This document shows positions 1-64,000 of a stretch of 64,000 nucleotides of DNA, in pieces; position 1 is the first letter of the stretch, and each line of letters opens with the position of its first letter. The stretch is from Candidatus Methanosuratincola subterraneus. GTDB taxonomy: Archaea; Thermoproteota; Methanomethylicia; Methanomethylicales; Methanomethylicaceae. The notes beneath the pieces are model-generated. The model saw nothing but the letters and a program-made list of their open reading frames with translations. It did not search any database and was not told the origin of the DNA. Made by a program: the position numbers and the translations under genes. The DNA is taken from the NCBI GenBank assembly GCA_004028775.1, contig RXGA01000001.1, forward strand, positions 186,001 through 250,000. The letters run 5' to 3'.

Positions 1-7
1 GAATCTG

Positions 8-919
8 GTGCAGCCGGCAGGGGGAATTCCCGCGCCTGGGGACAAGTCCAACTCAACGATAATCAGCAGCAGCCCGTACCACGGGCTCTGGGCGCTCACG
101 AACAGGGAGCTGAAGAAGTGGTACAAGAACCCCGTGATCCTGCTCCTTTCGCTGATCCAGCCAGTGCTCTGGCTCGGCCTCTTCGGAAAGGCCATGAACT
201 TCGGCGCGATCTTCACTGACGGCGCATTCAGCATACCTGGCCTGAATATACCGAAGGAGATAATTAACCAGCTCGGGACAATGCTCATGCTGAACGTCTT
301 CGGCACGACCGATTACTTCTCCTTCTTGGCTGTCGGCATGCTTTCCTTCATAGTGCTCTTCACTGCCATGTTCAGCGGGATGTCGATAGTGTGGGATCGG
401 CGCCTCGGCACACTGAATAAGGTCATGAGCACCCCTGTCGCAAGGGGGTCAATTGTGATGTCCAAGATCCTTTCCAGCGTCATCAGGTCGCTAGTGCAGG
501 CATCAATAATACTGGTGCTGGCAGTCCTGCTGGGGATGAACATCTCCAACATTACCGCGATAGGCGTTCTTGGGACATTTGCTTCGCTAGCCCTCCTTTC
601 GTTCGGCTTCTCTGCAATCTTCCTCATGCTTGCCTTGAGATCAACAAACCAGAACACCCAGATGGCTGTAGTAAACTTGCTGAACCTGCCGCTCCTATTC
701 GGGAGCAATGCGCTCTTCCCAGCAAGCTTCATGCCCGAATGGCTACAGGCATTCGTCAAGATCAACCCGATAAGCTATGCCACCGACATTGGCAGGCAGA
801 TGCTTCTGGGGGCTGGGGGCATGGGCACGCTCGCATTCGACTTTGCCTACCTTACCGCCTTCGCTGCAGCATTCTCGATAGTGGGAATCATGCTCTCCTG
901 GAGGCTCCTCACCAAGTGA
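8..919 (+). CDS. ABC-2 type exporter permease (DrrB-like), possibly 5'-truncated
   Basis: Membrane subunit of a two-component ABC exporter of the ABC-2/DrrB type, which would pair with an ATPase probably encoded just left of the window. The N-terminal part has the amphipathic segment and first helix typical of the family (ALTNRELKKWYKNP then VILLLSLIQPVLWLGLFG). A long extracytoplasmic loop and five further hydrophobic segments follow. The conserved ABC-2 signature region WDRRLGTLNKVMSTPVARGSI lies around residue 125-145. The GTG at 8 is the first possible start inside the window, but the frame is open to the left edge, so the true start may lie outside. The substrate cannot be told. Confidence 0.8.
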   Translation: MQPAGGIPAPGDKSNSTIISSSPYHGLWALTNRELKKWYKNPVILLLSLIQPVLWLGLFGKAMNFGAIFTDGAFSIPGLNIPKEIINQLGTMLMLNVFGTTDYFSFLAVGMLSFIVLFTAMFSGMSIVWDRRLGTLNKVMSTPVARGSIVMSKILSSVIRSLVQASIILVLAVLLGMNISNITAIGVLGTFASLALLSFGFSAIFLMLALRSTNQNTQMAVVNLLNLPLLFGSNALFPASFMPEWLQAFVKINPISYATDIGRQMLLGAGGMGTLAFDFAYLTAFAAAFSIVGIMLSWRLLTK

Positions 920-961
920 CCGCGCCTTAGCGCCTCCGGCTGATCCGTCAATATTTCCTTT

Positions 962-1789
962 TCATTTTTTAGAAAACGCCTTCTGGAGCTCTGCCACGCT
1001 AGGGATTACTGCGTCTGGCCTTATGCGGCTCTTCTCCAGGTCTTCCATCCTTGTGGAACCTGAAAGGACGAGCACCCCTGTGATGCCAGCCCGCCGCGCA
1101 GCCGCAATGTCTATCTTGAGTGTATCCCCGACCATTGCGACTTCGGAGCCCCCCAGGCCCATCGCCTTCAGGGCTATCTTCATTATCCTCTTGGACGGCT
1201 TGCCTATGACCAGAGGCCTAAGCCCGGTCGCGGTCGCCACCGCCTCAACTATAGATCCCGCCCCGGGGACGTACCCCCCATCGATCGGCAGCCTCGGATC
1301 AGTGTTTGTCGCTATGAACCTTGCCCCGTTCTGGATGGCATGGCAGGCCGCTGCCAGTTTCTCGTACGTCAAGTGCATATCCAGCCCGCACACGACGTAC
1401 CGGGCTCCCCTTGCCTCGCCCGCGCTGAGCACCTTAAACCCCTCCCTCTCGAGGGCCTGGATCAGCCCCTGCTCGCCTAACACAAAGCATTCTCCGGTCC
1501 CGAAGCGCTTCAAGTACATCGCTGTGGCCACAGAGGAGGTCAGGACTTCGCCTTCCCCTGCTTCGATCCCCATCCCTTTGAGCTTTTGGGCGTACTCCTG
1601 GGGAGTCCTTGTCGAGTTGTTGGTCAGGAAGAGGACCTTCTTCCCCTCTTTCCTTAGCATGCCAATTGTCTCGCTAGCGCCTGGTATGGGGCGGTCGCCT
1701 AAGTATATGCACCCGTCCAGATCGAAAATGAACCCCTTCTTGTCCCTGAGCATTTCCGAGAGCATGATCATCTGTTCTCGCCACCACAT
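962..1789 (-). CDS. HAD-superfamily hydrolase, class IIA (NagD / phosphoglycolate phosphatase-like)
   Basis: Cytosolic phosphatase of the HAD-IIA family (275 aa). Motif I is FDLDGCIYLGD near residue 20, with the nucleophile Asp and the general acid two residues on. Motif II is FLTNNSTRTP, and motif III/IV is VIGKPSKRI followed by MVGDTLKIDI near the C-terminus. The family dephosphorylates small sugar phosphates or p-nitrophenyl phosphate; the substrate is not predictable here. The ATG at 1789 is preceded by a good GGGAGGG ribosome binding site 7 bases upstream, which supports this start over the internal ATGs. It is divergent from znuA across an AT-rich 110-bp region. Confidence 0.85.
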   Translation of the reverse strand: MWWREQMIMLSEMLRDKKGFIFDLDGCIYLGDRPIPGASETIGMLRKEGKKVLFLTNNSTRTPQEYAQKLKGMGIEAGEGEVLTSSVATAMYLKRFGTGECFVLGEQGLIQALEREGFKVLSAGEARGARYVVCGLDMHLTYEKLAAACHAIQNGARFIATNTDPRLPIDGGYVPGAGSIVEAVATATGLRPLVIGKPSKRIMKIALKAMGLGGSEVAMVGDTLKIDIAAARRAGITGVLVLSGSTRMEDLEKSRIRPDAVIPSVAELQKAFSKK

Positions 1790-1834
1790 ATTTATCCCTC
1801 CCCGTGGATTGATTATTAATAGTTTAAATATTTT

Positions 1835-1849
1835 TAATAATATTTATTA
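1835..1849. promoter_or_regulatory. Inverted repeat in the divergent HAD/znuA promoter region
   Basis: TAATAA-TAT-TTATTA is a perfect 6-bp inverted repeat in the AT-rich intergenic region, about 20 bp upstream of a TATA-like TTTAATAA (1865-1872) that would serve znuA. It could be an operator for a metal-responsive regulator. Because the stretch is nearly pure A/T, chance symmetry is possible. Confidence 0.3.
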
Positions 1850-1903
1850 TCAGATTACCAAAAATTTAATAAGCAACAGTTGGGAGTGTTGATCGGTGAC
1901 TTT

Positions 1904-2860
1904 ATGAATTCTCGGCAGGCCATCTTCCTGTTGGCAGTATTTGGGGCATTGGCAGTCGCTCTGGTTTCCCTTTATGTCCTTGGCGGTCAGCAGTCCCAAA
2001 TGCAAGACGGGAAGGTCAGCGTGGTCGCGACCTTCTACCCGCTGGCTTACATGACCCGGGAGATAGGCGGCGACCATGTTTCAGTCAGGGTGCTCATCCC
2101 TTACAACACCGAAGTGCATTCCTGGCAGCCGTCCGTCTCCGACATGATCGCACTGACAAATGCCGAATTGATAGTCCTGAACGGGGCGGGGCTCGAGCCA
2201 TGGTTCAATGAGAAAGTCCTGCCCTCGCTTAACCTGTCACGGACGGTGGTCTTGGACACGACCGAGGGCTTGGAGCTCCTTGCCCTGGGCGAGGGCGAGC
2301 CTGAAGCCTATGAGCACGATCATGGAGGGGAGTATGACCCCCACACCTGGATCTCGCCATACATGGCTGGGAAGCAGGCAGAGAGGATATACTCAGCACT
2401 GGTGGAGGTCGACCCGAGTCATTCAGAGTATTACAAAGCAAGATGGGACACCCTCAAGGCAAAGCTAGATTCGCTGGATGCAAGGTACCAGCAGGAGCTT
2501 GCGAACAAGTCTCGGAGCGAAATAATCGTATCCCACGGCGCCTACGGGTACCTCTGCAGCAGATACGGATTCGAGCAGCGCAGCGTGATAGGCCTCACAG
2601 CCGACAAGCAGCCAAGCGTCCAGGAGCTGCGTGCGCTCGTCGACTTTATGGTCGAGCACAACATCTCGGTCCTTTACGTAGACCCTGCATACTCGCCATC
2701 GTACATTAATACGCTGAAGGGTGAGCTCGAGAGCCAGACGGGGATGGCGGTGAAGATCCTGAAGCTCTACCTGGCGCTCGGTCCGGTCGACGGGAAGGAT
2801 TACCTAGATCAGCTCGCCTCGAACCTCGAAAACCTGAAGTCTGGGCTTTTAGCCGGATGA
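1904..2860 (+). CDS. znuA: Metal ABC transporter substrate-binding lipoprotein/secreted protein (ZnuA family)
   Basis: Extracytoplasmic metal-binding receptor of a cluster A-I (zinc/manganese) importer. The start chosen is ATG 1904, with GGTGA 5 bases upstream. It gives an N-terminal hydrophobic anchor or signal (QAIFLLAVFGALAVALVSLYVLGG) and a 318-aa product; a TTG at 1880 is less likely. Expected metal ligands are visible: His in NTEVHSWQPS (about residue 72), His in DPHTWISP, His in VSHGAYGYLC, and Asp in YVDPAYSPSY. A short His/Asp/Glu-rich loop (YEHDHGGEYD) precedes the second His, as in zinc receptors. znuC and znuB follow. nikR downstream raises the possibility that nickel rather than zinc is carried. 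Confidence 0.88.
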   Translation: MNSRQAIFLLAVFGALAVALVSLYVLGGQQSQMQDGKVSVVATFYPLAYMTREIGGDHVSVRVLIPYNTEVHSWQPSVSDMIALTNAELIVLNGAGLEPWFNEKVLPSLNLSRTVVLDTTEGLELLALGEGEPEAYEHDHGGEYDPHTWISPYMAGKQAERIYSALVEVDPSHSEYYKARWDTLKAKLDSLDARYQQELANKSRSEIIVSHGAYGYLCSRYGFEQRSVIGLTADKQPSVQELRALVDFMVEHNISVLYVDPAYSPSYINTLKGELESQTGMAVKILKLYLALGPVDGKDYLDQLASNLENLKSGLLAG

Positions 2861-2873
2861 TTTTTTGATCCGG
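2853..2873 (+). terminator. Hairpin overlapping the znuA stop codon
   Basis: CCGGAT (2853-2858) and ATCCGG (2868-2873) form a perfect 6-bp stem around a loop holding the TGA stop and six T residues. It sits at the start of a 113-bp gap before znuC, so it may attenuate or process the mRNA between receptor and ATPase genes. Confidence 0.45.
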
Positions 2874-2973
2874 TGTAGCTGTGTGAGAACATGACCAAAA
2901 TTCAATGATGCCTGCCAAATAATCTTTTTTAGCCGAATTCATCAGTTAAGAGCAGGGGGAATGGTGGAAGACA

Positions 2974-3753
2974 ATGGAGCGGGGAGCCGTCATTGAAGTC
3001 AAGGACCTTGATGTGATGCGTTCTGGCGCGCTGGTCATCCAGGGCGCGAGCTTTGAGATCGACAAAGGGGACTATGTTGGCATAGTCGGGCCGAACGGAG
3101 GCGGGAAGACGACCTTGCTGCTCGCCGTTCTGGGCATCATCCCGCGGCAGAGGGGCACAGTTAAGATCTTCGGCAAAGACCTCGAGAGGTTCTCAGACTG
3201 GGGGAAGATTGCTTACGTTTCGCAGGACGCAATCAACTTCGATTCCGACTTCCCGCTCACGGTGAGGGAGCTCGTTTCCCTCGGCCGGCTAGGTCCGAGG
3301 AGCATCGGCAGGCCCCTCAAGAGGGCTGACTGGAGTAGGGTCGACGAGGCTCTTGAATTCATGGGGATCTCCGACCTTGCGGGGAAGAGGATAGGGGAGC
3401 TCTCGGGCGGTCAGAAGCAGCGCATGTTCGTCGCGATGGCGCTGGTCAGGGATCCCGATGTGATAATCCTTGACGAGCCGGTGGCTGGGATCGACGCCGT
3501 CACCCAGGAGAAGTTCTACCAGAAGATGAGCGACCTCAACCAGAGGAAGGGCATCACGATCCTGATGGTGTCGCACGACCTCACCGCAGTCTTCTGCAGG
3601 ATGTCGAAGCTCATCTGCGTCAACAGGGAGGTCAACGTGGCAGAGATCACGCCTGATGTGGATCCGAACGAGATACTCCGGAAGGCCTATGGCGAGCACT
3701 TCCACTTCGTCTTCCACAGGCACGAATGCAAGGGGGAGTTCAGGAATGATTAG
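2974..3753 (+). CDS. znuC: Metal ABC transporter ATP-binding protein (ZnuC family)
   Basis: Cytosolic ATPase of the metal importer (259 aa). Visible motifs are Walker A GPNGGGKTTL (about residues 35-44), the Q-loop in VSQDAINFD, the ABC signature LSGGQKQRM, Walker B VIILDEPVAG and the H-loop MVSHDLTAV. The C-terminal tail is His-rich (EHFHFVFHRHE), as often seen in zinc-type ATPases. It ends inside the first codons of the permease gene (8-bp overlap), so the two are translationally coupled. The larger gap from znuA suggests separately tuned expression of the receptor. Confidence 0.9.
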   Translation: MERGAVIEVKDLDVMRSGALVIQGASFEIDKGDYVGIVGPNGGGKTTLLLAVLGIIPRQRGTVKIFGKDLERFSDWGKIAYVSQDAINFDSDFPLTVRELVSLGRLGPRSIGRPLKRADWSRVDEALEFMGISDLAGKRIGELSGGQKQRMFVAMALVRDPDVIILDEPVAGIDAVTQEKFYQKMSDLNQRKGITILMVSHDLTAVFCRMSKLICVNREVNVAEITPDVDPNEILRKAYGEHFHFVFHRHECKGEFRND

Positions 3754-4567
3754 CCCTGCCTTCTCATTCTTCGACCTGCTCGGCTACCAGTTCTTCCAGT
3801 ACGCTTTGATTGGCGGAAGCCTGGCGGCATTTGCCTGCGGGTGGATCGGCCTCTTCCTTGTGCTTAGGAGGGAAGCAATGATAGTCGACGGGGTAGCGCA
3901 CACCGCATTCGGCGGGATAGCCATTGGGATTTTCCTGGGCATCGACCCGATCCTCTCTGCGCTGGTCGTCTCGATCCTCGCGGTCCTGGGCATCAGCTAC
4001 ATGAGGGGGAAAGGGTTGGCGCATTCCGACTCTGCGACGGCTGTAATGCTCGCCCTAGGCTTCTCGACAGGTCTGATAGTGGTAAGCCTGGCAGGCGGCT
4101 TCAGCGTCGACCTCTTCACATACCTGTTCGGGTCCATCCTCACCATCAGCCAGCAGGACTTGCTGCTCGTCACGGCTCTGGGGTTGGTGGTATTGGCATT
4201 CCTCACGCTCTTCTACAAGGAGATCTTGGCCATAACTTTCGATGCCGAGTCAGCGAGGATGATGGGGATCCCGGTCCGCACGATATCCCTGATATTCAAC
4301 CTTATAGTCGCATTGACGATCATACTCTCCATAAGGATAATCGGGATCATATTGGTGGTCGCGCTGATCGTGCTCCCAGCACTCGCAGCCCTCCAGCTGC
4401 GCCTCTCCTTCAGGAGGACTGTGGTCTCGACCGTGCTCATTGGGGTCCTCAGCACTGTCCTGGGGGTGATCGTCTCTGCGTTCTACAATGTGGCCACCAG
4501 CGGCATCATCGTCTTCACAATGGTGGCGGTTTACCTGATCGTCGCAGCCTACGCGCGGCTTGGGTGA
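3746..4567 (+). CDS. znuB: Metal ABC transporter permease (ZnuB / ABC-3 family)
   Basis: Integral membrane channel subunit, about 273 aa, with eight or nine hydrophobic segments. The ABC-3 family pattern REAMIVDGVAHTAFGGIAIG occurs near residue 45-65 and VALIVLPALAALQL near residue 205-220. I placed the start at ATG 3746, inside the end of znuC, because GGGGGAG lies 8 bases upstream. A longer upstream reading frame there is only the other frame of znuC. With znuA and znuC it forms a complete importer. Confidence 0.88.
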   Translation: MISPAFSFFDLLGYQFFQYALIGGSLAAFACGWIGLFLVLRREAMIVDGVAHTAFGGIAIGIFLGIDPILSALVVSILAVLGISYMRGKGLAHSDSATAVMLALGFSTGLIVVSLAGGFSVDLFTYLFGSILTISQQDLLLVTALGLVVLAFLTLFYKEILAITFDAESARMMGIPVRTISLIFNLIVALTIILSIRIIGIILVVALIVLPALAALQLRLSFRRTVVSTVLIGVLSTVLGVIVSAFYNVATSGIIVFTMVAVYLIVAAYARLG

Positions 4568-4627
4568 CCCCTTTCCGTGCCAGGGGCGGCAACCCGTTCG
4601 GAGATGGGTCCTTCCGGTGCCGTGGCA

Positions 4628-4637
4628 TAATTATATA
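4628..4637 (+). promoter_or_regulatory. TATA-like element upstream of nikR
   Basis: AATTATATAC at 4629-4638 is the best TATA-like match between znuB and nikR. It predicts a start near 4660 and a leader of about 125 nt, unusually long for this window, where most promoters lie within 40 bp of the start. Confidence 0.4.
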
Positions 4638-4748
4638 CCTGCGCCCCGATAAGAAATGTGGAAATGCATCCTTGCCGCCATCCAGGGCTCGCTCAAAAAA
4701 GGAAAAGCGAGTGGTGCACCCTGCTCTGGCGCGGAAATGGATTTGAAT

Positions 4749-4778
4749 AATGGATGGAATATTATCGAAATGGATGGT
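4749..4778 (+). promoter_or_regulatory. TGGATGG direct repeats just upstream of nikR
   Basis: AATGGATGGAAT and AATGGATGGTAT are two direct copies whose cores (4751-4757 and 4771-4777) are 20 bp apart, about two helical turns, and end 8 bp before the nikR start. ATGGATGGAATAT (4750-4762) is also found, as half of a perfect palindrome, upstream of the TrpD-like gene at 23286-23298. Possible autoregulatory operator. Confidence 0.4.
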
Positions 4779-4785
4779 ATGAAAA

Positions 4786-5181
4786 TTGGTGATCGTGAGC
4801 ATCTCTCTCCCCGAGGATCTCCTCTCTGAGCTCGACAATGTGCTCGGGAAGGAGTGGTACGCCAGCAGATCGGAAGTAATCAGGCATGCAGTACGGAAGT
4901 ACATCACCGAGTACAGGTCGCTGGAAAAGATCGAGGGCGAAGTGATGGCCACTATAACTGTCCTATACGACAAGAGGGAGAAGGGCGAGGCACAGCTCCG
5001 CCTGCAGCATGAGTTTGGGGACATCATCTCCACATTCCTGCATTCGCATATGGACGAGACCACCTGCCTTGAGGTGATGGTCGTGAAGGGGCAGTCAAGG
5101 CGCCTGAAGGAGCTGATAGACGGGATGAAGGCGAACCGCGAGATCAGGCAGATCAGCTTCGCCCTTATGGGGATCGAATAG
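4786..5181 (+). CDS. nikR: Nickel-responsive transcriptional regulator NikR
   Basis: Ribbon-helix-helix repressor with a C-terminal ACT-like metal-sensing domain, 131 aa, full length for the family. The N-terminal strand-helix-helix is VSISLPEDLLSELDNVL...SRSEVIRHAVRKY. All four high-affinity nickel ligands of Escherichia coli NikR appear in place: His75 (LQHEFGD), His86 and His88 (LHSH) and Cys94 (TTCLEV). Start is TTG 4786; GTG 4789 is equally possible. It lies 218 bp after znuB on the same strand. In the cell it would tie nickel supply to expression of nickel enzymes such as the hydrogenase encoded downstream (inference). Confidence 0.93.
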   Translation: MVIVSISLPEDLLSELDNVLGKEWYASRSEVIRHAVRKYITEYRSLEKIEGEVMATITVLYDKREKGEAQLRLQHEFGDIISTFLHSHMDETTCLEVMVVKGQSRRLKELIDGMKANREIRQISFALMGIE

Positions 5182-5321
5182 CCGAACCCTGAGCAAAAGG
5201 GCTGAGGCTGCAAGAGACAGTCGAGAGCCTCTGATTTGGGCGCTGTCGTACCGTATATTTGCCCCTTTAAGGCATTTTTACCCAAAATCTATAATTATAA
5301 ATAATTGTAATTCTACGAAAT

Positions 5322-5331
5322 TCTTATATAC
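5322..5331 (+). promoter_or_regulatory. TATA box for the acs transcript
   Basis: TCTTATATAC in an otherwise AT-rich stretch. Counting 26-29 bp from its centre puts transcription start at 5353-5355, right on the ATG of a small upstream ORF. Confidence 0.6.
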
Positions 5332-5354
5332 TTAGTCAAGGAAGTAATTTGCCT

Positions 5355-5444
5355 ATGCCAAAAACAATGTACGTTCAGTTAAATGACATCACGGCACAGT
5401 GCAAGCAGAAGAACTCGGAGACTAGGGCAACGAGAGATCGCTAG
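5355..5444 (+). CDS. Putative leaderless upstream ORF (29 aa) before acs
   Basis: ATG 5355 opens 29 codons (MPKTMYVQLNDITAQ... ending TRATRDR) and stops at TAG 5442-5444, 8 bases before the acs ribosome binding site. The ATG lies 28 bp from the centre of the TATA box, the same spacing seen at apparently leaderless genes elsewhere in this window. The mRNA may therefore begin with this ORF and reach acs by reinitiation or internal initiation. I recognise no domain. It could also be a non-translated leader. Confidence 0.4.
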   Translation: MPKTMYVQLNDITAQCKQKNSETRATRDR

Positions 5445-5466
5445 GCCTCTCAGGGAGGTTACATTT

Positions 5467-7419
5467 TTGGACAGGATCCTCAGCGTACTCCCCACTTCGA
5501 AGACCGCACACCCTGACGTCAACGTGATGAATGAGATACGCAGGCAGAGCCTTGAAGATCCAGCGACCTTCTGGCACAGGTTTGCCGACGAGCTCTTCTG
5601 GTACGAGAAGAACGGGCCCGTCCTCCAGCCCATCGAAGTCCCCCCTTACGCGCGGTGGTTCCCGCTCTGGAAGACGAATATCTCCTACAATGCTCTTGAC
5701 CGCCATGTGAACAGCTGGAGGAAGAACAAGGTCGCCATCTACTGGGAATCAGAGGAAGGCGAGAGGAGGGCCCTCACCTACTACGATCTCTACAAGGAGG
5801 TAAACAGGTTCGCCTCCGTCCTGAAGTCGCTCGGCATCTCCAAAGGAGACCGGGTCACGGTCTACATGCCGATGATCCCTGAGCTGGTGGCGTGCCTGCT
5901 TGCGTGCACAAGGATAGGCGCGATACACTCAGTGATTTTTGCCGGCTTCACCTCACAGGCCATCGCCGACAGGGTGAACGACTCGCAGAGCAAGATGGTG
6001 ATCACTTCGGATGTGTCATGCAGGCGCGGCAGGGCGATCCCTATCAAGGCGATAGTGGACGAGGCCCTGAAGCATACGAGCACGGTCGAGAAGGTCTTGG
6101 TCGTCCGGAGGGGAGAAGGCGACGTTGCGATGGTCGAGGACAGGGATGTCTGGTACCACGAAATCGCAGAGCAGGCGAGCAGGTATGTGGAGCCCGAGCG
6201 GCTGGAGGGGACCTTCCCGAGCTTCATACTATACACGTCAGGGACCACCGGGAAGCCTAAGGGGGCGACACACGGCACCGCAGGTTACATGGTCTGGACT
6301 CACTTCACGCAGAAGCTCGTCTTTGACATTGACGACAGGGACATCTACTGGTGCACCGCGGACATAGGGTGGATAACCGGGCATACCTATGTCGTCTACG
6401 GGCCGCTCATAAGCGGTGCGACATCGCTCATCTACGATGGGGCGCCTGACTACCCGATGCCGGACAGATGGTGGGACCTCGTCGAGAGGTACGGGGTTAC
6501 GATATTCTATACCTCCCCCACTTCGATAAGAATGCACATGAAATACGGTGAGGAGTGGGTCAAGCGCCACGACCTCTCGAGCATCAGGATACTCGGGAGC
6601 GTGGGGGAGCCGATTAACCCTGAGGCCTGGAACTGGTACTACACCAACGTAGGCAGACAGCGGGCGCCGATTGTAGATACTTGGTGGCAGACCGAGACTG
6701 GCGGCATCATGATAGCGCCGCAGCCGGGGCTCGCCCCCATCCCGCTGAAGCCCGGATCCGCCACGCTCCCCCTGCCGGGCGTGGACGCCGAGGTCTTCAC
6801 CGAGGACGGCAGGATCGCAGGCCCGAACGAGAAGGGGCTATTGGTGATACGGAAGCCTTGGCCAGGGCAGTTCATGACCCTCTGGGGGGACCCTGAGCGG
6901 TTCAGGAGCATATATTTCACCAGGTTCGCCGGGTGCTATTACCCGGGGGACTTTGCCATGAAGGACGAGGACGGGTACTTCTGGCTACTCGGTAGGGCGG
7001 ACGAGGTCCTAAAGGTGGCGGGGCACCGGATAGGAACCATTGAGCTGGAGGACGCCCTAATATCGCACCCGGCTGTGGCTGAGTCGGCTGTCGTCGGCAA
7101 GTCTGATCCGATAAAGATGCAGGTGCCGGTCGCGTTTGTCGTGCTGCGCCCAGGGCACGTACCGTCGCCGCAGCTGAGGATCGAGCTGATAAACCACATA
7201 AGGAACACGATAGGACCTATAGCCGCACCCGGGGCGGTCTACTTCGTTGACAAGCTCCCGAAGACGAGGAGCGGGAAGATAATGCGGAGGGTAATCGCAG
7301 CCGTTGTTGAGGAGCGCCAGCTGGGTGACATCACTACGCTCGAGGACGAGGCGAGCGTGGACGAGGTGAAGCGCGCATACGAGGAGCTGAAGGCAGAGCT
7401 CCTCACCATGAAGGGATAG
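5467..7419 (+). CDS. acs: Acetyl-CoA synthetase, AMP-forming
   Basis: Converts acetate, ATP and CoA to acetyl-CoA, AMP and pyrophosphate in the cytosol. The start is TTG 5467, preceded 9 bases upstream by GGGAGG, giving 650 aa, normal for Acs. Family signatures are present: YTSGTTGKPKG (P-loop, A3), WWQTETGG (A5 region), YYPGDFAMKDEDGYFWLLGRADEVLKVAGHR (hinge and A8) and, near the C-terminus, LPKTRSGKIMRR with the catalytic lysine. It is unlinked to other acetate genes here. It could work in either acetate assimilation or, with a pyrophosphatase, acetate formation; closely related acyl substrates such as propionate cannot be excluded. Confidence 0.93.
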   Translation: MDRILSVLPTSKTAHPDVNVMNEIRRQSLEDPATFWHRFADELFWYEKNGPVLQPIEVPPYARWFPLWKTNISYNALDRHVNSWRKNKVAIYWESEEGERRALTYYDLYKEVNRFASVLKSLGISKGDRVTVYMPMIPELVACLLACTRIGAIHSVIFAGFTSQAIADRVNDSQSKMVITSDVSCRRGRAIPIKAIVDEALKHTSTVEKVLVVRRGEGDVAMVEDRDVWYHEIAEQASRYVEPERLEGTFPSFILYTSGTTGKPKGATHGTAGYMVWTHFTQKLVFDIDDRDIYWCTADIGWITGHTYVVYGPLISGATSLIYDGAPDYPMPDRWWDLVERYGVTIFYTSPTSIRMHMKYGEEWVKRHDLSSIRILGSVGEPINPEAWNWYYTNVGRQRAPIVDTWWQTETGGIMIAPQPGLAPIPLKPGSATLPLPGVDAEVFTEDGRIAGPNEKGLLVIRKPWPGQFMTLWGDPERFRSIYFTRFAGCYYPGDFAMKDEDGYFWLLGRADEVLKVAGHRIGTIELEDALISHPAVAESAVVGKSDPIKMQVPVAFVVLRPGHVPSPQLRIELINHIRNTIGPIAAPGAVYFVDKLPKTRSGKIMRRVIAAVVEERQLGDITTLEDEASVDEVKRAYEELKAELLTMKG

Positions 7420-7440
7420 CGCTCAGCCAATTTTTGGCAG

Positions 7441-7665
7441 GTGGTTCGCCTGGTTCTATACGATCTCATAATTGTCGGTGGGGGGCCCGCCGGCCTCGCT
7501 GCGGCAGTCTACGCGAGGAAGCGGCTCCTCAATACCCTCGTGCTCACGCTGGACATCGGCGGGCAGGTCCTACAGACCGAGAAGATCGACAACTACCCTG
7601 GATACTTGGAGAAGAGCGGGATGGGGCTGTCCGCGCCGCCGTTAGCCTCAGCTCCGCCTTCATGA
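7441..7665 (+). pseudogene. Truncated thioredoxin-reductase-like FAD oxidoreductase
   Basis: Only the N-terminal FAD-binding end of a TrxB-type protein is left. [22 protein letters not shown] is the Rossmann fold, followed by [27 protein letters not shown], which matches TrxB up to about residue 60. The homology then stops and the frame runs out at residue 74, whereas functional TrxB is about 310 aa with a CxxC and an NADPH domain. The 3' part appears deleted up to the convergent gene ending at 7785. The +1 frame just after the break ([14 protein letters not shown]) may be debris from another gene. Confidence 0.75.
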
Positions 7666-7784
7666 AGGCGTTCCTCGACTCTGCGGGGTGGCGCCCCCGT
7701 ACCGGTCCCAGCGCCCGCAGCCGCTGATGTCACTGCTGTCGCCGCCGTCGTCGCCGTGGTCACTGTGCCGAGTCTGCCCCGACT

Positions 7785-8615
7785 TCACAGCTGGACCGTG
7801 ACCGTCTGGGTTATCGGTATGAAGAGCAGTCTTCCGGTCAGCTTCAGCTCCGCCGTCCCGCTGATCGGCCCGTTGAGCCTCACCACCCCGCCCTCCGCCT
7901 TGTACTCATTGCCGTCTATCGTGGCGGAGGTGAGCACGAAGCCCAGCTTCTCGTACAGCCCAGTGGTCTTCACCGAGAGGATCGTGCACTCCTCGGTGTA
8001 GAGGTGGTGGTTGTATGGCAATAACATGAGGCCCACCACGGTCAGGTCGGCGGCGCTCTTCCCCATGTAGTCGAGTGCGGGCCTAAAGTCCTCCGGCGTG
8101 AAGGTCACGGAGATACAGTCCCCGCCGTTCGCCATTTGGTCGGTTATCTGCTGGTACAGCCTGATTGAAGTGCACAAGATCAGCGGCGTGTTTGTCCATG
8201 GTTCCGCGTATATTTTTCCAGTGCTGACAGCATCGTATTGCCCGATCGATACCCGCAAATGAGCAACTACCTTCCCTGACGAGTCTGCGACCCATAATCC
8301 CAGTTTCGGCACTCCTGTTCTAACGCCGTCCACGAGGATCTCGCTTACATCCGCCCTTATCGCGGCCATGCTCACGTTCTGCGGTAGCAACATGAAACGC
8401 CCTATATCTCCGAAGTCGCCCCCCGTGCCGCTGCTCCTAAAATTCTCGAGGATCTCGTTATAGTCGTACGTCCCCAGGTCTACTGCTTCATGCCTTTGGA
8501 TGTCCGGAGTTATCGTCCCGAGCCAGTTCCTGCCGGCGAAAACTGATGCGCCAGCGATCACCAGCGGGACCACAAAAACAACTGCCAACAAAATTCCCAA
8601 CTTACTCGTTTTCAT
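7785..8615 (-). CDS. Secreted or membrane-anchored protein of unknown function
   Basis: A 276-aa product with an N-terminal signal or anchor segment (TSKLGILLAVVFVVPLVIAGASVFA) and an exported-looking, Thr/Ser/Val-rich remainder that probably folds into beta strands. I recognise no family or catalytic motif. ATG 8615 is chosen over an upstream in-frame ATG because GGAGG lies 8 bases before it. It sits alone between two broken genes, so it may belong to a variable patch. Confidence 0.6.
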   Translation of the reverse strand: MKTSKLGILLAVVFVVPLVIAGASVFAGRNWLGTITPDIQRHEAVDLGTYDYNEILENFRSSGTGGDFGDIGRFMLLPQNVSMAAIRADVSEILVDGVRTGVPKLGLWVADSSGKVVAHLRVSIGQYDAVSTGKIYAEPWTNTPLILCTSIRLYQQITDQMANGGDCISVTFTPEDFRPALDYMGKSAADLTVVGLMLLPYNHHLYTEECTILSVKTTGLYEKLGFVLTSATIDGNEYKAEGGVVRLNGPISGTAELKLTGRLLFIPITQTVTVQL

Positions 8616-8812
8616 TCGACAAAACCTCCTCTCTTTTCTTCTTCCTTCTTCCTTCATCCATAAATTCTTCCCTCTTGCTCCACTCTTCTGTCCCGCTCAT
8701 GAGCGGGCACTGATTATTTCTTGTCGACGCCATTTTAAAAAAACCGGGTTTTTATGGAGGCGCCGCGGGGCGCCTGCTGCGGTGTCCGTGCAGCGTCTGT
8801 GGTGCTGTTGTC

Positions 8813-9496
8813 CTAAAGGGGTCTCTGCCAATTTCCTCCCTCTCCCTCTCCCTCTTCCTGTTCCCGGAGGCGGCCTATCGCCCCTGGCCCATCCGCCGCC
8901 CCGATGGCAGTTCCAGCACGCACACTGGCACCTGCGCCAGCAGCCATCTCCGTCTGGAGGCAGCTCTCCACCCAGTGGAGGAGCACCTTGTTCCCGTTCT
9001 GGTCGTGCCCAATCCTCTTCAGCAGCATGTCCCTGACCGCAGGGTACGTCCTCGCGAGCTTCCGGGGCCAGTGCTTGTGCGCGGTGCACGGCAGGCACCC
9101 AGTCCTCTTGAAGCCCCTGTCGTACGCCGGGTTGTACGGGAGCCCGTTCCGGCGGATGTACTCCCACACCTGCCCCTCGGTCCAGAAGGCTATCGGGTCG
9201 TACGTCCAAACCCCGAGCCTCCTGTTGAAGCGGCACTGCCCGTTCTCCCCGAGGGTGAGTGTCCTCATCCTGCTCTCCACCGCCTGGAGGCCCCTCAGCA
9301 CGGCGTCAATCCCGTGGGCTGAGTAAGCCCTCCTCGAAGGCAGCTCCTTCAGGTAGACGCAGCAGGCGGGGTGGCTGAGGTTCCTCTTCCCCCTTCCCGG
9401 GTCCGCCTTTGCCGAGGGCGACATCACCGACACCCCGTACGCGCAGGTGATAATCGCGGCAGGGCAGGGTGCTACGGCAGCCCTTACGGCATACAG
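8813..9496 (-). pseudogene. 5'-truncated PAPS-reductase-like (CysH family) gene
   Basis: The C-terminal half of a PAPS/APS reductase-type PP-loop protein is clear: HPACCVYLKEL, GIDAVLRGLQAVESR, then YDPIAFWTEGQVWEYIRRNGLPYNPAYDRGF and RTGCLPCTAHKHW. The N-terminal SGGKDS PP-loop needed for ATP/PAPS binding is absent. The frame closes upstream at TAG 9497-9499 after about 20 codons without homology. The C-terminus runs into Gly/Ala- and Glu-rich low-complexity sequence. It is therefore probably non-functional, although a GTG at 9433 could still start a fragment. Confidence 0.65.
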
Positions 9497-9662
9497 CTAC
9501 ATAAAAAAGAGGCCGGGTGAGATCTGCTACTGATTCCGAAGCCAAGACCGACGCCAACGCCGATGCCGGCCTGAATCCTGCGTTTTCGTGCATGCTGCCC
9601 CTGCCCAGCATCGATTCGGGATTTTGTAGATTTTACTCCGCTTTTGCGGCTTTATTGCATGG

Positions 9663-9683
9663 TTATATAAGATATATATACCC
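9663..9683 (+). promoter_or_regulatory. Promoter of the hydrogenase/complex-I-like operon
   Basis: TTATATAA followed closely by ATATATATAC gives two overlapping TATA candidates, predicting transcription starts around 9694-9703, 13-22 bases before the first gene's ATG at 9716. No other promoter-like gap exists until 19296, so all twelve genes probably share this one. Confidence 0.6.
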
Positions 9684-9715
9684 CTTCAGCATCCTTTCTA
9701 TCGGTCGGGAAAGCC

Positions 9716-10054
9716 ATGTTCTTGGATCTGGCCGGCCCTGCAGGGGTCTTTGCGCTGGCGTTGCTGGCGGCTGCCCTCGTGTACCTGTGCGGGCGGTCTG
9801 GAGGCAAAAACGTTGGCGAAGGGGCCGAAAAGGGCGCCAAGCTCCAGCCATATGCGTGCGGTGAAGAGCTCCCGCCTGAACAGGTTCCTGTGAGTATCCA
9901 CATGTTTGATTTTGCTGCATTCTTCCTGATATTCGACGTCATTTCGATCGTCCTGATCTTCTCCTTCTCTGCATCCAATGTCTTCCTCCCAATTGCCTAC
10001 ATCGCTCTCTCCGGGTTGGCTCTGTATGCCATAATGACGTACAGGAGGCGCTGA
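9716..10054 (+). CDS. NuoA-like membrane subunit of the group 4 hydrogenase complex
   Basis: Small membrane protein (112 aa) with three hydrophobic helices. The conserved NuoA loop appears as LQPYACGEE near residue 45-52 and is followed by FDFAAFFLIFDVISIVLIF, matching the NuoA helix with its FDVE-like acidic residue. In complex I this loop lines the quinone site and the ion-transfer path. A NuoA subunit is not part of the well-studied Ech, Mbh or Hyc hydrogenases, so its presence first in this operon is notable. Start ATG 9716. Confidence 0.8.
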   Translation: MFLDLAGPAGVFALALLAAALVYLCGRSGGKNVGEGAEKGAKLQPYACGEELPPEQVPVSIHMFDFAAFFLIFDVISIVLIFSFSASNVFLPIAYIALSGLALYAIMTYRRR

Positions 10055-10055
10055 T

Positions 10056-10499
10056 GTGGGCATAATCGACTGGGCCTTCAGGAAGAGCCCTTGGATCCTG
10101 CACTTCAACACCGGATCGTGCAACGGCTGCGACATCGAGATATTCGCGACCCTGACGCCGAAATATGACGTCGAGCGCCTCGGTGCATTGCTCAAGGGCA
10201 GCCCGAGGCATGCTGATATCCTTGTTGTGAGCGGGCCGGTAACCAGGCAGGCGAGCGGAAGGATACTCAGGATATACGAGCAGATGCCTGATCCGAAGAA
10301 GGTGGTTGCAGTCGGCACCTGCTGCATAAGCGGAGGGGTCTTCTCGAATGGAGGCAAGGGGCCTTGCTACAACGTCTATCCGGGGCTCGATTCGCTAGTG
10401 CCGGTCGATGCTTATGTCCCTGGGTGCCCGCCGAAGCCCGAGGCGATACTCGACGGCATATCCAAGGTCGCAAAGAAGGCAGGGGTTGGTTGCAAATGA
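10056..10499 (+). CDS. Group 4 hydrogenase small subunit (NuoB-like, [4Fe-4S])
   Basis: Electron-transfer subunit that carries the proximal [4Fe-4S] cluster and hands electrons to the nickel site. The cluster ligands are visible: Cys22 and Cys25 in NTGSCNGCDIEI, Cys89 or Cys90 in VGTCCISGG and Cys124 in PGCPPKPEAI. The CNGC form is that of group 4 hydrogenases, not the adjacent CC of true complex I or of Fpo. Start is GTG 10056, one base after the preceding stop. It overlaps the next gene by ATGA. Confidence 0.92.
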   Translation: MGIIDWAFRKSPWILHFNTGSCNGCDIEIFATLTPKYDVERLGALLKGSPRHADILVVSGPVTRQASGRILRIYEQMPDPKKVVAVGTCCISGGVFSNGGKGPCYNVYPGLDSLVPVDAYVPGCPPKPEAILDGISKVAKKAGVGCK

Positions 10500-10960
10500 A
10501 CGCGGAAGAAGCCATTCGGGCCCTGACTGGCGCGGAAGGCGTCCAGGAGATTAAGGCGCTGTCGGAGAGGCGCATCCTCGTGGCCTGCTCAAGGGATGCC
10601 TACAGGGGTGTCGTAGGGCGACTAGCCGGGTTGGGTTTCAACCATGTGGTCGCGATGACCGGGGTGGACATGAAGGAGGGGATCGACCTCCTGCTCCATC
10701 TGGGATCCTCGCTGATGGTAACCGTCAGGGTGAGGTTGGACCCGTCCAGACCGAAGATATCCTCGGTCTCTGACATTCTGCCTGGGGCAGAGATGAGGGA
10801 GAGGGAGGTCCGGGACCTGCTCGGGGTCGAGTTCGAGGGCCATCCGTCGCCTTCAAGGTTCATGGTCTCTGAGGACTGGCCTGCTGGGGTTTACCCGCTC
10901 AGGAAGGCTTTCACCCCTGCCACTGCCGCTCCGGAGACAAGGAGGTCTGGTCCGGGATGA
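10496..10960 (+). CDS. NuoC-like (30-kDa) subunit of the group 4 hydrogenase complex
   Basis: Peripheral-arm scaffold subunit, 154 aa from ATG 10496, which overlaps the stop of the previous gene. The family C-terminal signature is present: MREREVRDLLGVEFEGHPSP then EDWPAGVYPLRKAF. It bridges the small and large subunits. An in-frame extension upstream (to 10364) is only the other frame of the NuoB-like gene. Confidence 0.88.
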   Translation: MNAEEAIRALTGAEGVQEIKALSERRILVACSRDAYRGVVGRLAGLGFNHVVAMTGVDMKEGIDLLLHLGSSLMVTVRVRLDPSRPKISSVSDILPGAEMREREVRDLLGVEFEGHPSPSRFMVSEDWPAGVYPLRKAFTPATAAPETRRSGPG

Positions 10961-12090
10961 GCTCTAGCTACGAGAGGATATTCGACATACCGATAGGCCC
11001 CCAGCACCCCGCGCTGAAGGAGCCTGCTATGCTGAAGCTGAAGGTCGATGGGGAGCACGTGGTGGGCGTCGACCTGGACGTGAGCTACAACCACCGCGGC
11101 ATCGAGAAGGCTGCAGAGTACAGGACCTACATACAGAACCTGTACTTGATCGAGAGGATCTGCGGGATCTGCAATGTGGCGCAGACCCTCACCTATTGCC
11201 TCGCTGTGGAGTCGCTGCACGGCAAGGAGATACCCGCCAGGGCCAGGTTCCTGAGGATCGTGGCCGAAGAGATCTCTAGGATAAACAGCCACCTCCTTTG
11301 GCTTGGCGTTGCCGCCCACGAGATAGGGTTCGACACGTTCTTCATGCACATCTGGCTCGACCGGGAGATCACGCTGGGTCTGATGGAAGCGCTCTCCGGG
11401 AACAGGATCACCTCATCGTACAATGTGATCGGCGGTGTGAGGCGTGACGTGACCGAGGATCTCCTCTCTAGGATAAGGAAGGGGCTCGACGATCTCGAGC
11501 CTAGGGTGAAGAGGTACAGGGAGATCGCGATCAATGACAGGTCGATCCTGAAGAGGACCCAGGGGGTCGGGATCCTGAGCCCTGCGGACGCAGCGGCGAC
11601 ATCCGCAGTCGGTCCAACGCTCAGGGCCTCTGGGATCAAGTCCGATGTCAGGGCAGATGACCCGTACTCTTCCCACGACCAGGTCCCGTTCAACGTAATC
11701 ACATCAGACGGCTGCGACGCCCATGCCAGGATAATCGTCAGGCTAGACGAGATACTCGAGTCGATCCAAATCTGCAGGCACTGCATCTCCAAGCTGCCCG
11801 CTGGGCCGATACTCCAGAGGCTCCCGAGGCGTGCCCCCCAGGGCGAGGCGATGTCCAGGGTCGAGGCCCCGAGGGGGGAGCTCTTCCACTACATATGCTC
11901 GGACGGATCAGACAAGCCGTACCGGTGCAAGGTGAGCACACCGACGCTGGCCAACCTCCCTGCGCTGGTCAGGATGCTCACTTCAAAGGGAAGGTATGTG
12001 GTGAACATAGCCGACGTGCCGGTGATACTCGCTTCAATAGACCCATGCTTCAGCTGCGCCGCGCGCGTCGAGCGTACCGGGGGCGTCTAG
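10957..12090 (+). CDS. Group 4 [NiFe] hydrogenase large subunit (NuoD-like with both CxxC nickel motifs)
   Basis: Catalytic subunit of 377 aa. Both nickel-binding pairs are present: Cys69 and Cys72 in ERICGICNVAQ and Cys364 and Cys367 in DPCFSCAARV. True complex I (NuoD) and FpoD have lost these cysteines, so this protein should bind a [NiFe] centre and reduce protons or oxidise H2. The sequence ends ten residues after the last cysteine, and an Arg takes the place of the usual final His (DPCxxCxxR), as is usual in group 4. The N-terminal IGPQHPALKEP and VSYNHRGIEK are family signatures. No maturation (hyp) genes are in the window. Confidence 0.94.
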   Translation: MSSSYERIFDIPIGPQHPALKEPAMLKLKVDGEHVVGVDLDVSYNHRGIEKAAEYRTYIQNLYLIERICGICNVAQTLTYCLAVESLHGKEIPARARFLRIVAEEISRINSHLLWLGVAAHEIGFDTFFMHIWLDREITLGLMEALSGNRITSSYNVIGGVRRDVTEDLLSRIRKGLDDLEPRVKRYREIAINDRSILKRTQGVGILSPADAAATSAVGPTLRASGIKSDVRADDPYSSHDQVPFNVITSDGCDAHARIIVRLDEILESIQICRHCISKLPAGPILQRLPRRAPQGEAMSRVEAPRGELFHYICSDGSDKPYRCKVSTPTLANLPALVRMLTSKGRYVVNIADVPVILASIDPCFSCAARVERTGGV

Positions 12091-12092
12091 GC

Positions 12093-13070
12093 TTGTGGTC
12101 AGCGATCCTGCCGATCCTCCAGACGATCGTCTTCCCTGGCTTCCTGTTCCTGATAGCGGTCTCATTCCTCTATGAATGGCTGGACCGCAAGATCTACGCC
12201 TGGATGCAATTCCGCGCTGGCCCCGTCCTTGCTGGGCCGGTGGGCATCCTGCAGCCTCTAGCCGACTTCGTCAAGCTCATGGGCAAGGAGGACATCACCC
12301 CGGCGTACGCAGATCGCCGGATATTCGGCGCCGTGCCGATCATGATGGTCGCCCTCATCTTCACATTCTGGGCGGTCGTACCCGTGACCGGATCAGCTGG
12401 GCTAGTCAGCTTCAGGGGCGATGTTGTGTTTGCCCTGGTTTCGATGACGTTCTTCTGCATGCTGGTATTCCTCGGCGGCTTCTCCTCCGCTGACCGGTTC
12501 TCGCTTCTTGGAGCAGAGAGGGCCGTACTCCAGCTGCTCGGGTTTGAGATACCGCTCATGCTCTCGCTTACCGGGGTCTGCATACACACAGGGTCTCTCT
12601 CCCTGTCAGGGATCGTGTCCTGGCAGGCGGAAAACGGGTGGACCTTGCTGGGGCCGCAGGCGATAGGATTCATCATATTCCTGGTAGCCGCCCAGGCTGA
12701 GCTCGAGAGGATACCCTTCGACATACCTGAGGCCGAGCAGGAGATAGTCGCAGGGTGGCTCACAGAGTACTCGGGTAGGAAGCTCGCCCTCATCAGGCTT
12801 GCGAAGGACATGGAGCTGGTCTTCGTCTCCGGCTTAGCCGTAGCCCTCTTCCTCGGGGGGCCGGTTGGGCCTTCACCCGCGGGCCTGGAGTGGCTGGTTT
12901 ACCCTGCGTACTTCCTGATCAAATTGGCCCTCGTCGTGGCGATTCTCGCTTTCATCAGGGGCCTCTTTGCGAGGGCCAGGATCGACCAGATGGTCTCTTT
13001 CGGGTTGCGCTACTTGGTCCCCATCTCGCTCGCGCAGGTCGCGGCTACCATACTTTGGAGGCTGGCCTGA
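12093..13070 (+). CDS. NuoH-like membrane subunit
   Basis: Membrane anchor linking the peripheral arm to the ion pumps, 325 aa with eight hydrophobic helices. Family signatures are LYEWLDRKIYAWMQFRAGP, GILQPLADFVKLMGKEDITP, and FLVAAQAELERIPFDIPEAEQEIVAGWLTEYSG, which holds the conserved acidic residues of the ion channel. The start chosen is TTG 12093, two bases after the large-subunit stop with GGGGG upstream; the open frame continues leftward but only as a shadow of the previous gene. Confidence 0.92.
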   Translation: MWSAILPILQTIVFPGFLFLIAVSFLYEWLDRKIYAWMQFRAGPVLAGPVGILQPLADFVKLMGKEDITPAYADRRIFGAVPIMMVALIFTFWAVVPVTGSAGLVSFRGDVVFALVSMTFFCMLVFLGGFSSADRFSLLGAERAVLQLLGFEIPLMLSLTGVCIHTGSLSLSGIVSWQAENGWTLLGPQAIGFIIFLVAAQAELERIPFDIPEAEQEIVAGWLTEYSGRKLALIRLAKDMELVFVSGLAVALFLGGPVGPSPAGLEWLVYPAYFLIKLALVVAILAFIRGLFARARIDQMVSFGLRYLVPISLAQVAATILWRLA

Positions 13071-13408
13071 TGTCAGTCCTCCGCGACATAATAGAGAGGA
13101 AAGCCAAGCGAGAGCGGGTACGCAGGCATTCTCTCACTGGGGAAGGAAAGGTCGAGGCTGACCCGTCATTCCGCGGCCGGGTGGGGCTCAAGAGGGAGCT
13201 TTGCATCGGCTGCTCGCTCTGCGAGAAGGACTGCCCCTCGGCTGCAATCCAGATCGTCCAGGACGAGAAGGGGAAGCGCCCCGTCTTCTCCCTCGACAGG
13301 TGCATGTTCTGCGGGCAGTGCAAGGAGAGCTGCCCGACGAAGGCTATATACATGAGCAGCGAGCTTCAGCTACCCGTGTTCGACAGGAAGGCGCTGGAGG
13401 TCAGGTGA
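13070..13408 (+). CDS. NuoI-like ferredoxin subunit, 2x[4Fe-4S]
   Basis: Iron-sulfur relay of 112 aa with two complete cluster motifs: CIGCSLCEKDCP and CMFCGQCKESCP. It carries electrons from ferredoxin to the proximal cluster. No NuoE, NuoF or NuoG gene follows, so NADH is unlikely to be the donor. ATG 13070 overlaps the previous stop (TGATG), with GGAGG upstream. Confidence 0.92.
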   Translation: MSVLRDIIERKAKRERVRRHSLTGEGKVEADPSFRGRVGLKRELCIGCSLCEKDCPSAAIQIVQDEKGKRPVFSLDRCMFCGQCKESCPTKAIYMSSELQLPVFDRKALEVR

Positions 13409-13411
13409 TCG

Positions 13412-13648
13412 ATGATAGACTTGGTTGTGGCTGCAATGATCGTTGCATTCGCGCTTGTAGCCGTCCACGTCTCGGACCTTGTGAGGATGGCAATAGCCTT
13501 CTCTGCAATGAGCCTGCTTATCGCTGTATCATTCTACCTTCTTGGATCCGCATACGCCTCGGCCTACCAGATCGCCATAAACGCCGGGGCGGTGACGATC
13601 CTCTTCCTGGCAATGATCCATGTGATGAAGAGGAGGAGGCTCGACTGA
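13412..13648 (+). CDS. NuoJ N-half / MbhD-like small membrane subunit
   Basis: Three-helix membrane protein (78 aa). Its third helix, YQIAINAGAVTILFLAMIHV, matches both NuoJ and the MbhD/MrpA-type DUF4040 module. It ends KRRRLD, and its stop overlaps the start of the next gene (TGATG). In complex I, NuoJ is one polypeptide; here the equivalent appears split in two, as in Mbh and Mrp complexes. Confidence 0.75.
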   Translation: MIDLVVAAMIVAFALVAVHVSDLVRMAIAFSAMSLLIAVSFYLLGSAYASAYQIAINAGAVTILFLAMIHVMKRRRLD

Positions 13649-13983
13649 TGGCTGGGGACGGGCAGGCAGGGGAGGTGGAACGGGCGGGGGAGGCGGGCCG
13701 CTGCAGCCGGGACGATGATGCCGGTATGGTCGCCCGCGGCTGGATAAGGTGGGCCGGCATGCTGGCGGCTGTCGCGGCGATGGCGCTCCTAGCCATAGCA
13801 TTCAGCCAGTCCTTCTCCCTATCCGCGCCGTGGCAATCAGCCGCACCATTCGACGACGACCCGGGCTTCCTCTGGGACTTCCGGGGGATCGATATGATGG
13901 CGCAGGGCGTGATCATCGTGGCTGCTGCCGTCGCGGTGACCTCCTTGCTGAGGGAGTACAGCGTGGTGGGAGAGGATGAGTGA
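13648..13983 (+). CDS. MbhE-like / NuoJ C-half membrane subunit
   Basis: A 111-aa protein with a charged, Gly-rich N-terminal tail (about 30 residues) and two hydrophobic helices. The motif FRGIDMMAQGVIIVAAAVAVTSLLRE resembles the MbhE / MrpA C-terminal module (DFRGFDTLGE-type). It overlaps the MbhD-like gene before it and the NuoK-like gene after it. The cytosolic tail is unusual and of unknown use. Confidence 0.65.
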   Translation: MAGDGQAGEVERAGEAGRCSRDDDAGMVARGWIRWAGMLAAVAAMALLAIAFSQSFSLSAPWQSAAPFDDDPGFLWDFRGIDMMAQGVIIVAAAVAVTSLLREYSVVGEDE

Positions 13984-14278
13984 GGCATTCAGCGCTGCTG
14001 CATTGGCCCTCTTCTTCATAGGGCTCTACTGCATCGTGACCAGGCGGAACATGATAAAGACCGTCCTTGGGATCGAGATAATGACCTCCGCAGTGAACCT
14101 CAACTTCATGTCGTATGCATCCTCAGGGGGCGCATCCGACCCGCTGGGCACGAGCATCGTGATAGTCTCGATTTCGGTTGGGGCAGCCATAGCCGCGCTC
14201 GCCCTCTCGATGGTGATCGCGGTCTACCGCAAGACCGGGAGCGTGGATGTCAGGGAGCTGAGGAGGCTGAAGTGGTGA
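13976..14278 (+). CDS. NuoK / MrpC-like membrane subunit
   Basis: Three-helix subunit of 100 aa. Family markers are GLYCIVTRRNMIKTVLGIEIMTSAVNLNF, with the conserved buried Glu in the second helix, and a third helix, IVIVSISVGAAIAALALSMVIAVYR. It connects the NuoH/J-type region to the antiporter subunits. It overlaps the genes on both sides. Confidence 0.9.
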   Translation: MSEAFSAAALALFFIGLYCIVTRRNMIKTVLGIEIMTSAVNLNFMSYASSGGASDPLGTSIVIVSISVGAAIAALALSMVIAVYRKTGSVDVRELRRLKW

Positions 14279-15783
14279 TCGACCTTCCCGTTTACCTCCC
14301 GTTGCTGCCCCCTCTGGCAGGCGCCGTGATCCTGACTGCCACATCTTCCCTTTACAGGAGGAGATCGTATGGCGCCGTGAGGTGGCTTGTCTCGCTGGCT
14401 TCGCTCTTGGCTTCGCTGACTTTCCTGGTATTGATGGTCCCTTCGGTGCCTGCGTCTTACCAGCTTGGGGTTTACGGTCCGCCAGCCGGATCCTGCCTGC
14501 GCCTCGACGCCCTGTCGGCCTTCCTCTGCCTCACTGCGGTCGCGGTCACCTCTCTCTCGGTCGCCTTCTCCTACAGGTACATGGAGCACGACCGCGGGAA
14601 GAACAGGTACTACTCCCTGATGCTCCTTCTCACCGCAGGGCTGCTCGGCGTCTTCGTCTCGGGAGACCTCTTCACCCTCTTCGTCTTCTGGGAGCTCATG
14701 TGCATCTCGTCTTATGCGCTCGTCGCATTCAGGAAGCACGAATGGGAGCCGCTTGAGGCCGGCTTCAAGTACCTGGTGATGAGCACCGTCGGGTCGCTGG
14801 TGGCGCTCTACGGGATCTCGCTCATCTACGGGATCGCCGGGACGCTCGAGATATCCGGGATAGCGGAGGCTCTATCGGGCGCAGGGATCGTCGGGTACTT
14901 CCCGCTCGCAATGATCGTCACAGGGTTCGGGGTGACGGCTGCAATAGTCCCGTTCCACACATGGCTCCCAGACGCCCACCCAGCAGCCCCGAGCCCGGTC
15001 AGCGCAGTCCTCTCTGGGCTGGTGATCAAGGGCGGCATATACGCCATATTCAGGGTTCTCTTCACCGGGTTTGCATCGTATGGATTCGCAGTCCCGCTGA
15101 TTATCTTGGGGGCTGCCACGATGACCATCGGTAACCTGATGGTATTCGCGCAGCAGGACATAAAGCGCTTCTTCGCCTACAGCAGCGTCGCCAACATGGG
15201 CCTGATCTTGATGGCAGGAGGCGCGGCTTCGCGGATAGCTGGGGCACACCCTGCCGATGCTGGGCTTGCGTACATCGCGATGGCTGGGGCGATCTTCCAC
15301 ATCCTCAACCACGCGCTTGGCAAGTCGCTCCTGTTCCTCTCGTCTGGATCGATGATCCACTCGGCTGGGACCAGGTCGATCCAGTCCCTCGAGGGGATCG
15401 CGAGGAGGATGCCATGGTCCGGTGGCGCGATGGCGATAGGGCTCCTCAGCCTCGCAGGGATCCCCCCATTGGGCGGTTTCTGGAGCAAGCTGATGGTTCT
15501 TGCGCCGCTGGCCGCGCTCCTTCCGGCTGGCGACCCTGCCCTCGCTGCAGCCTTTGCCGTGGTGCTTGCGAACAGCCTGATCGCAGCCGGCTACTACACC
15601 TGGCTTGCCCAGCGGATCGCATTCAAGCCCGCAGCCGTCCCGGAGAGCGTTGGGGAGCCCCCTGCCTCGATGGTGGTTCCGGTTGTGATCCTTTCGATCA
15701 TGTGCATAGGCGTGACCTTCGCCCTGCCGTGGCTCATTCCGGTGTTCGAGGCGATCTCCAGGTCTCTGATGGGGGTGCGGTGA
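14275..15783 (+). CDS. Antiporter-like subunit 1 (NuoM/NuoN/MrpD family)
   Basis: Ion-translocating subunit, about 502 aa and 14 hydrophobic helices. The signature is IVPFHTWLPDAHPAAPSPVSAVLSG with the channel Lys in the following helix (VIKGGIYAIFR), and the early helix glutamate is in LFTLFVFWELMCISSYALV. GTG 14275, overlapping the previous stop, with GGAGG 8 bases upstream, is the preferred start; GTG 14272 is the alternative. The closest resemblance is to the MrpD/MbhH type. Confidence 0.9.
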   Translation: MIDLPVYLPLLPPLAGAVILTATSSLYRRRSYGAVRWLVSLASLLASLTFLVLMVPSVPASYQLGVYGPPAGSCLRLDALSAFLCLTAVAVTSLSVAFSYRYMEHDRGKNRYYSLMLLLTAGLLGVFVSGDLFTLFVFWELMCISSYALVAFRKHEWEPLEAGFKYLVMSTVGSLVALYGISLIYGIAGTLEISGIAEALSGAGIVGYFPLAMIVTGFGVTAAIVPFHTWLPDAHPAAPSPVSAVLSGLVIKGGIYAIFRVLFTGFASYGFAVPLIILGAATMTIGNLMVFAQQDIKRFFAYSSVANMGLILMAGGAASRIAGAHPADAGLAYIAMAGAIFHILNHALGKSLLFLSSGSMIHSAGTRSIQSLEGIARRMPWSGGAMAIGLLSLAGIPPLGGFWSKLMVLAPLAALLPAGDPALAAAFAVVLANSLIAAGYYTWLAQRIAFKPAAVPESVGEPPASMVVPVVILSIMCIGVTFALPWLIPVFEAISRSLMGVR

Positions 15784-15784
15784 G

Positions 15785-17845
15785 GTGGCAGTGTTCTCAG
15801 GTGACTGGATAGGGTTGGCGCCTGCATGGCTCTGCTGGCTGGTGCCTTTTGCTGGGGCCCTGATCGTGCTGGCATTGGGCAAGATCAGCAGGAAGGCGAT
15901 GGAGTCCATCGGGGCAGCGTCTGTGGCGGCGTCCGCCGCGCTCGCCCTGGTAATGGCGACCTGGATACCCGGGGCTGACTTCCCGATCAGGCTCACGGCC
16001 CCCTGGGTGGAGCTCGCTGGCTCTTCTGGGGATCTGCCGTTTCCCGCAATAGCCTTCGGGATCCTCGTGGACCCGGTAAGCATAATCCTCGCCAACGTCG
16101 TAGCCGCGGTCGGTGCGCTGATCATGGTTTATTCGATCAGGTACATGGGGGAGGAGCCCAGCACCACTCGGTTCTGGTTCCTGATGGACGCATTCGTCGG
16201 CAGCATGCTCTTCCTCGTGATGTCCGACAACCTGGTCCAGATGCTCTTCGGATGGGAGGGCGTCGGCCTCTGCTCCTATGCCCTGATCGGCTACTGGTAC
16301 AGGGACTCGAAGGACCCGAAGAGCTGGCTGACGACGTGGGTCGGCGAGGGCAACGAGTCATACCCGCCTTCGCACGCCGGGATGAAGGCTTTCCTGATGA
16401 CCAGGTTCGGCGACGTGCTCATGATTGCGGGGGTGATCCTCCTCGCCCTCTCCACCGGGTCCTTCTCCTTCCTGGAGATCGCCGGGCGAGTGGGATCGGG
16501 CGGCTCCCATCCCCTCCTGCTCCCTGCCTCGGTCCTGATCCTGTTCGGCGCGATAGGCAAGTCCGCCCAGCTTCCGCTGATGGAGTGGCTCCCTGACGCG
16601 ATGACCGGGCCCGCGCCAGTCAGCGCGCTGATACATGCGGCGACGATGGTCAAGGCAGGGGTCTATCTCGTTGCCCGCGTCTTCCCGATATTCTACATAG
16701 CCGCGGCTGCAGACCCCGGTCTGATCCGCTTCTTCGAGATCGCCGCATGGGTCGGGGCAGCCACCGCTTTCGTCTCAGCCACACAGGCAGCCGTCTCGAC
16801 CGAGCTGAAGAAGGTGCTCGCGTACTCCACCGTGAGCCAGATAGGGTACATGATGCTTGCGATGGGGGTTGCAGGCACAATGGCTGAGTTCTACATCGGG
16901 TACGCTGGAGGGATATTCCACCTGATGAGCCATGCAGTCTTCAAGGCCGCGCTCTTCCTTGCGGCCGGCGCTGTCATTCACGCCACCGGGTCCCGCTTCA
17001 TGCATCACATGGGCGGGCTGAGGAAAAGGATGCCTCTCACGTTCTTGGGGGTCCTCATCCCCTCGCTCTCGCTCATGGGTGTCCCAATCCTGTTCAGCGG
17101 TTTCTGGAGCAAGGACATGATCCTCGAGGCCGTCCTCGAGTCGGGCAACCTCCCCCTGCTCGCGGTCTCGCTCGCGACTGTCTCGATCACATGCTTCTAC
17201 ACGGTCAGGATGGTCGGGAAGGTCTTCTTCGGATCCCCATCTGCGCCTGCAGCTGCAGCGGTCAACGGCGGGGGTGCGGATGGGCACCACGCGGGCGACC
17301 CCTCGCCGCTGATGTCCTTGCCCGTCCTTGCCCTCTCGGCTGCTACCATTGCCATGGGCGCCCTGGGCGTGTACGAGCGGGAATGGCTTGCAAGGCTGCT
17401 CGGCGGATACATCGGGTCCCTGGTTGGGGTGCATGGCGAGATCCACCTCGGGGATCCCGCAGCCCAGATCATGGTCTCAGGCGCCTCCCTCGCCTTCATA
17501 GTGATCGGGGCCGTCCCAGCGTACCTGATCTACGTGAGGGGCATGCGGATCCCCACCTGGCGCCCCCTGAGGAGCATCGGCTCCTTCTTCGCGAACAGGT
17601 GGTACATCAACAGGGCCTACTATGCGCTATTCGTCTACCCTGTGTTCAGGCTGGGGGGCTGGATTGCGGACCGGGTCGAGGAGGGCGCCTTACGGTCAGC
17701 AGAGCGATCAGCCCAGTCCTCGCTGCTGTGGATCGTCGGGAGGCTCAAGAAGACACACACCGGGGGGCTCAATGAGAACCTGATAGCAGCCCTCGCCGGG
17801 ATGATCCTTCTCGTGGCAATGCTCCTTTTGGTGGTGGTGCCGTGA
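15785..17845 (+). CDS. Antiporter-like subunit 2 (NuoL family)
   Basis: The largest membrane subunit, 686 aa. NuoL signatures are LFGWEGVGLCSYALIGYWY, LPLMEWLPDAMTGPAPVSALIHAATMVKAGVYL, and the C-terminal extension (after about residue 560) that forms the lateral helix and extra TM segment in complex I. The insert around residues 480-505 (SAPAAAAVNGGGADGHHAG) is low-complexity and not typical. Start is GTG 15785, one base after the preceding stop. Confidence 0.92.
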   Translation: MAVFSGDWIGLAPAWLCWLVPFAGALIVLALGKISRKAMESIGAASVAASAALALVMATWIPGADFPIRLTAPWVELAGSSGDLPFPAIAFGILVDPVSIILANVVAAVGALIMVYSIRYMGEEPSTTRFWFLMDAFVGSMLFLVMSDNLVQMLFGWEGVGLCSYALIGYWYRDSKDPKSWLTTWVGEGNESYPPSHAGMKAFLMTRFGDVLMIAGVILLALSTGSFSFLEIAGRVGSGGSHPLLLPASVLILFGAIGKSAQLPLMEWLPDAMTGPAPVSALIHAATMVKAGVYLVARVFPIFYIAAAADPGLIRFFEIAAWVGAATAFVSATQAAVSTELKKVLAYSTVSQIGYMMLAMGVAGTMAEFYIGYAGGIFHLMSHAVFKAALFLAAGAVIHATGSRFMHHMGGLRKRMPLTFLGVLIPSLSLMGVPILFSGFWSKDMILEAVLESGNLPLLAVSLATVSITCFYTVRMVGKVFFGSPSAPAAAAVNGGGADGHHAGDPSPLMSLPVLALSAATIAMGALGVYEREWLARLLGGYIGSLVGVHGEIHLGDPAAQIMVSGASLAFIVIGAVPAYLIYVRGMRIPTWRPLRSIGSFFANRWYINRAYYALFVYPVFRLGGWIADRVEEGALRSAERSAQSSLLWIVGRLKKTHTGGLNENLIAALAGMILLVAMLLLVVVP

Positions 17846-19296
17846 TGGAACTCCAGAGCAACCCCGCTGTACTTTACTTGATTGTAGCCCTCTTGGCGTC
17901 CTCGCCGATCGCATTAATGCTGGAGAGGCTGGGGAGGCGCGCCCCAGCGATCTTCTCTGGCGCCTTCCTGACCGTTTCCGGGCTGGTCTTGGCCCTGTCA
18001 GGCGCCCTCGGGGGGAGCTTCTTCGTGATCGCCGATCTGCCGTTCCTGGGAAGGATCGCCCTCTTCGCAGACGGGCTTTCCTCCCCGATCCTGGCCGCGC
18101 TCCTCGCGGTAGCCGGGCTCGTCTCATTTTCCGGCTGTTTGGGAGAGGCAAAGCCGCAGCGCGGGTTCCAGGCGCTCTTCCTCCTCTATGTCGCGGGCGT
18201 TGCGGGCCTCTTCCTCTCGGCAAACCTTGTGCTGGTCTTCGCCTTCCTCGAGCTGACGCTCATCGCCTCCTGGCTCGCGATCGGGTGGTGGGGCGGTCCA
18301 GGCAGGGGCAGGGCATCGATCAAGTACTTCATCTACACCGAGCTCGGGGCGCTGATGCTTCTCGCCGGGATCCTGATGCTGTGGGGGTCGACCGGGACAC
18401 TCGACGCCCTTTCCGCCCCCTCCAGCACGCCAGCCTCGCCTGGAGCGATGCTCGGGATTGCATTCATAATCGCCGGCGTCTTCGTCAAGAGCGCCGTATT
18501 CCCGGCGCACGGGTGGCTCCCTGACGCCTATTCCGAGTCCCCGCCGAGGCTCGCGGCCGCCCTCTCGTTTTCCACCATAGCGGTAGGCGCATACCTGCTG
18601 CTAAGGATCTTCGGATCCTTCATGCCCGGCGCGCTTTCGGATCCACGCGTCTCAGGGGCGCTGGCTGCTTTCGGTCTCTTCAACATCATCTACGGGGGGA
18701 TCGCAGCGATCAGGCAGAGGGATCTCCGGAGGGTGCTCTCCTACTCGAGCATCAGCCAGGCAGGGTACGTCCTCATCGGCGTGGCTTCGGCTACATATGT
18801 GGGGTTCCTCGGCGTCCTGATCTGGGCGGTCGCGCACGGGTTCGGGAAGTCCGCGCTGTTCCTCATCTCTGGGGAGTACCGGGGCTCCCTCGGGACGGAC
18901 TCGCTTGATGACCTGGGAGGGCTCGCTGGCAAGATGCCCATTACCTCCTCATCGCTCCTCCTGTCCTTCCTGAGCCTTGCGGGCATCCCGCCGACGCTTG
19001 GTTTCTGGGGGGAGTTCTTCATACTCTTCGGGTTCGCCTCCTCCCTCCTCTCAGCCGGGATCGATCCATTCAGGCTGGGGGTGCTCGTGCTGGCAGCAGC
19101 GTCCACCGTGGTCTCGGCAGCCTACGGGCTCTGGACCGCGAGGCGTATACTGTACGGGGAGGAAACCCCTGCGTCCGCGGGCGCCCGGGATCGGATCTCT
19201 TTCGCTTTGCCGGTGATCGCGATGGTCTTGGCGCTCGTCGCCCTCGGCATAATGCCGTTCCTGATCACTGGCGCATTCTGGATCTACCCTGGCTGA
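17845..19296 (+). CDS. Antiporter-like subunit 3 (NuoN/NuoM family)
   Basis: Third ion-pump subunit, 483 aa. Visible signatures are LVLVFAFLELTLIASWLAIGW (channel Glu), KSAVFPAHGWLPDAYSESPPRLAAALSF and RRVLSYSSISQAGYVLIG. ATG 17845 overlaps the nuoL-like stop (GTGATGG). It is the last gene of the operon, and its end is followed by a 265-bp gap before the toxin-antitoxin pair. Three antiporter-like subunits equal the number in true complex I and exceed the one in Ech or Mbh proper. Confidence 0.9.
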   Translation: MELQSNPAVLYLIVALLASSPIALMLERLGRRAPAIFSGAFLTVSGLVLALSGALGGSFFVIADLPFLGRIALFADGLSSPILAALLAVAGLVSFSGCLGEAKPQRGFQALFLLYVAGVAGLFLSANLVLVFAFLELTLIASWLAIGWWGGPGRGRASIKYFIYTELGALMLLAGILMLWGSTGTLDALSAPSSTPASPGAMLGIAFIIAGVFVKSAVFPAHGWLPDAYSESPPRLAAALSFSTIAVGAYLLLRIFGSFMPGALSDPRVSGALAAFGLFNIIYGGIAAIRQRDLRRVLSYSSISQAGYVLIGVASATYVGFLGVLIWAVAHGFGKSALFLISGEYRGSLGTDSLDDLGGLAGKMPITSSSLLLSFLSLAGIPPTLGFWGEFFILFGFASSLLSAGIDPFRLGVLVLAAASTVVSAAYGLWTARRILYGEETPASAGARDRISFALPVIAMVLALVALGIMPFLITGAFWIYPG

Positions 19297-19518
19297 CCGG
19301 GGCTTTTAGAGCGGAAGAATAAAACGGGAAGGCTTGCACTGGATCAGCTGTTGGAAGCGATCTTTTTCCTTTTCTTCTCTTTCCATTCCAAAAATATTGC
19401 AGCAGCTATTAGTCCAATTCATGGATTGCCACATTGCCACAGCTTGAATCCCAAGCCCGACCAGATCGCTGAGGCGGCTTTCTTTGGGCTGCTGCGCGCC
19501 CAGGCAACCTTCCGCAAT
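19297..19518. other. Intergenic stretch without a recognised gene
   Basis: About 220 bp after the hydrogenase operon. T-rich runs (CTTTTTCCTTTTCTTCTCTTTCC, 19361-19383) may help end transcription of the operon. No credible ORF, RNA gene or repeat was seen. Confidence 0.5.
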
Positions 19519-19546
19519 TATTCCAAAACCATTATAAAATGGAATA
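19519..19546 (+). promoter_or_regulatory. TATA box inside an inverted repeat, promoter/operator of the vapBC pair
   Basis: TATTCCA (19519-19525) and TGGAATA (19540-19546) are perfect 7-bp inverted arms that flank the TATA box ATTATAAA (19531-19538). The ATG of the antitoxin at 19562 is 27 bp from the TATA centre, so the transcript is probably leaderless. Antitoxin binding here would block TBP, as expected for an autoregulated toxin-antitoxin locus. Confidence 0.55.
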
Positions 19547-19561
19547 TGTGAGTGGAAAATT

Positions 19562-19807
19562 ATGGGAGAGATTGTCGAAATAGACGGGCAAGGCAGGATA
19601 TACCTCCCATCTGAGGTAAGGGGGAGGCTACGGTACAGAAAATTCAGAATACATGTGGACAATGAGAATATCGTCCTCTCTCCAATAAAGCCAGCAGTCA
19701 AGAAGTACTATGGGGTCGCGGGTAGGCCGATCTATAGGACCCCTGAAGAAATCGATGAGGCATTGAAGCATGGCACAGAGAAGATCCTCAGAGAAGATTT
19801 GCATTGA
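19562..19807 (+). CDS. vapB: AbrB/SpoVT-type antitoxin (VapB)
   Basis: An 81-aa swapped-hairpin AbrB protein: IVEIDGQGRIYLPSEVRGRL is the DNA-binding core, and the C-terminal part would mask the toxin. It overlaps the PIN gene by 38 bp, a common antitoxin-toxin arrangement. Confidence 0.8.
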   Translation: MGEIVEIDGQGRIYLPSEVRGRLRYRKFRIHVDNENIVLSPIKPAVKKYYGVAGRPIYRTPEEIDEALKHGTEKILREDLH

Positions 19808-20150
19808 TGTGGACGCGCTGTACTATTTCCTTACCGCCCACGACGAGTTCAGCCTCAAGGCCAAGCAGCACATCGAAGACCGTTCTGGAGCGCTTGCAAC
19901 CTCCCTCTTCTCCGTCTGGCTGCTGCACGTCTTGACAAACCTGGAGAATGTCTGTGAAATGCTAGAGGAGCTTGAAGTCGACCTCCTGCCTCTGACCAAA
20001 GAAACTTTCGCCTTGGCCAAAGTATTTGATAAGCCGAGAGACTACGAGGACAGGGTGCACCTCTCCACAATGCTGCAGCACGGAATAAACACCGTAATTT
20101 CAAATGACAGAGACTTTGATGGCATACCCGAAGTGAAACGGATCTTCTAG
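19770..20150 (+). CDS. vapC: PIN-domain ribonuclease toxin (VapC)
   Basis: Predicted RNase of the PIN fold, 126 aa. Acidic residues expected at the active site are visible: Asp in ICIDVDALYYFL, Glu in TNLENVCEML, Asp in RDYEDRVHLSTML and Asp in VISNDRDFDGI. Start is ATG 19770 inside vapB; no ribosome site is obvious there, and translation is probably coupled to the antitoxin. Confidence 0.78.
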   Translation: MAQRRSSEKICIDVDALYYFLTAHDEFSLKAKQHIEDRSGALATSLFSVWLLHVLTNLENVCEMLEELEVDLLPLTKETFALAKVFDKPRDYEDRVHLSTMLQHGINTVISNDRDFDGIPEVKRIF

Positions 20151-20320
20151 CGAATACGCAGCCAGGCCCTGCAAGATTTCTCGTTTTACGTTTTCCGGTG
20201 CCGCCCCCCGCGGGCGCGTAAATCGAACGGGAAGGTTTTAATGGGCAATGGGGGGATGGGGGTAGCCCTTTGCAGATCGCTCCTGCTCCGCCCCCGATTC
20301 GTGCAGTCGCAGGGCGCCGC

Positions 20321-20950
20321 CTACTCCCCCTTCAGCGCATTGAACCACTTCTTGCTCCTGAGCCTGCTGGCAAGGAGGGGTATGCAGTCCTTCCTGCCGT
20401 ATATCGTGTAGGTCAGCGCCATCCTCCCAGACTCCTTGTCCTCCTCTATGCCCTCGAACCTGAAGTTCTTGGTGCACTCGGCTATCTCCCCCTCTACTTC
20501 GCAGGGGTCGACTATCTCGCTCGTGTAGACGGTGACCTTCTCCTGGGTGCCTATCCCCTTCCTGTCGAGCGCCTTGTCGAGGGCGAGCGAGGCTAGCACG
20601 AGGGCATAGAGCGTCCCGGCCACCGCGTACTCCCCCAATGCCATGATAACGCCGAAGCATGCGAAGAACCAGATGCTTGCAGCCGTGGTGAACCCGAATA
20701 CCTTGTTCGAGGTCTTTATCAGCGCGCCCGCGCCGAGGAAGCCTGTCGCGGTCACTATGGCGGCCAGGAGCGGCACCGCGCCTTCCTGCACCTCATCCAG
20801 CGCGACTATCGAGAGCCCGCAAGCCGCCATCGCCACGAAGACGTAGATCCCGAACCCGGCGGGCTTGAACGAGCGCTGCCTCTGTATGCCGAATATGAGT
20901 GCAAGGATGAATGTCGCTACCACCTTGGCTACTATGCTGAAAATTTCCAT
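20321..20950 (-). CDS. MgtC/SapB-family membrane protein
   Basis: Membrane protein of about 209 aa with five hydrophobic segments (IFSIVAKVVATFILALIFGIQRQ, the GFGIYVFVAMAACG helix, and others) and the family motif TATGFLGAGALIKTSN. A roughly 80-residue soluble C-terminal domain follows (VTVYTSEIVDPCEVEGEI...), probably ACT-like. The MgtC family is linked to magnesium stress and membrane potential control. The start is uncertain among TTG 20965, GTG 20959, ATG 20956 and ATG 20950; I favour 20950, with GGTGAT upstream. Confidence 0.8.
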   Translation of the reverse strand: MEIFSIVAKVVATFILALIFGIQRQRSFKPAGFGIYVFVAMAACGLSIVALDEVQEGAVPLLAAIVTATGFLGAGALIKTSNKVFGFTTAASIWFFACFGVIMALGEYAVAGTLYALVLASLALDKALDRKGIGTQEKVTVYTSEIVDPCEVEGEIAECTKNFRFEGIEEDKESGRMALTYTIYGRKDCIPLLASRLRSKKWFNALKGE

Positions 20951-21111
20951 ACGCATCACCCGCAAAGAGCATTCTGAAGTTCAGCGCCGGCTTTTAAGGC
21001 TATCGCTTCACGATCGGCGGGAGCGCCCGGAACCCTCGCCGGAAGCGGGTCTGGGCGGGGCATCAAAAAGCCTATCTTGCTGATCCTTGCAAGTCATCAC
21101 TGTGTTTGCTA

Positions 21112-21969
21112 ATGAAGAAGAGCGCACTATACCTGCTCATCACTGTCTTCTTCTGGGGGACTTCTTTCATATTCGTGAAGATCGGCCTGGAGGAAGTTCC
21201 GCCTGTGACGCTGGCATTCCTGAGGTTCGCCATAGCGATCCCCCTGCTCTTCCTTCTGATGGGGCGCCCTCTGGGCCAGCCCCAAAGCATCGAAAAGAGG
21301 GAGTGGGGGCCGCTCCTCTTCCTTGGTCTGACTGGGGTAACGCTGTACCACCTCTTCCAGAACGTCGGGATGGGGTACACCAGCGCCTCCGAGTCCAGCG
21401 TCATAATCGCCTCGAACCCAGTCTTCATAGCGCTCTTCAGCCGGATCCTCCTTGGCGAGAGGCTCTCCAAGGCCAAGGCATCGGGGATCCTCATCGCATT
21501 CTCTGGGGTAGTCCTGGTGGTGCTCAGGGACGGCGCCTCATTCGGGAGCCCTTCTTTCCTCGGGGATCTGATCTGCCTCGGCTCGGTCTTCTCCTGGGTC
21601 GCCTACTCCCTGTACACGAAGAAGAGGCTCCTCAGGAGCAGCCCAATTGAGATCACCGCCTACTCCACGCTCTTCGGGATGATCTTCCTTGCCCCCATTG
21701 CCCTGGCGATCGAGGGATTCGCAGTCCCCATCCTCCCCTCTTCCTGGCTTTCGCTGGTCATGCTCGGCGTCTTCTCCTCTGCAGTGGGGTATCTGCTCTG
21801 GAACAGGGCCCTCTCCGAGACAACAGCCTCAGAGGCCGGGTCATACCTCTTCCTGATCCCTGTGATAGCCTCGGCATTTGCATTCATATTCCTGGGCGAG
21901 CGCCTTGACGGATTATTCTTCATCGGGTCCGCCCTCGTGATAATGGGGCTGGTCCTCTCGACGAGATGA
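21112..21969 (+). CDS. EamA/DMT-superfamily transporter
   Basis: Ten-helix permease (285 aa) made of two EamA repeats: LITVFFWGTSFIFVKIGLEEVPPVTLAFLRF in the first half and ICLGSVFSWVAYSLYTKKRL opening the second. The C-terminal LGERLDGLFFIGSALVIMGL is typical. Family members export metabolites or amino acids; the substrate is unknown. ATG 21112 is preferred over TTG 21106; neither has a clear ribosome site. It stands alone. Confidence 0.85.
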   Translation: MKKSALYLLITVFFWGTSFIFVKIGLEEVPPVTLAFLRFAIAIPLLFLLMGRPLGQPQSIEKREWGPLLFLGLTGVTLYHLFQNVGMGYTSASESSVIIASNPVFIALFSRILLGERLSKAKASGILIAFSGVVLVVLRDGASFGSPSFLGDLICLGSVFSWVAYSLYTKKRLLRSSPIEITAYSTLFGMIFLAPIALAIEGFAVPILPSSWLSLVMLGVFSSAVGYLLWNRALSETTASEAGSYLFLIPVIASAFAFIFLGERLDGLFFIGSALVIMGLVLSTR

Positions 21970-22182
21970 TCCCGCCGATTGGATGGCAAGCCGTGGCTGG
22001 CTGGCGGAAATTGCTTTGCTGAGCTATCTTCATCCAGACGCTAAACTGACATGCTCAGCGCCAATAATCTGAAAGTTGATTCCGGGCTCGAAAAATTGCC
22101 CTGCAAGATGGGGATCTTTTTCCTTATCCCCATCTTTATGATCCATTCACCAATTTTAAATTACAAAACAGGGATAGTTGTA

Positions 22183-23235
22183 ATGAAATCCTCGATTCCA
22201 GTGATCCATATGAAGGCAGCAGTCCTTGTGTCGGTTGGAAAAATCGCTATTAAGAATGTAGATGATCCCGTAGCAGATCCTGGAGGTCTAGTGATAGGCG
22301 TGAAGGCATGCGGGATATGCAGCACCGATGTGAAGATGTGGAGGAAGGGGCAAAGGGACCTCCGATGCCCCAGGATATTGGGGCATGAAGTTGTTGGCGT
22401 GGTCATCGAGAGCAGGACTGATGCCTTCTCGGCGGGGGACCGCGTCCAGATATTTCCAGGAGTGGTCTGCGGGGAATGCCGCAACTGCAGGACGGGCAGG
22501 GATAATCTTTGCTCAAAGATCAAAATCATCGGATTCTCTTATGACGGCGGATTTGCCGAAATGATGAAGGTCCCTCCTGAGTCGGTCAGGATGGCAGGAC
22601 TGAACAGAATCCCCTCGACCCTGGGCTACGAAAAGGCAACTCTCACGGAGCCCTTGGCATGCTGCCTCAACTGCGCAGAGAAACTCGGCATATCCCCGGA
22701 TGACACTGTGCTCATCTTGGGCGCTGGCACAATGGGGCTGCTCAATGCGTCGATTGCGAAGCTGAGAGGCGCCCGCGTATTGGTCGCCGAGGTGATGAGG
22801 GAAAGGACAGAACTTGCAAAGAAGGCAGGCGCTGATAGGGTGATTGACCCGGGCAGTGAGGATTTGGTGGAGGTGGTACACGAGGAGACCGACGGCAGGG
22901 GGGCAGATGCAATAATCCCCGCTTTCGGGGGTGCGGCAGCGCTTTACCCCGTCTTCGATTTGCTCGCTAAGGGCGGGAGGCTATGCCTTTTTTCGGGGCT
23001 GCCTGATTCGGAGTCCATTAAAAATATTGATCTGAACTCAATCCACTACGAGGAGAAGATGTTGGTCGGGGCTTACGGGTGCACATCATCCCATAATAGG
23101 ATGGCGATCAACCTTTTAGCCAAGGATCTGAGCTTGGATTGGCTGACGGTAAGGGCTGTCAGGCTGGATGATATTGAGGAGGGCCTCAGATCCGCTGAGG
23201 AGAAAAAGCAGCTGAGGGCAGTTGTAACTAACTGA
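22183..23235 (+). CDS. Zinc-dependent alcohol/polyol dehydrogenase (MDR family)
   Basis: Medium-chain dehydrogenase. Catalytic zinc ligands are Cys in KACGICSTD and His-Glu in GHEVVGVV; the structural zinc lobe is CGECRNCRTGRDNLC; the NAD fold is LILGAGTMGLLNASIAK. Resembles threonine/sorbitol dehydrogenase types. ATG 22183 lies 26 bp from a TATA-like TTTTAAAT (22154-22161) and may be leaderless, giving 350 aa; the classical start MKAAVL at 22210 (341 aa) is the alternative. The TrpD-like gene starts 82 bp downstream behind its own promoter, so the pair may or may not be functionally linked. Confidence 0.85.
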   Translation: MKSSIPVIHMKAAVLVSVGKIAIKNVDDPVADPGGLVIGVKACGICSTDVKMWRKGQRDLRCPRILGHEVVGVVIESRTDAFSAGDRVQIFPGVVCGECRNCRTGRDNLCSKIKIIGFSYDGGFAEMMKVPPESVRMAGLNRIPSTLGYEKATLTEPLACCLNCAEKLGISPDDTVLILGAGTMGLLNASIAKLRGARVLVAEVMRERTELAKKAGADRVIDPGSEDLVEVVHEETDGRGADAIIPAFGGAAALYPVFDLLAKGGRLCLFSGLPDSESIKNIDLNSIHYEEKMLVGAYGCTSSHNRMAINLLAKDLSLDWLTVRAVRLDDIEEGLRSAEEKKQLRAVVTN

Positions 23236-23272
23236 TCTTTTTGCCGTATGCATGCTCCCCCAAGACCCGCAA

Positions 23273-23308
23273 TTTTTATATTTCTATGGATGGAATATCC
23301 ATCCATAG
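23273..23308 (+). promoter_or_regulatory. TATA box and perfect 25-bp palindromic operator upstream of the TrpD-like gene
   Basis: TATA element TTTTTATA (23273-23280) is followed at once by CTATGGATGG (23284-23293), a 5-base spacer AATAT, and the exact reverse complement CCATCCATAG (23299-23308). The predicted transcription start, about 23303, lies inside the palindrome, so a bound protein would block RNA polymerase. ATGGATGGAATAT from its left half recurs upstream of nikR at 4750-4762. Confidence 0.65.
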
Positions 23309-23316
23309 TGGTCACA

Positions 23317-24462
23317 ATGGTTGGAGGAGAGTCCCCGCTTAAAGGTTTTGGGCTAAAGGTGGATGCGTTGATAAAGAGGAGGAACTTGAGCAGGCAAGAA
23401 GTGAAGGAGATGATGCGGCAGGTCCTGTTCCATGAGCAACCCGATATACCTTCAGGGGCTTTCCTTGCGGCCCTCACTGCCAAGGGCCCTACTGCGGAGG
23501 AGGTAGCAGGCTGCTGGGAGGCAGTCTATGAATATGACACGCCCAAGGTCGAGATCCCTGGCATGAAGCTCGTGGAGAACAGCGGCACCGGTATGGACGA
23601 TCTGAAGACCTTCAATGTGAGCACAGCCTCTTCCATCGTCGCTGCAAGCTGCGGAATCCCGGTTGTCAAGCACGCAGCGCGAGCGATCACCTCGAAGTGC
23701 GGGGCTATAGATGTTGCAGAGGCGCTGGGCATTGATGTAGACTGCCCAGTAGAGTGCGTGAAGAAGAGCATAGAGCGCTGCAACATAGGCATATTCAACG
23801 GGATGAACCCGGCGCTCCACCCCGGCCTCGCCAGGATCCTGAAGGACATACGGTTCGGTTCAGTATTGAATATCGCCGCATCGTTGGCAAACCCAGCAAT
23901 GCCGAGGATAGGCCTCCGGGGCATATACAGCCGCAATCTCCTTCTCCCTGTCGCCGAGGTGATGCGCGAGATAGGGTACAAGCGGGCGCTCGTGGTCAGC
24001 GGCACCAGTAGCAGGACAGGGAAGAGCGTCGACGAGATCTCGATCATCGGCGAGACGTACGTCGCCGAGCTCTTCGATGATGGTACAATATCGACTTATG
24101 AGTTAGCCCCCAAGGATGTAGGCGTTTGTGCTTCCGTGGACGAGTCAGAGATCTTGGCATCCTCGGACCCAAAGGGCGAGGCGAGGGCGCTGATAAGGGC
24201 GCTTTCAGGCGAGGATCGCCCCAAGGCTGCGATGACGGCTGCGAATGCAGGTGCCCTGATTTACCTCTCAGGGAAGTCTGACTCAATCGCCGACGGTGCA
24301 GCTGTCGCCTTTGAGGCCATAGGGTCCGGCAAGGCAATCGAAAAACTGGAGGAGTGGATCAAGGCGCAGAACAGGGATCCTGAAAGAGGAATTCGGATAT
24401 TCGAATCAGTTGCCGAAACAAAAAGTGCTACATTTAATCCTCTCTTAGGATTCCTGATATAG
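23317..24462 (+). CDS. TrpD-family phosphoribosyltransferase-like protein (not necessarily anthranilate-specific)
   Basis: Glycosyltransferase family 3 fold, 381 aa from ATG 23317 (GTG 23308 is the alternative). TrpD landmarks are visible: PSGAFLAALTAKGPTAEEVAG (N-terminal helices), NSGTGMDDLKTFNVSTASS (the PRPP loop, usually GTGGD...TFNIST, here with Met-Asp), KHAARAITSKCGAIDVAEALG, GIFNGMNPALHPGLARI, and VSGTSSRTGKSVDEIS. The KHGNR motif is altered to KHAAR, and no other trp gene is nearby. I infer a paralogue that transfers phosphoribose to, or phosphorolyses, another aromatic or base; a true TrpD is still possible. Confidence 0.75.
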   Translation: MVGGESPLKGFGLKVDALIKRRNLSRQEVKEMMRQVLFHEQPDIPSGAFLAALTAKGPTAEEVAGCWEAVYEYDTPKVEIPGMKLVENSGTGMDDLKTFNVSTASSIVAASCGIPVVKHAARAITSKCGAIDVAEALGIDVDCPVECVKKSIERCNIGIFNGMNPALHPGLARILKDIRFGSVLNIAASLANPAMPRIGLRGIYSRNLLLPVAEVMREIGYKRALVVSGTSSRTGKSVDEISIIGETYVAELFDDGTISTYELAPKDVGVCASVDESEILASSDPKGEARALIRALSGEDRPKAAMTAANAGALIYLSGKSDSIADGAAVAFEAIGSGKAIEKLEEWIKAQNRDPERGIRIFESVAETKSATFNPLLGFLI

Positions 24463-24731
24463 ACACATCAAAACATATTCAATTTGTTCTCTGGCGTTCT
24501 AAAAAATTTAGACCTTCATATATGACAGGATCTCGGACAAGCGGTTTTGGGCTTCCTTGCGGACAACCGCGCCCAGAAGGGCTCGATCCAAAAATTGCAA
24601 CCCCTCAGGCATTCTGGCGGCAGACAAAAACTGGCGGTAGCATGGCTTTCTGGATCGAAAGTTGGTGCCATCAAAATAGGTCGCAAAAGATAAATCTCCT
24701 GATCAATCACCTAATTCCAAAGGTGTCGACA

Positions 24732-25061
24732 ATGGAGGACATAATCGTAACAACAACCGAGCAGGTCCCGGGCTTCAGGGTCGCAAAGATACTCGGGATA
24801 GCTAGGGGTGCGACCGTGAGGGCGAAGCACCTAGGGAAGGACATTGTGGCCGGGCTGAGGAACATCGTCGGCGGCGAGGTTAAGGAATACACTGAGATGC
24901 TCGCCGAGGCTAGGGACATCGCCCTGAAGGGGATGATCCAGAACGCAAAGGAGATGGGCGCTAACGGCGTCATCGGGATCAGGTTCATGACCGCGTCGGT
25001 GGCTGCCGGAGCCGCGGAGGTCTTCGCCTACGGGACCGCGGTCGTTCTCGAGAAGGAATGA
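24732..25061 (+). CDS. YbjQ / UPF0145 family protein
   Basis: A 109-aa cytosolic protein of the YbjQ family, which forms pentameric rings of uncertain (possibly metal-binding) function. Signatures are VTTTEQVPGFRVAKILGIARGATVRAKH and AKEMGANGVIGIRFMTASV. ATG 24732 has AAGGTG 7 bases upstream; the frame is open further left but has no coding look. Confidence 0.85.
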   Translation: MEDIIVTTTEQVPGFRVAKILGIARGATVRAKHLGKDIVAGLRNIVGGEVKEYTEMLAEARDIALKGMIQNAKEMGANGVIGIRFMTASVAAGAAEVFAYGTAVVLEKE

Positions 25062-25066
25062 GCTGC

Positions 25067-25074
25067 TTTTTTTT
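25067..25074 (+). terminator. T8 tract after ybjQ
   Basis: Eight consecutive T residues starting 6 bases after the stop codon; a typical archaeal intrinsic termination signal. No hairpin is obvious. Confidence 0.55.
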
Positions 25075-25491
25075 CTATTTCGACCCAAATGCCCGTTTGC
25101 TGCTGGGCATTTGTGCTCTTGTAATCACCCAATTGGTACTGCGCCGGCCCTCCGGTGGGGTTCTGGAGCAGTCCCGTTGCTGACGCGCCCTCCATCTGGC
25201 AGTCTGACGGAAGATGATCAGATCCTGGCATAAAAAGGTCATTTTCCCCGCCCTCAAATTGAAACGCCTCTTTCAGGCGGGCTGATCGGCGCATCTTGCC
25301 GGATGCCATGAACAATTATGCTCAGTTTCAGCTTGAACCTTGTTCCGACCCAATCGGCTGATTCCGTTCTTTGTTCTTTTTCATTCTACACTTTTTGGAA
25401 TCTTTTCATTTCTTCATTGGGAATGGCTGAACTGCCCCCACCCAAAACCCTAAATCCCCCCTCCGCCGAGTATTTTTATAAGGTGCTGCAG
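25075..25491. other. Intergenic region of about 420 bp
   Basis: No supported gene. The stretch 25350-25410 is T-rich, and a TATA-like GTATTTTTATAAGG (25470-25483) lies just before the next gene. An open frame runs through the right part in phase with the next gene, but its sequence looks non-coding. Confidence 0.4.
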
Positions 25492-25854
25492 ATGCCCAGG
25501 CGGAAGCCGAGGAAGTCGCTGAAGAAGATAATCGACGAGGCTGAGGAGGAGGCGGAGAAGAGGGATCTCTCTTTGGGCCGCCCGCTGGTCGAGGAGATCG
25601 ACGACCTCGTCTGGCACGAGGACGAGATCGTGATCTACTCCCCGACGATGATTGACCTCCCTGCCAAGGTGTACAGGATGATGGCGGGCGGGCTGAAGCG
25701 GCGCGGGTTCAAGGTCTACAGGCAGAAGGGAGTGGAGCTCAGGAACGACCGCCTGGTGAAGACTGACAGGTACATCGTCGAGGGCGAGGGGGCTGCGGAG
25801 GAGGCTGCGATCTGCGCGAGGCTCAACAACCTCTCGATCGTCGAAGCCTGCTGA
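25492..25854 (+). CDS. Conserved-looking small protein of unknown function
   Basis: A 120-aa basic/acidic soluble protein. The N-terminus is a charged helix (RKPRKSLKKIIDEAEEEAEKRD), followed by DLVWHEDEIVIYSPTMIDLPAKVYRMMAGGLKRRGFKVYRQKG, and the C-terminal part looks alpha/beta. I recognise no family. ATG 25492 has AGGTG 7 bases upstream. A TATA-like element lies only 11 bp before it, too close to drive this start, so either transcription begins further upstream or translation begins later (TTG 25573). Confidence 0.65.
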   Translation: MPRRKPRKSLKKIIDEAEEEAEKRDLSLGRPLVEEIDDLVWHEDEIVIYSPTMIDLPAKVYRMMAGGLKRRGFKVYRQKGVELRNDRLVKTDRYIVEGEGAAEEAAICARLNNLSIVEAC

Positions 25855-26072
25855 TCACACGGTGGCTACAAAAACCGATTGCATCCTCATCTTATTTGTT
25901 CCAGCTTTGATCAAAACAGCATGGATTTATCCTTACTTTATGCCTTGTCGTGGAGCGCTTTGCGCCCTTTCTCCTGAAGATTGTGTTGCTTTTTCCGACT
26001 GGTTGGCTCCCTGTCCGCCAAATTGGCGTCCAGCCCTTTTTTTAATATCATACCCAGCTCCATTATTGCTAT

Positions 26073-26092
26073 AAGTAAGAAGTTTCTTACTT
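26073..26092. promoter_or_regulatory. Perfect 9-bp inverted repeat, likely operator of the AbrB-PIN pair
   Basis: AAGTAAGAA-GT-TTCTTACTT is an exact inverted repeat between a TATA-like GCTATAAG (26068-26075) and the antitoxin start at 26108. Its position over the expected transcription start (about 26095-26100) fits autorepression by the antitoxin-toxin complex. Confidence 0.6.
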
Positions 26093-26107
26093 TATTGGGG
26101 TGAGCTT

Positions 26108-26368
26108 GTGGTCGAGGCGTCCACAACTAAAATTTCCTCCAAAGGGCAAGTGGTCATACCTGCGAATGTACGCAAAGCCGCCCGTCTGAGGGAGGGCGAA
26201 AAAGTCTTGGTTGTTGCCATAGGCGACACGGTGGTCCTCAAGAAAATGATTGACAGGTCCTTTGAGGAGGCCATGAAGCCTGTTTGGGAAAAGGTCAGAA
26301 AAATGGGGCTTTCGGAGCAGGACATAGATGCCATCATCGAGGAAGCGCGTGCCCAAGGCAGTCCTTGA
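26108..26368 (+). CDS. AbrB-type antitoxin
   Basis: An 86-aa AbrB/MazE-like DNA-binding protein: TTKISSKGQVVIPANVRKAARLREGEKVLVV is the swapped-hairpin domain. The acidic C-terminal helix (LSEQDIDAIIEEARAQ) would contact the toxin. Start is GTG 26108, with GGTGAG upstream. Its end overlaps the PIN gene by 20 bp. Confidence 0.85.
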   Translation: MVEASTTKISSKGQVVIPANVRKAARLREGEKVLVVAIGDTVVLKKMIDRSFEEAMKPVWEKVRKMGLSEQDIDAIIEEARAQGSP

Positions 26369-26768
26369 TACCAATGTTTGGGTCTCCGCGCTGATCTGGG
26401 GCGGAAGGCCTTCTGAGGTGGTGCATGCTGCAGAAGATGGAATGATCAAGATCTTCGCGTCTAAGGAGATCATCGAGGAGATAAGCCAAGTTTTGGAATA
26501 CCCCAAGATCAAAAGGGTTTATGAGGCTGCAGGCATGCGCCACGAAGAACTGATTGAGACCATAATTGGGATCTCCAAGTTGGTCAATGCGAGCCTGAAA
26601 GTCACACTCATAGCCGAGCGTCCTGCAGACGACAAGTTCATCGAGTGCGCCTTGGCAGCAGGCGCAGGCTACATAGTCAGCGGAGATAGGCACCTGCTGA
26701 AAAAAGCCGGTTATGAGAAGATCCGGATCGTGCCGGTTGGCGAGTTTCTTGGAATATTGAAAAAATGA
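26349..26768 (+). CDS. PIN-domain toxin (COG1569-type)
   Basis: Predicted RNase of the PIN fold, 139 aa from GTG 26349 (ATG 26328 also possible). It begins PKAVLDTNVWVSALIWGG with the first catalytic Asp and contains PADDKFIECALAAGAGYIVSGDRHLL with the remaining acidic residues. The IIEEISQVLEYPKI segment is characteristic of this toxin subfamily. It pairs with the AbrB gene it overlaps. Confidence 0.85.
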   Translation: MPKAVLDTNVWVSALIWGGRPSEVVHAAEDGMIKIFASKEIIEEISQVLEYPKIKRVYEAAGMRHEELIETIIGISKLVNASLKVTLIAERPADDKFIECALAAGAGYIVSGDRHLLKKAGYEKIRIVPVGEFLGILKK

Positions 26769-27003
26769 GCTTATATCTGTCGAAAATACGCGCAATCCCA
26801 CGCCATTCTTCTGCGCCCTCGATAGCGCCCTCTTCTCTTGGCGTCTCCTCGTATAGCTTCCATTCGATGCCTTGGCACGGTCGCCGTTATTGATCCATGG
26901 CGCGTTTTTGGCACTCTGTGGGGGAACCGAATGCTTTTTCTGTCGCCTCCTACCCATTCATTCTCCAACATCTGATTTCGTTCCGTTTGCGGCTGGTGTC
27001 CTT

Positions 27004-28476
27004 ATGGAGAAGCACTACGACGTCGTGGTAATCGGCGGAGGCCCCGGGGGTTACGTATGCGCCCTGCGGTCCGCCCAGCTTGGGAAGAAGGTTGCGCTCA
27101 TAGAGAGGGACCAGGTCGGCGGCACATGCCTAAACCGTGGGTGCGTACCGATGAAGGCTTTCCTCTCGGTCGCCAAGACTATCAGGGACGCAAAGAGGGC
27201 CTCCAGGTCCGGGCTGGACGTTCAGGTGAGCCTCAACTTCGAGAGGGTTTCCTCCTGGACGAAGTATGTCGTTGAGAGGTCGAGGAAGGGCATCGAGTTC
27301 CTGCTGAGGTCCAGGGGGGTGGATTTCGTAAAGGGTGAAGCCAGGTTCGCCTCAAGGGGGGCTGTGGAGGTGGCGCCATCCGGGGAAGTAATAAGCGCTG
27401 AGAATTTCGTGGTGGCGACCGGATCGAGGCCTTACGACCTCCCGGACGTGAGGTTCGACGCCAAAGGCGTGATAAGCTCCGACGAAGTATTCGCGATGAA
27501 GAGGCTCCCCAGGTCGATATGCATAGTCGGCGGAGGGGTGATAGGCGTTGAGATGGCTACCGCGCTCGCGGAGATGGGATCGAAGGTATACATAGTGGAG
27601 ATCATGGACCAGCTCCTCCCCGGCTGGTGCCCGGACGTCGTGAAGCCAGTCTACGACTCGCTGGCGAAGCTTGGCGTCGAGATGCGGATAGGGAAGAAGA
27701 TTGTGGGGCTGGAGAGGAGAGAGGGGGAAGGAAAGGAAGGCGGAGCCGCGGGAGGATCATCGAGCGGAGAGCAAGGAAGCGGCTGCAGCGGATCGCCGGA
27801 AGTGTGGTACGCCGCGACGCTCTCGGACGGGAGCACGATAGAGGCTGAGCGCGTCCTCGTCGCGGTGGGCAGGAGGCCGAACACCGACAGCCTCGGGCTT
27901 GAGAGGATTGGGGTGCAGCTTGACAGGAAGGGCTTCGTGGCAGTCAACTCCAGGATGGAGACGGGCGCCCCCGGTGTATTCGCGGTGGGGGACGTGGTCG
28001 GGGTGCCTTACCTGGCGCACAGGGCCTCGGACCACGGGTACCAGGTCGCTGAGATAATCGCGGGGAGGAGGGAGAGGCTGGATCCGCTCCCGGTGCCGTC
28101 CGTCGTCTACTCCGACCCTGAGATAGCGGTCGTCGGGATCGACGATCAGGAGGCTGCGAAGAGGGGGATTGATGCGGTGTCCGGGACGTTCCAGCTCGCG
28201 GCTCTTGCCAGGGCGATGACAATGAACCGCCCGGAGGGGTTCGTGAGGATCGTCGCGGAGAAGGGGAGCGGGAGGATCATTGGGGCCCAGATCGTCGGCG
28301 CGAACGCCTCGGACATGATCGGCGCCTGCGTCCTTGCAGTCCAGAAGGGGCTGAGCCTGGAGGACATCGCGTCTTCGGTGATGCCGCACCCGACCCTGGT
28401 GGAGTCGCTGATGGAGTGCGCGAAGGGGGCGTTGGGCGAGCCGCTCCACGGGGCTGGAAGCGAAAAAAAGGCATGA
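27004..28476 (+). CDS. lpdA: Dihydrolipoamide dehydrogenase-like flavoprotein
   Basis: FAD disulfide oxidoreductase, 490 aa from ATG 27004. FAD fold is VVVIGGGPGGYVCALRSAQLGKKVALIE; the redox pair is Cys42 and Cys47 in GGTCLNRGCVPMK; the NAD fold is ICIVGGGVIGVEMATALAEMG; the C-terminal catalytic His-Glu is in MPHPTLVESLME. No lipoate-dependent E1/E2 or glycine-cleavage genes are nearby, so its partner is unknown. A Gly/Ser/Glu-rich insert (about residues 238-264) interrupts the NAD domain and is not usual. The CVPMK variant replaces the common CIPSK. Confidence 0.85.
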   Translation: MEKHYDVVVIGGGPGGYVCALRSAQLGKKVALIERDQVGGTCLNRGCVPMKAFLSVAKTIRDAKRASRSGLDVQVSLNFERVSSWTKYVVERSRKGIEFLLRSRGVDFVKGEARFASRGAVEVAPSGEVISAENFVVATGSRPYDLPDVRFDAKGVISSDEVFAMKRLPRSICIVGGGVIGVEMATALAEMGSKVYIVEIMDQLLPGWCPDVVKPVYDSLAKLGVEMRIGKKIVGLERREGEGKEGGAAGGSSSGEQGSGCSGSPEVWYAATLSDGSTIEAERVLVAVGRRPNTDSLGLERIGVQLDRKGFVAVNSRMETGAPGVFAVGDVVGVPYLAHRASDHGYQVAEIIAGRRERLDPLPVPSVVYSDPEIAVVGIDDQEAAKRGIDAVSGTFQLAALARAMTMNRPEGFVRIVAEKGSGRIIGAQIVGANASDMIGACVLAVQKGLSLEDIASSVMPHPTLVESLMECAKGALGEPLHGAGSEKKA

Positions 28477-28498
28477 GAAAGGCAAAACCGCAACCGTC

Positions 28499-28504
28499 TT
28501 TTTT
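28499..28504 (+). terminator. T6 tract after lpdA
   Basis: Six T residues 23 bases after the lpdA stop codon, followed by a pyrimidine-rich run; plausible termination signal. Confidence 0.4.
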
Positions 28505-28611
28505 CCCTCTTCGATGCCCCCATCATTTCAATCGGGGGGGAAGCGGTTCTCAACAAACGCGTTCATTTGCCGAAATCTTTCTGGTCCTACGCCGGCGACT
28601 CCAGAAGCCCT

Positions 28612-28764
28612 TTACCGCGGATCTCCTCTGCCATTAATCCATAGCTTTTCCAAGCACTTAAGATCCAGGCGGCAATCCTTCCGTATCTTAATCAACTTGA
28701 GAATCAGAGCTTTGTCCTCAATCACCGATGGCATAGCCATAGAGGCTGTCTTAATCCGCTTTGA
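28612..28764 (-). pseudogene. C-terminal remnant of a PIN-domain (VapC-like) gene
   Basis: A short minus-strand frame reads AMPSVIEDKALILKLIKI...LDLKCLEKLW and ends at 28612. It resembles the last third of PIN toxins and lines up loosely with the intact VapC at 38871-39290 (VPLVTEDKGLRERAK...VSLDQL). The frame is closed by TAA at 28765-28767, so the catalytic N-terminal part is gone. Weak evidence because of the length. Confidence 0.4.
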
Positions 28765-28895
28765 TTATGCTTAGCCTCATATTTTTTGCACTATTCAATT
28801 ATCTTTTAATGTCTATGGTTAATTTTCGATAAACAGTTGAGGTTTTTAGATGTGCTGTTTTATTGGAAGGAATTAAAATTGAAAAATAATCGTCG

Positions 28896-28913
28896 TTATA
28901 AAGTATATATACA
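28896..28913 (+). promoter_or_regulatory. Promoter of the defence-like cassette
   Basis: TTATAAAGTATATATAC offers two overlapping TATA elements in a strongly AT-rich leader. Predicted starts are 28926-28934, about 10-20 bases before the ATG at 28945. Confidence 0.6.
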
Positions 28914-28944
28914 AAAAACGCAAAATTATCCTGCGGTGTGCCTC

Positions 28945-31623
28945 ATGTCTCTAACGATCCGTGAAGCTGTAAGCAAGGGGAAGCTTGTATTCAAGGACTG
29001 GATAAAGACTTTCACCCCGGAGCTGTTCGAAGTAAACTTCTCAGACGTGATAGCCGGAAGGGGGAAGATATACTCCGACCCGGACGAGCTCTTCTCCAAC
29101 ACATACCTCACCGAGAGGATGAGGGACGTCCTGAGGTGGTGCCTGGCGAGGGCTGCCAAGCTATCGGATAATGGAATAATCCACCTGGCTACGGGCTTCG
29201 GCGGTGGGAAGAGCCACTTGCTCTCGCTCCTCTACCATACTTTCAGAACGAGGAGGGTGATAGACCCGCACATACTCGAGGAGCTCTCGCTGGGGGAGGT
29301 CCCAGAAGTCGAGATGGTGGCGGTGGACGGGCACAACCTGGCATACCCCATGTCCTCGCACCAGTCCCTCGGCAAGTACCTGAAGCCGACCAAGGACGAA
29401 ACGGTCAGCGCCCTCGAGTCCGCTGGGAAGCCTGTGGTCTTCTTGATAGACGAGCTGGTAGTCTACTTGGCTAAGATAAAAGAGTCCGAAGCCTCATCCG
29501 AGTTGGCACACCTCCACACGCTCATGGAATCGGTCAAGTCCGCCCCTGGCTGTCTCATGGTGATAAGCAGCCCGAGCGGATCGGCTGCATACGGGAAGGA
29601 GGCGGAGCAGCTTGACCAGGTGGTGCAGAAGAGCAGGACTTCGTCCGCCGCCCTGGCGCTCACCTCCATAACCAACCGCCTCACTGAACCGATAGTCCCA
29701 GTGGAGGCTGCAGACTTCCCCTCGATACTGAAGAAGCGGCTGGTTGAATACGTGGACGACTACACCGCAAAGGCAGTCGAGAACTGCCTCGGGAGGCTCG
29801 TCGGAGGGGTGGGGCTGGACTTCAGCGGCTGCTACCCGTTCCACCCCCTCCTGACCGATGTCCTATACACGAGGGCATCCCAGTTCCCGGGCTTCCAGAA
29901 GACGAGGGACTCGCTCAAGGTAGTGGCCCTGGCTGTGAAGGGGGTGTTGAGGAACCTCGAGAGGGCAGAATTCCACATGATCTCGCCCTCAGAGATGCCC
30001 TTCGACGACCCGGACCTGAAGTCCATCCTGACAAACGAGAAGGTCTTCGGGGTCAACCTGGAGCAGGCGGTCACGAAGGACATACTCGGGACAGCCAGGA
30101 CGAGGCTGGACGGCGGCGCCCCCTACGGCAGCTACGCGAGGGCAGCCTCGGCTGTATTCATGTACTCGCTCCACCCGGAGGAGAGCAAGAAGGGAGCACT
30201 CCCCGAGAACCTCTTCAGGTGCATGGTGCCCACGGTGAAGTCCAAGGATGACGCGGAGAAGCTGCTGGAGAACCTGTACAAGGAATCTGACTTTGTGTGG
30301 AAGAGCGAAGGCAGGTACCTCTTCAAGTCGAAGCAGAACGTCCCCAACATGATAAAGACCCGGGCTAACCAGGTGACGGAACACGAGGTCAAGGAATACG
30401 TCAGGAACACGCTCTTCCAGATCGTCTTCAAGGACGACGCCAGGTGCGCATTCTTCAGCGATCCGAACTTCTTCGCGCCTTCGGAGAACAGGCTGAACAT
30501 CCTCGTCGCCATGTACTGGGATGACAACCCGCAGGTAGCCTTGAGTGGCGCGCTGAGCATCACCGCGAACAATAAGAATACCATCGTCGCTCTCCTGCCG
30601 AACAAAGATCAGGCTGGGCTCCTGACTTATTATGCGAAGCAGGTGCTGGGGGCGGAGAAGGTCATAAAGGAATTGAGGGCTGACAAAGCCCTCTACGGCG
30701 AGGCACGCGCCCTGAAGGACCAATTCGAGGGGAACGCACTCAGCGCGTTCAAGAACATGTACAGCGAGGTCTGGTACTTGTCGGGGACGAACATAAAGCA
30801 AGAGAAGATAGACCCTGCCAGGGGAAATACTTTTGCGGATGCGCTGGTCGACCACCTCAGGCGGAAGCAGAAGCTGGCGGACCCCTCCACCATAGACCCA
30901 TCGGTATACATACCCCAACTGATGGGAATGAGGGACAGGGTGCCCGTTAGGGACCTCTACAAGGATGCCGAGACCATGACAACCCTGCCGTTCGCATTCC
31001 GGGAGGACCTAAGGAAGATCCTGAGCGTCGGGGTCAGGGACGGGGTTGTCGGTGCATTCGAAGGTGTGCTGCCGCCTCTACAGGACCTCACCAAGTACAA
31101 CAAGTGCCACTTCAGGGAGGTTTACGAGGTACAGGACGGGGACACAATCGTCAAGCCTGATCTGGCCACGGAGATCTTGAAGAGGCTGGAGGCGATAGCG
31201 GACGGGGGGAAGGCGGACACAGGGATGGCTGGCGTAACGGCGGCTGCGGGCATTGGTGCCGGCACAGCGGGAATCGACACAAGGACAACGGGCATTGGCA
31301 CAGGGGGCATCGGCTCAATAGGCGGAGGTGCGGCAGGCGTAGGCGCAACGACCACTACCCACACTGAAAGGGAAGTTATAGTTGCCAATATCTCGGATCT
31401 GTACGATGCTCTCAGCAAGAAGACCACCGAGCTGATGATCAACGGTGTGGAGTACGAGCTCGAGGCTGAGTTTACGGGCGCAATATCCGGGCGTCTTACT
31501 GCCAAGACACCCGAAGAGACCTCGGCTATGGTGAGCCTAATCCAGGCGCTCTCGGGTGCTGCTAAGATCCTGCCCTCAGTCAAGTCCACCGTGATCATAA
31601 TAAAGAGGGTGGGCAGCAGTTGA
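28945..31623 (+). CDS. DUF499-type AAA+ ATPase, defence-system ATPase
   Basis: Large P-loop ATPase of 892 aa. Walker A is ATGFGGGKSHLL (about residues 82-93); Walker B is VVFLIDELVVYL (Asp169-Glu170). A second region (about residues 540-640) carries further conserved-looking blocks (NILVAMYWDD, TIVALLPNK). DUF499/PglY-like ATPases recur in BREX-like and other defence islands. Residues about 750-808 form a Gly/Ala/Thr linker (GIGAGTAGIDTR and similar repeats), followed by a compact C-terminal domain. ATG 28945 is chosen because an upstream in-frame extension precedes the promoter. It is first in a four-gene co-oriented cassette and would couple ATP hydrolysis to DNA sensing or remodelling (inference). 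Confidence 0.8.
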   Translation: MSLTIREAVSKGKLVFKDWIKTFTPELFEVNFSDVIAGRGKIYSDPDELFSNTYLTERMRDVLRWCLARAAKLSDNGIIHLATGFGGGKSHLLSLLYHTFRTRRVIDPHILEELSLGEVPEVEMVAVDGHNLAYPMSSHQSLGKYLKPTKDETVSALESAGKPVVFLIDELVVYLAKIKESEASSELAHLHTLMESVKSAPGCLMVISSPSGSAAYGKEAEQLDQVVQKSRTSSAALALTSITNRLTEPIVPVEAADFPSILKKRLVEYVDDYTAKAVENCLGRLVGGVGLDFSGCYPFHPLLTDVLYTRASQFPGFQKTRDSLKVVALAVKGVLRNLERAEFHMISPSEMPFDDPDLKSILTNEKVFGVNLEQAVTKDILGTARTRLDGGAPYGSYARAASAVFMYSLHPEESKKGALPENLFRCMVPTVKSKDDAEKLLENLYKESDFVWKSEGRYLFKSKQNVPNMIKTRANQVTEHEVKEYVRNTLFQIVFKDDARCAFFSDPNFFAPSENRLNILVAMYWDDNPQVALSGALSITANNKNTIVALLPNKDQAGLLTYYAKQVLGAEKVIKELRADKALYGEARALKDQFEGNALSAFKNMYSEVWYLSGTNIKQEKIDPARGNTFADALVDHLRRKQKLADPSTIDPSVYIPQLMGMRDRVPVRDLYKDAETMTTLPFAFREDLRKILSVGVRDGVVGAFEGVLPPLQDLTKYNKCHFREVYEVQDGDTIVKPDLATEILKRLEAIADGGKADTGMAGVTAAAGIGAGTAGIDTRTTGIGTGGIGSIGGGAAGVGATTTTHTEREVIVANISDLYDALSKKTTELMINGVEYELEAEFTGAISGRLTAKTPEETSAMVSLIQALSGAAKILPSVKSTVIIIKRVGSS

Positions 31624-31663
31624 AGAGCGCATATAAAAGAGCAGGGGAGGAGGTCCTAAAATA

Positions 31664-32047
31664 ATGTTGGCACCAAAGCCAGGAGCAGAGATCCGCCTCC
31701 TCTACGACAACTTCAGGTACACCGTTAAGATCGACAGGGCAAGGAAGAGGGCAGTCCTGGTGGAGAGCTTCATGGGGCAGGATAATGCGATCGGCAGGGT
31801 AGGGGGGTGGAGGGCGATGGCGCTCGCCGAGCTGGACAGGCACTTCTCGGGCAGGGACAACCGTGAGAGGGGGTACAGGCTCTTCCTGGCAGCCAAGCTC
31901 CTGCCGGAAGTGGGCGCATCGAGGGCATGCAAAGCTCTCTCCGTCCTCAAAAGGCTGACGCTGGAGGAGACGATATTCTGGGTCTGGCAGTACCACTCCT
32001 ATGGAGCCAGGGCGATCGGGGCGCTGAAGCACATCCACATGAGGTAG
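31664..32047 (+). CDS. Small unknown protein of the defence-like cassette
   Basis: A 127-aa basic protein with no family I can name: FRYTVKIDRARKRAVLVESFMGQDNAIGR, then a helical LDRHFSGRDNRERGYRLFLAAKLLPEVG and a C-terminal aromatic-rich LEETIFWVWQYHSYGARAIGALK. It sits between the DUF499 ATPase and the methylase in the same orientation, with 40- and 65-bp gaps. Context suggests an accessory or specificity factor of the system. Confidence 0.65.
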   Translation: MLAPKPGAEIRLLYDNFRYTVKIDRARKRAVLVESFMGQDNAIGRVGGWRAMALAELDRHFSGRDNRERGYRLFLAAKLLPEVGASRACKALSVLKRLTLEETIFWVWQYHSYGARAIGALKHIHMR

Positions 32048-32112
32048 TGGCTTTGACCGACCGGCCAGCAACTGAGGGAAAATGTTGTTACATGAATTTT
32101 TGGTGATGGTCA

Positions 32113-34710
32113 ATGAGTGAAATTGTTGAAAACATAGAGGAAAAGGAGGAAGCTGAGAAGAAGGCGAAGGGCAGGTGCCTGCTAGAACGGGGCGTTCCTG
32201 TTGCGCTGATCAATACAGACGCAAAGAAGGAAAAGCTTGGGAAGCCGCCTATATCTGAGATGCACTATTATCACACGAGGAAGCCGCTGATCATATCGCG
32301 ACTTGCGGTTGCTGGGACTCTGCTCGGGGAAGAAGATGCGCCAGTCGAAGAAGAGGCATTCTACAAGTTCATGGGGCTGGACACCACGCTGGCTCAGAGT
32401 GGGTACAAGAGGGTGCCCTCTGAGCTTCTTAAGAAGATAAGGGAGCGGTACCCTGATGGAGTCACAGTGCTGGACCCCTTCGCCGGCACGGGGATGATAC
32501 TCTTCGAGGCGCTTAGGCTTGGTTGCGACGTTGTGGGAATAGATTACAACCCTGTTGCCTGCCTCATTATGAGGTGCACCTTGGAGTATCCGTTGAAATA
32601 CAATGCGATAAACAAGGACGGGCGGTTCAAGCTTTACAGCGACGTCAAATTTTACGCTGAAAGGATATACTCTTCACTGAAGGAGAAACTGGGGCGCTTT
32701 TACCCGCCCTACAAGGGGAATGAGGTAAAGGCATACATACATGCCTGGGCGGTGAAGTGCCCCTACTGCGGAAAGGAGACGCCCATTGTTGGGAACTGGT
32801 GGCTATCCTCCAAAGATGGACTCTATTTGGGATATCAGATCGAGGGAGACCGAATAACATACTCGGTAAAGAGGGGCGAGGCGCCAGAAGGTAATATGAA
32901 GGAGGGAGGAGCCACCTGCCTTTTCTGCACTCAATCAATAAAGAACGACTATATTGTAGAGGATATTTCAAAGAATGAAAGGGAGCACCTGCTGGCGCTC
33001 TACTTGGGCAAAGGGGAGTTTGCAATCGCGGACGAAGAGCAGAAAAGGGCACTCAATGACGCTAGGCAGTACCTGAAGGAACATCTGTCCGAACTATCAT
33101 CGTTCATACCGACGGAGAGTATGAATGATGAGAGTGCAGCCAACAGGTACCTCAAACAGTGGCACAGGGTCTTCAACCCGAGGCAGCTCTTAGTGTTGGC
33201 TTCGCTAGCCTGTGAGATAAAGAAGGTGGTTGAGGAGATAAGAGCAAGGGAGGGGGATGAGTACGCGGCTTCCATTGGATCCTACCTCTCTATGGTCCTC
33301 GCTAAACATGTGAACCGCAATTCTAGATCCGTGGGTTGGGACAACTCATATATGAAAATCGTACATTCTCTGACAATGCGCCGACCAAGTATGATGTGGA
33401 ACCATGCGGAGACCAACCCATTCGTCAAGTTCTCCGGATCGCTCGGCGGGATGATCCACGACGTGCTCGACGGGCTCGATTTCGCGCTGAATGAGCTGAA
33501 TCAAAAGGGGCTGGAGGGGAACCAACGGGCTCCAAAGCACGTTGAGATAATCAACGCCTCGATCCTCTCCTGGAAGCCGGAGGGCAACAGGAAGTTCAAG
33601 TTCATCATCACCGACCCGCCCTACTACGACGACGTCCAGTACCCGGAGATCATGCAGTTCTTCCAGGTTTGGCACGCTCGGAGCGTCGGGCACCTGCTGG
33701 GCATCAATCCCGTGCCCAACACGGCTGAGGAGCTGAGCGTCGGGCGGTACAGGGACGAGGAGATGTTCGAGAAGCGGATGCTGATTGCCATAAGGCGGAT
33801 GCACGACCTCCTAGACGACGATGGAGTCGCAGCGATATTCTACGCCCACAAGAAGGTGGAGGGGTGGAAGTACCTACTCGAGGCGCTGCGGAGGAGCGGC
33901 TTCAGGGTGACCTCCACGATAGCCCTCAGGACCGAGAGCTCCGAGAACGTCATCGCCAGGAATAAGAGCTCCATATTCCACTCATTGCTGCTCACAGCCA
34001 GGAAGCGCAGGGGCGAGAAGAAGGGCAACATCGTGGAGATAGAGGACGAGATAAAGAAGGCGATAATGGACCGATACGGGGAGCTGGAGAAGATCTACGG
34101 GAAGGACAGGACGAACCTGATGGTCGCAGCCTCCGGGATAGTCCTCGAGATAGTGACGTCTTACTCTGAGATAATGTCGTTCACGAAGGATCTCTCGGAG
34201 TACGCGCTGGAGACCGGTCAGAGGTTCCTGGTGGAGGCATTCGCAAGGAATGCGCTGGGGGTCGATCAGGTGGACGCGCCGACGATGGTCTACGCTTGGC
34301 TCAGGCACAGCGCCGAGAAGGACATGGACTACTCCGCGTTCAACCAGACTCTGAAAGCCCTCGGGGTATCGGAGCAGTCGCTGGGCGGGCTGGTTGAGAA
34401 GTCGGGCGGGAGGGTCAGGCTCCTGCAGTTCAGCGAGCGTGGATCGATCGAGGTGGACGGGGCTGAGCCGCTCGTGGCTGGGTCGCTGATAGACGCCGTG
34501 CACCTGACGCTCAGGGCGTACATGCGGGGAGGAGTGACTGCCGCATTGGAATACGTCGAGTCCTCGCCATACGGGAAGAACGCCATACTGGGGGTGATTA
34601 GGGCGCTGGCCGGCGCGCATGATCTGAACCCCTCGTACGAGGAGGGGAAAGTCTGCAAGGAGCTGCTCTCGGGGCTGGACTCGATGGACAGGACCATAAC
34701 CCAGTACTAG
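32113..34710 (+). CDS. DUF1156-type adenine-specific DNA methylase with zinc ribbon
   Basis: Predicted N6-adenine methyltransferase of 865 aa. The N-terminal DUF1156-like block LERGVPVALINTD...YHTRKPLIISRLAVAGTLL is clear. The SAM-binding motif is LDPFAGTGMILFEA (about residues 119-132), and the catalytic DPPYYDDVQYPE is at about residues 500-511. A zinc ribbon lies between them (CPYC at about 216, CLFC at about 268), as in COG1743 proteins. Long size fits the family. Likely modifies host DNA for self/non-self discrimination by the neighbouring helicase and ATPase (inference). ATG 32113 follows a GGTGATGGT ribosome site. Confidence 0.85.
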   Translation: MSEIVENIEEKEEAEKKAKGRCLLERGVPVALINTDAKKEKLGKPPISEMHYYHTRKPLIISRLAVAGTLLGEEDAPVEEEAFYKFMGLDTTLAQSGYKRVPSELLKKIRERYPDGVTVLDPFAGTGMILFEALRLGCDVVGIDYNPVACLIMRCTLEYPLKYNAINKDGRFKLYSDVKFYAERIYSSLKEKLGRFYPPYKGNEVKAYIHAWAVKCPYCGKETPIVGNWWLSSKDGLYLGYQIEGDRITYSVKRGEAPEGNMKEGGATCLFCTQSIKNDYIVEDISKNEREHLLALYLGKGEFAIADEEQKRALNDARQYLKEHLSELSSFIPTESMNDESAANRYLKQWHRVFNPRQLLVLASLACEIKKVVEEIRAREGDEYAASIGSYLSMVLAKHVNRNSRSVGWDNSYMKIVHSLTMRRPSMMWNHAETNPFVKFSGSLGGMIHDVLDGLDFALNELNQKGLEGNQRAPKHVEIINASILSWKPEGNRKFKFIITDPPYYDDVQYPEIMQFFQVWHARSVGHLLGINPVPNTAEELSVGRYRDEEMFEKRMLIAIRRMHDLLDDDGVAAIFYAHKKVEGWKYLLEALRRSGFRVTSTIALRTESSENVIARNKSSIFHSLLLTARKRRGEKKGNIVEIEDEIKKAIMDRYGELEKIYGKDRTNLMVAASGIVLEIVTSYSEIMSFTKDLSEYALETGQRFLVEAFARNALGVDQVDAPTMVYAWLRHSAEKDMDYSAFNQTLKALGVSEQSLGGLVEKSGGRVRLLQFSERGSIEVDGAEPLVAGSLIDAVHLTLRAYMRGGVTAALEYVESSPYGKNAILGVIRALAGAHDLNPSYEEGKVCKELLSGLDSMDRTITQY

Positions 34711-34723
34711 GCGGTGGAGAGCG

Positions 34724-37700
34724 ATGACCAGTGAAGGACATGGCACTCCCTTGAACGCCGCCCCCTGCGCCTCAACCTCAACAAACGCCTTTCTTGCCTC
34801 GACTAACGCCCCTCATTCTTCTATGAATACCGCTCCAGCACCCCCCGCAGGAGGATCGATATCCGAGGAATACCGGGGCTATGCTGCCTTCATGGCTTTC
34901 CTCACCGCCCACTACTTGGAGTGTAAAGCTGAATACGACCCCCTCTCGGTCTTCTCATCGTCGAAGATAGACCTCATCCCGTACCAGATCCACGATTTTG
35001 CGAAGCTCATGGAGGAGGAGAGGAGGGGCGGGTGCATCCGCACGCTCATAGCCTACGAGACCGGGCTTGGGAAGACCATCTTGGTGGGGATGCTGATCAA
35101 GGAGCTCCTTGGCAGGTCCGAGTTCCCGCTCAAGCCGCCGAGACCGCCAGCCAGGAGGATCCTGATAATCACGCCCCCCTCAGTGCTCCCGCAGTTCAGG
35201 GCTGAGATGAATGACAAGTTCGGGCTAGAGTTCACCACATTCGATCCCAAGAATCCATCCTTCGCGGACCTCACGATAGCCTCGATGGAGACCATGAAGG
35301 CAGACCGGTGGGAAGAGCGGCTCTCCTCCCAGGAGTGGGATATGATCGTCGTGGACGAGTACCACCGCGTATCCCCGTACAACTTGAGAAGGAGGCTGGT
35401 CTCGCTGCTCACGAAGAAGACCCGGCACTTCATTGCCCTCACAGCCACTCCTCACGACGGATCCTCCGAGAAGTACAACTTCCGCCTGAGCACGATCGCC
35501 CCGAGCCCGCTCGTCATCAGGAGGACTAAGAAGGAGGGCAAGGACATCAACAACCGCCCCCTCTTCGACCAGCTTGTGGAAGAAAGGAAGGAGGAGCCGC
35601 CCGTCACGCCGGATGAGGAGGACTTCTACCGGTCCGCAGAGCAGTACATAAGGAGGATCTACCGCGCCGGGCGAGGGTACGGGCTCCTCGGCGTTATAGT
35701 GAGCAGGGCCATATCCTCGAGTATGAGGGCGGGTCTGAAGCTGCTGAAGAGGAGGAGGGAGAAGATCGTCCTGGACCAGATCGAGGGCATCACCGACGAG
35801 GAGGCAGAGGAATACGCAGAGAGGGTGAGGGAGGGCGGGGAGCTCACGGAGGATGAGCTTGAGAAGTTGCTGGGCATGGCAGCCAGCAGGGAAGAGCTCG
35901 AGGCGGAGATCGCAGAGCTGAAGCCGCTCATCGAGAAGGGCGAGCGCCTCCTCAGGCAGATGCCGGTTGACAGCAAGGGAAAGCGCCTCCTCGAGATTGC
36001 AAGGGGGCTGAACGGCGAAGGGAGGAAAGCCATAATCTTCACGTCCTTCAGGGAGACGGTGGAGTACCTGAAGGAGATCTTGGCTGATCTCAATCCGCTC
36101 GTGATAACGGGATCCATGGACATAGACAAGAGGAAGAAGGTCGTGGACGAATTCACCAGCAGCGCGGCGCACAGGGTCATCGTCGGGACGGACGCCATGG
36201 GGGAGTCGCTTAACCTGCAGGCAGCCTCAGTCGAGGTGAACTACGAGGTGCCCTGGTCGCCCGTGGCGTACATACAGAGGGTAGGGAGGATATGGCGGCT
36301 GAAGCAGCAGCACAAGCACCTGCTGATAGTGAACTTCCTACCGCCGTTCCCAGTCGAGAGGAGGGTCATGGAGGTCATGCTCGAGAAGATAGCCAGGATA
36401 AGCAGGGAGTTCGGGGACGTGGGTCTCTCGGTATTCGGCAAGGAGCTCGGCCCCGTGGAAGAAGTGGTCAAGGAGGCATACACGGGCGGCGACGCAGAGG
36501 GAAGGCTGGAGAAGGCTCACGAGGCGACGGAGAAGCTGGGGAAGGAGGTCCTGGAAGTCCTGAGCAAGAGCATGTCGCTCCCGCGGGTAGTGAACGCCGA
36601 GTCTCTCCAAAAGCTGAACATCGTGAACCTCAACGACATAGTCCTCGAGGCAGACCTCCTTAGGTTCCTCCAGTACCTGAAGGACGCGGGGGCAGCGGTC
36701 GGGGACTTTCCATCGAGCTACCATGTCCACCTCGGCGATGAGTACGTGAGGGTGGACTCCAAATCCCTCTCCCTCGAGAGCAAGGGGATGAGGGCAGCGA
36801 TACAGGCTGGGAAGGGGCTCCTCTCCGGTGCTGGGTATCCGCGCGTCAGCTTCAGCTACAGCAAGGACATGGACGGAGAGATCGTGATCAAGGAAGTCAG
36901 GATAGGCGGGAGGGCGGTCTTCAGGGAGCCGTTGGTCGAGACCACAGACGGGGTGCTCACCTACAGGGGAGTCCTGAGCCTGGCGCCGGCGTTCACCGGA
37001 AGGATAGAGCCGGTCAGGTTCTTGCCGGCTAAGGAGTACGAGGAGGCGCAGAAGGGCAGGTGGCTGGAGTACGCGAGGAGGCTATGGGACGAAGGGCTGC
37101 AGCGCATTCGCAACGAGCTCTCCAAAGAGAAGGACGAGTACAGGAGGGAGGGGATAAGGGCGAGTTTGAAGGAGTGGTTCGCCAATGAGCCGAATCAGTC
37201 GAATGTCGAGGTCATCACAGTCCGGCTCGGCGCAGGCGTCTGCCTGGGACAAGGGGCGGGAGCTGGGACAAGCACAGGCGCATCAGCAAACGCAACCATT
37301 GCAGCAGAAGCAGAAACGGGAACAGTAGTAGAAACAGGGGCAGTAGCAGTTGCTGATCCAGGCCAAGACGCAGGTGCGGGGATGGGCGAAGGATCGTCCG
37401 CGAGCCCTGTGAGGTTCGTAAAGTCCCCTGAGGATGCCTGGAGGGAGAGGCACGAAGTGGAGATGATGGCTATGAGGGCAGCGGAAACTCACTTCAGAGC
37501 GAAGGGGTACAGGGTGAAGGATGTGTCGGCTGAGAACCGGGGTTACGACCTCGAGTGCTCCCGGGCGGACGGGACTCTGAGGGTGGAGGTTAAGGGGCTG
37601 AGGCACTGGTCCTGCCCAGAGCTTACGCCGAACGAGAAGGTCATGGCAGAGTTCTACCACGAGTCATACGTCCTTTTCATAGCCAAGGAAGGGGGCGGGG

Positions 37701-37816
37701 CTGTAACGATTTATGCCGTGCCAGATCCGCTCAAAAACCTGAACGTGAAGGAGGTCCTGCGACCGTTCTACGAGCTCACAGGGTTTGAGAGGTTTGTTGG
37801 GAATAGCAGCGCCTGA
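34724..37816 (+). CDS. SNF2-family helicase with DUF3883-like nuclease-type C-terminus
   Basis: Superfamily 2 ATPase of 1,030 aa. Motif I is YETGLGKTILVG (about residue 111), motif II VVDEYHRVS (about 209), motif III ALTATPHDG, motif V GTDAMGESLNLQAA and motif VI YIQRVGRIWRLKQ. The C-terminal block, after about residue 905, includes ENRGYDLECSR...LRVEVKGL, a PD-(D/E)XK-like/DUF3883 pattern that may cut DNA. Two low-complexity segments, residues 1-45 and about 835-900, flank the core. ATG 34724 has GGTGGAG upstream, 13 bases after the methylase stop, so the two are one operon. Class 1 DISARM also pairs an SNF2 helicase with an adenine methylase. Confidence 0.85.
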   Translation: MTSEGHGTPLNAAPCASTSTNAFLASTNAPHSSMNTAPAPPAGGSISEEYRGYAAFMAFLTAHYLECKAEYDPLSVFSSSKIDLIPYQIHDFAKLMEEERRGGCIRTLIAYETGLGKTILVGMLIKELLGRSEFPLKPPRPPARRILIITPPSVLPQFRAEMNDKFGLEFTTFDPKNPSFADLTIASMETMKADRWEERLSSQEWDMIVVDEYHRVSPYNLRRRLVSLLTKKTRHFIALTATPHDGSSEKYNFRLSTIAPSPLVIRRTKKEGKDINNRPLFDQLVEERKEEPPVTPDEEDFYRSAEQYIRRIYRAGRGYGLLGVIVSRAISSSMRAGLKLLKRRREKIVLDQIEGITDEEAEEYAERVREGGELTEDELEKLLGMAASREELEAEIAELKPLIEKGERLLRQMPVDSKGKRLLEIARGLNGEGRKAIIFTSFRETVEYLKEILADLNPLVITGSMDIDKRKKVVDEFTSSAAHRVIVGTDAMGESLNLQAASVEVNYEVPWSPVAYIQRVGRIWRLKQQHKHLLIVNFLPPFPVERRVMEVMLEKIARISREFGDVGLSVFGKELGPVEEVVKEAYTGGDAEGRLEKAHEATEKLGKEVLEVLSKSMSLPRVVNAESLQKLNIVNLNDIVLEADLLRFLQYLKDAGAAVGDFPSSYHVHLGDEYVRVDSKSLSLESKGMRAAIQAGKGLLSGAGYPRVSFSYSKDMDGEIVIKEVRIGGRAVFREPLVETTDGVLTYRGVLSLAPAFTGRIEPVRFLPAKEYEEAQKGRWLEYARRLWDEGLQRIRNELSKEKDEYRREGIRASLKEWFANEPNQSNVEVITVRLGAGVCLGQGAGAGTSTGASANATIAAEAETGTVVETGAVAVADPGQDAGAGMGEGSSASPVRFVKSPEDAWRERHEVEMMAMRAAETHFRAKGYRVKDVSAENRGYDLECSRADGTLRVEVKGLRHWSCPELTPNEKVMAEFYHESYVLFIAKEGGGAVTIYAVPDPLKNLNVKEVLRPFYELTGFERFVGNSSA

Positions 37817-38001
37817 GTTTAAAGAATAGCTTAAAAAATCATTCGGATATTGCAAGCCAATAATTTAGAATCTGGCTTTCGATGGCTAAAAGGTCGAGGA
37901 AATAAGACCCGGGAAGTTTTCATGGTTTGAGTCGCAATTAATACAAATATTAATCCTTATTAACTAAAAATCAAAAATAGAGATATGCGGAGTGAAAATA
38001 A

Positions 38002-38187
38002 ATGTCAAACTGTCCTGTTTGCGGTAAATCGATACAAAAAGAATCAAAATCTTGGAAGTACGGAAAATTCGACGTAAAGGAGTACATCTGCGGCTGCGGA
38101 GTGACTTTCAGGGATTATTACATCGGCGAGGAGTTCAAGTTCACGCTGAGGAAGGAAGAAGGGAAAGGCTTCATAAAGGCTAGATAA
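38002..38187 (+). CDS. Small zinc-ribbon protein
   Basis: A 61-aa protein with CPVCGK near the N-terminus and CGCG around residue 30, enough for one zinc ribbon. The rest is basic. GGAGTGA lies 6 bases before ATG 38002. It follows the defence cassette after a 185-bp AT-rich gap and may be an accessory nucleic-acid binder; no function can be named. Confidence 0.6.
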   Translation: MSNCPVCGKSIQKESKSWKYGKFDVKEYICGCGVTFRDYYIGEEFKFTLRKEEGKGFIKAR

Positions 38188-38292
38188 TTTCGTATCTGCA
38201 TGGCTTTTTAAATCGCGGATTTCTTTTAAGATGCCTATCAATAAGAATAACCATTATTAGCAAACAATTATTGTTGTGTCACTGTGTTAGAT

Positions 38293-38745
38293 ATGCCCCA
38301 AAAAGTATTCTATTTTGCGTACGGATCGAATATGGATCAAGATAGGCTGAGAGGTAGGATAGGCTCTTTCCACTCAAGAAAGCGTGCAACACTCAATGGA
38401 TATAACCTTGTGTTTAACAAGCGCGATTCAAGCTACCCGGGCTCTGGCTCGGCCAATATCGTCAGAGGCGAGGGAAGGGTTGAAGGCATACTCTATGAAA
38501 TTGATGAAACCAGCCTCAAAAGATTAGATTATTACGAAGGCTTTCCTGCCCATTATAATAGGATAGAGGTTGAAGTCGAATGCGAGGGAAAGCTTCTCAA
38601 AGCATGGGTTTATGTTGCTAACGAAAATAAGGTTGAAGAAGGACTAAAGCCGAAAAGGGAATACCTGAATCACCTCCTGAAGGGCCAAGATCTGCTCTCA
38701 GAAGAATATATAGAAGAACTGCAGGCGGTAGAGACGATAGATTGA
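38293..38745 (+). CDS. Gamma-glutamylcyclotransferase-like (GGCT/AIG2 fold) protein
   Basis: 150 aa. The family signature FAYGSNMDQDRL near the N-terminus and the conserved acidic residue in LKRLDYYEGFP are present, giving the cyclotransferase fold that cleaves gamma-glutamyl amides. The true substrate in archaea is unknown. Start is ATG 38293; GTG 38284 is possible. Confidence 0.8.
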   Translation: MPQKVFYFAYGSNMDQDRLRGRIGSFHSRKRATLNGYNLVFNKRDSSYPGSGSANIVRGEGRVEGILYEIDETSLKRLDYYEGFPAHYNRIEVEVECEGKLLKAWVYVANENKVEEGLKPKREYLNHLLKGQDLLSEEYIEELQAVETID

Positions 38746-38870
38746 TGTAAATCGCCATGGCCAATTCATGATCGATTTACAAAGTGAACTAAGGATGAGG
38801 AAAGCGAAAGTTCCTTAAGCGCTTATTTCAATTTTCCCTCCGACGTGCTGTCTATCGGTCTCCAGTAGGA

Positions 38871-39290
38871 TCATTGTACATCTCGGCAATTTATGTGGCC
38901 AAGCTGGTCTAGGCTCACAGTTTTTACCTTGCATTTTGCCCTCTCCCTCAGCCCCTTGTCCTCAGTCACCAGTGGCACCCCTCGGGCTTTCGCAGCATAG
39001 ACGTATGAAGCGTCGTAGAATGCGATCTTAAGCTCCTCAGCCACATTAAGCACGCCCTCTTCCTGCCCCTCTATGTCGATCACTTTCATCAGTTTGAGCC
39101 CGTCTCTAGCCAGGGCGAGGAGCTTCGCTTGGGCATCTGTTTTTAGGTCCTTGGAAAGCATGCCCCTCTTCCATATCACGTTTCCCAACTCGTACCTGGC
39201 GAGGCTGATCGTCAGGTTGCCGCTGAGGCACCTTATCCTTTTCCTGATCAGAGCCTCGAATATCGACGAAGAATCGAAGACGCAACTCAT
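38871..39290 (-). CDS. vapC: PIN-domain ribonuclease toxin (VapC)
   Basis: A 139-aa PIN protein. Catalytic acids are Asp in CVFDSSSIFEAL, Glu in ARYELGNVIWK, Asp in IAFYDASYVYAAK and Asp in LVTEDKGLRE. Its ATG overlaps the stop of the antitoxin gene (ATGA type), so they are translated together. Confidence 0.85.
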   Translation of the reverse strand: MSCVFDSSSIFEALIRKRIRCLSGNLTISLARYELGNVIWKRGMLSKDLKTDAQAKLLALARDGLKLMKVIDIEGQEEGVLNVAEELKIAFYDASYVYAAKARGVPLVTEDKGLRERAKCKVKTVSLDQLGHINCRDVQ

Positions 39291-39517
39291 CGGGAATCCC
39301 TGTCTTCCCTGATGGCTTTGACCACGTACTCCGTGGAGAATTTTGCCAATTCATCTTTCATCTCGTCCGCCCTCCGCTCCAGCTCCTCGATCTCCCTCTC
39401 CCTGATCTCGTCTAATATGGCCTTCTTCAAAATCTCCGAGGGTCTGATGCCGTGCTTCTTCAACTTCTCTTTTACTTCCTTGGGCACTTTGACCGAGAGC
39501 GTGGTGTACTTGCTCAA
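39287..39517 (-). CDS. vapB: Ribbon-helix-helix-like antitoxin (VapB)
   Basis: Small antitoxin of 76 aa starting SKYTTLSVKVPKEVKEKLKKHGIRPSEILKKAI, a strand-helix-helix pattern, followed by a charged coiled-coil-like tail. A TATA-like ATATAAGG on the opposite strand reading (39551-39558) predicts a transcript start near 39527. That favours TTG 39517 (GGTGG just upstream) over TTG 39541. Confidence 0.75.
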   Translation of the reverse strand: MSKYTTLSVKVPKEVKEKLKKHGIRPSEILKKAILDEIREREIEELERRADEMKDELAKFSTEYVVKAIREDRDSR

Positions 39518-39731
39518 TTTACCACCAATTGTTACTACCAAAAGGTGGGCATATAAGGTTTACCTAAATTGGGTTCACAGGAACCGGCAGACGCAGCGCG
39601 TCCGAATTGCCTGGGCATTCTACTGAGGCTCAAGGTGAAGTACCACATTGCAGTCCGGAGTTCCCCTCATATCGCTCACAGCCGCCGCAACGGCGTGGGT
39701 GCTGGGATGGGGGCATGCCTCATCGCGGCGT

Positions 39732-40466
39732 TCAGTCGCTCCAGAGGCGATCGAACAAGATCTTACCAACTAGAAGTGCCAGCACCATGCCGGCTACCTC
39801 GTCCGCTATGTAGTGTTGCTTCACGAAGAGGGTGGACAGAACGACGCCCGCTGCGATGAAGACGGCGACGGCCTCAGCCACTCTCGTTGCCCGTCCAGGC
39901 TTAGCCCTCCTGTACCTGTGCCATGCGTAGGCGCAGATCGTGGATACCGCAGCATGGAGCGACGGGAAGCAGTTGAAGGATGTGTCTCTGCCCCATATGG
40001 CGTAGACCTGCTCTGCCCAGAAGCCAGGCATCGGGTGGGCGAGGAACTCCTGCCTCCACCAGTAGGTCGAGACCGGGAACACCGCGTAGACCGCCAGCGC
40101 GATTGCGTTGATCGCGACGAGGGACCACCCTAGGGCGTACCCCCTCCTGTACTCGACGAGGCCGAAGAAGGCCATCGTGACGACCGCCAGGGGGTAGAAG
40201 AGATACACATAGAAGACCACGAACTCCGGGACCAGTGGGATGCCGTCCTCGAGCCCGCCCGTCAGGAAGTCGAGGCGGTATCCAGCGCCAGGCGGGTAGA
40301 GCTGCCCGGTCCAGTCGTAGCCTATAGTGTTGAGTGCCACAAAGAAGAGGATAACCATCAGCACGATGTTCCCAGTTGCATATGCGATATACTCGCTCGC
40401 CCTCGTCCTCCTGCCGCCGAAGAAGATCCTCTCGACGGATCTTTCAAGCTTTTCATGGATGCCCAT
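39732..40466 (-). CDS. PAP2-superfamily membrane phosphatase / inositolphosphotransferase-like
   Basis: Membrane enzyme of 244 aa with about six helices. The phosphatase motifs are NCFPSLHAAVS (PSLH) and VKQHYIADEVAG (His and Asp of the third motif), and the arrangement resembles the Aur1/Ipt1 group of lipid head-group transferases. ATG 40466 is supported by GAGGCGG 6 bases upstream and by a TATA box (40508-40515) predicting a start at about 40484. It is divergent from the next gene. Confidence 0.8.
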   Translation of the reverse strand: MGIHEKLERSVERIFFGGRRTRASEYIAYATGNIVLMVILFFVALNTIGYDWTGQLYPPGAGYRLDFLTGGLEDGIPLVPEFVVFYVYLFYPLAVVTMAFFGLVEYRRGYALGWSLVAINAIALAVYAVFPVSTYWWRQEFLAHPMPGFWAEQVYAIWGRDTSFNCFPSLHAAVSTICAYAWHRYRRAKPGRATRVAEAVAVFIAAGVVLSTLFVKQHYIADEVAGMVLALLVGKILFDRLWSD

Positions 40467-40677
40467 CGAAACCGCCTCGGATTGTTGCAACTACTCTGCT
40501 TTGTGGAAATATAAGAAGATGGTCAGTCCTCAAGGGCGATGCTTAGCATAAGCCCAAGTTGTGCAATTAACCACTAGAGCAATCCTGCCTCCTATTCTCA
40601 TTCATACATGGAGCGACATGGTTAATAGGTCTCTATGCCCATACCTGCTTATCTGGAATGCCGTGGAGGGGATTGCC

Positions 40678-41763
40678 TTGGGGAAGCTCCCGATAAGCCC
40701 TAAGAAGCTGGCGATAATCGCAGGGGTAGCCATCCTTCTCCTGTACCTATACTTCGTCGGCTTCTGGGAGGTTGTCCAGATCATCCTGGCGCTCGATCCC
40801 AGGGTAGCCATTCTCGCGATCCTGATAGACGTCCTCTGCATATCGCTATTCACGCTCAGCTGGAAAGTCCTCCTAAGCCCCCCAGGGATGGGCTTCCTCC
40901 GATCCTTCGAGGTCGTCCTCGTCAGCATATTCGGCGACATGATGATACCTACCGGTTCTGTCTCCGGCGAGATAGTGCGGATCACGATGACCACAAAGAG
41001 GTCTAGGCTGAGCATCGGGGAGGCCACGGCGAGCGTGGTGCTCCACCGTCTGATCCTAGCGGTCACATTCTGCGGCGTCCTTGGGCTGGGCATCATCCTC
41101 CTGGCTGCTAACGGGGCGATGCAGCTGAGCTCGTTCTACTCCTTCATTGCGATAGGCGTTTCCACGATAGCCGTCAGCCTCCTTGGCGTGTACCTTGCAA
41201 TTAACTCGAGGAAGTTCGAGAGGCACATCTGCGGCCTGATCTCCCGTACGGCCCCGCTCATCAAGCGCCTGAAGCGCGACTATGACGCAGAGAGGAGCAA
41301 GGAGAGGGCGGTGAGCGCTCTATGCGCCTTCCAGGAGTCGATAACGGGGGCGAGGAGGAGGTCCCTGATCCTTTCCGCCGCAATCGCTACCGTGAGGTAC
41401 TTCTTGGTCGCGCTGATCCCATATGTGATGTTCCTGTCCATCGGGTACCCGATCTCGTACTGGGCTGTGCTCATGGTCTCGATCTTCGTCAGCATGGTCC
41501 AGCTGATGCCTGTGGGGATCCCGGGGCTGGTCGGCGTGATCGAGGTCTCGATGACCGGGTTCTTCATGGGATTCGGCGTCCCTGCGGAGATAGCCGCGTC
41601 TGTTACCATACTCTCCAGGCTCGTGATGTTCTGGTTCGAGCTTTTGGTGAGCGGGCTAACCGCATCCTATGTTGGGTTCAGGGTTGCCCTCGATGAAGGG
41701 AAAGGCGGAGGATGCGGCGGCTCCGCTGGAGCGCCACTCGCCAATCCGCCGGTGCCTGCCTAG
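40678..41763 (+). CDS. UPF0104 / lysylphosphatidylglycerol synthase-type membrane protein (AglD-like)
   Basis: 361 aa with eight or more hydrophobic helices. Family landmarks are PTGSVSGEIVRITMTTKR (near residue 95), ASVVLHRLILAV, and MPVGIPGLVGVIEVSMTGFFMGFG. Related archaeal proteins act in lipid-linked glycan assembly. TTG 40678 is preceded by GGAGGGG 8 bases upstream; the longer frame from 40561 includes a poorly hydrophobic extension that is probably not translated. It may work with the divergent PAP2 enzyme. Confidence 0.8.
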   Translation: MGKLPISPKKLAIIAGVAILLLYLYFVGFWEVVQIILALDPRVAILAILIDVLCISLFTLSWKVLLSPPGMGFLRSFEVVLVSIFGDMMIPTGSVSGEIVRITMTTKRSRLSIGEATASVVLHRLILAVTFCGVLGLGIILLAANGAMQLSSFYSFIAIGVSTIAVSLLGVYLAINSRKFERHICGLISRTAPLIKRLKRDYDAERSKERAVSALCAFQESITGARRRSLILSAAIATVRYFLVALIPYVMFLSIGYPISYWAVLMVSIFVSMVQLMPVGIPGLVGVIEVSMTGFFMGFGVPAEIAASVTILSRLVMFWFELLVSGLTASYVGFRVALDEGKGGGCGGSAGAPLANPPVPA

Positions 41764-41781
41764 GCGGGGGATCCAAATTAG

Positions 41782-42727
41782 TCCCGTCCAGTCTTCAAGA
41801 AGCTGGTGAACCACCCAAAGATGAAGCCCTTGGGTGAAGTAGCCGAGATAGTGAGAGGATCTACGACTGGGTGCAACGCGTTTTTCATCCTCTCGAAGGA
41901 AAAAGCCAAGGGTGGTGAATAGAGCCCGAGTTCCTCGTGCCTTGCGTCTCTTCCCCGAAGAAGGTCAAGGGGCTGATAATCCGCCCAGAGGACGTGGACG
42001 AGTACTTCTTCATGTGCGACAAGCCGAAAGATGCGCTTAAAGGGACAAGGGCGTTGGAGTACATTGAATACGGCGAGAAGATGGAAATAGAAGTGACAAG
42101 GGGATCAAAGAGGGAAAGAAGAAAGCTTCCGGAGCCAGAAACTCTAAAAGGGAGGAAGCTATGGTAGCGCTACCAAGATTTGATAAACCAGCTTTATTGC
42201 TTCCGAAATTAGCAGATAAAAGAATTACTGCCATTTTGAATAAGGCAGAGACCTTGGGTTCTGACTTATTTTACTTCATATATTCAGATGAAGATACTGC
42301 ATTGTGTATTTTCGCGACATTGAATTCGACGATTGGAGCTTTGTTTGGGGAAATATATGGGCGCTCCTATGGAGGGGGAGTCTTAGATCTTAAGGTTTAT
42401 GAAACAAAGAAGATTCCTGTCATGATCGATTGCAAAAGCTTACAAATTCCTACAAAAATCGATTCACTTATTATTGCTATTCATGCACGAATCAAAGCCG
42501 AGGAATACCTCGAGAGCATTAAATCCACAAAGAAGGGGCAGCCTGGCATACTCGAGCTCGAAGCCCGTAAAAAATTAAAGGAAGCCATAGAAGCCGAGAA
42601 GAGGGCGCAAAAAGAGCTGGATGAAGCCGTCTACGACATCCTCGACCTGACGGAAAAGGAAAGGCGCCAGGTCGAAGAAGGGTTAAAGGAACTCCAAGAG
42701 CTCCGCAGGGCCAGGACCGGGGCCTGA
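41782..42727 (+). pseudogene. Frameshifted C-terminal part of an N6-adenine DNA methylase
   Basis: Three successive frames give the target-recognition end of a type IIG/N-6 methylase: RPVFKKLVNHPKMKPLGEVA with TTGCNAFFILSKEK, then (frame changed near 41919) EPEFLVPCVSSPKKVKGLII...LKGRKLW, then (changed near 42160) LPRFDKPALLLPKL, CIFATLNSTIGALFGEIYGR and GGGVLDLKVYETKKIP, ending with a Glu/Lys coiled coil. The catalytic N-terminal domain is missing entirely. Two frameshifts plus a large deletion make a non-functional remnant very likely; sequencing error could explain one shift but not the deletion. Confidence 0.8.
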
Positions 42728-42752
42728 TCATCAACAATATTCCAAGTCCAAA

Positions 42753-42760
42753 CTTTATAT
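42753..42760 (+). promoter_or_regulatory. TATA box of the DUF3800 gene
   Basis: CTTTATAT centred 28 bp before ATG 42785, consistent with a leaderless transcript. Confidence 0.55.
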
Positions 42761-42784
42761 CTTCTACCGCCGATAAATTCCCCC

Positions 42785-43453
42785 ATGCCAGGCACCGTCA
42801 CCTTGTACATCGACGAATCCGGCGACGTCGGCTTCAAGCCTAACTCTTCAGAGGTCTTCGTGATCGGTTACCTGGTGGCGGGAAAGCCCTTGAGGCTTTC
42901 TAACGATTTGAATAAGCTGCGGAGGCGCCTTTCCAAACGGCTGGGCATCGAGATACCCGAGTTCAAGTTCAGCAAGGACAGGGAAGAGGTGCGTTCGGCG
43001 GTCCTCGGCCTGATAGCAGAGTCGGACGTCACCTGCGGTTTCGTGGCCGTCAAAAAGGGATCGGCAATCCCTTACTTGCAACAGAACCCGGACAGGATGT
43101 ACAACTACCTGGCTGTCAACTACCCGATCAAGCGGGTGCTCCGCACTTTCAACCCGGAAAGGATCAGGTACGTGATCGACAAGCAGGTGTGGTCCGGCAA
43201 ACGGCGCGATGGCTTCGATCGGTACGTCAAGGACAAGGCCTCTTGGGTTTCCGTTATGGAGTGCAACTCCTGCCGCCCTCCCGCGATCCATCTCGTCCAC
43301 GAGGATTCCCGCAACGATCCCTGCCTCCAGGCCGCGGACTACCTCGCGGGATCGGTGTACGCCGCCATAACTAGGGGAAAAAGGAATTACTTCGAGAAGA
43401 TGGAAGGAAGATTCCGACAAGATTGGCGCGACATGTGGGGTGTGCAAATTTAA
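42785..43453 (+). CDS. DUF3800 protein
   Basis: 222 aa with the DUF3800 start signature LYIDESGDVGF and the C-terminal HEDSRNDPCLQAADYLAGSVY, which supply conserved acidic residues in an RNase H-like arrangement. DUF3800 proteins are common in mobile and defence regions, but their role is not established. Single gene with its own promoter. Confidence 0.85.
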   Translation: MPGTVTLYIDESGDVGFKPNSSEVFVIGYLVAGKPLRLSNDLNKLRRRLSKRLGIEIPEFKFSKDREEVRSAVLGLIAESDVTCGFVAVKKGSAIPYLQQNPDRMYNYLAVNYPIKRVLRTFNPERIRYVIDKQVWSGKRRDGFDRYVKDKASWVSVMECNSCRPPAIHLVHEDSRNDPCLQAADYLAGSVYAAITRGKRNYFEKMEGRFRQDWRDMWGVQI

Positions 43454-43663
43454 ATTTAAAGAAGGTGACCCTTCCCCTACTCGGCCGAGAACGCCCCAGG
43501 CGCCCCTTATGCTTTCGGGGAAGAGCCGGAAGAACCGGAGTTACTCACCATGTATTATTTACTTACGCTAGATAAAAATTTTACTAAATTTTACTAATTA
43601 CATCAATGATAATTGTCATTGCGAATGCACTTCCGACAAATGCCCTCAACATCTGCTCAAGTT
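43454..43663. other. Intergenic region without a recognised gene
   Basis: AT-rich towards its right end, with a short direct repeat AAATTTTACT (43575-43584 and 43585-43594). GC-rich 43470-43540 contains short inverted segments, but no convincing RNA gene. Confidence 0.35.
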
Positions 43664-43810
43664 CTAATCCATCACCCCCAGCTCCTCCCTGAGCCTCTCG
43701 AGCTTCGTTTCCTTCACCAGAACCAGGACCTCCTCCACCGCGCCCCTGCACTTGTCCGCCGTGGCGCACCCCTTCATCCTGACCAAAACCAGCTTCAGGA
43801 TCTCCCTCAT
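43664..43810 (-). CDS. Possible 48-aa small protein
   Basis: Frame starting REILKLVLVRMKGCATADK and ending LERLREELGVMD. It is amphipathic, has two cysteines and shows third-position GC bias like real genes here. AAGGAG lies right before ATG 43810, slightly too close. Nothing is recognised; it may be a small conserved protein or remnant. Confidence 0.4.
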   Translation of the reverse strand: MREILKLVLVRMKGCATADKCRGAVEEVLVLVKETKLERLREELGVMD

Positions 43811-44205
43811 ACTCCTTCAAATTTGACTATCAATTGAGTTCCTTGGACGAAAATGTTGATCCGAATTGATGGATATTTACACCTTTTATTTTTACTATTT
43901 ATTAAAGCGTTACACATAACATCAGGAACACCATCAAGCCCCCATTAGGATGACCATAAGACTACAATTTAGCCTGAAGTGTAGCAGTTAGGGGGATGGC
44001 TCCCTTAGTCAAGAAGGCTAGGGCTCTGCAAGTTGTAGGCTGGGCAAGGGCAAGTTGCCTGGGTCTGGGGCCGGCTCTCTGCCTTGGTTTCATTGTTAGT
44101 ATTCTATTCATTAATCTGCATTTTAAAAAATAATCCTGATGCACATAATAATAAAAAATAAAAATTGATAAGAAATATAGATAATTAACCGCAAGTGTTC
44201 TCCCC
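43811..44205. other. AT-rich intergenic region before the radical SAM gene
   Basis: No supported gene. A 45-codon frame (43996-44133) is open but unconvincing. AAATATAG (44173-44180) lies 29 bp before ATG 44206 and could be its TATA box. Confidence 0.4.
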
Positions 44206-45171
44206 ATGGCTAAGATCAGGAGGCTCCCACTCAAGAAGTACCTGTCTACGCTCAGGTACGCGACCGTGGACTACGCCAAGAAAGACTTCCGATACCCCTT
44301 CTACTGCACCTTCAAGGTGATCCAGCGGTGCGACTCGAGGTGCGAGTTCTGCGACGTTTGGAGGAAGCCGATGCCAGACATGCCGACCGAGAAGGTCCTC
44401 CGGATCATCGACAACGTCGCCGAATCGAGCGTCCTGCTCCTCAGCATGGAGGGCGGGGAGCCCCTCATGCGGAAGGACATCGGCGAGATCCTCGAGTACG
44501 TCCACGCTAAGCCCCTCTACCTGCTCTTCACGACCAGCGGGAAGCTCATCGACAGGAGGCCGATGAGGGAGTACGCCAAGTGCATAGACTTCCTCCACAT
44601 CAGCATCGACGAGGGGCACAGGAACCTCGACCTGTACGAGAGCCTTCCGGAATATGCCTCCTGGGGCCCGGTGGTCGCAGCCCAGATAGTCGTGATGCGG
44701 GAGCACCTGAAGGACCTGGAGTGGAAGGTAATGATGTGCCACAGGGCGGGAGCCAAGGCTGTGGTGATGCCCGCCTGCCACCTCCCTGGGACCGACAGCC
44801 ACCTCCCCGATATAGCCGCTTTCAGGGACGAAGTACTCCGCCTGAAGAAGAAGTACCCGCAGACCGTGATAACCACCGAGAGGTACCTGAGGACGCTCGA
44901 CGTCCCGCACAGCTGCAACACCGCCTCGGTCCTGATTGATGCCGATGGGAGGCTCTATTACCCGTGCAACATCAGCCCCGTGTGCAGCATCGACGCCTCA
45001 GAAGATCCGATCATGGGCTTCCTCGCCTCGGAGAAGGCGAGGGAATGCAGGGAGAGGATGAGGCTCTGCGGAAGGGACTGCCACTGCTACCTTTACTTCG
45101 CGATGGACTCTGCCCTCTCGATCAGGAGCACGATCTCGGCGCTGAAGCCTTACCTGGGCGGTCTCTTCTGA
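44206..45171 (+). CDS. Radical SAM protein with SPASM-like C-terminal cysteines
   Basis: 321 aa. The SAM cluster is Cys42, Cys46 and Cys49 in QRCDSRCEFCDVW; the SAM-binding glycine-rich segment is LSMEGGEPLMRKD. A C-terminal set of cysteines (HSCNTASVLIDADGRLYYPCNISPVC, then LCGRDCHCY) can hold an auxiliary cluster. It resembles MoaA/HpnH-type enzymes but lacks decisive context; the substrate is unknown. Probably leaderless. Confidence 0.85.
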   Translation: MAKIRRLPLKKYLSTLRYATVDYAKKDFRYPFYCTFKVIQRCDSRCEFCDVWRKPMPDMPTEKVLRIIDNVAESSVLLLSMEGGEPLMRKDIGEILEYVHAKPLYLLFTTSGKLIDRRPMREYAKCIDFLHISIDEGHRNLDLYESLPEYASWGPVVAAQIVVMREHLKDLEWKVMMCHRAGAKAVVMPACHLPGTDSHLPDIAAFRDEVLRLKKKYPQTVITTERYLRTLDVPHSCNTASVLIDADGRLYYPCNISPVCSIDASEDPIMGFLASEKARECRERMRLCGRDCHCYLYFAMDSALSIRSTISALKPYLGGLF

Positions 45172-45277
45172 CAGCATAGGGCGATGAAGATTGCAAAAAA
45201 TTTTATTATGCCCCTTTCAATATCCAGAGCAGCGCCTCATTTCGAATACATGATAAGGCCGGAAGAGGTGGATTCCA

Positions 45278-45508
45278 TTGGATGCCGATCTCGCCCCCCT
45301 CCAATTGTTTGGTGTCCTGTTGCTTGTCCTCGGCGCGATCCTTTTCATACTCCCCGTGGTGCTTGAGAGGCTTCCCTCGCTGGAAAAGGTCCCGTGGATA
45401 ATCCTCTACGTCTACAGGAGCGACGGGTTCGTCTTCGTCACTTCGCCGATCTTGATCATAATCAGCGTCCTGTCCTTCCTTTTGTACATCCTCCGATACA
45501 GGATATGA
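45278..45508 (+). CDS. DUF2905-like small membrane protein
   Basis: A 76-aa protein with two hydrophobic helices (FGVLLLVLGAILFILPVVL and SPILIIISVLSFLLYILR) flanking a short loop (LPSLEKVPWIILYVYRSD), the layout of DUF2905. Start is TTG 45278, with GAGGTGG upstream. Function unknown. Confidence 0.65.
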   Translation: MDADLAPLQLFGVLLLVLGAILFILPVVLERLPSLEKVPWIILYVYRSDGFVFVTSPILIIISVLSFLLYILRYRI

Positions 45509-45699
45509 GCTGTGCCCATCAACTGACTAAAGCCTCCTCTTAGGGATGTTACATAAAATCAAGGTAACTGCATGAGGAAAGCAGACATCCAATTAAGGAT
45601 CTGACATCTTCGATGATGTGGAGACTCTATGCCTTGCCGATCCACTTCCCAGGATCAATTATTCATGGAGGGGGACGGCAAATGTAAAAGTTGCCTCGT
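45509..45699. other. Convergent intergenic region
   Basis: About 190 bp between the DUF2905 gene and the end of rad50. No gene, repeat or clear terminator seen. Confidence 0.4.
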
Positions 45700-47775
45700 T
45701 CAACTCGACCCAGCCTGGACCTTGGACCTCCCTCCCTCCTTCTGGATCCTGAATATGTGGTCCACCGCGCCCTCGAGCTCCCTCTCGTGCGAGACTATCA
45801 CAGCCTGCCTCAGCCCCAGCTCCCTCAGGAGGTCCCCCATCTTCCCGATCTGATCCTTGCTGAAGCCGTCCGTCGGCTCGTCCAGTATGAGAAGGTCGGC
45901 GCCTATCCTCGAGTTCCTCTGGACGACCCTGTTCAGCGCCAGCCTGTACGCGAGCGCGAGCGAGGTCCTCTCCCCGCCGCTCAGGTTGCCCACGTCCTGC
46001 TCGTAAGAGTCCTGCGTCACGAGGGGGGTGAAGTCCTCGTCTATCCTGACGCCCTTCGACGGGTCCTCGACCAGGTAGGAGAACCACTTCGAGAACTCCT
46101 CCTCGAACTCCCTCCTGACCGCGTTCATCACAGTGAGCTCTATCCTCTCGAGCGCAGCCGCGAAGTACTTCACAAGCCACTCTGAGTGCAAGCCGAGCCT
46201 CTCCGCCCTCCTCCTCTCGCCCTCGAGCCTCTCGGCCTCTGCCTTCAGGTCAGCCAGCCTATTCCTCTCCACGGCAATCTCCTTCTCCAGCGCGGCCTTC
46301 CTGCTGAGGATGCCGTCCCTCTCCTTTTCCTTCTTGGTGATCTGCGCCTCGCACTCCTCGCACTCCCTCTTAACAGCCTTGTAAGCCTCTGCCGCCCCTT
46401 CCGCCCTTGCCTTCCTTTCCGAGAGCTCCTTTTCCCTCTCCTTCGCCTCCCCGAGCCTGTGCTGGGCGTCGAAGATGCCGTCCTCCACCTCGGACGCCGT
46501 CGCCTCAAGCCCATTGAGCTGCCCCTTCTTCATGGCGTATTCTGCGATCTCCTTCCTCCCCCTCTCGAGGTCCCTGATCTCCTCGGCCGTCTTCTGCCGC
46601 TCCATCCTTACCTTTTCGTATTTTGCCTCTGCCTCCTGGAGGTGGGCCGCGTACTCTGCCCCGTCGATCGCCCTGTTGCAAGTCGGGCAGTACCCCTTCA
46701 TTACGAGCGTCTTCACATTGTCCAGGTCTGCCTTGAGCCTCCCGAGCTCCTTGTCGTACCCGCTCAGCCTCGCCTTCGCCTCCTCGAGCATCCCCTCGAC
46801 CTCATCCTCGGACATGGCGGGCTCTATTATGGGCCCAATCGCCTTTATTCTCGCCTGGAGGTCCTCCAGCCTCTTTTTGCCGGTCTCGATCTTCTTCTCC
46901 AGATCGGCGATCTCCTTCCTCGCCCTCTGGAGATCCGACTCTATCCGATCGATGCCCTCCGCGTCCTTCGCGCGGGCCAGCAGCTCCGCCTGCAGGCTCC
47001 CCCTTCTCTCCTTGAGCTTTCCAATCTCCCCCTCGATCATTTCGGCCTCAGCCTTCAGGCGCTGCAGCCCCTCCTCGCGATCCGGGAGCCTCTCCTCGAT
47101 GCCCCTGATCTCCTCCTGTATTTCCGCCAGGCGTTCGGTGCCTTTCCTTATGTACTCGGCTTCCTTCCTCAGGTCCGACGCGATCGCCTTGGCGTTCTCC
47201 ATGGCGATCTTGTACTCCTCGATCCTGAGCGCCTTCCTGATCGTCTGGAGCCTCAGGTCCGGCGGCTGCGAGAGGATCTCCTTCATCTCCTCCTGGGGGG
47301 TGTAGACTGCATACCTGAATATGACGCTCTTGGCCTTCGGGTCGACAGGCTCGTTGTAGTTGAGTATCTTGAGGACCTGCTCCTTCATCTCGCTCGGCGA
47401 GTAGGATGTCCGGACGCCGTCTACCTCGATCCAGCAATCGGACTGCTTCACGCCTGCCGGGACGAGGAGCCCTTGGTGCAGCGATCCTGCCTTGGAACCC
47501 CCTGCCCTCCTGCCCCTCTCCAGCCCCCTGTGCACCTTGACCTCCTTCCCGCCCGTCTCCAATGTGAGCTCGACGCTGCCTGAGTTCTTCCCGATGCTGA
47601 GCAGCGTCGTCCCCTTCTCGTTCCCGAGCCCGAAGAGCGCGAACTCGATAGCGAGGAGCAGGGTGGACTTCCCCGCGCCGATCCCGCCCTCGAAGAGGAT
47701 GATCCCCTCCGGGAGCCTCACCTCTTCCTCCTCGTAGGTCCGGATGTTCCTGAGCTTTATCGACTTGATGATCAT
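45700..47775 (-). CDS. rad50: DNA double-strand break repair ATPase Rad50
   Basis: SMC-like ATPase, 691 aa. Walker A is FEGGIGAGKSTLLLA; two long coiled coils flank the zinc hook GYCPTCNRAIDG at about residue 360; the ABC signature is NLSGGERTSLALAYRL; Walker B is DLLILDEPTDGF and the H-loop VIVSHERELEG. It tethers DNA ends and controls Mre11. Its start overlaps the mre11 stop by ATGA. A short Gly/Arg-rich insert (GLERGRRAGGSKAGS) near residue 85 is unusual. Coiled coils are shorter than in most archaeal Rad50 (about 880 aa). Confidence 0.93.
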   Translation of the reverse strand: MIIKSIKLRNIRTYEEEEVRLPEGIILFEGGIGAGKSTLLLAIEFALFGLGNEKGTTLLSIGKNSGSVELTLETGGKEVKVHRGLERGRRAGGSKAGSLHQGLLVPAGVKQSDCWIEVDGVRTSYSPSEMKEQVLKILNYNEPVDPKAKSVIFRYAVYTPQEEMKEILSQPPDLRLQTIRKALRIEEYKIAMENAKAIASDLRKEAEYIRKGTERLAEIQEEIRGIEERLPDREEGLQRLKAEAEMIEGEIGKLKERRGSLQAELLARAKDAEGIDRIESDLQRARKEIADLEKKIETGKKRLEDLQARIKAIGPIIEPAMSEDEVEGMLEEAKARLSGYDKELGRLKADLDNVKTLVMKGYCPTCNRAIDGAEYAAHLQEAEAKYEKVRMERQKTAEEIRDLERGRKEIAEYAMKKGQLNGLEATASEVEDGIFDAQHRLGEAKEREKELSERKARAEGAAEAYKAVKRECEECEAQITKKEKERDGILSRKAALEKEIAVERNRLADLKAEAERLEGERRRAERLGLHSEWLVKYFAAALERIELTVMNAVRREFEEEFSKWFSYLVEDPSKGVRIDEDFTPLVTQDSYEQDVGNLSGGERTSLALAYRLALNRVVQRNSRIGADLLILDEPTDGFSKDQIGKMGDLLRELGLRQAVIVSHERELEGAVDHIFRIQKEGGRSKVQAGSS

Positions 47776-49106
47776 TGGGCTTGCGGCCTCCTGCCGGGCG
47801 CGAAGGCTTTGGCGCCTCCGAGATCACTACCAGCATTGGCGACCCGATCGCTTGCGCCCTTGCCGATCCCTGCGCCCTCCTGTAGAATCCCGAGGGCCGA
47901 CCTTACCTCCCTGTTCAGCCTCCCGTAGTAGTCCTCGAGGCTCTCCCCCTCCTGTTTCGGGTTCCTCAGTGCTGAGAGCAGCCTCTTCGCGACCGCGGTC
48001 TCTTCCTTCACCACGGGCTCGCCGTCCCTGCCCTTGACCGAACCCGCCATCTCTTTGAAGATCTTCCCCTCGATCTCCTCGGCGCTCTCGCCCATCGCAG
48101 TGACCATCCCCATCTCCCTGGTCCGCAGGGCATTCCTGTTGAGGTGGAGGTAGATCGCCCCGCTCTCCGCAAGGATCTCCCTGATGAGCCCGAACTCGAT
48201 GTCGCTGGTCCTCCCGGACGAGAGCTCCCCGTGCACCTTGAGCAGGACGACCTTCCCCGCCGCGTCCACCTCGGTCGCCCATAGCCTGAGCTCCTCGTTG
48301 AGCTCATCCGCGGTCTTCCCCGTCGCGTCTATGACCTTGTGCACACCCTCGAATGGCCTCAGCTCGACGAACTCGAGCCTTGGCTTAACCTCCTGGCTTG
48401 CCTCAACTATGTAGAACCCCCTCCGCTCGCCCAGCACAGTCGCCTCGAGGTCCCCGCCCCACCCGGTGAAGAGCGGCCCTGGGAAGACCACCCTCCCTGA
48501 CCTGTCGACTCTGTGGATGTGGCCCCCTGCGTAGTAGTCGAAGCCCTCTGGGAGCGCGCTCTGCGAGATCCCGTCGAACTTCTCGCCCTCCTTCCGCATC
48601 TCGAGGAGGCCGGTGTGGAAGACGAAGATCTTGAAGCCTTCGATCTGCTTCAGGTACTCCCTGTCCAGATCTGCGAAAGCCTCCTTCTCGAGGGAGGATC
48701 TCCTCCCAGAGATCCCCGTGATCTTCGCGCCTGTCCTGCCGTCGGTGATCACTTCGGGCCTCAGCTTCCCTTCCTCAGCGGACGGCTTGCCAACCCTCAC
48801 GACGACCCCTGCCGCCTCAAGGATGTCTATTATCGAGGTCGAGTTCGGGGAGAAGTCGTGGCTCCCGTACACCACGTAGATCTTCCTCCCTGTGTCGGTG
48901 AACCTCTTGAAGACCTCCACTGCCCCTTTCACGACCGCGAGGTCCGGTATGTTGATGTGGAATATGTCGCCTGCTATGATCACAAAGTCCACCCCGCGCT
49001 CCTCGCATATCCTGAACGCCCTCTCTAGGGTCGACGACTCGAGATCCTTCATCTTGGGATCCGAGACTGCCCCGAGGTGGAGGTCTGCCATGTGCGCGAA
49101 CTTCAT
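47772..49106 (-). CDS. mre11: DNA double-strand break repair nuclease Mre11
   Basis: Manganese phosphoesterase, 444 aa. Metal-binding motifs are HMADLHLGAV, IIAGDIFHIN, VYGSHDFSP (motif III usually GNHD, here Ser for Asn), VFHTGLLE and YYAGGHIHRV. With Rad50 it processes DNA ends, and HerA-NurA then resects. The start ATG 49106 has GGGGTG 8 bases upstream. The C-terminus runs into a basic Gly/Ala-rich tail. Confidence 0.92.
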   Translation of the reverse strand: MKFAHMADLHLGAVSDPKMKDLESSTLERAFRICEERGVDFVIIAGDIFHINIPDLAVVKGAVEVFKRFTDTGRKIYVVYGSHDFSPNSTSIIDILEAAGVVVRVGKPSAEEGKLRPEVITDGRTGAKITGISGRRSSLEKEAFADLDREYLKQIEGFKIFVFHTGLLEMRKEGEKFDGISQSALPEGFDYYAGGHIHRVDRSGRVVFPGPLFTGWGGDLEATVLGERRGFYIVEASQEVKPRLEFVELRPFEGVHKVIDATGKTADELNEELRLWATEVDAAGKVVLLKVHGELSSGRTSDIEFGLIREILAESGAIYLHLNRNALRTREMGMVTAMGESAEEIEGKIFKEMAGSVKGRDGEPVVKEETAVAKRLLSALRNPKQEGESLEDYYGRLNREVRSALGILQEGAGIGKGASDRVANAGSDLGGAKAFAPGRRPQAQ

Positions 49107-49194
49107 TCAGATTGCACCCCTGCCCTCAAACCTTCTCTCCAAATCCCCTTTTTCTGCCTTGCTTCTCGCCCCGCAGGCACCCCCGAGTGCTCCC

Positions 49195-50781
49195 CTAGAA
49201 GTACCTCTTCTTCGGGGCCGGCTGCGCCCGTGCTTCTTCCATCCCGGGCCCCCTCCCGATCCCGGCGAGGTCCTCAAACTTGGGCACCTTGACCGGGACT
49301 GGGAACTTGGAGAATATCGAGCTGACTATTGCCTCGCCCACATCCAGCCCTGCTATTATCCTGTCGAAGTCTGCCAGGTCCTGGGCCGCGCTCTCTGCTA
49401 TCGCCCTCCTCTCGAGCGCCATCTCGTTGCCCATTATTATCTTGGTCCCGATGTTCGCGAGGATCTCCCTCGGGATGACCGAGGCAAGCTGGGTGATGGC
49501 TATCAGCCCGATCCTGAACTTCCTCCCCTCGCGGGCTATCCTGCTGAAGACGTTGTCCCCGTACGCCCCTGAGAGGAGCCTTGGCGCCTCCTCGAGCACG
49601 ACCACGACCTGGGCCTTCTCCTTGAGGACTCCCGATGACTTGTAGCCATCGTACCTGTCGAAGAGCTTCCTGAGCACCGCAGAGGCGATGACCAGCCCGG
49701 TGTCGTCCGAGATGGACGACCCGTCAATCAGGACCACCTTACCGTCCTCCAGGGCTTGTGCCATGTCGTTTATCGTCTCCTCCCCCATGCCGCCAAGGTC
49801 GAAGACGCCGTCGGCGCACTCGTACCCAGCCGCGGTCTCCCTGAGGTTGAATATGTTGCACACCTTCCTCTTCAGTGCGCGAATCGTGCCCTTGGCCTTC
49901 TTGAATGACTCGTCCTCTTCATTCACCGCCAGGAGCGCCGAGGCCCAGTCGGCGCCGTGCTGCCTCCTGAACTGCTCCAGGGTCTCCTCCTGCGCAGTGG
50001 TAAACTCCACCACGCCCATCAGATCCTCGGGGTCTATGGACTTGAGGTTGACCTTCAGGAACTGCTGCCCGGGCGGCGGGTTCCTCGAGTAGAAGACGAG
50101 CGCCCTCGCGGCGTCGGGGTGGTCCTTGAGCCCCTTGGAAGTGGTCGTCCCGTAATACTCGTTGTGGACGTCCATCACAAGAACCCCGAACTTACCGTGT
50201 CTCATAGCCTCCCATAGGAGCACCTTGACCAGGTTCGACTTCCCCCTCCCCGTCTGCGCTGAGACTAAGACATGGTGCGAGAGGAGCCTCTCCCCGTCCA
50301 TGCTGTACTCCACAGGCAGGGTCCTCGATCCGCTCCTGACATTCCCGATGAATACCTTCGTCCTGGGCGCCTCCAAGAAAGAGAAGTCCTGGGCCGATGC
50401 CATCCTCGCCTTTGACATGAACTCAGGGATGCCCCTCGGCGCCCTTGGGCTCTGCTTGCCGTTCTCGGATGCCACCTCGAGGAGCGGTTTCACATGGACC
50501 TGCCTGAATATCCTGAGGTCCTTGTCGGGGAACTCAAGCCGGGGGTTCACCCCCTCGAGCACGCTCCCCGAGCTGGTCAGGATCCTGTCCGGGTGAATCA
50601 GGCTCCCGTATGTCAGCTTCGAGACCATGCAGATGTACTCCACTTTCTCGTTGTCCACGACGACCAGATCGCCGAGCTCGAGCTTGGCCCCCTGCTTCTC
50701 CCTCAGCACGAGCTCTCCGTCATCCCCCTCGACTATCTGCCCAACATAATCCGTCGTCCCAATCCCCATTCCTGTTTCCAT
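49195..50781 (-). CDS. herA: Bipolar DNA helicase / translocase HerA
   Basis: Hexameric FtsK/VirB4-type ATPase of 528 aa. The N-terminal HAS-barrel (VGQIVEGDDGELVLREKQGAKLELGDLVVV) precedes Walker A SAQTGRGKSNLVK and Walker B GVLVMDVHNEYYG; the C-terminal VVVVLEEAPRLLSG and arginine-containing FSRIAREGRKFRIGL are also typical. It pumps DNA through NurA during end resection. ATG 50781 is preferred (GGAG upstream); the frame extends to 50847, where it would overlap nurA by 4 bases. Confidence 0.92.
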   Translation of the reverse strand: METGMGIGTTDYVGQIVEGDDGELVLREKQGAKLELGDLVVVDNEKVEYICMVSKLTYGSLIHPDRILTSSGSVLEGVNPRLEFPDKDLRIFRQVHVKPLLEVASENGKQSPRAPRGIPEFMSKARMASAQDFSFLEAPRTKVFIGNVRSGSRTLPVEYSMDGERLLSHHVLVSAQTGRGKSNLVKVLLWEAMRHGKFGVLVMDVHNEYYGTTTSKGLKDHPDAARALVFYSRNPPPGQQFLKVNLKSIDPEDLMGVVEFTTAQEETLEQFRRQHGADWASALLAVNEEDESFKKAKGTIRALKRKVCNIFNLRETAAGYECADGVFDLGGMGEETINDMAQALEDGKVVLIDGSSISDDTGLVIASAVLRKLFDRYDGYKSSGVLKEKAQVVVVLEEAPRLLSGAYGDNVFSRIAREGRKFRIGLIAITQLASVIPREILANIGTKIIMGNEMALERRAIAESAAQDLADFDRIIAGLDVGEAIVSSIFSKFPVPVKVPKFEDLAGIGRGPGMEEARAQPAPKKRYF

Positions 50782-50843
50782 ATCTCCACGCCCTTTTTGA
50801 CCTTCCTGATGCTCTTTCTTTACCCTGATCCTCCACTGGCGAG

Positions 50844-51899
50844 TCAACCCCCAAGGGAGTCCAGCACCTCGTGGGGGGCACTCGCCCTCTCCATCAGCTC
50901 GAGCCTCTCCGCCTCCTCAGGGCTCAGCCTGTCCAGGATCTGACCCTTGAGGCTCTCAACCTCATGGTTCCCCACTTTCGCGTATGTGTGCGCGTCGATC
51001 AGCGGGTACGGGTACCCGGGGTACCACATGTACGAGGAACAAGCCAAGAGCCCCCTGAGGAGGGAATCCAGCTGCCCGCCTGTCGCGCCTTCAAAGACGT
51101 CAAGCCTGTATCCCCTGTCCGCCGCCTCGTGGAGCCTAGCGTAGTAGACTGTCGCGTGGTGGGCCCACTCCTCTGACATCCCGAGCCTGATTATCCATCT
51201 CTCGTACCCTTTTCTCCTCGCCATGAAATCAACAGTGCCCGCGACTGGGTACCCGCTCTCAAGGTAAATGATCGTGCTCTTCGAGAGGCCTGCGACGACC
51301 GCGCCCCGCTCCTTTGCTTTCTGGTAGAGCCTGTTGGCGAACTCGGTCTCGCCCTTGAACGCAGTCTGGAGCGCCCCGTCGATAAGGACACACTCGGCGC
51401 CGGACTCGACCGCCCTCTCCGCCATCTTCCACTCGCAGAACCTCCTGGCGATGGAGACCGCCCTGGTCATGTCCCCGTACATGTTCCCGACCATCAGCGA
51501 CTGGTCCCTGGTGTCGATCTCCAACGGATCGAGCGGGCACCCGCCCGAAATCGGGTACACCTCGGTCCGGAAGATCGCCTTCCCCTCCTTCTTCATGACC
51601 TCGGTCTTGGAGATGAACTCGACGGTCTCGCAGTGGTCCATCTTTTTCATGCCGAGGAACTGGTTGTAGTAGACCCTGTTCAAGACGACAGCAAGGGTGG
51701 GGGTCATCAACACCGCATTGGATCCCCCGTCGACCGCAGAGATCACCGGTATCTCATCGGATCCGGGGAGGGGGAGCTCCTTAAGGTCCTCCTCCTTCAG
51801 CGCTTCATTGAACCCCGAGACTATCCCCGCATTCGGGAGATCCAGGTGCCCCCTCAGCGCCTCGCAGATCTCGTCCAGAAGTCCCGGCAAAGCACGCAA
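50844..51899 (-). CDS. nurA: 5'-3' nuclease NurA
   Basis: 351-aa nuclease, partner of HerA. Catalytic acidic residues fall in VISAVDGGSNAVLM near residue 55 and in CVLIDGAL near residue 170, with the conserved TIIYLESG and HATVYYARL segments. First gene of the resection operon. TTG 51899 is 30 bp from the centre of a TATA box (51926-51933) and may be leaderless; TTG 51890 with GAGG 8 bases upstream is the alternative. Confidence 0.88.
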   Translation of the reverse strand: MRALPGLLDEICEALRGHLDLPNAGIVSGFNEALKEEDLKELPLPGSDEIPVISAVDGGSNAVLMTPTLAVVLNRVYYNQFLGMKKMDHCETVEFISKTEVMKKEGKAIFRTEVYPISGGCPLDPLEIDTRDQSLMVGNMYGDMTRAVSIARRFCEWKMAERAVESGAECVLIDGALQTAFKGETEFANRLYQKAKERGAVVAGLSKSTIIYLESGYPVAGTVDFMARRKGYERWIIRLGMSEEWAHHATVYYARLHEAADRGYRLDVFEGATGGQLDSLLRGLLACSSYMWYPGYPYPLIDAHTYAKVGNHEVESLKGQILDRLSPEEAERLELMERASAPHEVLDSLGG

Positions 51900-51925
51900 C
51901 CTCAGCTAATAGAGCATTCAACAAG

Positions 51926-51933
51926 TATATATA
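51926..51933 (-). promoter_or_regulatory. TATA box of the nurA-herA-mre11-rad50 operon
   Basis: TATATATA in an AT-rich region, about 30 bp upstream of the nurA start on the minus strand. No further promoter-size gap occurs before rad50 except the 88 bp between herA and mre11. Confidence 0.6.
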
Positions 51934-52033
51934 GATAATTAATTTAATTATTTTAATTTATTTAATAAATCTCGAAACAGGGGCTGCGCCTCCAACTCCG
52001 GTTCGTGCATAAATTCACGCTTTGAAACCTGCT

Positions 52034-53110
52034 TCATCTGGCAATGGGCAATCCTTTCAGGTCCTGCCAGAGGTAGTAGACCTCCTTCTTGCTCCCGTCT
52101 GGATTTTTCAGGGATATCGATGCTGTTCCTGGATCAACTATGGACGCAACCGTGCCTTCCATCTTGATTTCATGGAGGAATAGCCAATTAACCATCTCGA
52201 CATCGAGCCCCTTGGTCAGCCTCAAGAATTGCACAAGGAACTCAGCCTGCTCCTTCTCTGAACTTCCAGACTCCTGGGATGATGCCCATCCAATCTCGGT
52301 GAAAGCAAGCTTCTGGCCCGTGAAGTTCATTATCCTCAGGTAATAGTCGTCGGGGATTTCCTCCGGGGCACTGAATTGCTTCCAAGGGTAAGTTGTGAGC
52401 CCTATGAGGTCAGACCTGTTGGAGAGGGGGGCAAGCATCCAGAACTGATCATTCTCTACCATGTGGTTGTAGGAGAGCACAACCATTACCTTGGTGCTCT
52501 GCGACACCCCCTTTATCGCAGCATAGGCCCTGTCGAGCATATTCAGGTAAGCTCCAAAGTCGTCCGGATGGGAGTAGAAGTAATCATTCACCTCATTCCC
52601 AAGCGACAGGTACTCTGGCTTGAACTCCCTTGCGATTGCCTCTGCCTCCGCGACCCACAGGTCGATGAACTGGGGGTCTGACAAGTCTGCAGGAACCCCA
52701 GGCGGGGCATCGATGAGATACTCCAGCCCTGCGCCCCCTGCATTCGCAATTGTTGCGAAGTCCAGCGTGATGACCAGATTCAGCCCGTAAACCCTGGCAC
52801 CCTCCACAACTCTGGACTTGTTCAGCTGATCAAACTCCCCGATGCCTGTTTCTGATGTCCATATCATCACAACCTCGCCGAGTGAAGCCGCTTCTTGGTA
52901 TGCATCCACGATATCGCTGAATGTGGTTTCGGGCATGCTCTTTGGCGTGGGGGCCATGCCTATCAGGAAGCGCCTTTCAGCGATCGGAAGGCTGTAGTTG
53001 CTTTGGTGGATCTGGTTTTGTTGATCCGGATGCCTGTACGCCCAGAAGCTCATGCCGCAGGCGATGATGGCTGCCGCCACAATGATTGATGTGACCATTT
53101 TTTTCCGCAT
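52034..53110 (-). CDS. Secreted glycosidase-like (beta/alpha)8 barrel protein
   Basis: 358 aa with an N-terminal signal/anchor (MVTSIIVAAAIIACGMSFWA). The mature part looks like a clan GH-A hydrolase: YLSLGNEVNDYF holds the likely acid/base Glu (NE pair), and KLAFTEIGWASS holds the likely nucleophile Glu; NFTGQ, WLFLHEIK and TTYPWKQ are compatible strand ends. Closest in style to GH53-type galactanases, but the substrate is uncertain. It lies alone and ends next to the nurA promoter region. Confidence 0.7.
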   Translation of the reverse strand: MRKKMVTSIIVAAAIIACGMSFWAYRHPDQQNQIHQSNYSLPIAERRFLIGMAPTPKSMPETTFSDIVDAYQEAASLGEVVMIWTSETGIGEFDQLNKSRVVEGARVYGLNLVITLDFATIANAGGAGLEYLIDAPPGVPADLSDPQFIDLWVAEAEAIAREFKPEYLSLGNEVNDYFYSHPDDFGAYLNMLDRAYAAIKGVSQSTKVMVVLSYNHMVENDQFWMLAPLSNRSDLIGLTTYPWKQFSAPEEIPDDYYLRIMNFTGQKLAFTEIGWASSQESGSSEKEQAEFLVQFLRLTKGLDVEMVNWLFLHEIKMEGTVASIVDPGTASISLKNPDGSKKEVYYLWQDLKGLPIAR

Positions 53111-53171
53111 TTAAGGCGCCATTTTATGGCTTTCTCAAAGATGTATTTATGCTCTAGGCGGAGTCTCAAGG

Positions 53172-53180
53172 TTTTTTATA
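53172..53180 (+). promoter_or_regulatory. TATA box of the PfkB-family kinase
   Basis: TTTTTTATA centred 28 bp before GTG 53205, consistent with a leaderless GTG start. Confidence 0.55.
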
Positions 53181-53204
53181 GGGGATCCGCCACTGTAAAA
53201 ACCA

Positions 53205-54170
53205 GTGATCCCGTTGGCAGAGATCGTCTTCGTTGGCCACACATCCATAGACAGGGTGAAGAACTCCAACGGGGAAAAGATCCAGCCGGGAGGGGCCGCC
53301 CTTTACGCGGCCTACGGGGCGAGGACGCTCTGCAGGGACGTCTGCCTTGTCACCGCTGTTGGCAGCGACTACAGCTTCTGGGAGGCGCTCTCGGAGTTCC
53401 CAGCCGAGTTCATCGCCCGCCGCAAAGGCAGGAGCACCAGGTTCGACATCTCATACGACGCCAACTGGAACGCGCACTACCACTCATTCGAACCGGGACC
53501 TGCCTCGGCCATCACTACGCGGGCGCTCCTTAACGCAGTGCGGAGGGGTGCCGCTTTCGTCCACGTTGCACCTATGAACCCCCCAAAGATGGAGCGGATG
53601 GTCTCGGCACTGAGGGGATCAGGCCTCGACGTGAAGATCTCGGTCAACTCTTGCATAAACTACATGGACAGCAGCGCCAACCGGAAGTCGATACTGAAGT
53701 CTGCATCGATGGCTGACATATTCATACTGAACGAGCGCGAGCTCCACGCGCTCACAGGCGTGGAGGTCGTGTCCGAGGCAATAAGAGCCATAAAATCCAA
53801 GACCCTGGTCCTGACCCTCGGCGAGATCGGGACCATGATCAGGTCAGAGGGGACAAGGGATCTGATCCCTGCGCTCGCGGCGATCACAAAGAAGGCTGTG
53901 GACGTCACCGGGGCCGGCGACACCTGGTCAGGGAGCTTCCTTGCCGCCTTCCACAAGACCGGCAGCTGGATCAAGGCCGTGTCGTACGCCTCCTTCGTCT
54001 CGGCGGTGAAGTGCACTGGCTGGAACTTCGAGAAGGTGAGCCGCCTCCGCTTCGATAGCGTTGAGGATGTCTACGACCTTGTGGTCGCAATGAAGGAGAA
54101 GGGCAGGCAGCTCAGGCTCGCAGAGGCATTGAAGAACAGGCAAGAGCCCAGCGGCCCCGCCCGCCTATGA
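53205..54170 (+). CDS. PfkB/ribokinase-family sugar kinase
   Basis: 321 aa. Ribokinase-fold markers are the N-terminal glycine-rich PGGAALYAAYGARTL and the C-terminal DVTGAGDTWSGSFLAAF with the catalytic Asp and anion hole. FILNERELHALTG is the typical middle motif. It phosphorylates a sugar or nucleoside; the substrate is not predictable. It converges with the his operon and probably has its own leaderless transcript. Confidence 0.85.
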   Translation: MIPLAEIVFVGHTSIDRVKNSNGEKIQPGGAALYAAYGARTLCRDVCLVTAVGSDYSFWEALSEFPAEFIARRKGRSTRFDISYDANWNAHYHSFEPGPASAITTRALLNAVRRGAAFVHVAPMNPPKMERMVSALRGSGLDVKISVNSCINYMDSSANRKSILKSASMADIFILNERELHALTGVEVVSEAIRAIKSKTLVLTLGEIGTMIRSEGTRDLIPALAAITKKAVDVTGAGDTWSGSFLAAFHKTGSWIKAVSYASFVSAVKCTGWNFEKVSRLRFDSVEDVYDLVVAMKEKGRQLRLAEALKNRQEPSGPARL

Positions 54171-54259
54171 TCCGGGATTGTGCTTGTTGCCCATCGCCCA
54201 ATGGGCCTTCAGGAACCGTGCTAGGTGTACTTGGCTGCCAGACCTCCCCGCCTCGATCC

Positions 54260-54964
54260 TCATCGCCTTCTCTTCCTGAGCTCGCTGTACACGTCCTCCA
54301 GGCTTATGCCCTTCATCTGGAGGAGTATGATCAGGTGATAGATCAGGTCCGCAGCCTCGCTGATCGTCCTCTCCTTGCTCTCCGCGACCCCTGCCAAGGC
54401 TGCCTCGACACCCTCCTCCCCGACCTTCTTCGCCGCCTTCGCAAGCCCGCCGGAGGCTATCTTTGACGTGTACGACCCTTCGCGAGGGTTCGCGATCCTG
54501 TCCTTGACCACCCTCTCGAGCTCAGCCGGGACCTCCCATGCTGCAAGGTGCTCCACAACCGGCTTGTGGAAGCATGTGCCCTCGCCAGTGTGGCAGGCAT
54601 TCCCGACCTGCCTGACCTTGAATAGCAGCGAGTCCGAGTCGCAGTCGGCGTAAACTCCTAGGACGTACTGGTAGTGCCCTGACTCTTCCCCCTTCATCCA
54701 GAGCCTCCTCCTGGATCTCGACCAGTAGTGCATCATGCCCGTGCTGAGCGTTTTCCTCAGCGCCTCCTCATCCATGAAAGCGAGCATCAGCACCCTCCCG
54801 TCCTCGCCTACCGCGATAGCCGGGATTATGCCCCCTAGCTTCTCAAAGTTGAGGGACTTGACAAGTCTCTCTATCTCTCCGCTGCCTAGCCTCACTCCTT
54901 CCACTTTTCCATCAAAGCCCATTCCGCATGCACCTTCACGAGTTGTCCTTCGCTCCTGGATCAC
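54260..54964 (-). CDS. hisIE: Bifunctional phosphoribosyl-AMP cyclohydrolase / phosphoribosyl-ATP pyrophosphohydrolase
   Basis: Fused histidine enzyme (steps 2 and 3), 234 aa. The HisI half has the zinc motif [25 protein letters not shown] and [19 protein letters not shown]. The HisE half carries [27 protein letters not shown] and [17 protein letters not shown] 54964 overlaps the hisF stop by 4 bases; ATG 54922 would also give an intact protein. It is the last gene of the operon. Confidence 0.92.
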
Positions 54965-55779
54965 TTGCTGTCAGCATTACCACGGATCCCCTTCCCGACT
55001 CCTGCGCCGGTCGGGCGCGGGATCCTGACCGGGACGCCCCTCTCCGCGAGGTACGCCTTCACCTCCCCGACGGTGTACTCCGCGTAGTGGAATATCGAAG
55101 CGGCGAGGGCTGCATCCGCCTTGCCTGCGGTGAGCGCATCGTATATGTGTGCAGGGCCCCCTGCGCCGCCCGACGCTATCACAGGTATGTTGACGCTCTC
55201 TGAAACCCGCCTCGTCAGATCCAGATCGTAGCCGTCCTTGGACCCGTCGTAGTCCATGCTGGTCAGCAGGATCTCCCCAGCCCCCATCTCCTCTGCCTTC
55301 ACTGCCCATTCGACAGCGTCCATCCCAGTCGCCTTGCGCCCGCCGTGGGTGTAGACCTCCCACTTTCCCTCGCCAGACTTCTTGGCGTCTATCGCCACCA
55401 CGATGCACTGGCTCCCAAAGATCTCTGCCCCCTCGGTGATCAGCCTTGGGTTCTGGACCGCAGCTGTGTTCAGGGAGACCTTGTCCGCCCCCGCCATCAG
55501 GACCCTCCTAACGTCAGCGTAGCTCCTTATCCCCCCTCCCACGGTGAACGGGATCGAAAGCTCGTACGCGGTCTTCCTTACCATGTCTATGACCGTCTCC
55601 CTGTTGTCAGATGAGGCAGTGATGTCCAGGAAGACGATCTCGTCCGCCCCCTGCCGCTCATACTCCAATGCCTGCTCGACAGGGTCCCCCGCGTCCCTCA
55701 GGTTCACGAACCTTATGCCTTTGACGACCCTGCCCTTGTCGACGTCTAGGCAAGGTATGATCCTCTTTGTCAGCATCAC
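54961..55779 (-). CDS. hisF: Imidazole glycerol phosphate synthase, cyclase subunit HisF
   Basis: (beta/alpha)8 barrel of 272 aa forming IGP and AICAR from PRFAR with HisH ammonia. Phosphate-binding and catalytic motifs are [15 protein letters not shown] (Asp11 type), [26 protein letters not shown], and a second catalytic Asp in [18 protein letters not shown]. Its C-terminus ([18 protein letters not shown]) is a longer-than-usual tail. Overlaps both neighbours. Confidence 0.95.
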
Positions 55780-56489
55780 CTTACCGCCTCCATCGCCTCC
55801 CTCAGCGTGAAGGCGCCCTCGTACAGCGCCTTCCCGAGTATGACTCCCGCAGCCTTCGATCCCCTGATCAGCGACAGATCGTAGAGGCTCGAGAACCCCC
55901 CTGCCAGGTACACCTCCCCCCTTATCTCAGAGGCTGCCTTGAGGGAGTGCTCGATGTTCGGCCCCTTCATCGTCCCGTCCCGATCGATCGCGGTCATCAT
56001 GAAGATCCTCACGCCGATCTCCTCGAGCCTGCTGCAGAGCAGCAATGCGTCTATCCCGACCATCTCCTTCCACCCCTTGACTGCAACCCTCCCTGCTATG
56101 TGGTCGACTGCTGCCATGACCTTCTCCGGGCCGAACTCCTTGATGCTTGCCCTTATCAGGCTTGCATCGAGGGCCCCCGTCCCGAAGATGACCCTGCCAG
56201 CCCCAGCGGCTATGTAATCCCTTGCTGCCTCCAGGCTCCTGATGCCGCCTCCAACCTCAACCTTTGCGCCCACATTCTTTATTATCCGCTTTATCTGCTC
56301 AAGGTTGCTCCCTACCCCGATCGCCGCGTCCAGGTCGATGACATGTATCCATTCTGCGCCCTCCGACTCCCATTTCCGCGCGGCCTGTAGGGGGTCCTGG
56401 AAGTATACCTTTGTCTCCTCCAGCCTGCCTTTCGTCAGCCTCACGCATCTCCCCTTTGACACGTCAACCGCCGGTATTATCCTGATCAA
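55776..56489 (-). CDS. hisA: Phosphoribosylformimino-AICAR-phosphate isomerase HisA
   Basis: Sister barrel of HisF, 237 aa. [15 protein letters not shown] holds the catalytic Asp near the N-terminus; [29 protein letters not shown] is the first phosphate loop, and the second catalytic Asp is in [13 protein letters not shown]. It isomerises ProFAR to PRFAR. Start overlaps the hisH stop. Confidence 0.95.
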
Positions 56490-57130
56490 CGCTTCGCCGC
56501 CTCCAGGAAGTTCCTTATTATTGTCCGGCCGGCCTCACCGCTCTTCTCCGGATGGAATTGCGTCCCGAAGACCCTCCCCTTCTCGACAATCGCGGGGATA
56601 TGCACGCCGTACTCCGTCTCTGCAACCGTTACGCCCTCCTCCCCAGGCCTGCAATAGTAGGAATGGACGAAATAGAAGTGCTCGCCGTCCGGGATCCCCC
56701 TCACAAGCTCCCCGCTCCTGACTATCCTTATGCTGTTCCAGCCCATGTGGGGGACCTTGACGGAATCCGGAAGCCTCACCACATCGCCTGAGATGACCCC
56801 GAGGCCTGGGTATTCGCCCCCTTCAAAGCTCCTTGTGAAGAGGAGCTGCATGCCTAGGCAGATCCCGAGCGCTGGGATCTCTCCGCTGCGGATCCTCCCA
56901 ACTACCCCTCCGAACCTTCCCGCGAGTGCATTTGCCCCATCCCTGAATGCGCCAACCCCCGGGATGACAACTGCGTCTGCGCATCCAGCCTCGGCGTCGC
57001 GCTGTGCGATGATCACTTCAGCATGGGGGCCTGTAATGGATCCGCTGCCGATCCCTCCGCTCGCCCTCTCGATGCCCCTCCTTATGCTCAGGAGGTTTCC
57101 GAGCCCCATGTCAAGGATCGCTACCCTCAT
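56486..57130 (-). CDS. hisH: Imidazole glycerol phosphate synthase, glutaminase subunit HisH
   Basis: Class I glutamine amidotransferase, 214 aa from ATG 57130. It begins VAILDMGLGNLLSIRRGIE; the nucleophilic Cys is in LGICLGMQLLF, and the His-Glu pair in FGTQFHPEKSGE. It provides ammonia to HisF. The frame is open a little further upstream (to 57163), but that part overlaps hisB and is unneeded. Confidence 0.93.
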   Translation of the reverse strand: MRVAILDMGLGNLLSIRRGIERASGGIGSGSITGPHAEVIIAQRDAEAGCADAVVIPGVGAFRDGANALAGRFGGVVGRIRSGEIPALGICLGMQLLFTRSFEGGEYPGLGVISGDVVRLPDSVKVPHMGWNSIRIVRSGELVRGIPDGEHFYFVHSYYCRPGEEGVTVAETEYGVHIPAIVEKGRVFGTQFHPEKSGEAGRTIIRNFLEAAKR

Positions 57131-57134
57131 CTGG

Positions 57135-57755
57135 TCAGATTGCCCCCTTGGCGCTCGGCACATCCTCCCTGCCTGTCAGCGAGACAGCCTCCCTGAGCGC
57201 TACCGCGAGCGCCTTGACCGCCGCCTCCACTTTGTGGTGGTCATTGCTCCCGTAAAGCACCTTCATGTGCAGGTTGCACTTGAGCGATGCTGCGAAGGAC
57301 TCGAGGAAATGGACGATGTCCTCGACCTTGGCGTCCTCAATCGACTCGCCCCTCGTGTTAAGCTTTATCCTGCTGTAAGCCCTGCCCCCGAGGTCTATCA
57401 CGGATCTCGCCAGCGAGTCGTCCATGGGCACATAGGCGTGCCCGAATCTCTTTATCCCCTTCTTCTCGCCGAGCGCAGACCGGATCGCCTCACCAAGCAC
57501 GAGCGCAGTATCCTCGATTATGTGGTGCTTGAGATCTCCGGAAGCCTCGAGATCTATCCTGATCGATGCGTGCTTAGCTAGGGTCCTTATCATGTGGTCG
57601 ATGAATGCGGAACCGGTGCTGCCAGTGAACTCGCCTGGGCCCTCGAGGCAGACCCTGGCGGAGATCTTGACCTCCTGCGTCTTCCTGTCGCAGCATCCCT
57701 CCCTTGCCCTTGCGCAGTCCCCGTTCCCTGATCCAGATTCCATCCCTGGGATCAT
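57135..57755 (-). CDS. hisB: Imidazoleglycerol-phosphate dehydratase HisB
   Basis: Monofunctional dehydratase of 206 aa with the repeated metal-binding motifs: AFIDHMIRTLAKHASIRIDL, DLKHHIIEDTALVLG, then HFLESFAASLKCNLHMKV and NDHHKVEAAVKALAVALREAV. The first 25-30 residues (SGSGNGDCARAREGCCDRK) are not typical of the family and look like added sequence. Overlaps hisC by ATGA. Confidence 0.93.
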   Translation of the reverse strand: MIPGMESGSGNGDCARAREGCCDRKTQEVKISARVCLEGPGEFTGSTGSAFIDHMIRTLAKHASIRIDLEASGDLKHHIIEDTALVLGEAIRSALGEKKGIKRFGHAYVPMDDSLARSVIDLGGRAYSRIKLNTRGESIEDAKVEDIVHFLESFAASLKCNLHMKVLYGSNDHHKVEAAVKALAVALREAVSLTGREDVPSAKGAI

Positions 57756-58840
57756 TTTTTGCCCTCCTCACTTATCGCCTTCCTCAGAGAATCTATGAAC
57801 TTCAGGTTGTTCTCCCTGGTCGAGACGGTCACCCTCACGCAGTTCTCGAGCAGCGGCAGCCCGCCCCTGTCCCTCACGTCTATCCCATCTTCCCCAAGGC
57901 GCCTCACAACGGAGCCAGATTCTATGCCGGGCGGGAGCCTGAAGAGTATGAAGTTGGCATCCGACTCGTAGGCGTCCACGCCGCTGAGCATCTCAAGCTC
58001 GGCCAGCAGGTAGTTTCTCTCCTCGATGACTTGCCTGATGAACGCTTCGTATACCTTCCTGTTCTCGATGACGAGCCTGACCATCTCCTGCGCGACCGAA
58101 TTGACGCTGAATGGGCTCTGTGCGGCCCTGAGCCACTTGAGGAGCCTCGCATTGCCCACGCAGTACCCTGCCCTGAGCCCTGCCATCCCGAAGGCCTTTG
58201 AGAACGTCCTCAGGACCAGGAGGTTCTCGTACTGTGTGCACTCCCCTGAAAGCGAGTACGGGGCGAAATCGACGTAGGCCTCGTCGAGGACGACCAGGCG
58301 CCCGCTCTCCTCTACTACCCTCAGGACCTCGTCCCTGTTGAATTGCTTCCCAGTCGGGTTGTTCGGGGAGCATATGAAAATCACCTTTGTCGAGTCCCCT
58401 ATGGCTGAGAGTATGCTGTCCGCGCTGAGGTCAAAATCCCCTGTCGTGAGGACCTGCCTCGTCCTCCCGCCGGCGATGGACGTGTAGAACTTGTACATCT
58501 CGAATGTGGGGTCCACAACGATGGCCTCCCTCCCTTCTGATGAGAGGAAGACCTTGGCTATCAGATCCAGTATCTCATCGGATCCATTCCCTATCAGCAC
58601 CTCGTCCTCCCAGACGCCGAGGCTCTCGGCAATCGCGCTTGCGGCAACCCATCCCTTCGGAGGGGGGTATTCCCTGACATCCACCCTCTTGATCGCTTCC
58701 GCCATCAGGGTATCAGAGAAGAACCTGTTAACCAGCAGGTTCTCGTTCAGCCCCATCCTAACCCTTCCCTCCCGAGAGAGGGTGGAGTAGGCCTCCTTGC
58801 CCTTCTTCTCGCCGAGGATCTCCCTCAGGCGATCGACCAC
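57752..58840 (-). CDS. hisC: Histidinol-phosphate aminotransferase HisC
   Basis: PLP enzyme of fold type I, 362 aa. Marker segments are LNENLLVNRFFSD, IGNGSDEILDLIAKVFL, FICSPNNPTGKQFNRDEV, VLDEAYVDFA and the PLP-lysine in RTFSKAFGMAGLRAGY; the substrate-binding Arg is in NFILFRLP. GTG 58840 is the first start; it has no clear ribosome site, and the frame reaches to just after the hisD stop. Confidence 0.92.
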   Translation of the reverse strand: MVDRLREILGEKKGKEAYSTLSREGRVRMGLNENLLVNRFFSDTLMAEAIKRVDVREYPPPKGWVAASAIAESLGVWEDEVLIGNGSDEILDLIAKVFLSSEGREAIVVDPTFEMYKFYTSIAGGRTRQVLTTGDFDLSADSILSAIGDSTKVIFICSPNNPTGKQFNRDEVLRVVEESGRLVVLDEAYVDFAPYSLSGECTQYENLLVLRTFSKAFGMAGLRAGYCVGNARLLKWLRAAQSPFSVNSVAQEMVRLVIENRKVYEAFIRQVIEERNYLLAELEMLSGVDAYESDANFILFRLPPGIESGSVVRRLGEDGIDVRDRGGLPLLENCVRVTVSTRENNLKFIDSLRKAISEEGKK

Positions 58841-58858
58841 GAAATCTTCAGGATCCAG

Positions 58859-60148
58859 CTACTTCTCCCCCTTGCAATTTGTCCCCATCCTGGAAGATAC
58901 TGCGCGCGCGTGGTTCAGCAACCCCTCCGCTGTTGCGACCATCACAGCGTCGCCCCCTATGCGCATGACCCCGTCCCTGGTGCACCGCAAGTACTCCCTG
59001 GATCTCAGGAAATCCCTGACCGAGAGGGGCGATGCCCTCTTGGCCCACCCCATAGTGGGCAGGACGTGGTTCGTGCCCGCCGTGTAGTCGCCGAGCGGGA
59101 CAGGCGTGTACTCGCCGATGAAGACCGCCCCCGCATTCCTGACCAGCTTGAAGATCTCTTCGGCGCCTTCGCCTACCAGCTCAAGGTGCTCTGGAGCCAT
59201 CTCGTTTATCGCATCCGCCCCCTCCTCACGGCTCCCGACTACTAGCGCCACCGCCTGGGCCGTGCTCTTCTCAAGTATTTCCCTCCTGGGGGACTCCTTG
59301 ACGAGGTTCTCCACCATCCTGGCGACCTCCTCTGCCAAAGCCGCGTCTGTCGTGACCAGCGCTGCCTTGGCCCTCGGGTCGTGCTCGCACTGGGCGAGGA
59401 TGTCGTAAGCAAGCCATTCGGGCTTATCGAACCCCTCGGTGTAGATGAGCAACTCGCTCGGCCCTGCCGGCATGTCGACAGCCACGTCCCATGAAACCAG
59501 CATCTTCGCGACGGTGACGTAGATGTTCCCGGGGCCGAAGATCTTCTCGACCTTCCTTATCCTCTCGGTTCCGTAAGCCATAGCTGCAATCGCCTGCGCC
59601 CCCCCGACCCTGTAGACCTCATCCACCTCAGCAATGTAGGCTGCAGCCAGGATCGCCTCGGGGACGTCCCCTCCCTTTCCGGGCGGCGTGAAGACTGCGC
59701 ACCTGTCCACGCCCGCGACCTTTGCTGGAATCGCGGTCATCAGCACGGTCGATGGGTAGGCCGCGCTCCCGCCAGGCACGTACAGCCCGACTGACTGTAT
59801 CGGATCGAACTTTATCCCTGCGGAAACGCCTGGGACTATCGTCGCGGAGAACTCGAGGGGTTTCTGGAGCTCCTGGAACGCGCGTATCCTTTCAGCAGAA
59901 TTCCTCAGTGCAGCCCTCAGGCTTTCCGGGATCGCGTTGTACGCCCTTCTCATCTCACCCCATTCGATCCTGATGCGATCCGGTTCTATCCTGACCTTGT
60001 CGAACTTCTCCGTGTACTCCAGGACTGCCGAATCCCCGAGATCCCTGACCCTCGCTATTATGGCAGAGACGTAATCTGCGATCTCCTTCGGGACCTGGGA
60101 TGGTCTTATTGGCTCGGAGGCATAGTCGCTGTACTTGACGACTTTCAA
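58859..60148 (-). CDS. hisD: Histidinol dehydrogenase HisD
   Basis: Zinc enzyme catalysing the last two oxidations of histidine synthesis, 429 aa. Signature blocks are VPGGSAAYPSTVLMTAIPAKVAGV, RVGGAQAIAAMAYGTERI, GPGNIYVTVAKM, MPAGPSELLIY, QCEHDPRAKAALVT and APEHLEL. Overlaps hisG by 4 bases. Confidence 0.95.
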   Translation of the reverse strand: MKVVKYSDYASEPIRPSQVPKEIADYVSAIIARVRDLGDSAVLEYTEKFDKVRIEPDRIRIEWGEMRRAYNAIPESLRAALRNSAERIRAFQELQKPLEFSATIVPGVSAGIKFDPIQSVGLYVPGGSAAYPSTVLMTAIPAKVAGVDRCAVFTPPGKGGDVPEAILAAAYIAEVDEVYRVGGAQAIAAMAYGTERIRKVEKIFGPGNIYVTVAKMLVSWDVAVDMPAGPSELLIYTEGFDKPEWLAYDILAQCEHDPRAKAALVTTDAALAEEVARMVENLVKESPRREILEKSTAQAVALVVGSREEGADAINEMAPEHLELVGEGAEEIFKLVRNAGAVFIGEYTPVPLGDYTAGTNHVLPTMGWAKRASPLSVRDFLRSREYLRCTRDGVMRIGGDAVMVATAEGLLNHARAVSSRMGTNCKGEK

Positions 60149-60792
60149 GGACTCAACCCCTTCAGCTTGTTAGTTATCGCTTCGACCTTATCATACTTTG
60201 TCTTGTAAGATATCTTGTTGCAGATCAGCCTAGCCGAAGAGCTCATCACCTTCCCGATTGCAGACAGCCTGTTCTTCTCGAGGGTAGCCCCGGTGCTGGA
60301 GATGTCCACTATGGCGATCGCGAGCCCGAGCCTCGGGGCTATCTCCACCGCCCCTTTGAGGGTGATCGTCTCGACTTGGATCCCAATCTCGTCAAAGTAA
60401 GCCTTTGCCACATTCGGGAATTCGGTTGCGATCTTGGATCCGTGCGGGATCTCCGACGGGCTCCTTATCCCGCTGTCCTTGCTGACGGCTACGACGAGGT
60501 CGCAGCATCCGAAGCCCAGATCGGCAAGTTCGTAGACCTCGAGCCCGGTCTCAGCCACTATGTCCCTCCCCGTTATCCCCAGGTCCGCTATCCCGTAGTA
60601 CACGTAGACCGGGATGTCCGCAGCCCTGACTGAGAGTATGTCGATCTCGGGATCCGTCGTCTTGGACAGGTAGGCCCTCTCCTCCCCGAGCCACTTTATA
60701 CCCGCCGACTCCAGGAGCCTGAGTGCCGGATCTCTCATCCTCCCCTTGTTCGGAACGGCGAAGACAAGCCTCTCTTTTGTTTCAGGGGGCAT
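60145..60792 (-). CDS. hisG: ATP phosphoribosyltransferase HisG, short form
   Basis: First enzyme of histidine synthesis, 215 aa from ATG 60792, which has GGTGAGGAG directly upstream and overlaps the hisZ end. The sequence FAVPNKGRMRDPALRLLESAGIKW starts the catalytic domain, and SSTGATLEKNRLSAIGKV lies near the C-terminus. The regulatory C-terminal ACT-like domain of long-form HisG is missing. Short HisG needs HisZ as partner, and a HisZ-like gene is immediately upstream. Confidence 0.92.
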   Translation of the reverse strand: MPPETKERLVFAVPNKGRMRDPALRLLESAGIKWLGEERAYLSKTTDPEIDILSVRAADIPVYVYYGIADLGITGRDIVAETGLEVYELADLGFGCCDLVVAVSKDSGIRSPSEIPHGSKIATEFPNVAKAYFDEIGIQVETITLKGAVEIAPRLGLAIAIVDISSTGATLEKNRLSAIGKVMSSSARLICNKISYKTKYDKVEAITNKLKGLSP

Positions 60793-61937
60793 ACTCCTCA
60801 CCACTCTCAAGCACAATGGTCTTTTCGCCTACTAGGATGCCCCTGCCCTCGCCCCGGTATGCATCCAGGGTGCAGCATTCGCCCTTTCCCCTCAAGACCC
60901 TCACAAGGGAGATCGCCTTCTCCCTGTACCCGTCCTTGTAGTACACCCTCACTGTTTCGTTGTTCTTGCCCCAGTCCCCCCCGCCAAGCGCCTTCAAGCA
61001 TAGGTCTATGCTCAGCGCAAAGCCGGTCGCGGCAGTGTCTATCCCGAAGTCCTTCATCATGGCGTCGTATCTCCCTCCCCCGCCGATTGGCAGGCCCATC
61101 CCGGGGGTGAATATCTCAAAGACCAAGCCGTTGTAGTAGGCCATCTCCCTGATGGTGCTCAGGTCCACAAAGACCCTGGAGGCGCACCCGTAAGCCTCGA
61201 GCGCACGGTAGAGGCTCTTGAAGTATTCGTGCTCCTCCTCAAGGCAGCCTGCAGCCTTGGAAATCTCCCCAATGAGATCCGCGCCACCCCTCTTGGTCAT
61301 CAGCAGGGTGAAAGTCTCGAGCGCATCGCTGTCGGTCGTCAATTTCCTCAGGTCGTCTATTGACTTCGAAGCAATTGCCCTCGTAAGTTTCTTGTAGTCC
61401 CTTATCCTGTACCTTTCCATCAGCCTCCTGATGACGCCCATGCTCCCGAGGTCCACGCTCGCCCTTATCCCTACCGAGTCGAGCATCTCCAGAGCGAGTG
61501 CAACCGCCTCTGCATCAGCGCTGATCCTCTCCCCTCCTATCAGCTCAGCACCCGCCTGCCAGTACTCCCTGAGGGACAGGTTCTTGGACTCCAGGTACCT
61601 GATGCAGTTCGTGATGTAGCAGAGCCTCCCCTCGTCCTTGGCCTTGGAGGCCAGCATCCTCGCTATCTGGGTCGTGACCTCCCCCCTGAGCGACAGCAGC
61701 CTGCCGTCGTAGTCCTGGACCTTGAAAATCGAATCCGTGAACCCCTCGCCCGCCCCGCCGCGTATGATGTCAAAGTAGTCGAGCGTCGAGGTCCTGACTT
61801 CCTTGTAGCCCCATTTCCTGAGGACTTCCCTGAACCTGCCCTCGACGATCAGGTAGGATCTGGCTTCCTCAGGCCCAAGGTCCCTGAATCCCCTAGGCGT
61901 CTGGAGCCTTGTGAACTAAATTCCTCCTTTCCATCAT
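60782..61937 (-). CDS. hisZ: HisZ, ATP phosphoribosyltransferase regulatory subunit, with an apparent frameshift near its start
   Basis: A HisRS paralogue without the anticodon domain (about 380 aa), giving feedback regulation to short HisG. Motifs: TPRGFRDLGPEEARSYLIVE (N-terminus), TLDYFDII, LLSLRGEVTTQIARM, AYYNGLVFEIFTPG and GGGGRYDAMMKDFG. The body is one open frame from 61915 down, but it has no start codon: TAG lies at 61916-61918, and the first in-frame ATG is at 61657, inside the fold. A second frame from ATG 61937, close to the predicted transcription start (TATA 61968-61975), reads MERRNLVHK and runs straight into this body if one base is skipped near 61907. A sequencing indel, a real mutation or programmed shifting are all possible. 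Confidence 0.8.
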
Positions 61938-61967
61938 GCTCCCTCTGAACCCGGAAGGGTTTTTCGC

Positions 61968-61975
61968 TATTTAAG
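61968..61975 (-). promoter_or_regulatory. TATA box of the histidine operon
   Basis: TTAAATAG on the minus strand; the predicted start is about 61944, just upstream of the ATGATG at 61932-61937. Confidence 0.5.
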
Positions 61976-62040
61976 CTTTTCCCACTTCTTTCCCACTTAA
62001 ACAGAAATCGATTGGAAGCTCAATTCTGTCTCATATAACC

Positions 62041-62048
62041 TTTAAAAA
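62041..62048 (+). promoter_or_regulatory. TATA-like element of the small gene at 62080
   Basis: TTTAAAAA, with predicted start about 62071 and ATG 62080 close behind a GGTG. Confidence 0.45.
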
Positions 62049-62079
62049 GACTGCGGGGGAGTTGATTTCTGGTGCGCTT

Positions 62080-62400
62080 ATGCGGTCTGCGACCAGGATC
62101 CTCTCCGAGTCTGCTGCCGATGCGGGCGCTGCGGTCGGCGAAGTTGCGTTCGGGCTTCGGTCACTAAGGGCCCTGGTCGGGGAGCCTGGAAAGAGGCGGT
62201 CCTTGGGCAACCTCAAGAAGGTCGGCACTGCCCTGCTGCTGACGCCAACCCCTGAGCCGTTCAGCGATATCGCAGGGCTTGCACTCATTGGGATCGGGGC
62301 TTTGGCTGAACGGTGGGGCTGCCCAATGACCGTCTCTGAAATGTCCAAGGAGGCAGGGGCAGTGTTCCGGTCGATCCTCCAGCCGCCTGGTCCGTGGTGA
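62080..62400 (+). CDS. Small protein of unknown function
   Basis: 106 aa from ATG 62080. A basic N-terminal segment (MRSATRILSESAADAGAAVGEVAFG), a hydrophobic stretch (SDIAGLALIGIGALAERWG) and the tail SKEAGAVFRSILQPPGPW. Codon bias is like that of the neighbours, so it is probably real. TTG 62062 would add six residues. I recognise no family. Confidence 0.6.
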   Translation: MRSATRILSESAADAGAAVGEVAFGLRSLRALVGEPGKRRSLGNLKKVGTALLLTPTPEPFSDIAGLALIGIGALAERWGCPMTVSEMSKEAGAVFRSILQPPGPW

Positions 62401-62528
62401 GCCTTTCTTTATTTTGGCACATTGATTATTCATGCTGGCTTTGCCCGGATTTTATTTGCCCAAGTGAAAATGCGCCATATTGTGTTCTACAGATATCAAT
62501 TTTTTTAAATATTTTACTCTAAAAAAAC
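62401..62528. other. AT-rich spacer before nrdD
   Basis: No gene. T-rich runs (62499-62506) could terminate the preceding transcript, and A-rich sequence leads into the nrdD TATA box. Confidence 0.4.
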
Positions 62529-62536
62529 CTTATAAG
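62529..62536 (+). promoter_or_regulatory. TATA box of the nrdD transcript
   Basis: CTTATAAG, centred 27 bp before an ATG at 62559 that opens a 15-codon ORF. The real nrdD start (62603) is 71 bp from it. Confidence 0.55.
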
Positions 62537-62558
62537 CGCTGGATCCGATAGGAATAAA

Positions 62559-62606
62559 ATGCCCGTAAATGTTAGAGATGAGCTCGTATCGGGGGTCTGG
62601 TTATGA
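62559..62606 (+). CDS. Putative leaderless upstream ORF (15 aa) overlapping the nrdD start
   Basis: ATG 62559 begins MPVNVRDELVSGVWL and stops at TGA 62604-62606, overlapping the nrdD start in the ATGA manner. Since transcription should start at about 62559, the mRNA would begin with this ATG. It looks like a translational coupler or regulator of nrdD; the peptide itself has no recognised motif. Confidence 0.4.
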   Translation: MPVNVRDELVSGVWL

Positions 62607-64000
62607 CAGAAGTAATAATTAACGGCAAACTCCCTCCACCCGTGAGGCGGAGCGACGGAGTAATAGTCCCATTCAACAAGGATCTGATAGTGAAGAGCCT
62701 GCTCAAGGAAACCCAGCTCGTCAAGGAGCTCTACAACGAGCGCCCCCTCACCGAGGCGGAGGCCAGGGTGATTGCCGACGAGGTGCAGGACGAGATACTG
62801 GGGATGCGCTTAAAGATGCTCAGCGGCCCCCTGATACGCGAGATAGTCAACGTGAAGCTCTTGGAGCATGGGTTTGCCAAGCAGAGGAACGTCTACACCA
62901 GGGTCGGGATGCCCCTGTACGAGGTCTACAAGATAGACAACTCCGACGGCTACGAGTCCAGGGAGAACGCGAACCTCCAGCCGAACCCTGAGACATTCCA
63001 CAAGAAGAAGGCAGACTTCCTCAGCAAGGAGTCTTACCTCCTCATGATCCCGTCGCACATTGCCGACGCGCACCTTCGTGGTGACATCCACCTCCATGAC
63101 TTGGAGTACTGGGGGACTCGCCCCTTCTGCCAGGACTGGGACCTCAGGTACTTCTTCTATTACGGCCTCATGCCGGACGGGACTGGGACGCACACCTCGG
63201 TCGCGGGACCCGCGAAGCATGCAGAGGTCGCGATCCTCCACGCCGCGAAGGTCCTCGGGGCTGCCCAGACCAACTTCGCTGGAGGGCAGGGCTTCTTCAA
63301 CTTCACCGTCTTCATGGCTCCGTACCTGAAGGACTTCGACGCGAAGCGGCTCCACCAGACCGCGCAGATGTTCCTCTACGAGATGACCCAGCTCTACGTC
63401 GCCCGGGGCGGCCAGCCCGTGTTCTCGTCGATACAGATCGAGTCAGGCGTCCCGAAGGTCTGGCAGGATGCGCCCGTAGTGTCGCACGGCAAGAAGTGGC
63501 CAGACCTGAGGTACGGCGACCTCGAGGACACGGTCCACGCTTTCGCAGTCGCGCTGCTCGAGGAGTATCTGAAAGGCGATGCGATGGGCAAGATGTTCAA
63601 CTTCCCGAAGCCTGAGGTCGTCCAGAGGGCGAGGTACTGGGACGACAAGGAGTTCGAGGACGTGATGCTCAGGGCAGCCGAGCTCTCTGCGAAGTTCGGC
63701 TCTACATACTACGACAACATGATCCCTGCCTACAGGGGAGGGGAGGATGGCGTCTCATGCTTCCAGTGCTGCGCGTACTCGTTCTCGGAGGACGGCAAGT
63801 CTGAGAACTTCCAGAAGAAGGTGATGTTCGAGGACGGGGCCCACTTCTCGATGGGCGGGATGCAGGTGGTCACAGTCAACCTCCCGAGGGTCGCGTACAA
63901 GTCAGGGGGAGACGAAGCGCGCCTCCTGGAGGTGCTGAAGTCCACAATGGACATCGCGAAGGAGGCCCTCATGCTCAAGAAGGCGACGATAAAGCGTCAG
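62603..64000 (+). CDS. nrdD: Anaerobic ribonucleoside-triphosphate reductase NrdD (3' end outside window)
   Basis: Class III reductase making deoxyribonucleotides in the absence of oxygen; 466 codons are visible and the frame is still open at the right edge. ATP-cone regulatory domain occupies residues about 14-100 (VRRSDGVIVPFNKDLIVKSLL). The catalytic part contains HIADAHLRGDIHLHDLEYW, GGQGFFNFTVFMAPYL, QLYVARGGQPVFSSIQ and VSCFQCCAYSF. The C-terminal glycyl-radical loop and zinc site lie beyond the window. GGGGGT 6 bases before ATG 62603 supports this start. The organism must therefore live anaerobically at least in part. Confidence 0.93.
   Translation, partial: MTEVIINGKLPPPVRRSDGVIVPFNKDLIVKSLLKETQLVKELYNERPLTEAEARVIADEVQDEILGMRLKMLSGPLIREIVNVKLLEHGFAKQRNVYTRVGMPLYEVYKIDNSDGYESRENANLQPNPETFHKKKADFLSKESYLLMIPSHIADAHLRGDIHLHDLEYWGTRPFCQDWDLRYFFYYGLMPDGTGTHTSVAGPAKHAEVAILHAAKVLGAAQTNFAGGQGFFNFTVFMAPYLKDFDAKRLHQTAQMFLYEMTQLYVARGGQPVFSSIQIESGVPKVWQDAPVVSHGKKWPDLRYGDLEDTVHAFAVALLEEYLKGDAMGKMFNFPKPEVVQRARYWDDKEFEDVMLRAAELSAKFGSTYYDNMIPAYRGGEDGVSCFQCCAYSFSEDGKSENFQKKVMFEDGAHFSMGGMQVVTVNLPRVAYKSGGDEARLLEVLKSTMDIAKEALMLKKATIKRQ

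Follow-up and report, generated by a model that had tools for sequence, protein, structure and literature searches.

Do the four genes at positions 28945-37816 of the window (the whole 64,000-nucleotide stretch of Candidatus Methanosuratincola subterraneus DNA that was analysed) form a defence system of a new kind, and is the small protein encoded among them part of its mechanism? Our reading is that they very likely make up an intact archaeal Hma/Type-1 BREX-related (BR) restriction system of four proteins, not three, and that such systems probably have a fourth standard part missed by published descriptions. This reading draws on features established at the level of sequence: gene content, catalytic motifs, a recurring gene order, homology of the small genes, their position next to the ATPase gene and cassette-free sites in congeners.

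Layout of the cassette and its three large proteins

An earlier note on this DNA had described four co-oriented, closely spaced genes behind an AT-rich leader, and had read the three large products as a DUF499 ATPase, a DUF1156 methylase and an SNF2-DUF3883 helicase. These points held. Four intact ORFs on the + strand span 28945-37816, with gaps of 40, 65 and 13 nt, and the three identities were confirmed by Pfam. The leader (28477-28944, + strand) has a GC content of 41.5%, against 57.6% in the whole 64-kb window. As read from the sequence, it is a putative single promoter for the cassette, with a TATA-like archaeal sequence, TTATAAAGTATATATA, ∼30-45 nt upstream of the ATG; a sigma-70 promoter scan of the leader is not applicable to archaea.

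Pfam searches placed a MazE-like and PIN_3 pair in the upstream flank (26108-26768), and a GGACT protein, a PIN protein and a weak CcdA-like ORF in the downstream flank (38284-39541). The flanks reported earlier, with toxin-antitoxin genes and a PIN remnant, were thus confirmed in part, but the broken methylase reported with them was not found: a profile of these methylases, specific to this family, matched the intact gene only when all six frames of the window were searched. The cassette and the adjacent genes scanned yielded no EVE domain. The cassette is missing from the same site in two congeners (genus Candidatus Methanosuratincola), which suggests that it is island-like.

The first gene (28945-31623, + strand) encodes an HmaC-like DUF499 AAA+ (ORC/Cdc6-like) ATPase of 892 aa. 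It matched Pfam DUF499 (6.7e-16) and, as its best PADLOC model, HmaC (1.2e-35); a match to NCBIfam DUF499_antiphage (3e-34) fell under that model's 1200-bit cut-off. The Walker A (GGGKS/TH) and Walker B (LIDE) motifs are conserved in the alignment. The third gene (32113-34710, + strand) encodes an HmaB-like DUF1156 amino-methyltransferase of 865 aa with a zinc-ribbon insert, matching Pfam N6_N4_Mtase (4e-13) and DUF1156 (2e-6). The generic MTase_II was its top PADLOC model (1.4e-67), followed by HmaB (1.1e-54). DPFAG, DPPY and four Cys are all invariant in the alignment, and the methylase is predicted to be of the N6-adenine type.

The fourth gene (34724-37816, + strand) encodes an HmaA-like protein of 1030 aa, an SNF2/RapA-like helicase, with RapA as the nearest solved structure, joined to a C-terminal NOV_C/DUF3883 PD-(D/E)XK nuclease. 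Pfam matches were to Helicase_C (7e-23), SNF2 (4e-9) and NOV_C (the DUF3883 region, 3.4e-8), and HmaA was the best PADLOC model (1.8e-62). The helicase motifs GLGKT, DExH and QRxGR are conserved in five relatives, among which the D...ExK residues of the nuclease (D942, E955 and K957) are also invariant, forming an active site predicted from sequence. Fusions of SNF2 with DUF3883 in DUF499 loci have been described as restriction nucleases (PMC3710099). The N-terminus of the helicase is a low-complexity stretch with no TUDOR-like domain. The helicases of three related loci (L035, L106 and L107) have an N-terminal block that is absent from those of the window and of L105, with weak SH3-like matches in L106 and L107; a TUDOR domain at the helicase N-terminus is a minor, variable feature. 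Scores of the window ATPase, methylase and helicase all fall well short of the NCBIfam anti-phage equivalog cut-offs, and orthologous function therefore cannot be taken for granted.

Relation to described systems

The combination of ATPase, methylase and helicase is not a new system. It is the three-gene operon described as Hma (HmaA helicase, HmaB methylase and HmaC ATPase; Payne et al. 2021, PMC8565338) and as Type-1 BR, with a DUF499 ATPase, a DUF1156 N6-methylase and an SNF2 helicase carrying a C-terminal REase (Rakesh & Krishnan 2026, PMC12839542). The earlier note was right to see a conserved ATPase-methylase-helicase/nuclease defence cassette; its suggestion of a distinct new system was not borne out, HmaC, HmaB and HmaA being the top or near-top PADLOC models.

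As in Hma, which combines the same three proteins and is widespread and patchy, the genes are adjacent and all three large proteins match Hma models. Unlike in Hma, a fourth gene lies between those for the ATPase and the methylase, and whereas the Hma methylase has been annotated as m5C (PMC8565338), DPPY here points to an amino-methylase. The cassette shares with Type-1 BR the DUF499 protein, the DUF1156 N6-methylase with a TRD/zinc-ribbon insert, the SNF2 helicase with a C-terminal REase (activity predicted) and the lack of PglZ. It differs in its DUF7680-like fourth gene, and its helicase lacks the N-terminal TUDOR described for Type-1 BR (PMC12839542). We have therefore filed it as a non-canonical variant of Type-1 BR.

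In Type-2 BR (DUF499-DUF3780-DUF1156-PLD helicase; the NCBIfam 'anti-phage-associated' set), the four genes come in the same order, the small one immediately following that for the ATPase, and the small proteins share a predicted topology. However, the Type-2 systems have DUF3780 and a PLD/HKD nuclease in place of the DUF7680-like protein and DUF3883 nuclease found here, and Pfam gave neither a DUF3780 match nor a PLD domain in the window proteins. The same three core proteins also occur in an archaeal COG1743-DUF499-SWI2/SNF2-nuclease operon that, according to Bell et al. (2020, PMC7641849), is proposed to restrict modified DNA; that operon has a separate EVE gene, and the accessible part of the account makes no mention of a small gene next to DUF499.

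We considered whether the cassette might instead be what is left of a DISARM or BREX system, partial or decayed, since its helicase matches the BrxH and DrmD models as well. HmaA outscores both, and the tie to DISARM lies in generic helicase models only. Apart from the generic helicase and a weak match of the methylase to PglXI, PADLOC found no core component of DISARM or BREX, and it gave no DrmA, DrmB or DrmC among the four cassette genes beyond the shared helicase domain. A search of the whole genome, which is 96.7% complete, found no PglZ, and the three core genes recur in same-order relatives without DrmA, DrmB, PglZ or BrxL. Decay of this kind is extremely improbable, in line with the earlier view that the cassette is neither DISARM nor canonical BREX. 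Hardly more credible is the proposal that the cassette is Type-3 BR minus PglZ, with the small protein a degenerate BrxF/iSTAND-like sensor. Type-3 BREX (BrxC, PglXI, BrxHII, PglZ, BrxF and BrxA) does have a homologous ATPase/methylase/helicase core (PMC12839542), Type-3 BR carries a small iSTAND gene, and many such systems occur in archaea. Here, however, no PglZ was found, the nuclease missing from Type-3 helicases is kept, and the small protein does not resemble BrxF/iSTAND: AlphaFold models it as beta3-alpha-alpha4 and not as an alpha/beta P-loop fold, and profile comparison with the small gene (129 aa, presumed iSTAND) of haloarchaeal loci of the PglZ type gave background values only (E 0.05-0.3). 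A BrxF/iSTAND identity was thus rejected on predicted fold and profile comparison.

Family and position of the small protein

The second gene (31664-32047, + strand) encodes a protein of 127 aa with no match in PADLOC, NCBIfam or Pfam, even at E = 1; its family link emerged only via relatives. A profile built without the protein recovered it with E = 4.3e-18 among the 4348 ORFs searched, and the remaining matches, among those listed to ∼E = 0.03, were all small ORFs adjoining a DUF499 ATPase. Its closest relative, from Bathyarchaeota (L125; 43% identical), matched Pfam DUF7680 (PF24728) at 26.2 bits against a gathering threshold of 24 bits. Profile alignment of the window family with the DUF7680 group gave E ∼1e-5 and a score of 37.7; shuffles reached 13.1 at most, one edge artefact aside. 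In the column-shuffle controls there were four lone scores near 130-136; the three re-examined were hhalign edge artefacts at gapped alignment ends, one of them with four aligned columns. Judged by these profile comparisons, the 127-aa protein is probably a divergent member of the DUF7680 family. The earlier note had called it new: it appears to belong to a widespread family, but one that is almost unstudied. The name DUF7680 was not found in the literature searched, which describes both Hma and Type-1 BR as systems of three genes.

The AlphaFold2 model of the small protein has the topology βββα+αααα, with a mean pLDDT of 86.7. Foldseek searches with it against the PDB and BFVD gave no significant match (best E 0.03 and 0.07, respectively, TM ∼0.2), and a PDB sequence search with the small-protein and ATPase profiles gave nothing useful.

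Could the cassette be plain three-gene Hma/Type-1 BR, with the small protein a lineage-specific passenger or a regulator outside the mechanism? The published three-gene descriptions would fit, as would the existence of some related loci without the small gene. Some 24 of 91 DUF499 loci, a count that allows for L035 and L130 (ATPase masked) and includes truncated and Type-3 loci, have no recognisable small partner, so the small gene is not universal. Against this, homologous small genes occupy the corresponding position in phyla of both archaea and bacteria. Since the Thermoproteota small-gene groups were initially chosen for adjoining an ATPase, the whole-genome DUF7680 searches alone are an unbiased test of adjacency; in these, all 25 matches, from Haloarchaea, Chloroflexota and other archaea, lay directly 3' of a DUF499 ATPase gene. 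The small gene was 3' of the ATPase gene in 65 of 65 loci, overlapping or no more than 30 nt away in 63, and it stays behind the ATPase in each of the operon orders observed (AsMH, MAsH and HMAs). The small genes also group by methylase clade, not at random. A passenger is therefore unlikely, though less so than the two readings above.

The search for the four-gene order elsewhere, proposed in the earlier note, showed that it recurs in unrelated genomes. The ATPase-small-MTase-helicase order is also found in L034, L035 and L105-L107, in Bathyarchaeota (L125), Nitrososphaerales (L127) and Nitrososphaerota (L129), in L218, in haloarchaeal and Chloroflexota loci and in several further Thermoproteota. 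Recurrence across Bathyarchaeota, Nitrososphaerales, other Thermoproteota, Haloarchaea and Chloroflexota means that the arrangement is not due to chance.

Possible link to DUF3780 and proposed role

The 2026 account presents DUF3780 as the fourth gene of Type-2 BR, without homologs (PMC12839542). In the predicted folds of the small protein and DUF3780, strands and helices follow one another in the same succession and the same helix starts with an E..FW / EERWW motif, so that the small protein has a predicted topology matching DUF3780. Alignment of the DUF7680 group with DUF3780 by hhalign covered 150 columns, with E = 3.3e-5 and 1.3e-3 in the two directions and controls of at least 0.06; when all small groups were merged into one alignment, the DUF3780 signal fell to background, so the link is carried by the DUF7680 group alone. 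Sequence homology between DUF7680 and DUF3780 is thus moderately supported. DUF3780 was also present on 29 contigs labelled viral, which served only to deepen an alignment; a methylase scan of the viral contigs gave weak motif-length matches only.

We lean towards grouping DUF7680, DUF3780 and the unnamed proteins of 110-180 aa encoded after archaeal DUF499 ATPases in a single superfamily. Its members would be a fourth core subunit, so far overlooked, of the immunity centred on DUF499 (Hma/BR), and would work with the ORC/Cdc6-like ATPase, for instance by coupling modification state to restriction as an adaptor or a reader. If so, the three-gene definition would need revising, as would the claim that DUF3780 is a Type-2-unique stand-in for a lost TUDOR.

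In the proposed four-protein system, the DUF1156 methylase would mark host DNA as self with N6-methyladenine, and the DUF499 ATPase would assemble on DNA and scan it. The SNF2 helicase-DUF3883 nuclease would then be recruited, translocating on and cutting unmarked DNA. The DUF7680-like protein would be a dedicated partner of the ATPase, corresponding to DUF3780 of the Type-2 systems, and probably either an adaptor coupling the ATPase to the methylase or helicase or a reporter of DNA modification state to the ATPase. Methylation, restriction and antiviral function are inferred here from the protein families, whereas the adaptor/reader role is suggested only by gene order and domain fusions.

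Few defence operons are as widespread as Hma/BR, with Hma reported in 26 phyla (PMC8565338) and BR systems in 3592 taxa (PMC12839542). A fourth subunit behind the ATPase, sometimes fused to ASCH, would give a concrete handle on how these systems sense invaders, and it appears to unify DUF7680 with DUF3780. Heterologous tests of the three named genes alone may omit a needed part in clades carrying the small gene. The window provides a compact, intact copy from a methanogenic lineage of Thermoproteota.

In Chloroflexota, ASCH-DUF7680 fusions sit between the ATPase and the methylase. PUA-superfamily domains bind modified bases (PMC7641849), and these fusions of a PUA-like ASCH domain to DUF7680 hint at a reader role.

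Cassette genes and system family

The four-gene cassette proposed in the earlier note was borne out. In the window, a stretch of Candidatus Methanosuratincola DNA (archaea; Thermoproteota, Methanosuratincolia), four co-oriented + strand ORFs spanning 28945-37816 encode a DUF499 ATPase (28945-31623), a 127-aa small protein (31664-32047), a DUF1156 methylase (32113-34710) and a helicase-nuclease (34724-37816). The gaps are small (40, 65 and 13 nt, in gene order), and upstream of the first gene lies a leader that is AT-rich and contains a TATA-like sequence. Walker A and Walker B of the ATPase are intact, as are DPFAG and DPPY of the methylase, which carries a four-cysteine insert, and the helicase motifs and D...ExK of the C-terminal nuclease. 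Low-complexity Gly/Ala/Thr/Ser-rich linkers in the ATPase (~775-830) and helicase (1-45 and ~850-905) are absent from the aligned relatives. Across the genome, Pfam models found DUF499 and DUF1156 once each and PglZ nowhere.

PADLOC matched the ATPase to HmaC (1.2e-35), the helicase to HmaA (1.8e-62) and the methylase to HmaB (1.1e-54, ranked behind a generic methylase model). A helicase-methylase-ATPase operon of 26 phyla was put forward under the name Hma in 2021 (PMC8565338), and the class was renamed in 2026 as DUF499-centred BREX-related (BR) systems of three types (PMC12839542). The cassette fits Type-1 BR, with the REase at the helicase C-terminus and PglZ absent. An SNF2-DUF3883 restriction nuclease next to DUF499 had already been noted in 2013 (PMC3710099), and a COG1743-DUF499-SNF2-nuclease operon of archaea in 2020 (PMC7641849). 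The kind of system is thus already known: the cassette is Hma/Type-1 BR by PADLOC and published layout, and not the distinct system that the earlier note had suggested. What is new is the form with four genes, in which a DUF7680-like subunit joins the other three proteins; this variant of Hma/Type-1 BR probably exposes an overlooked core component.

The small protein and its place behind the ATPase

No library scanned (PADLOC, NCBIfam, Pfam) names the 127-aa protein. Relatives were collected by a methylase search of 398 genomes of the phylum, with neighbourhoods fetched, followed by one scan of named genomes. The same four-gene order, for which a search had been proposed, recurs in other genomes with proteins of 117-135 aa in the small-gene position: at a second Methanosuratincola locus and at fetched loci (L-numbers) of Bathyarchaeota (L125), Nitrososphaerales (L127) and Nitrososphaerota (L107, L129), and L105 and L106. 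Among 4348 ORFs, taken from all loci and from the window itself, a profile of six such relatives that left out the window protein recovered it at E=4.3e-18; the next matches listed, to E ~0.03, were all small ORFs adjoining DUF499 ATPases. The L125 protein scores above the Pfam threshold for DUF7680, and at Chloroflexota loci an ASCH-DUF7680 fusion sits between ATPase and methylase.

A Pfam search for DUF7680, blind to DUF499 position, covered ~300 Chloroflexota genomes, ~250 Halobacteriota genomes and 12 genomes from earlier loci. All 25 of 25 matches lay directly 3' of a DUF499 ATPase, 20 of them without preselection and the others from 5 of the 12 genomes, chosen for holding a DUF499-type locus. 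The recognised small gene was downstream of the ATPase at 65/65 loci, overlapping it or ≤30 nt away at 63, and keeps this place while operon order varies (AsMH, MAsH, HMAs and others; A, ATPase; s, small gene; M, methylase; H, helicase). The Thermoproteota small-gene groups were first picked as ATPase neighbours, so that for them adjacency is partly circular; their downstream bias and tight spacing are not. One haloarchaeal DUF7680 locus (L177) resembles Type-2 in having a PLD-type helicase. Other haloarchaeal loci (L138-L147) have the order ATPase-PglZ (~310 aa)-methylase-129 aa, consistent with Type-3 BR, and their genomes can also carry a DUF7680-type locus elsewhere (L177, L178).

Probable relationship to DUF3780 and possible function

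Plasmid Type-2 loci have the order DUF499-DUF3780-DUF1156-PLD helicase, and the 2026 study did not find definitive homologs of DUF3780 (PMC12839542). Profile comparison aligned DUF7680 with DUF3780 over 150 columns at E=3.3e-5 (weaker, 1.3e-3, in the reverse direction), against ~0.06 or worse for unrelated control ORFs; shuffle controls reached at most 18.9 versus 37.7, artefacts aside. The window protein is modelled by AlphaFold2 (pLDDT 86.7) with strands at 17-24, 29-36 and 39-47 and helices at 49-60, 66-82, 85-97, 100-113 and 115-125; the DUF3780 model (pLDDT 82.8) adds to the same series a single strand behind the first long helix. The conserved motifs E..FW and EERWW both lie where the same helix begins. 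DUF7680-like small proteins and DUF3780 are thus likely homologous. A structure search with the small-protein model returned no similar solved structure. DUF3780 genes also occur on 29 IMG/VR contigs classed as viral (L278-L306); these may be either carried defence islands or contigs classified in error.

Judged by their families, the methylase would mark self DNA, the ATPase would scan DNA and assemble, and the helicase-nuclease would cut unmarked DNA; gene order and the ASCH fusions suggest that the small protein may act for the ATPase, as an adaptor or a reader. The published proposal that DUF3780 stands in for a lost TUDOR domain (PMC12839542) sits poorly with L106 and L107, both of which combine the small gene with a helicase whose N-terminus is weakly SH3-like.

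Phylogeny, insertion site and neighbouring genes

The methylase tree places the window with L125, next to L105/L127, L218 and other loci of its small-gene group (S1), as sister to a large archaeal M-A-s-H clade. DUF7680 loci and DUF3780 loci branch as distinct clades, and those lacking a small gene fall mostly in clades of their own; the ATPase tree is less well resolved. At several archaeal DUF499 loci a metallo-beta-lactamase/beta-CASP-like protein (415-429 aa; HxHLDH motifs by eye) directly follows the helicase (L042 2890-4137, L043 5388-6638, L048 56-1345), possibly as an alternative nuclease effector. A divergent-methylase subtype has a second conserved helical protein of 174-184 aa adjoining the helicase (L039 4697-5245, L044 12785-13309, L110 7305-7859), of which the L044 copy gave no significant Pfam match.

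The public Ca. M. petrocarbonis MAG has the same cassette, with a 96% identical methylase. Two congeners lack it: their lipoamide dehydrogenase gene, whose counterpart precedes the cassette in the window, is followed directly by the gene at window 40561. A third congener has different genes at this place, together with a PIN protein. This makes the cassette a variable insertion. The variable site (window 28477-39541; L314, L316, L317) holds it in two genomes. A GGACT (gamma-glutamylcyclotransferase-like) gene lies beside both Methanosuratincola DUF499 cassettes (window 38284-38745; L035 11088-11543, judged by eye), downstream of one and upstream of the other. Downstream of the island, at 45700-51899, HerA and NurA (Pfam) adjoin two Rad50- and Mre11-looking genes, an ordinary archaeal DNA-end resection operon.
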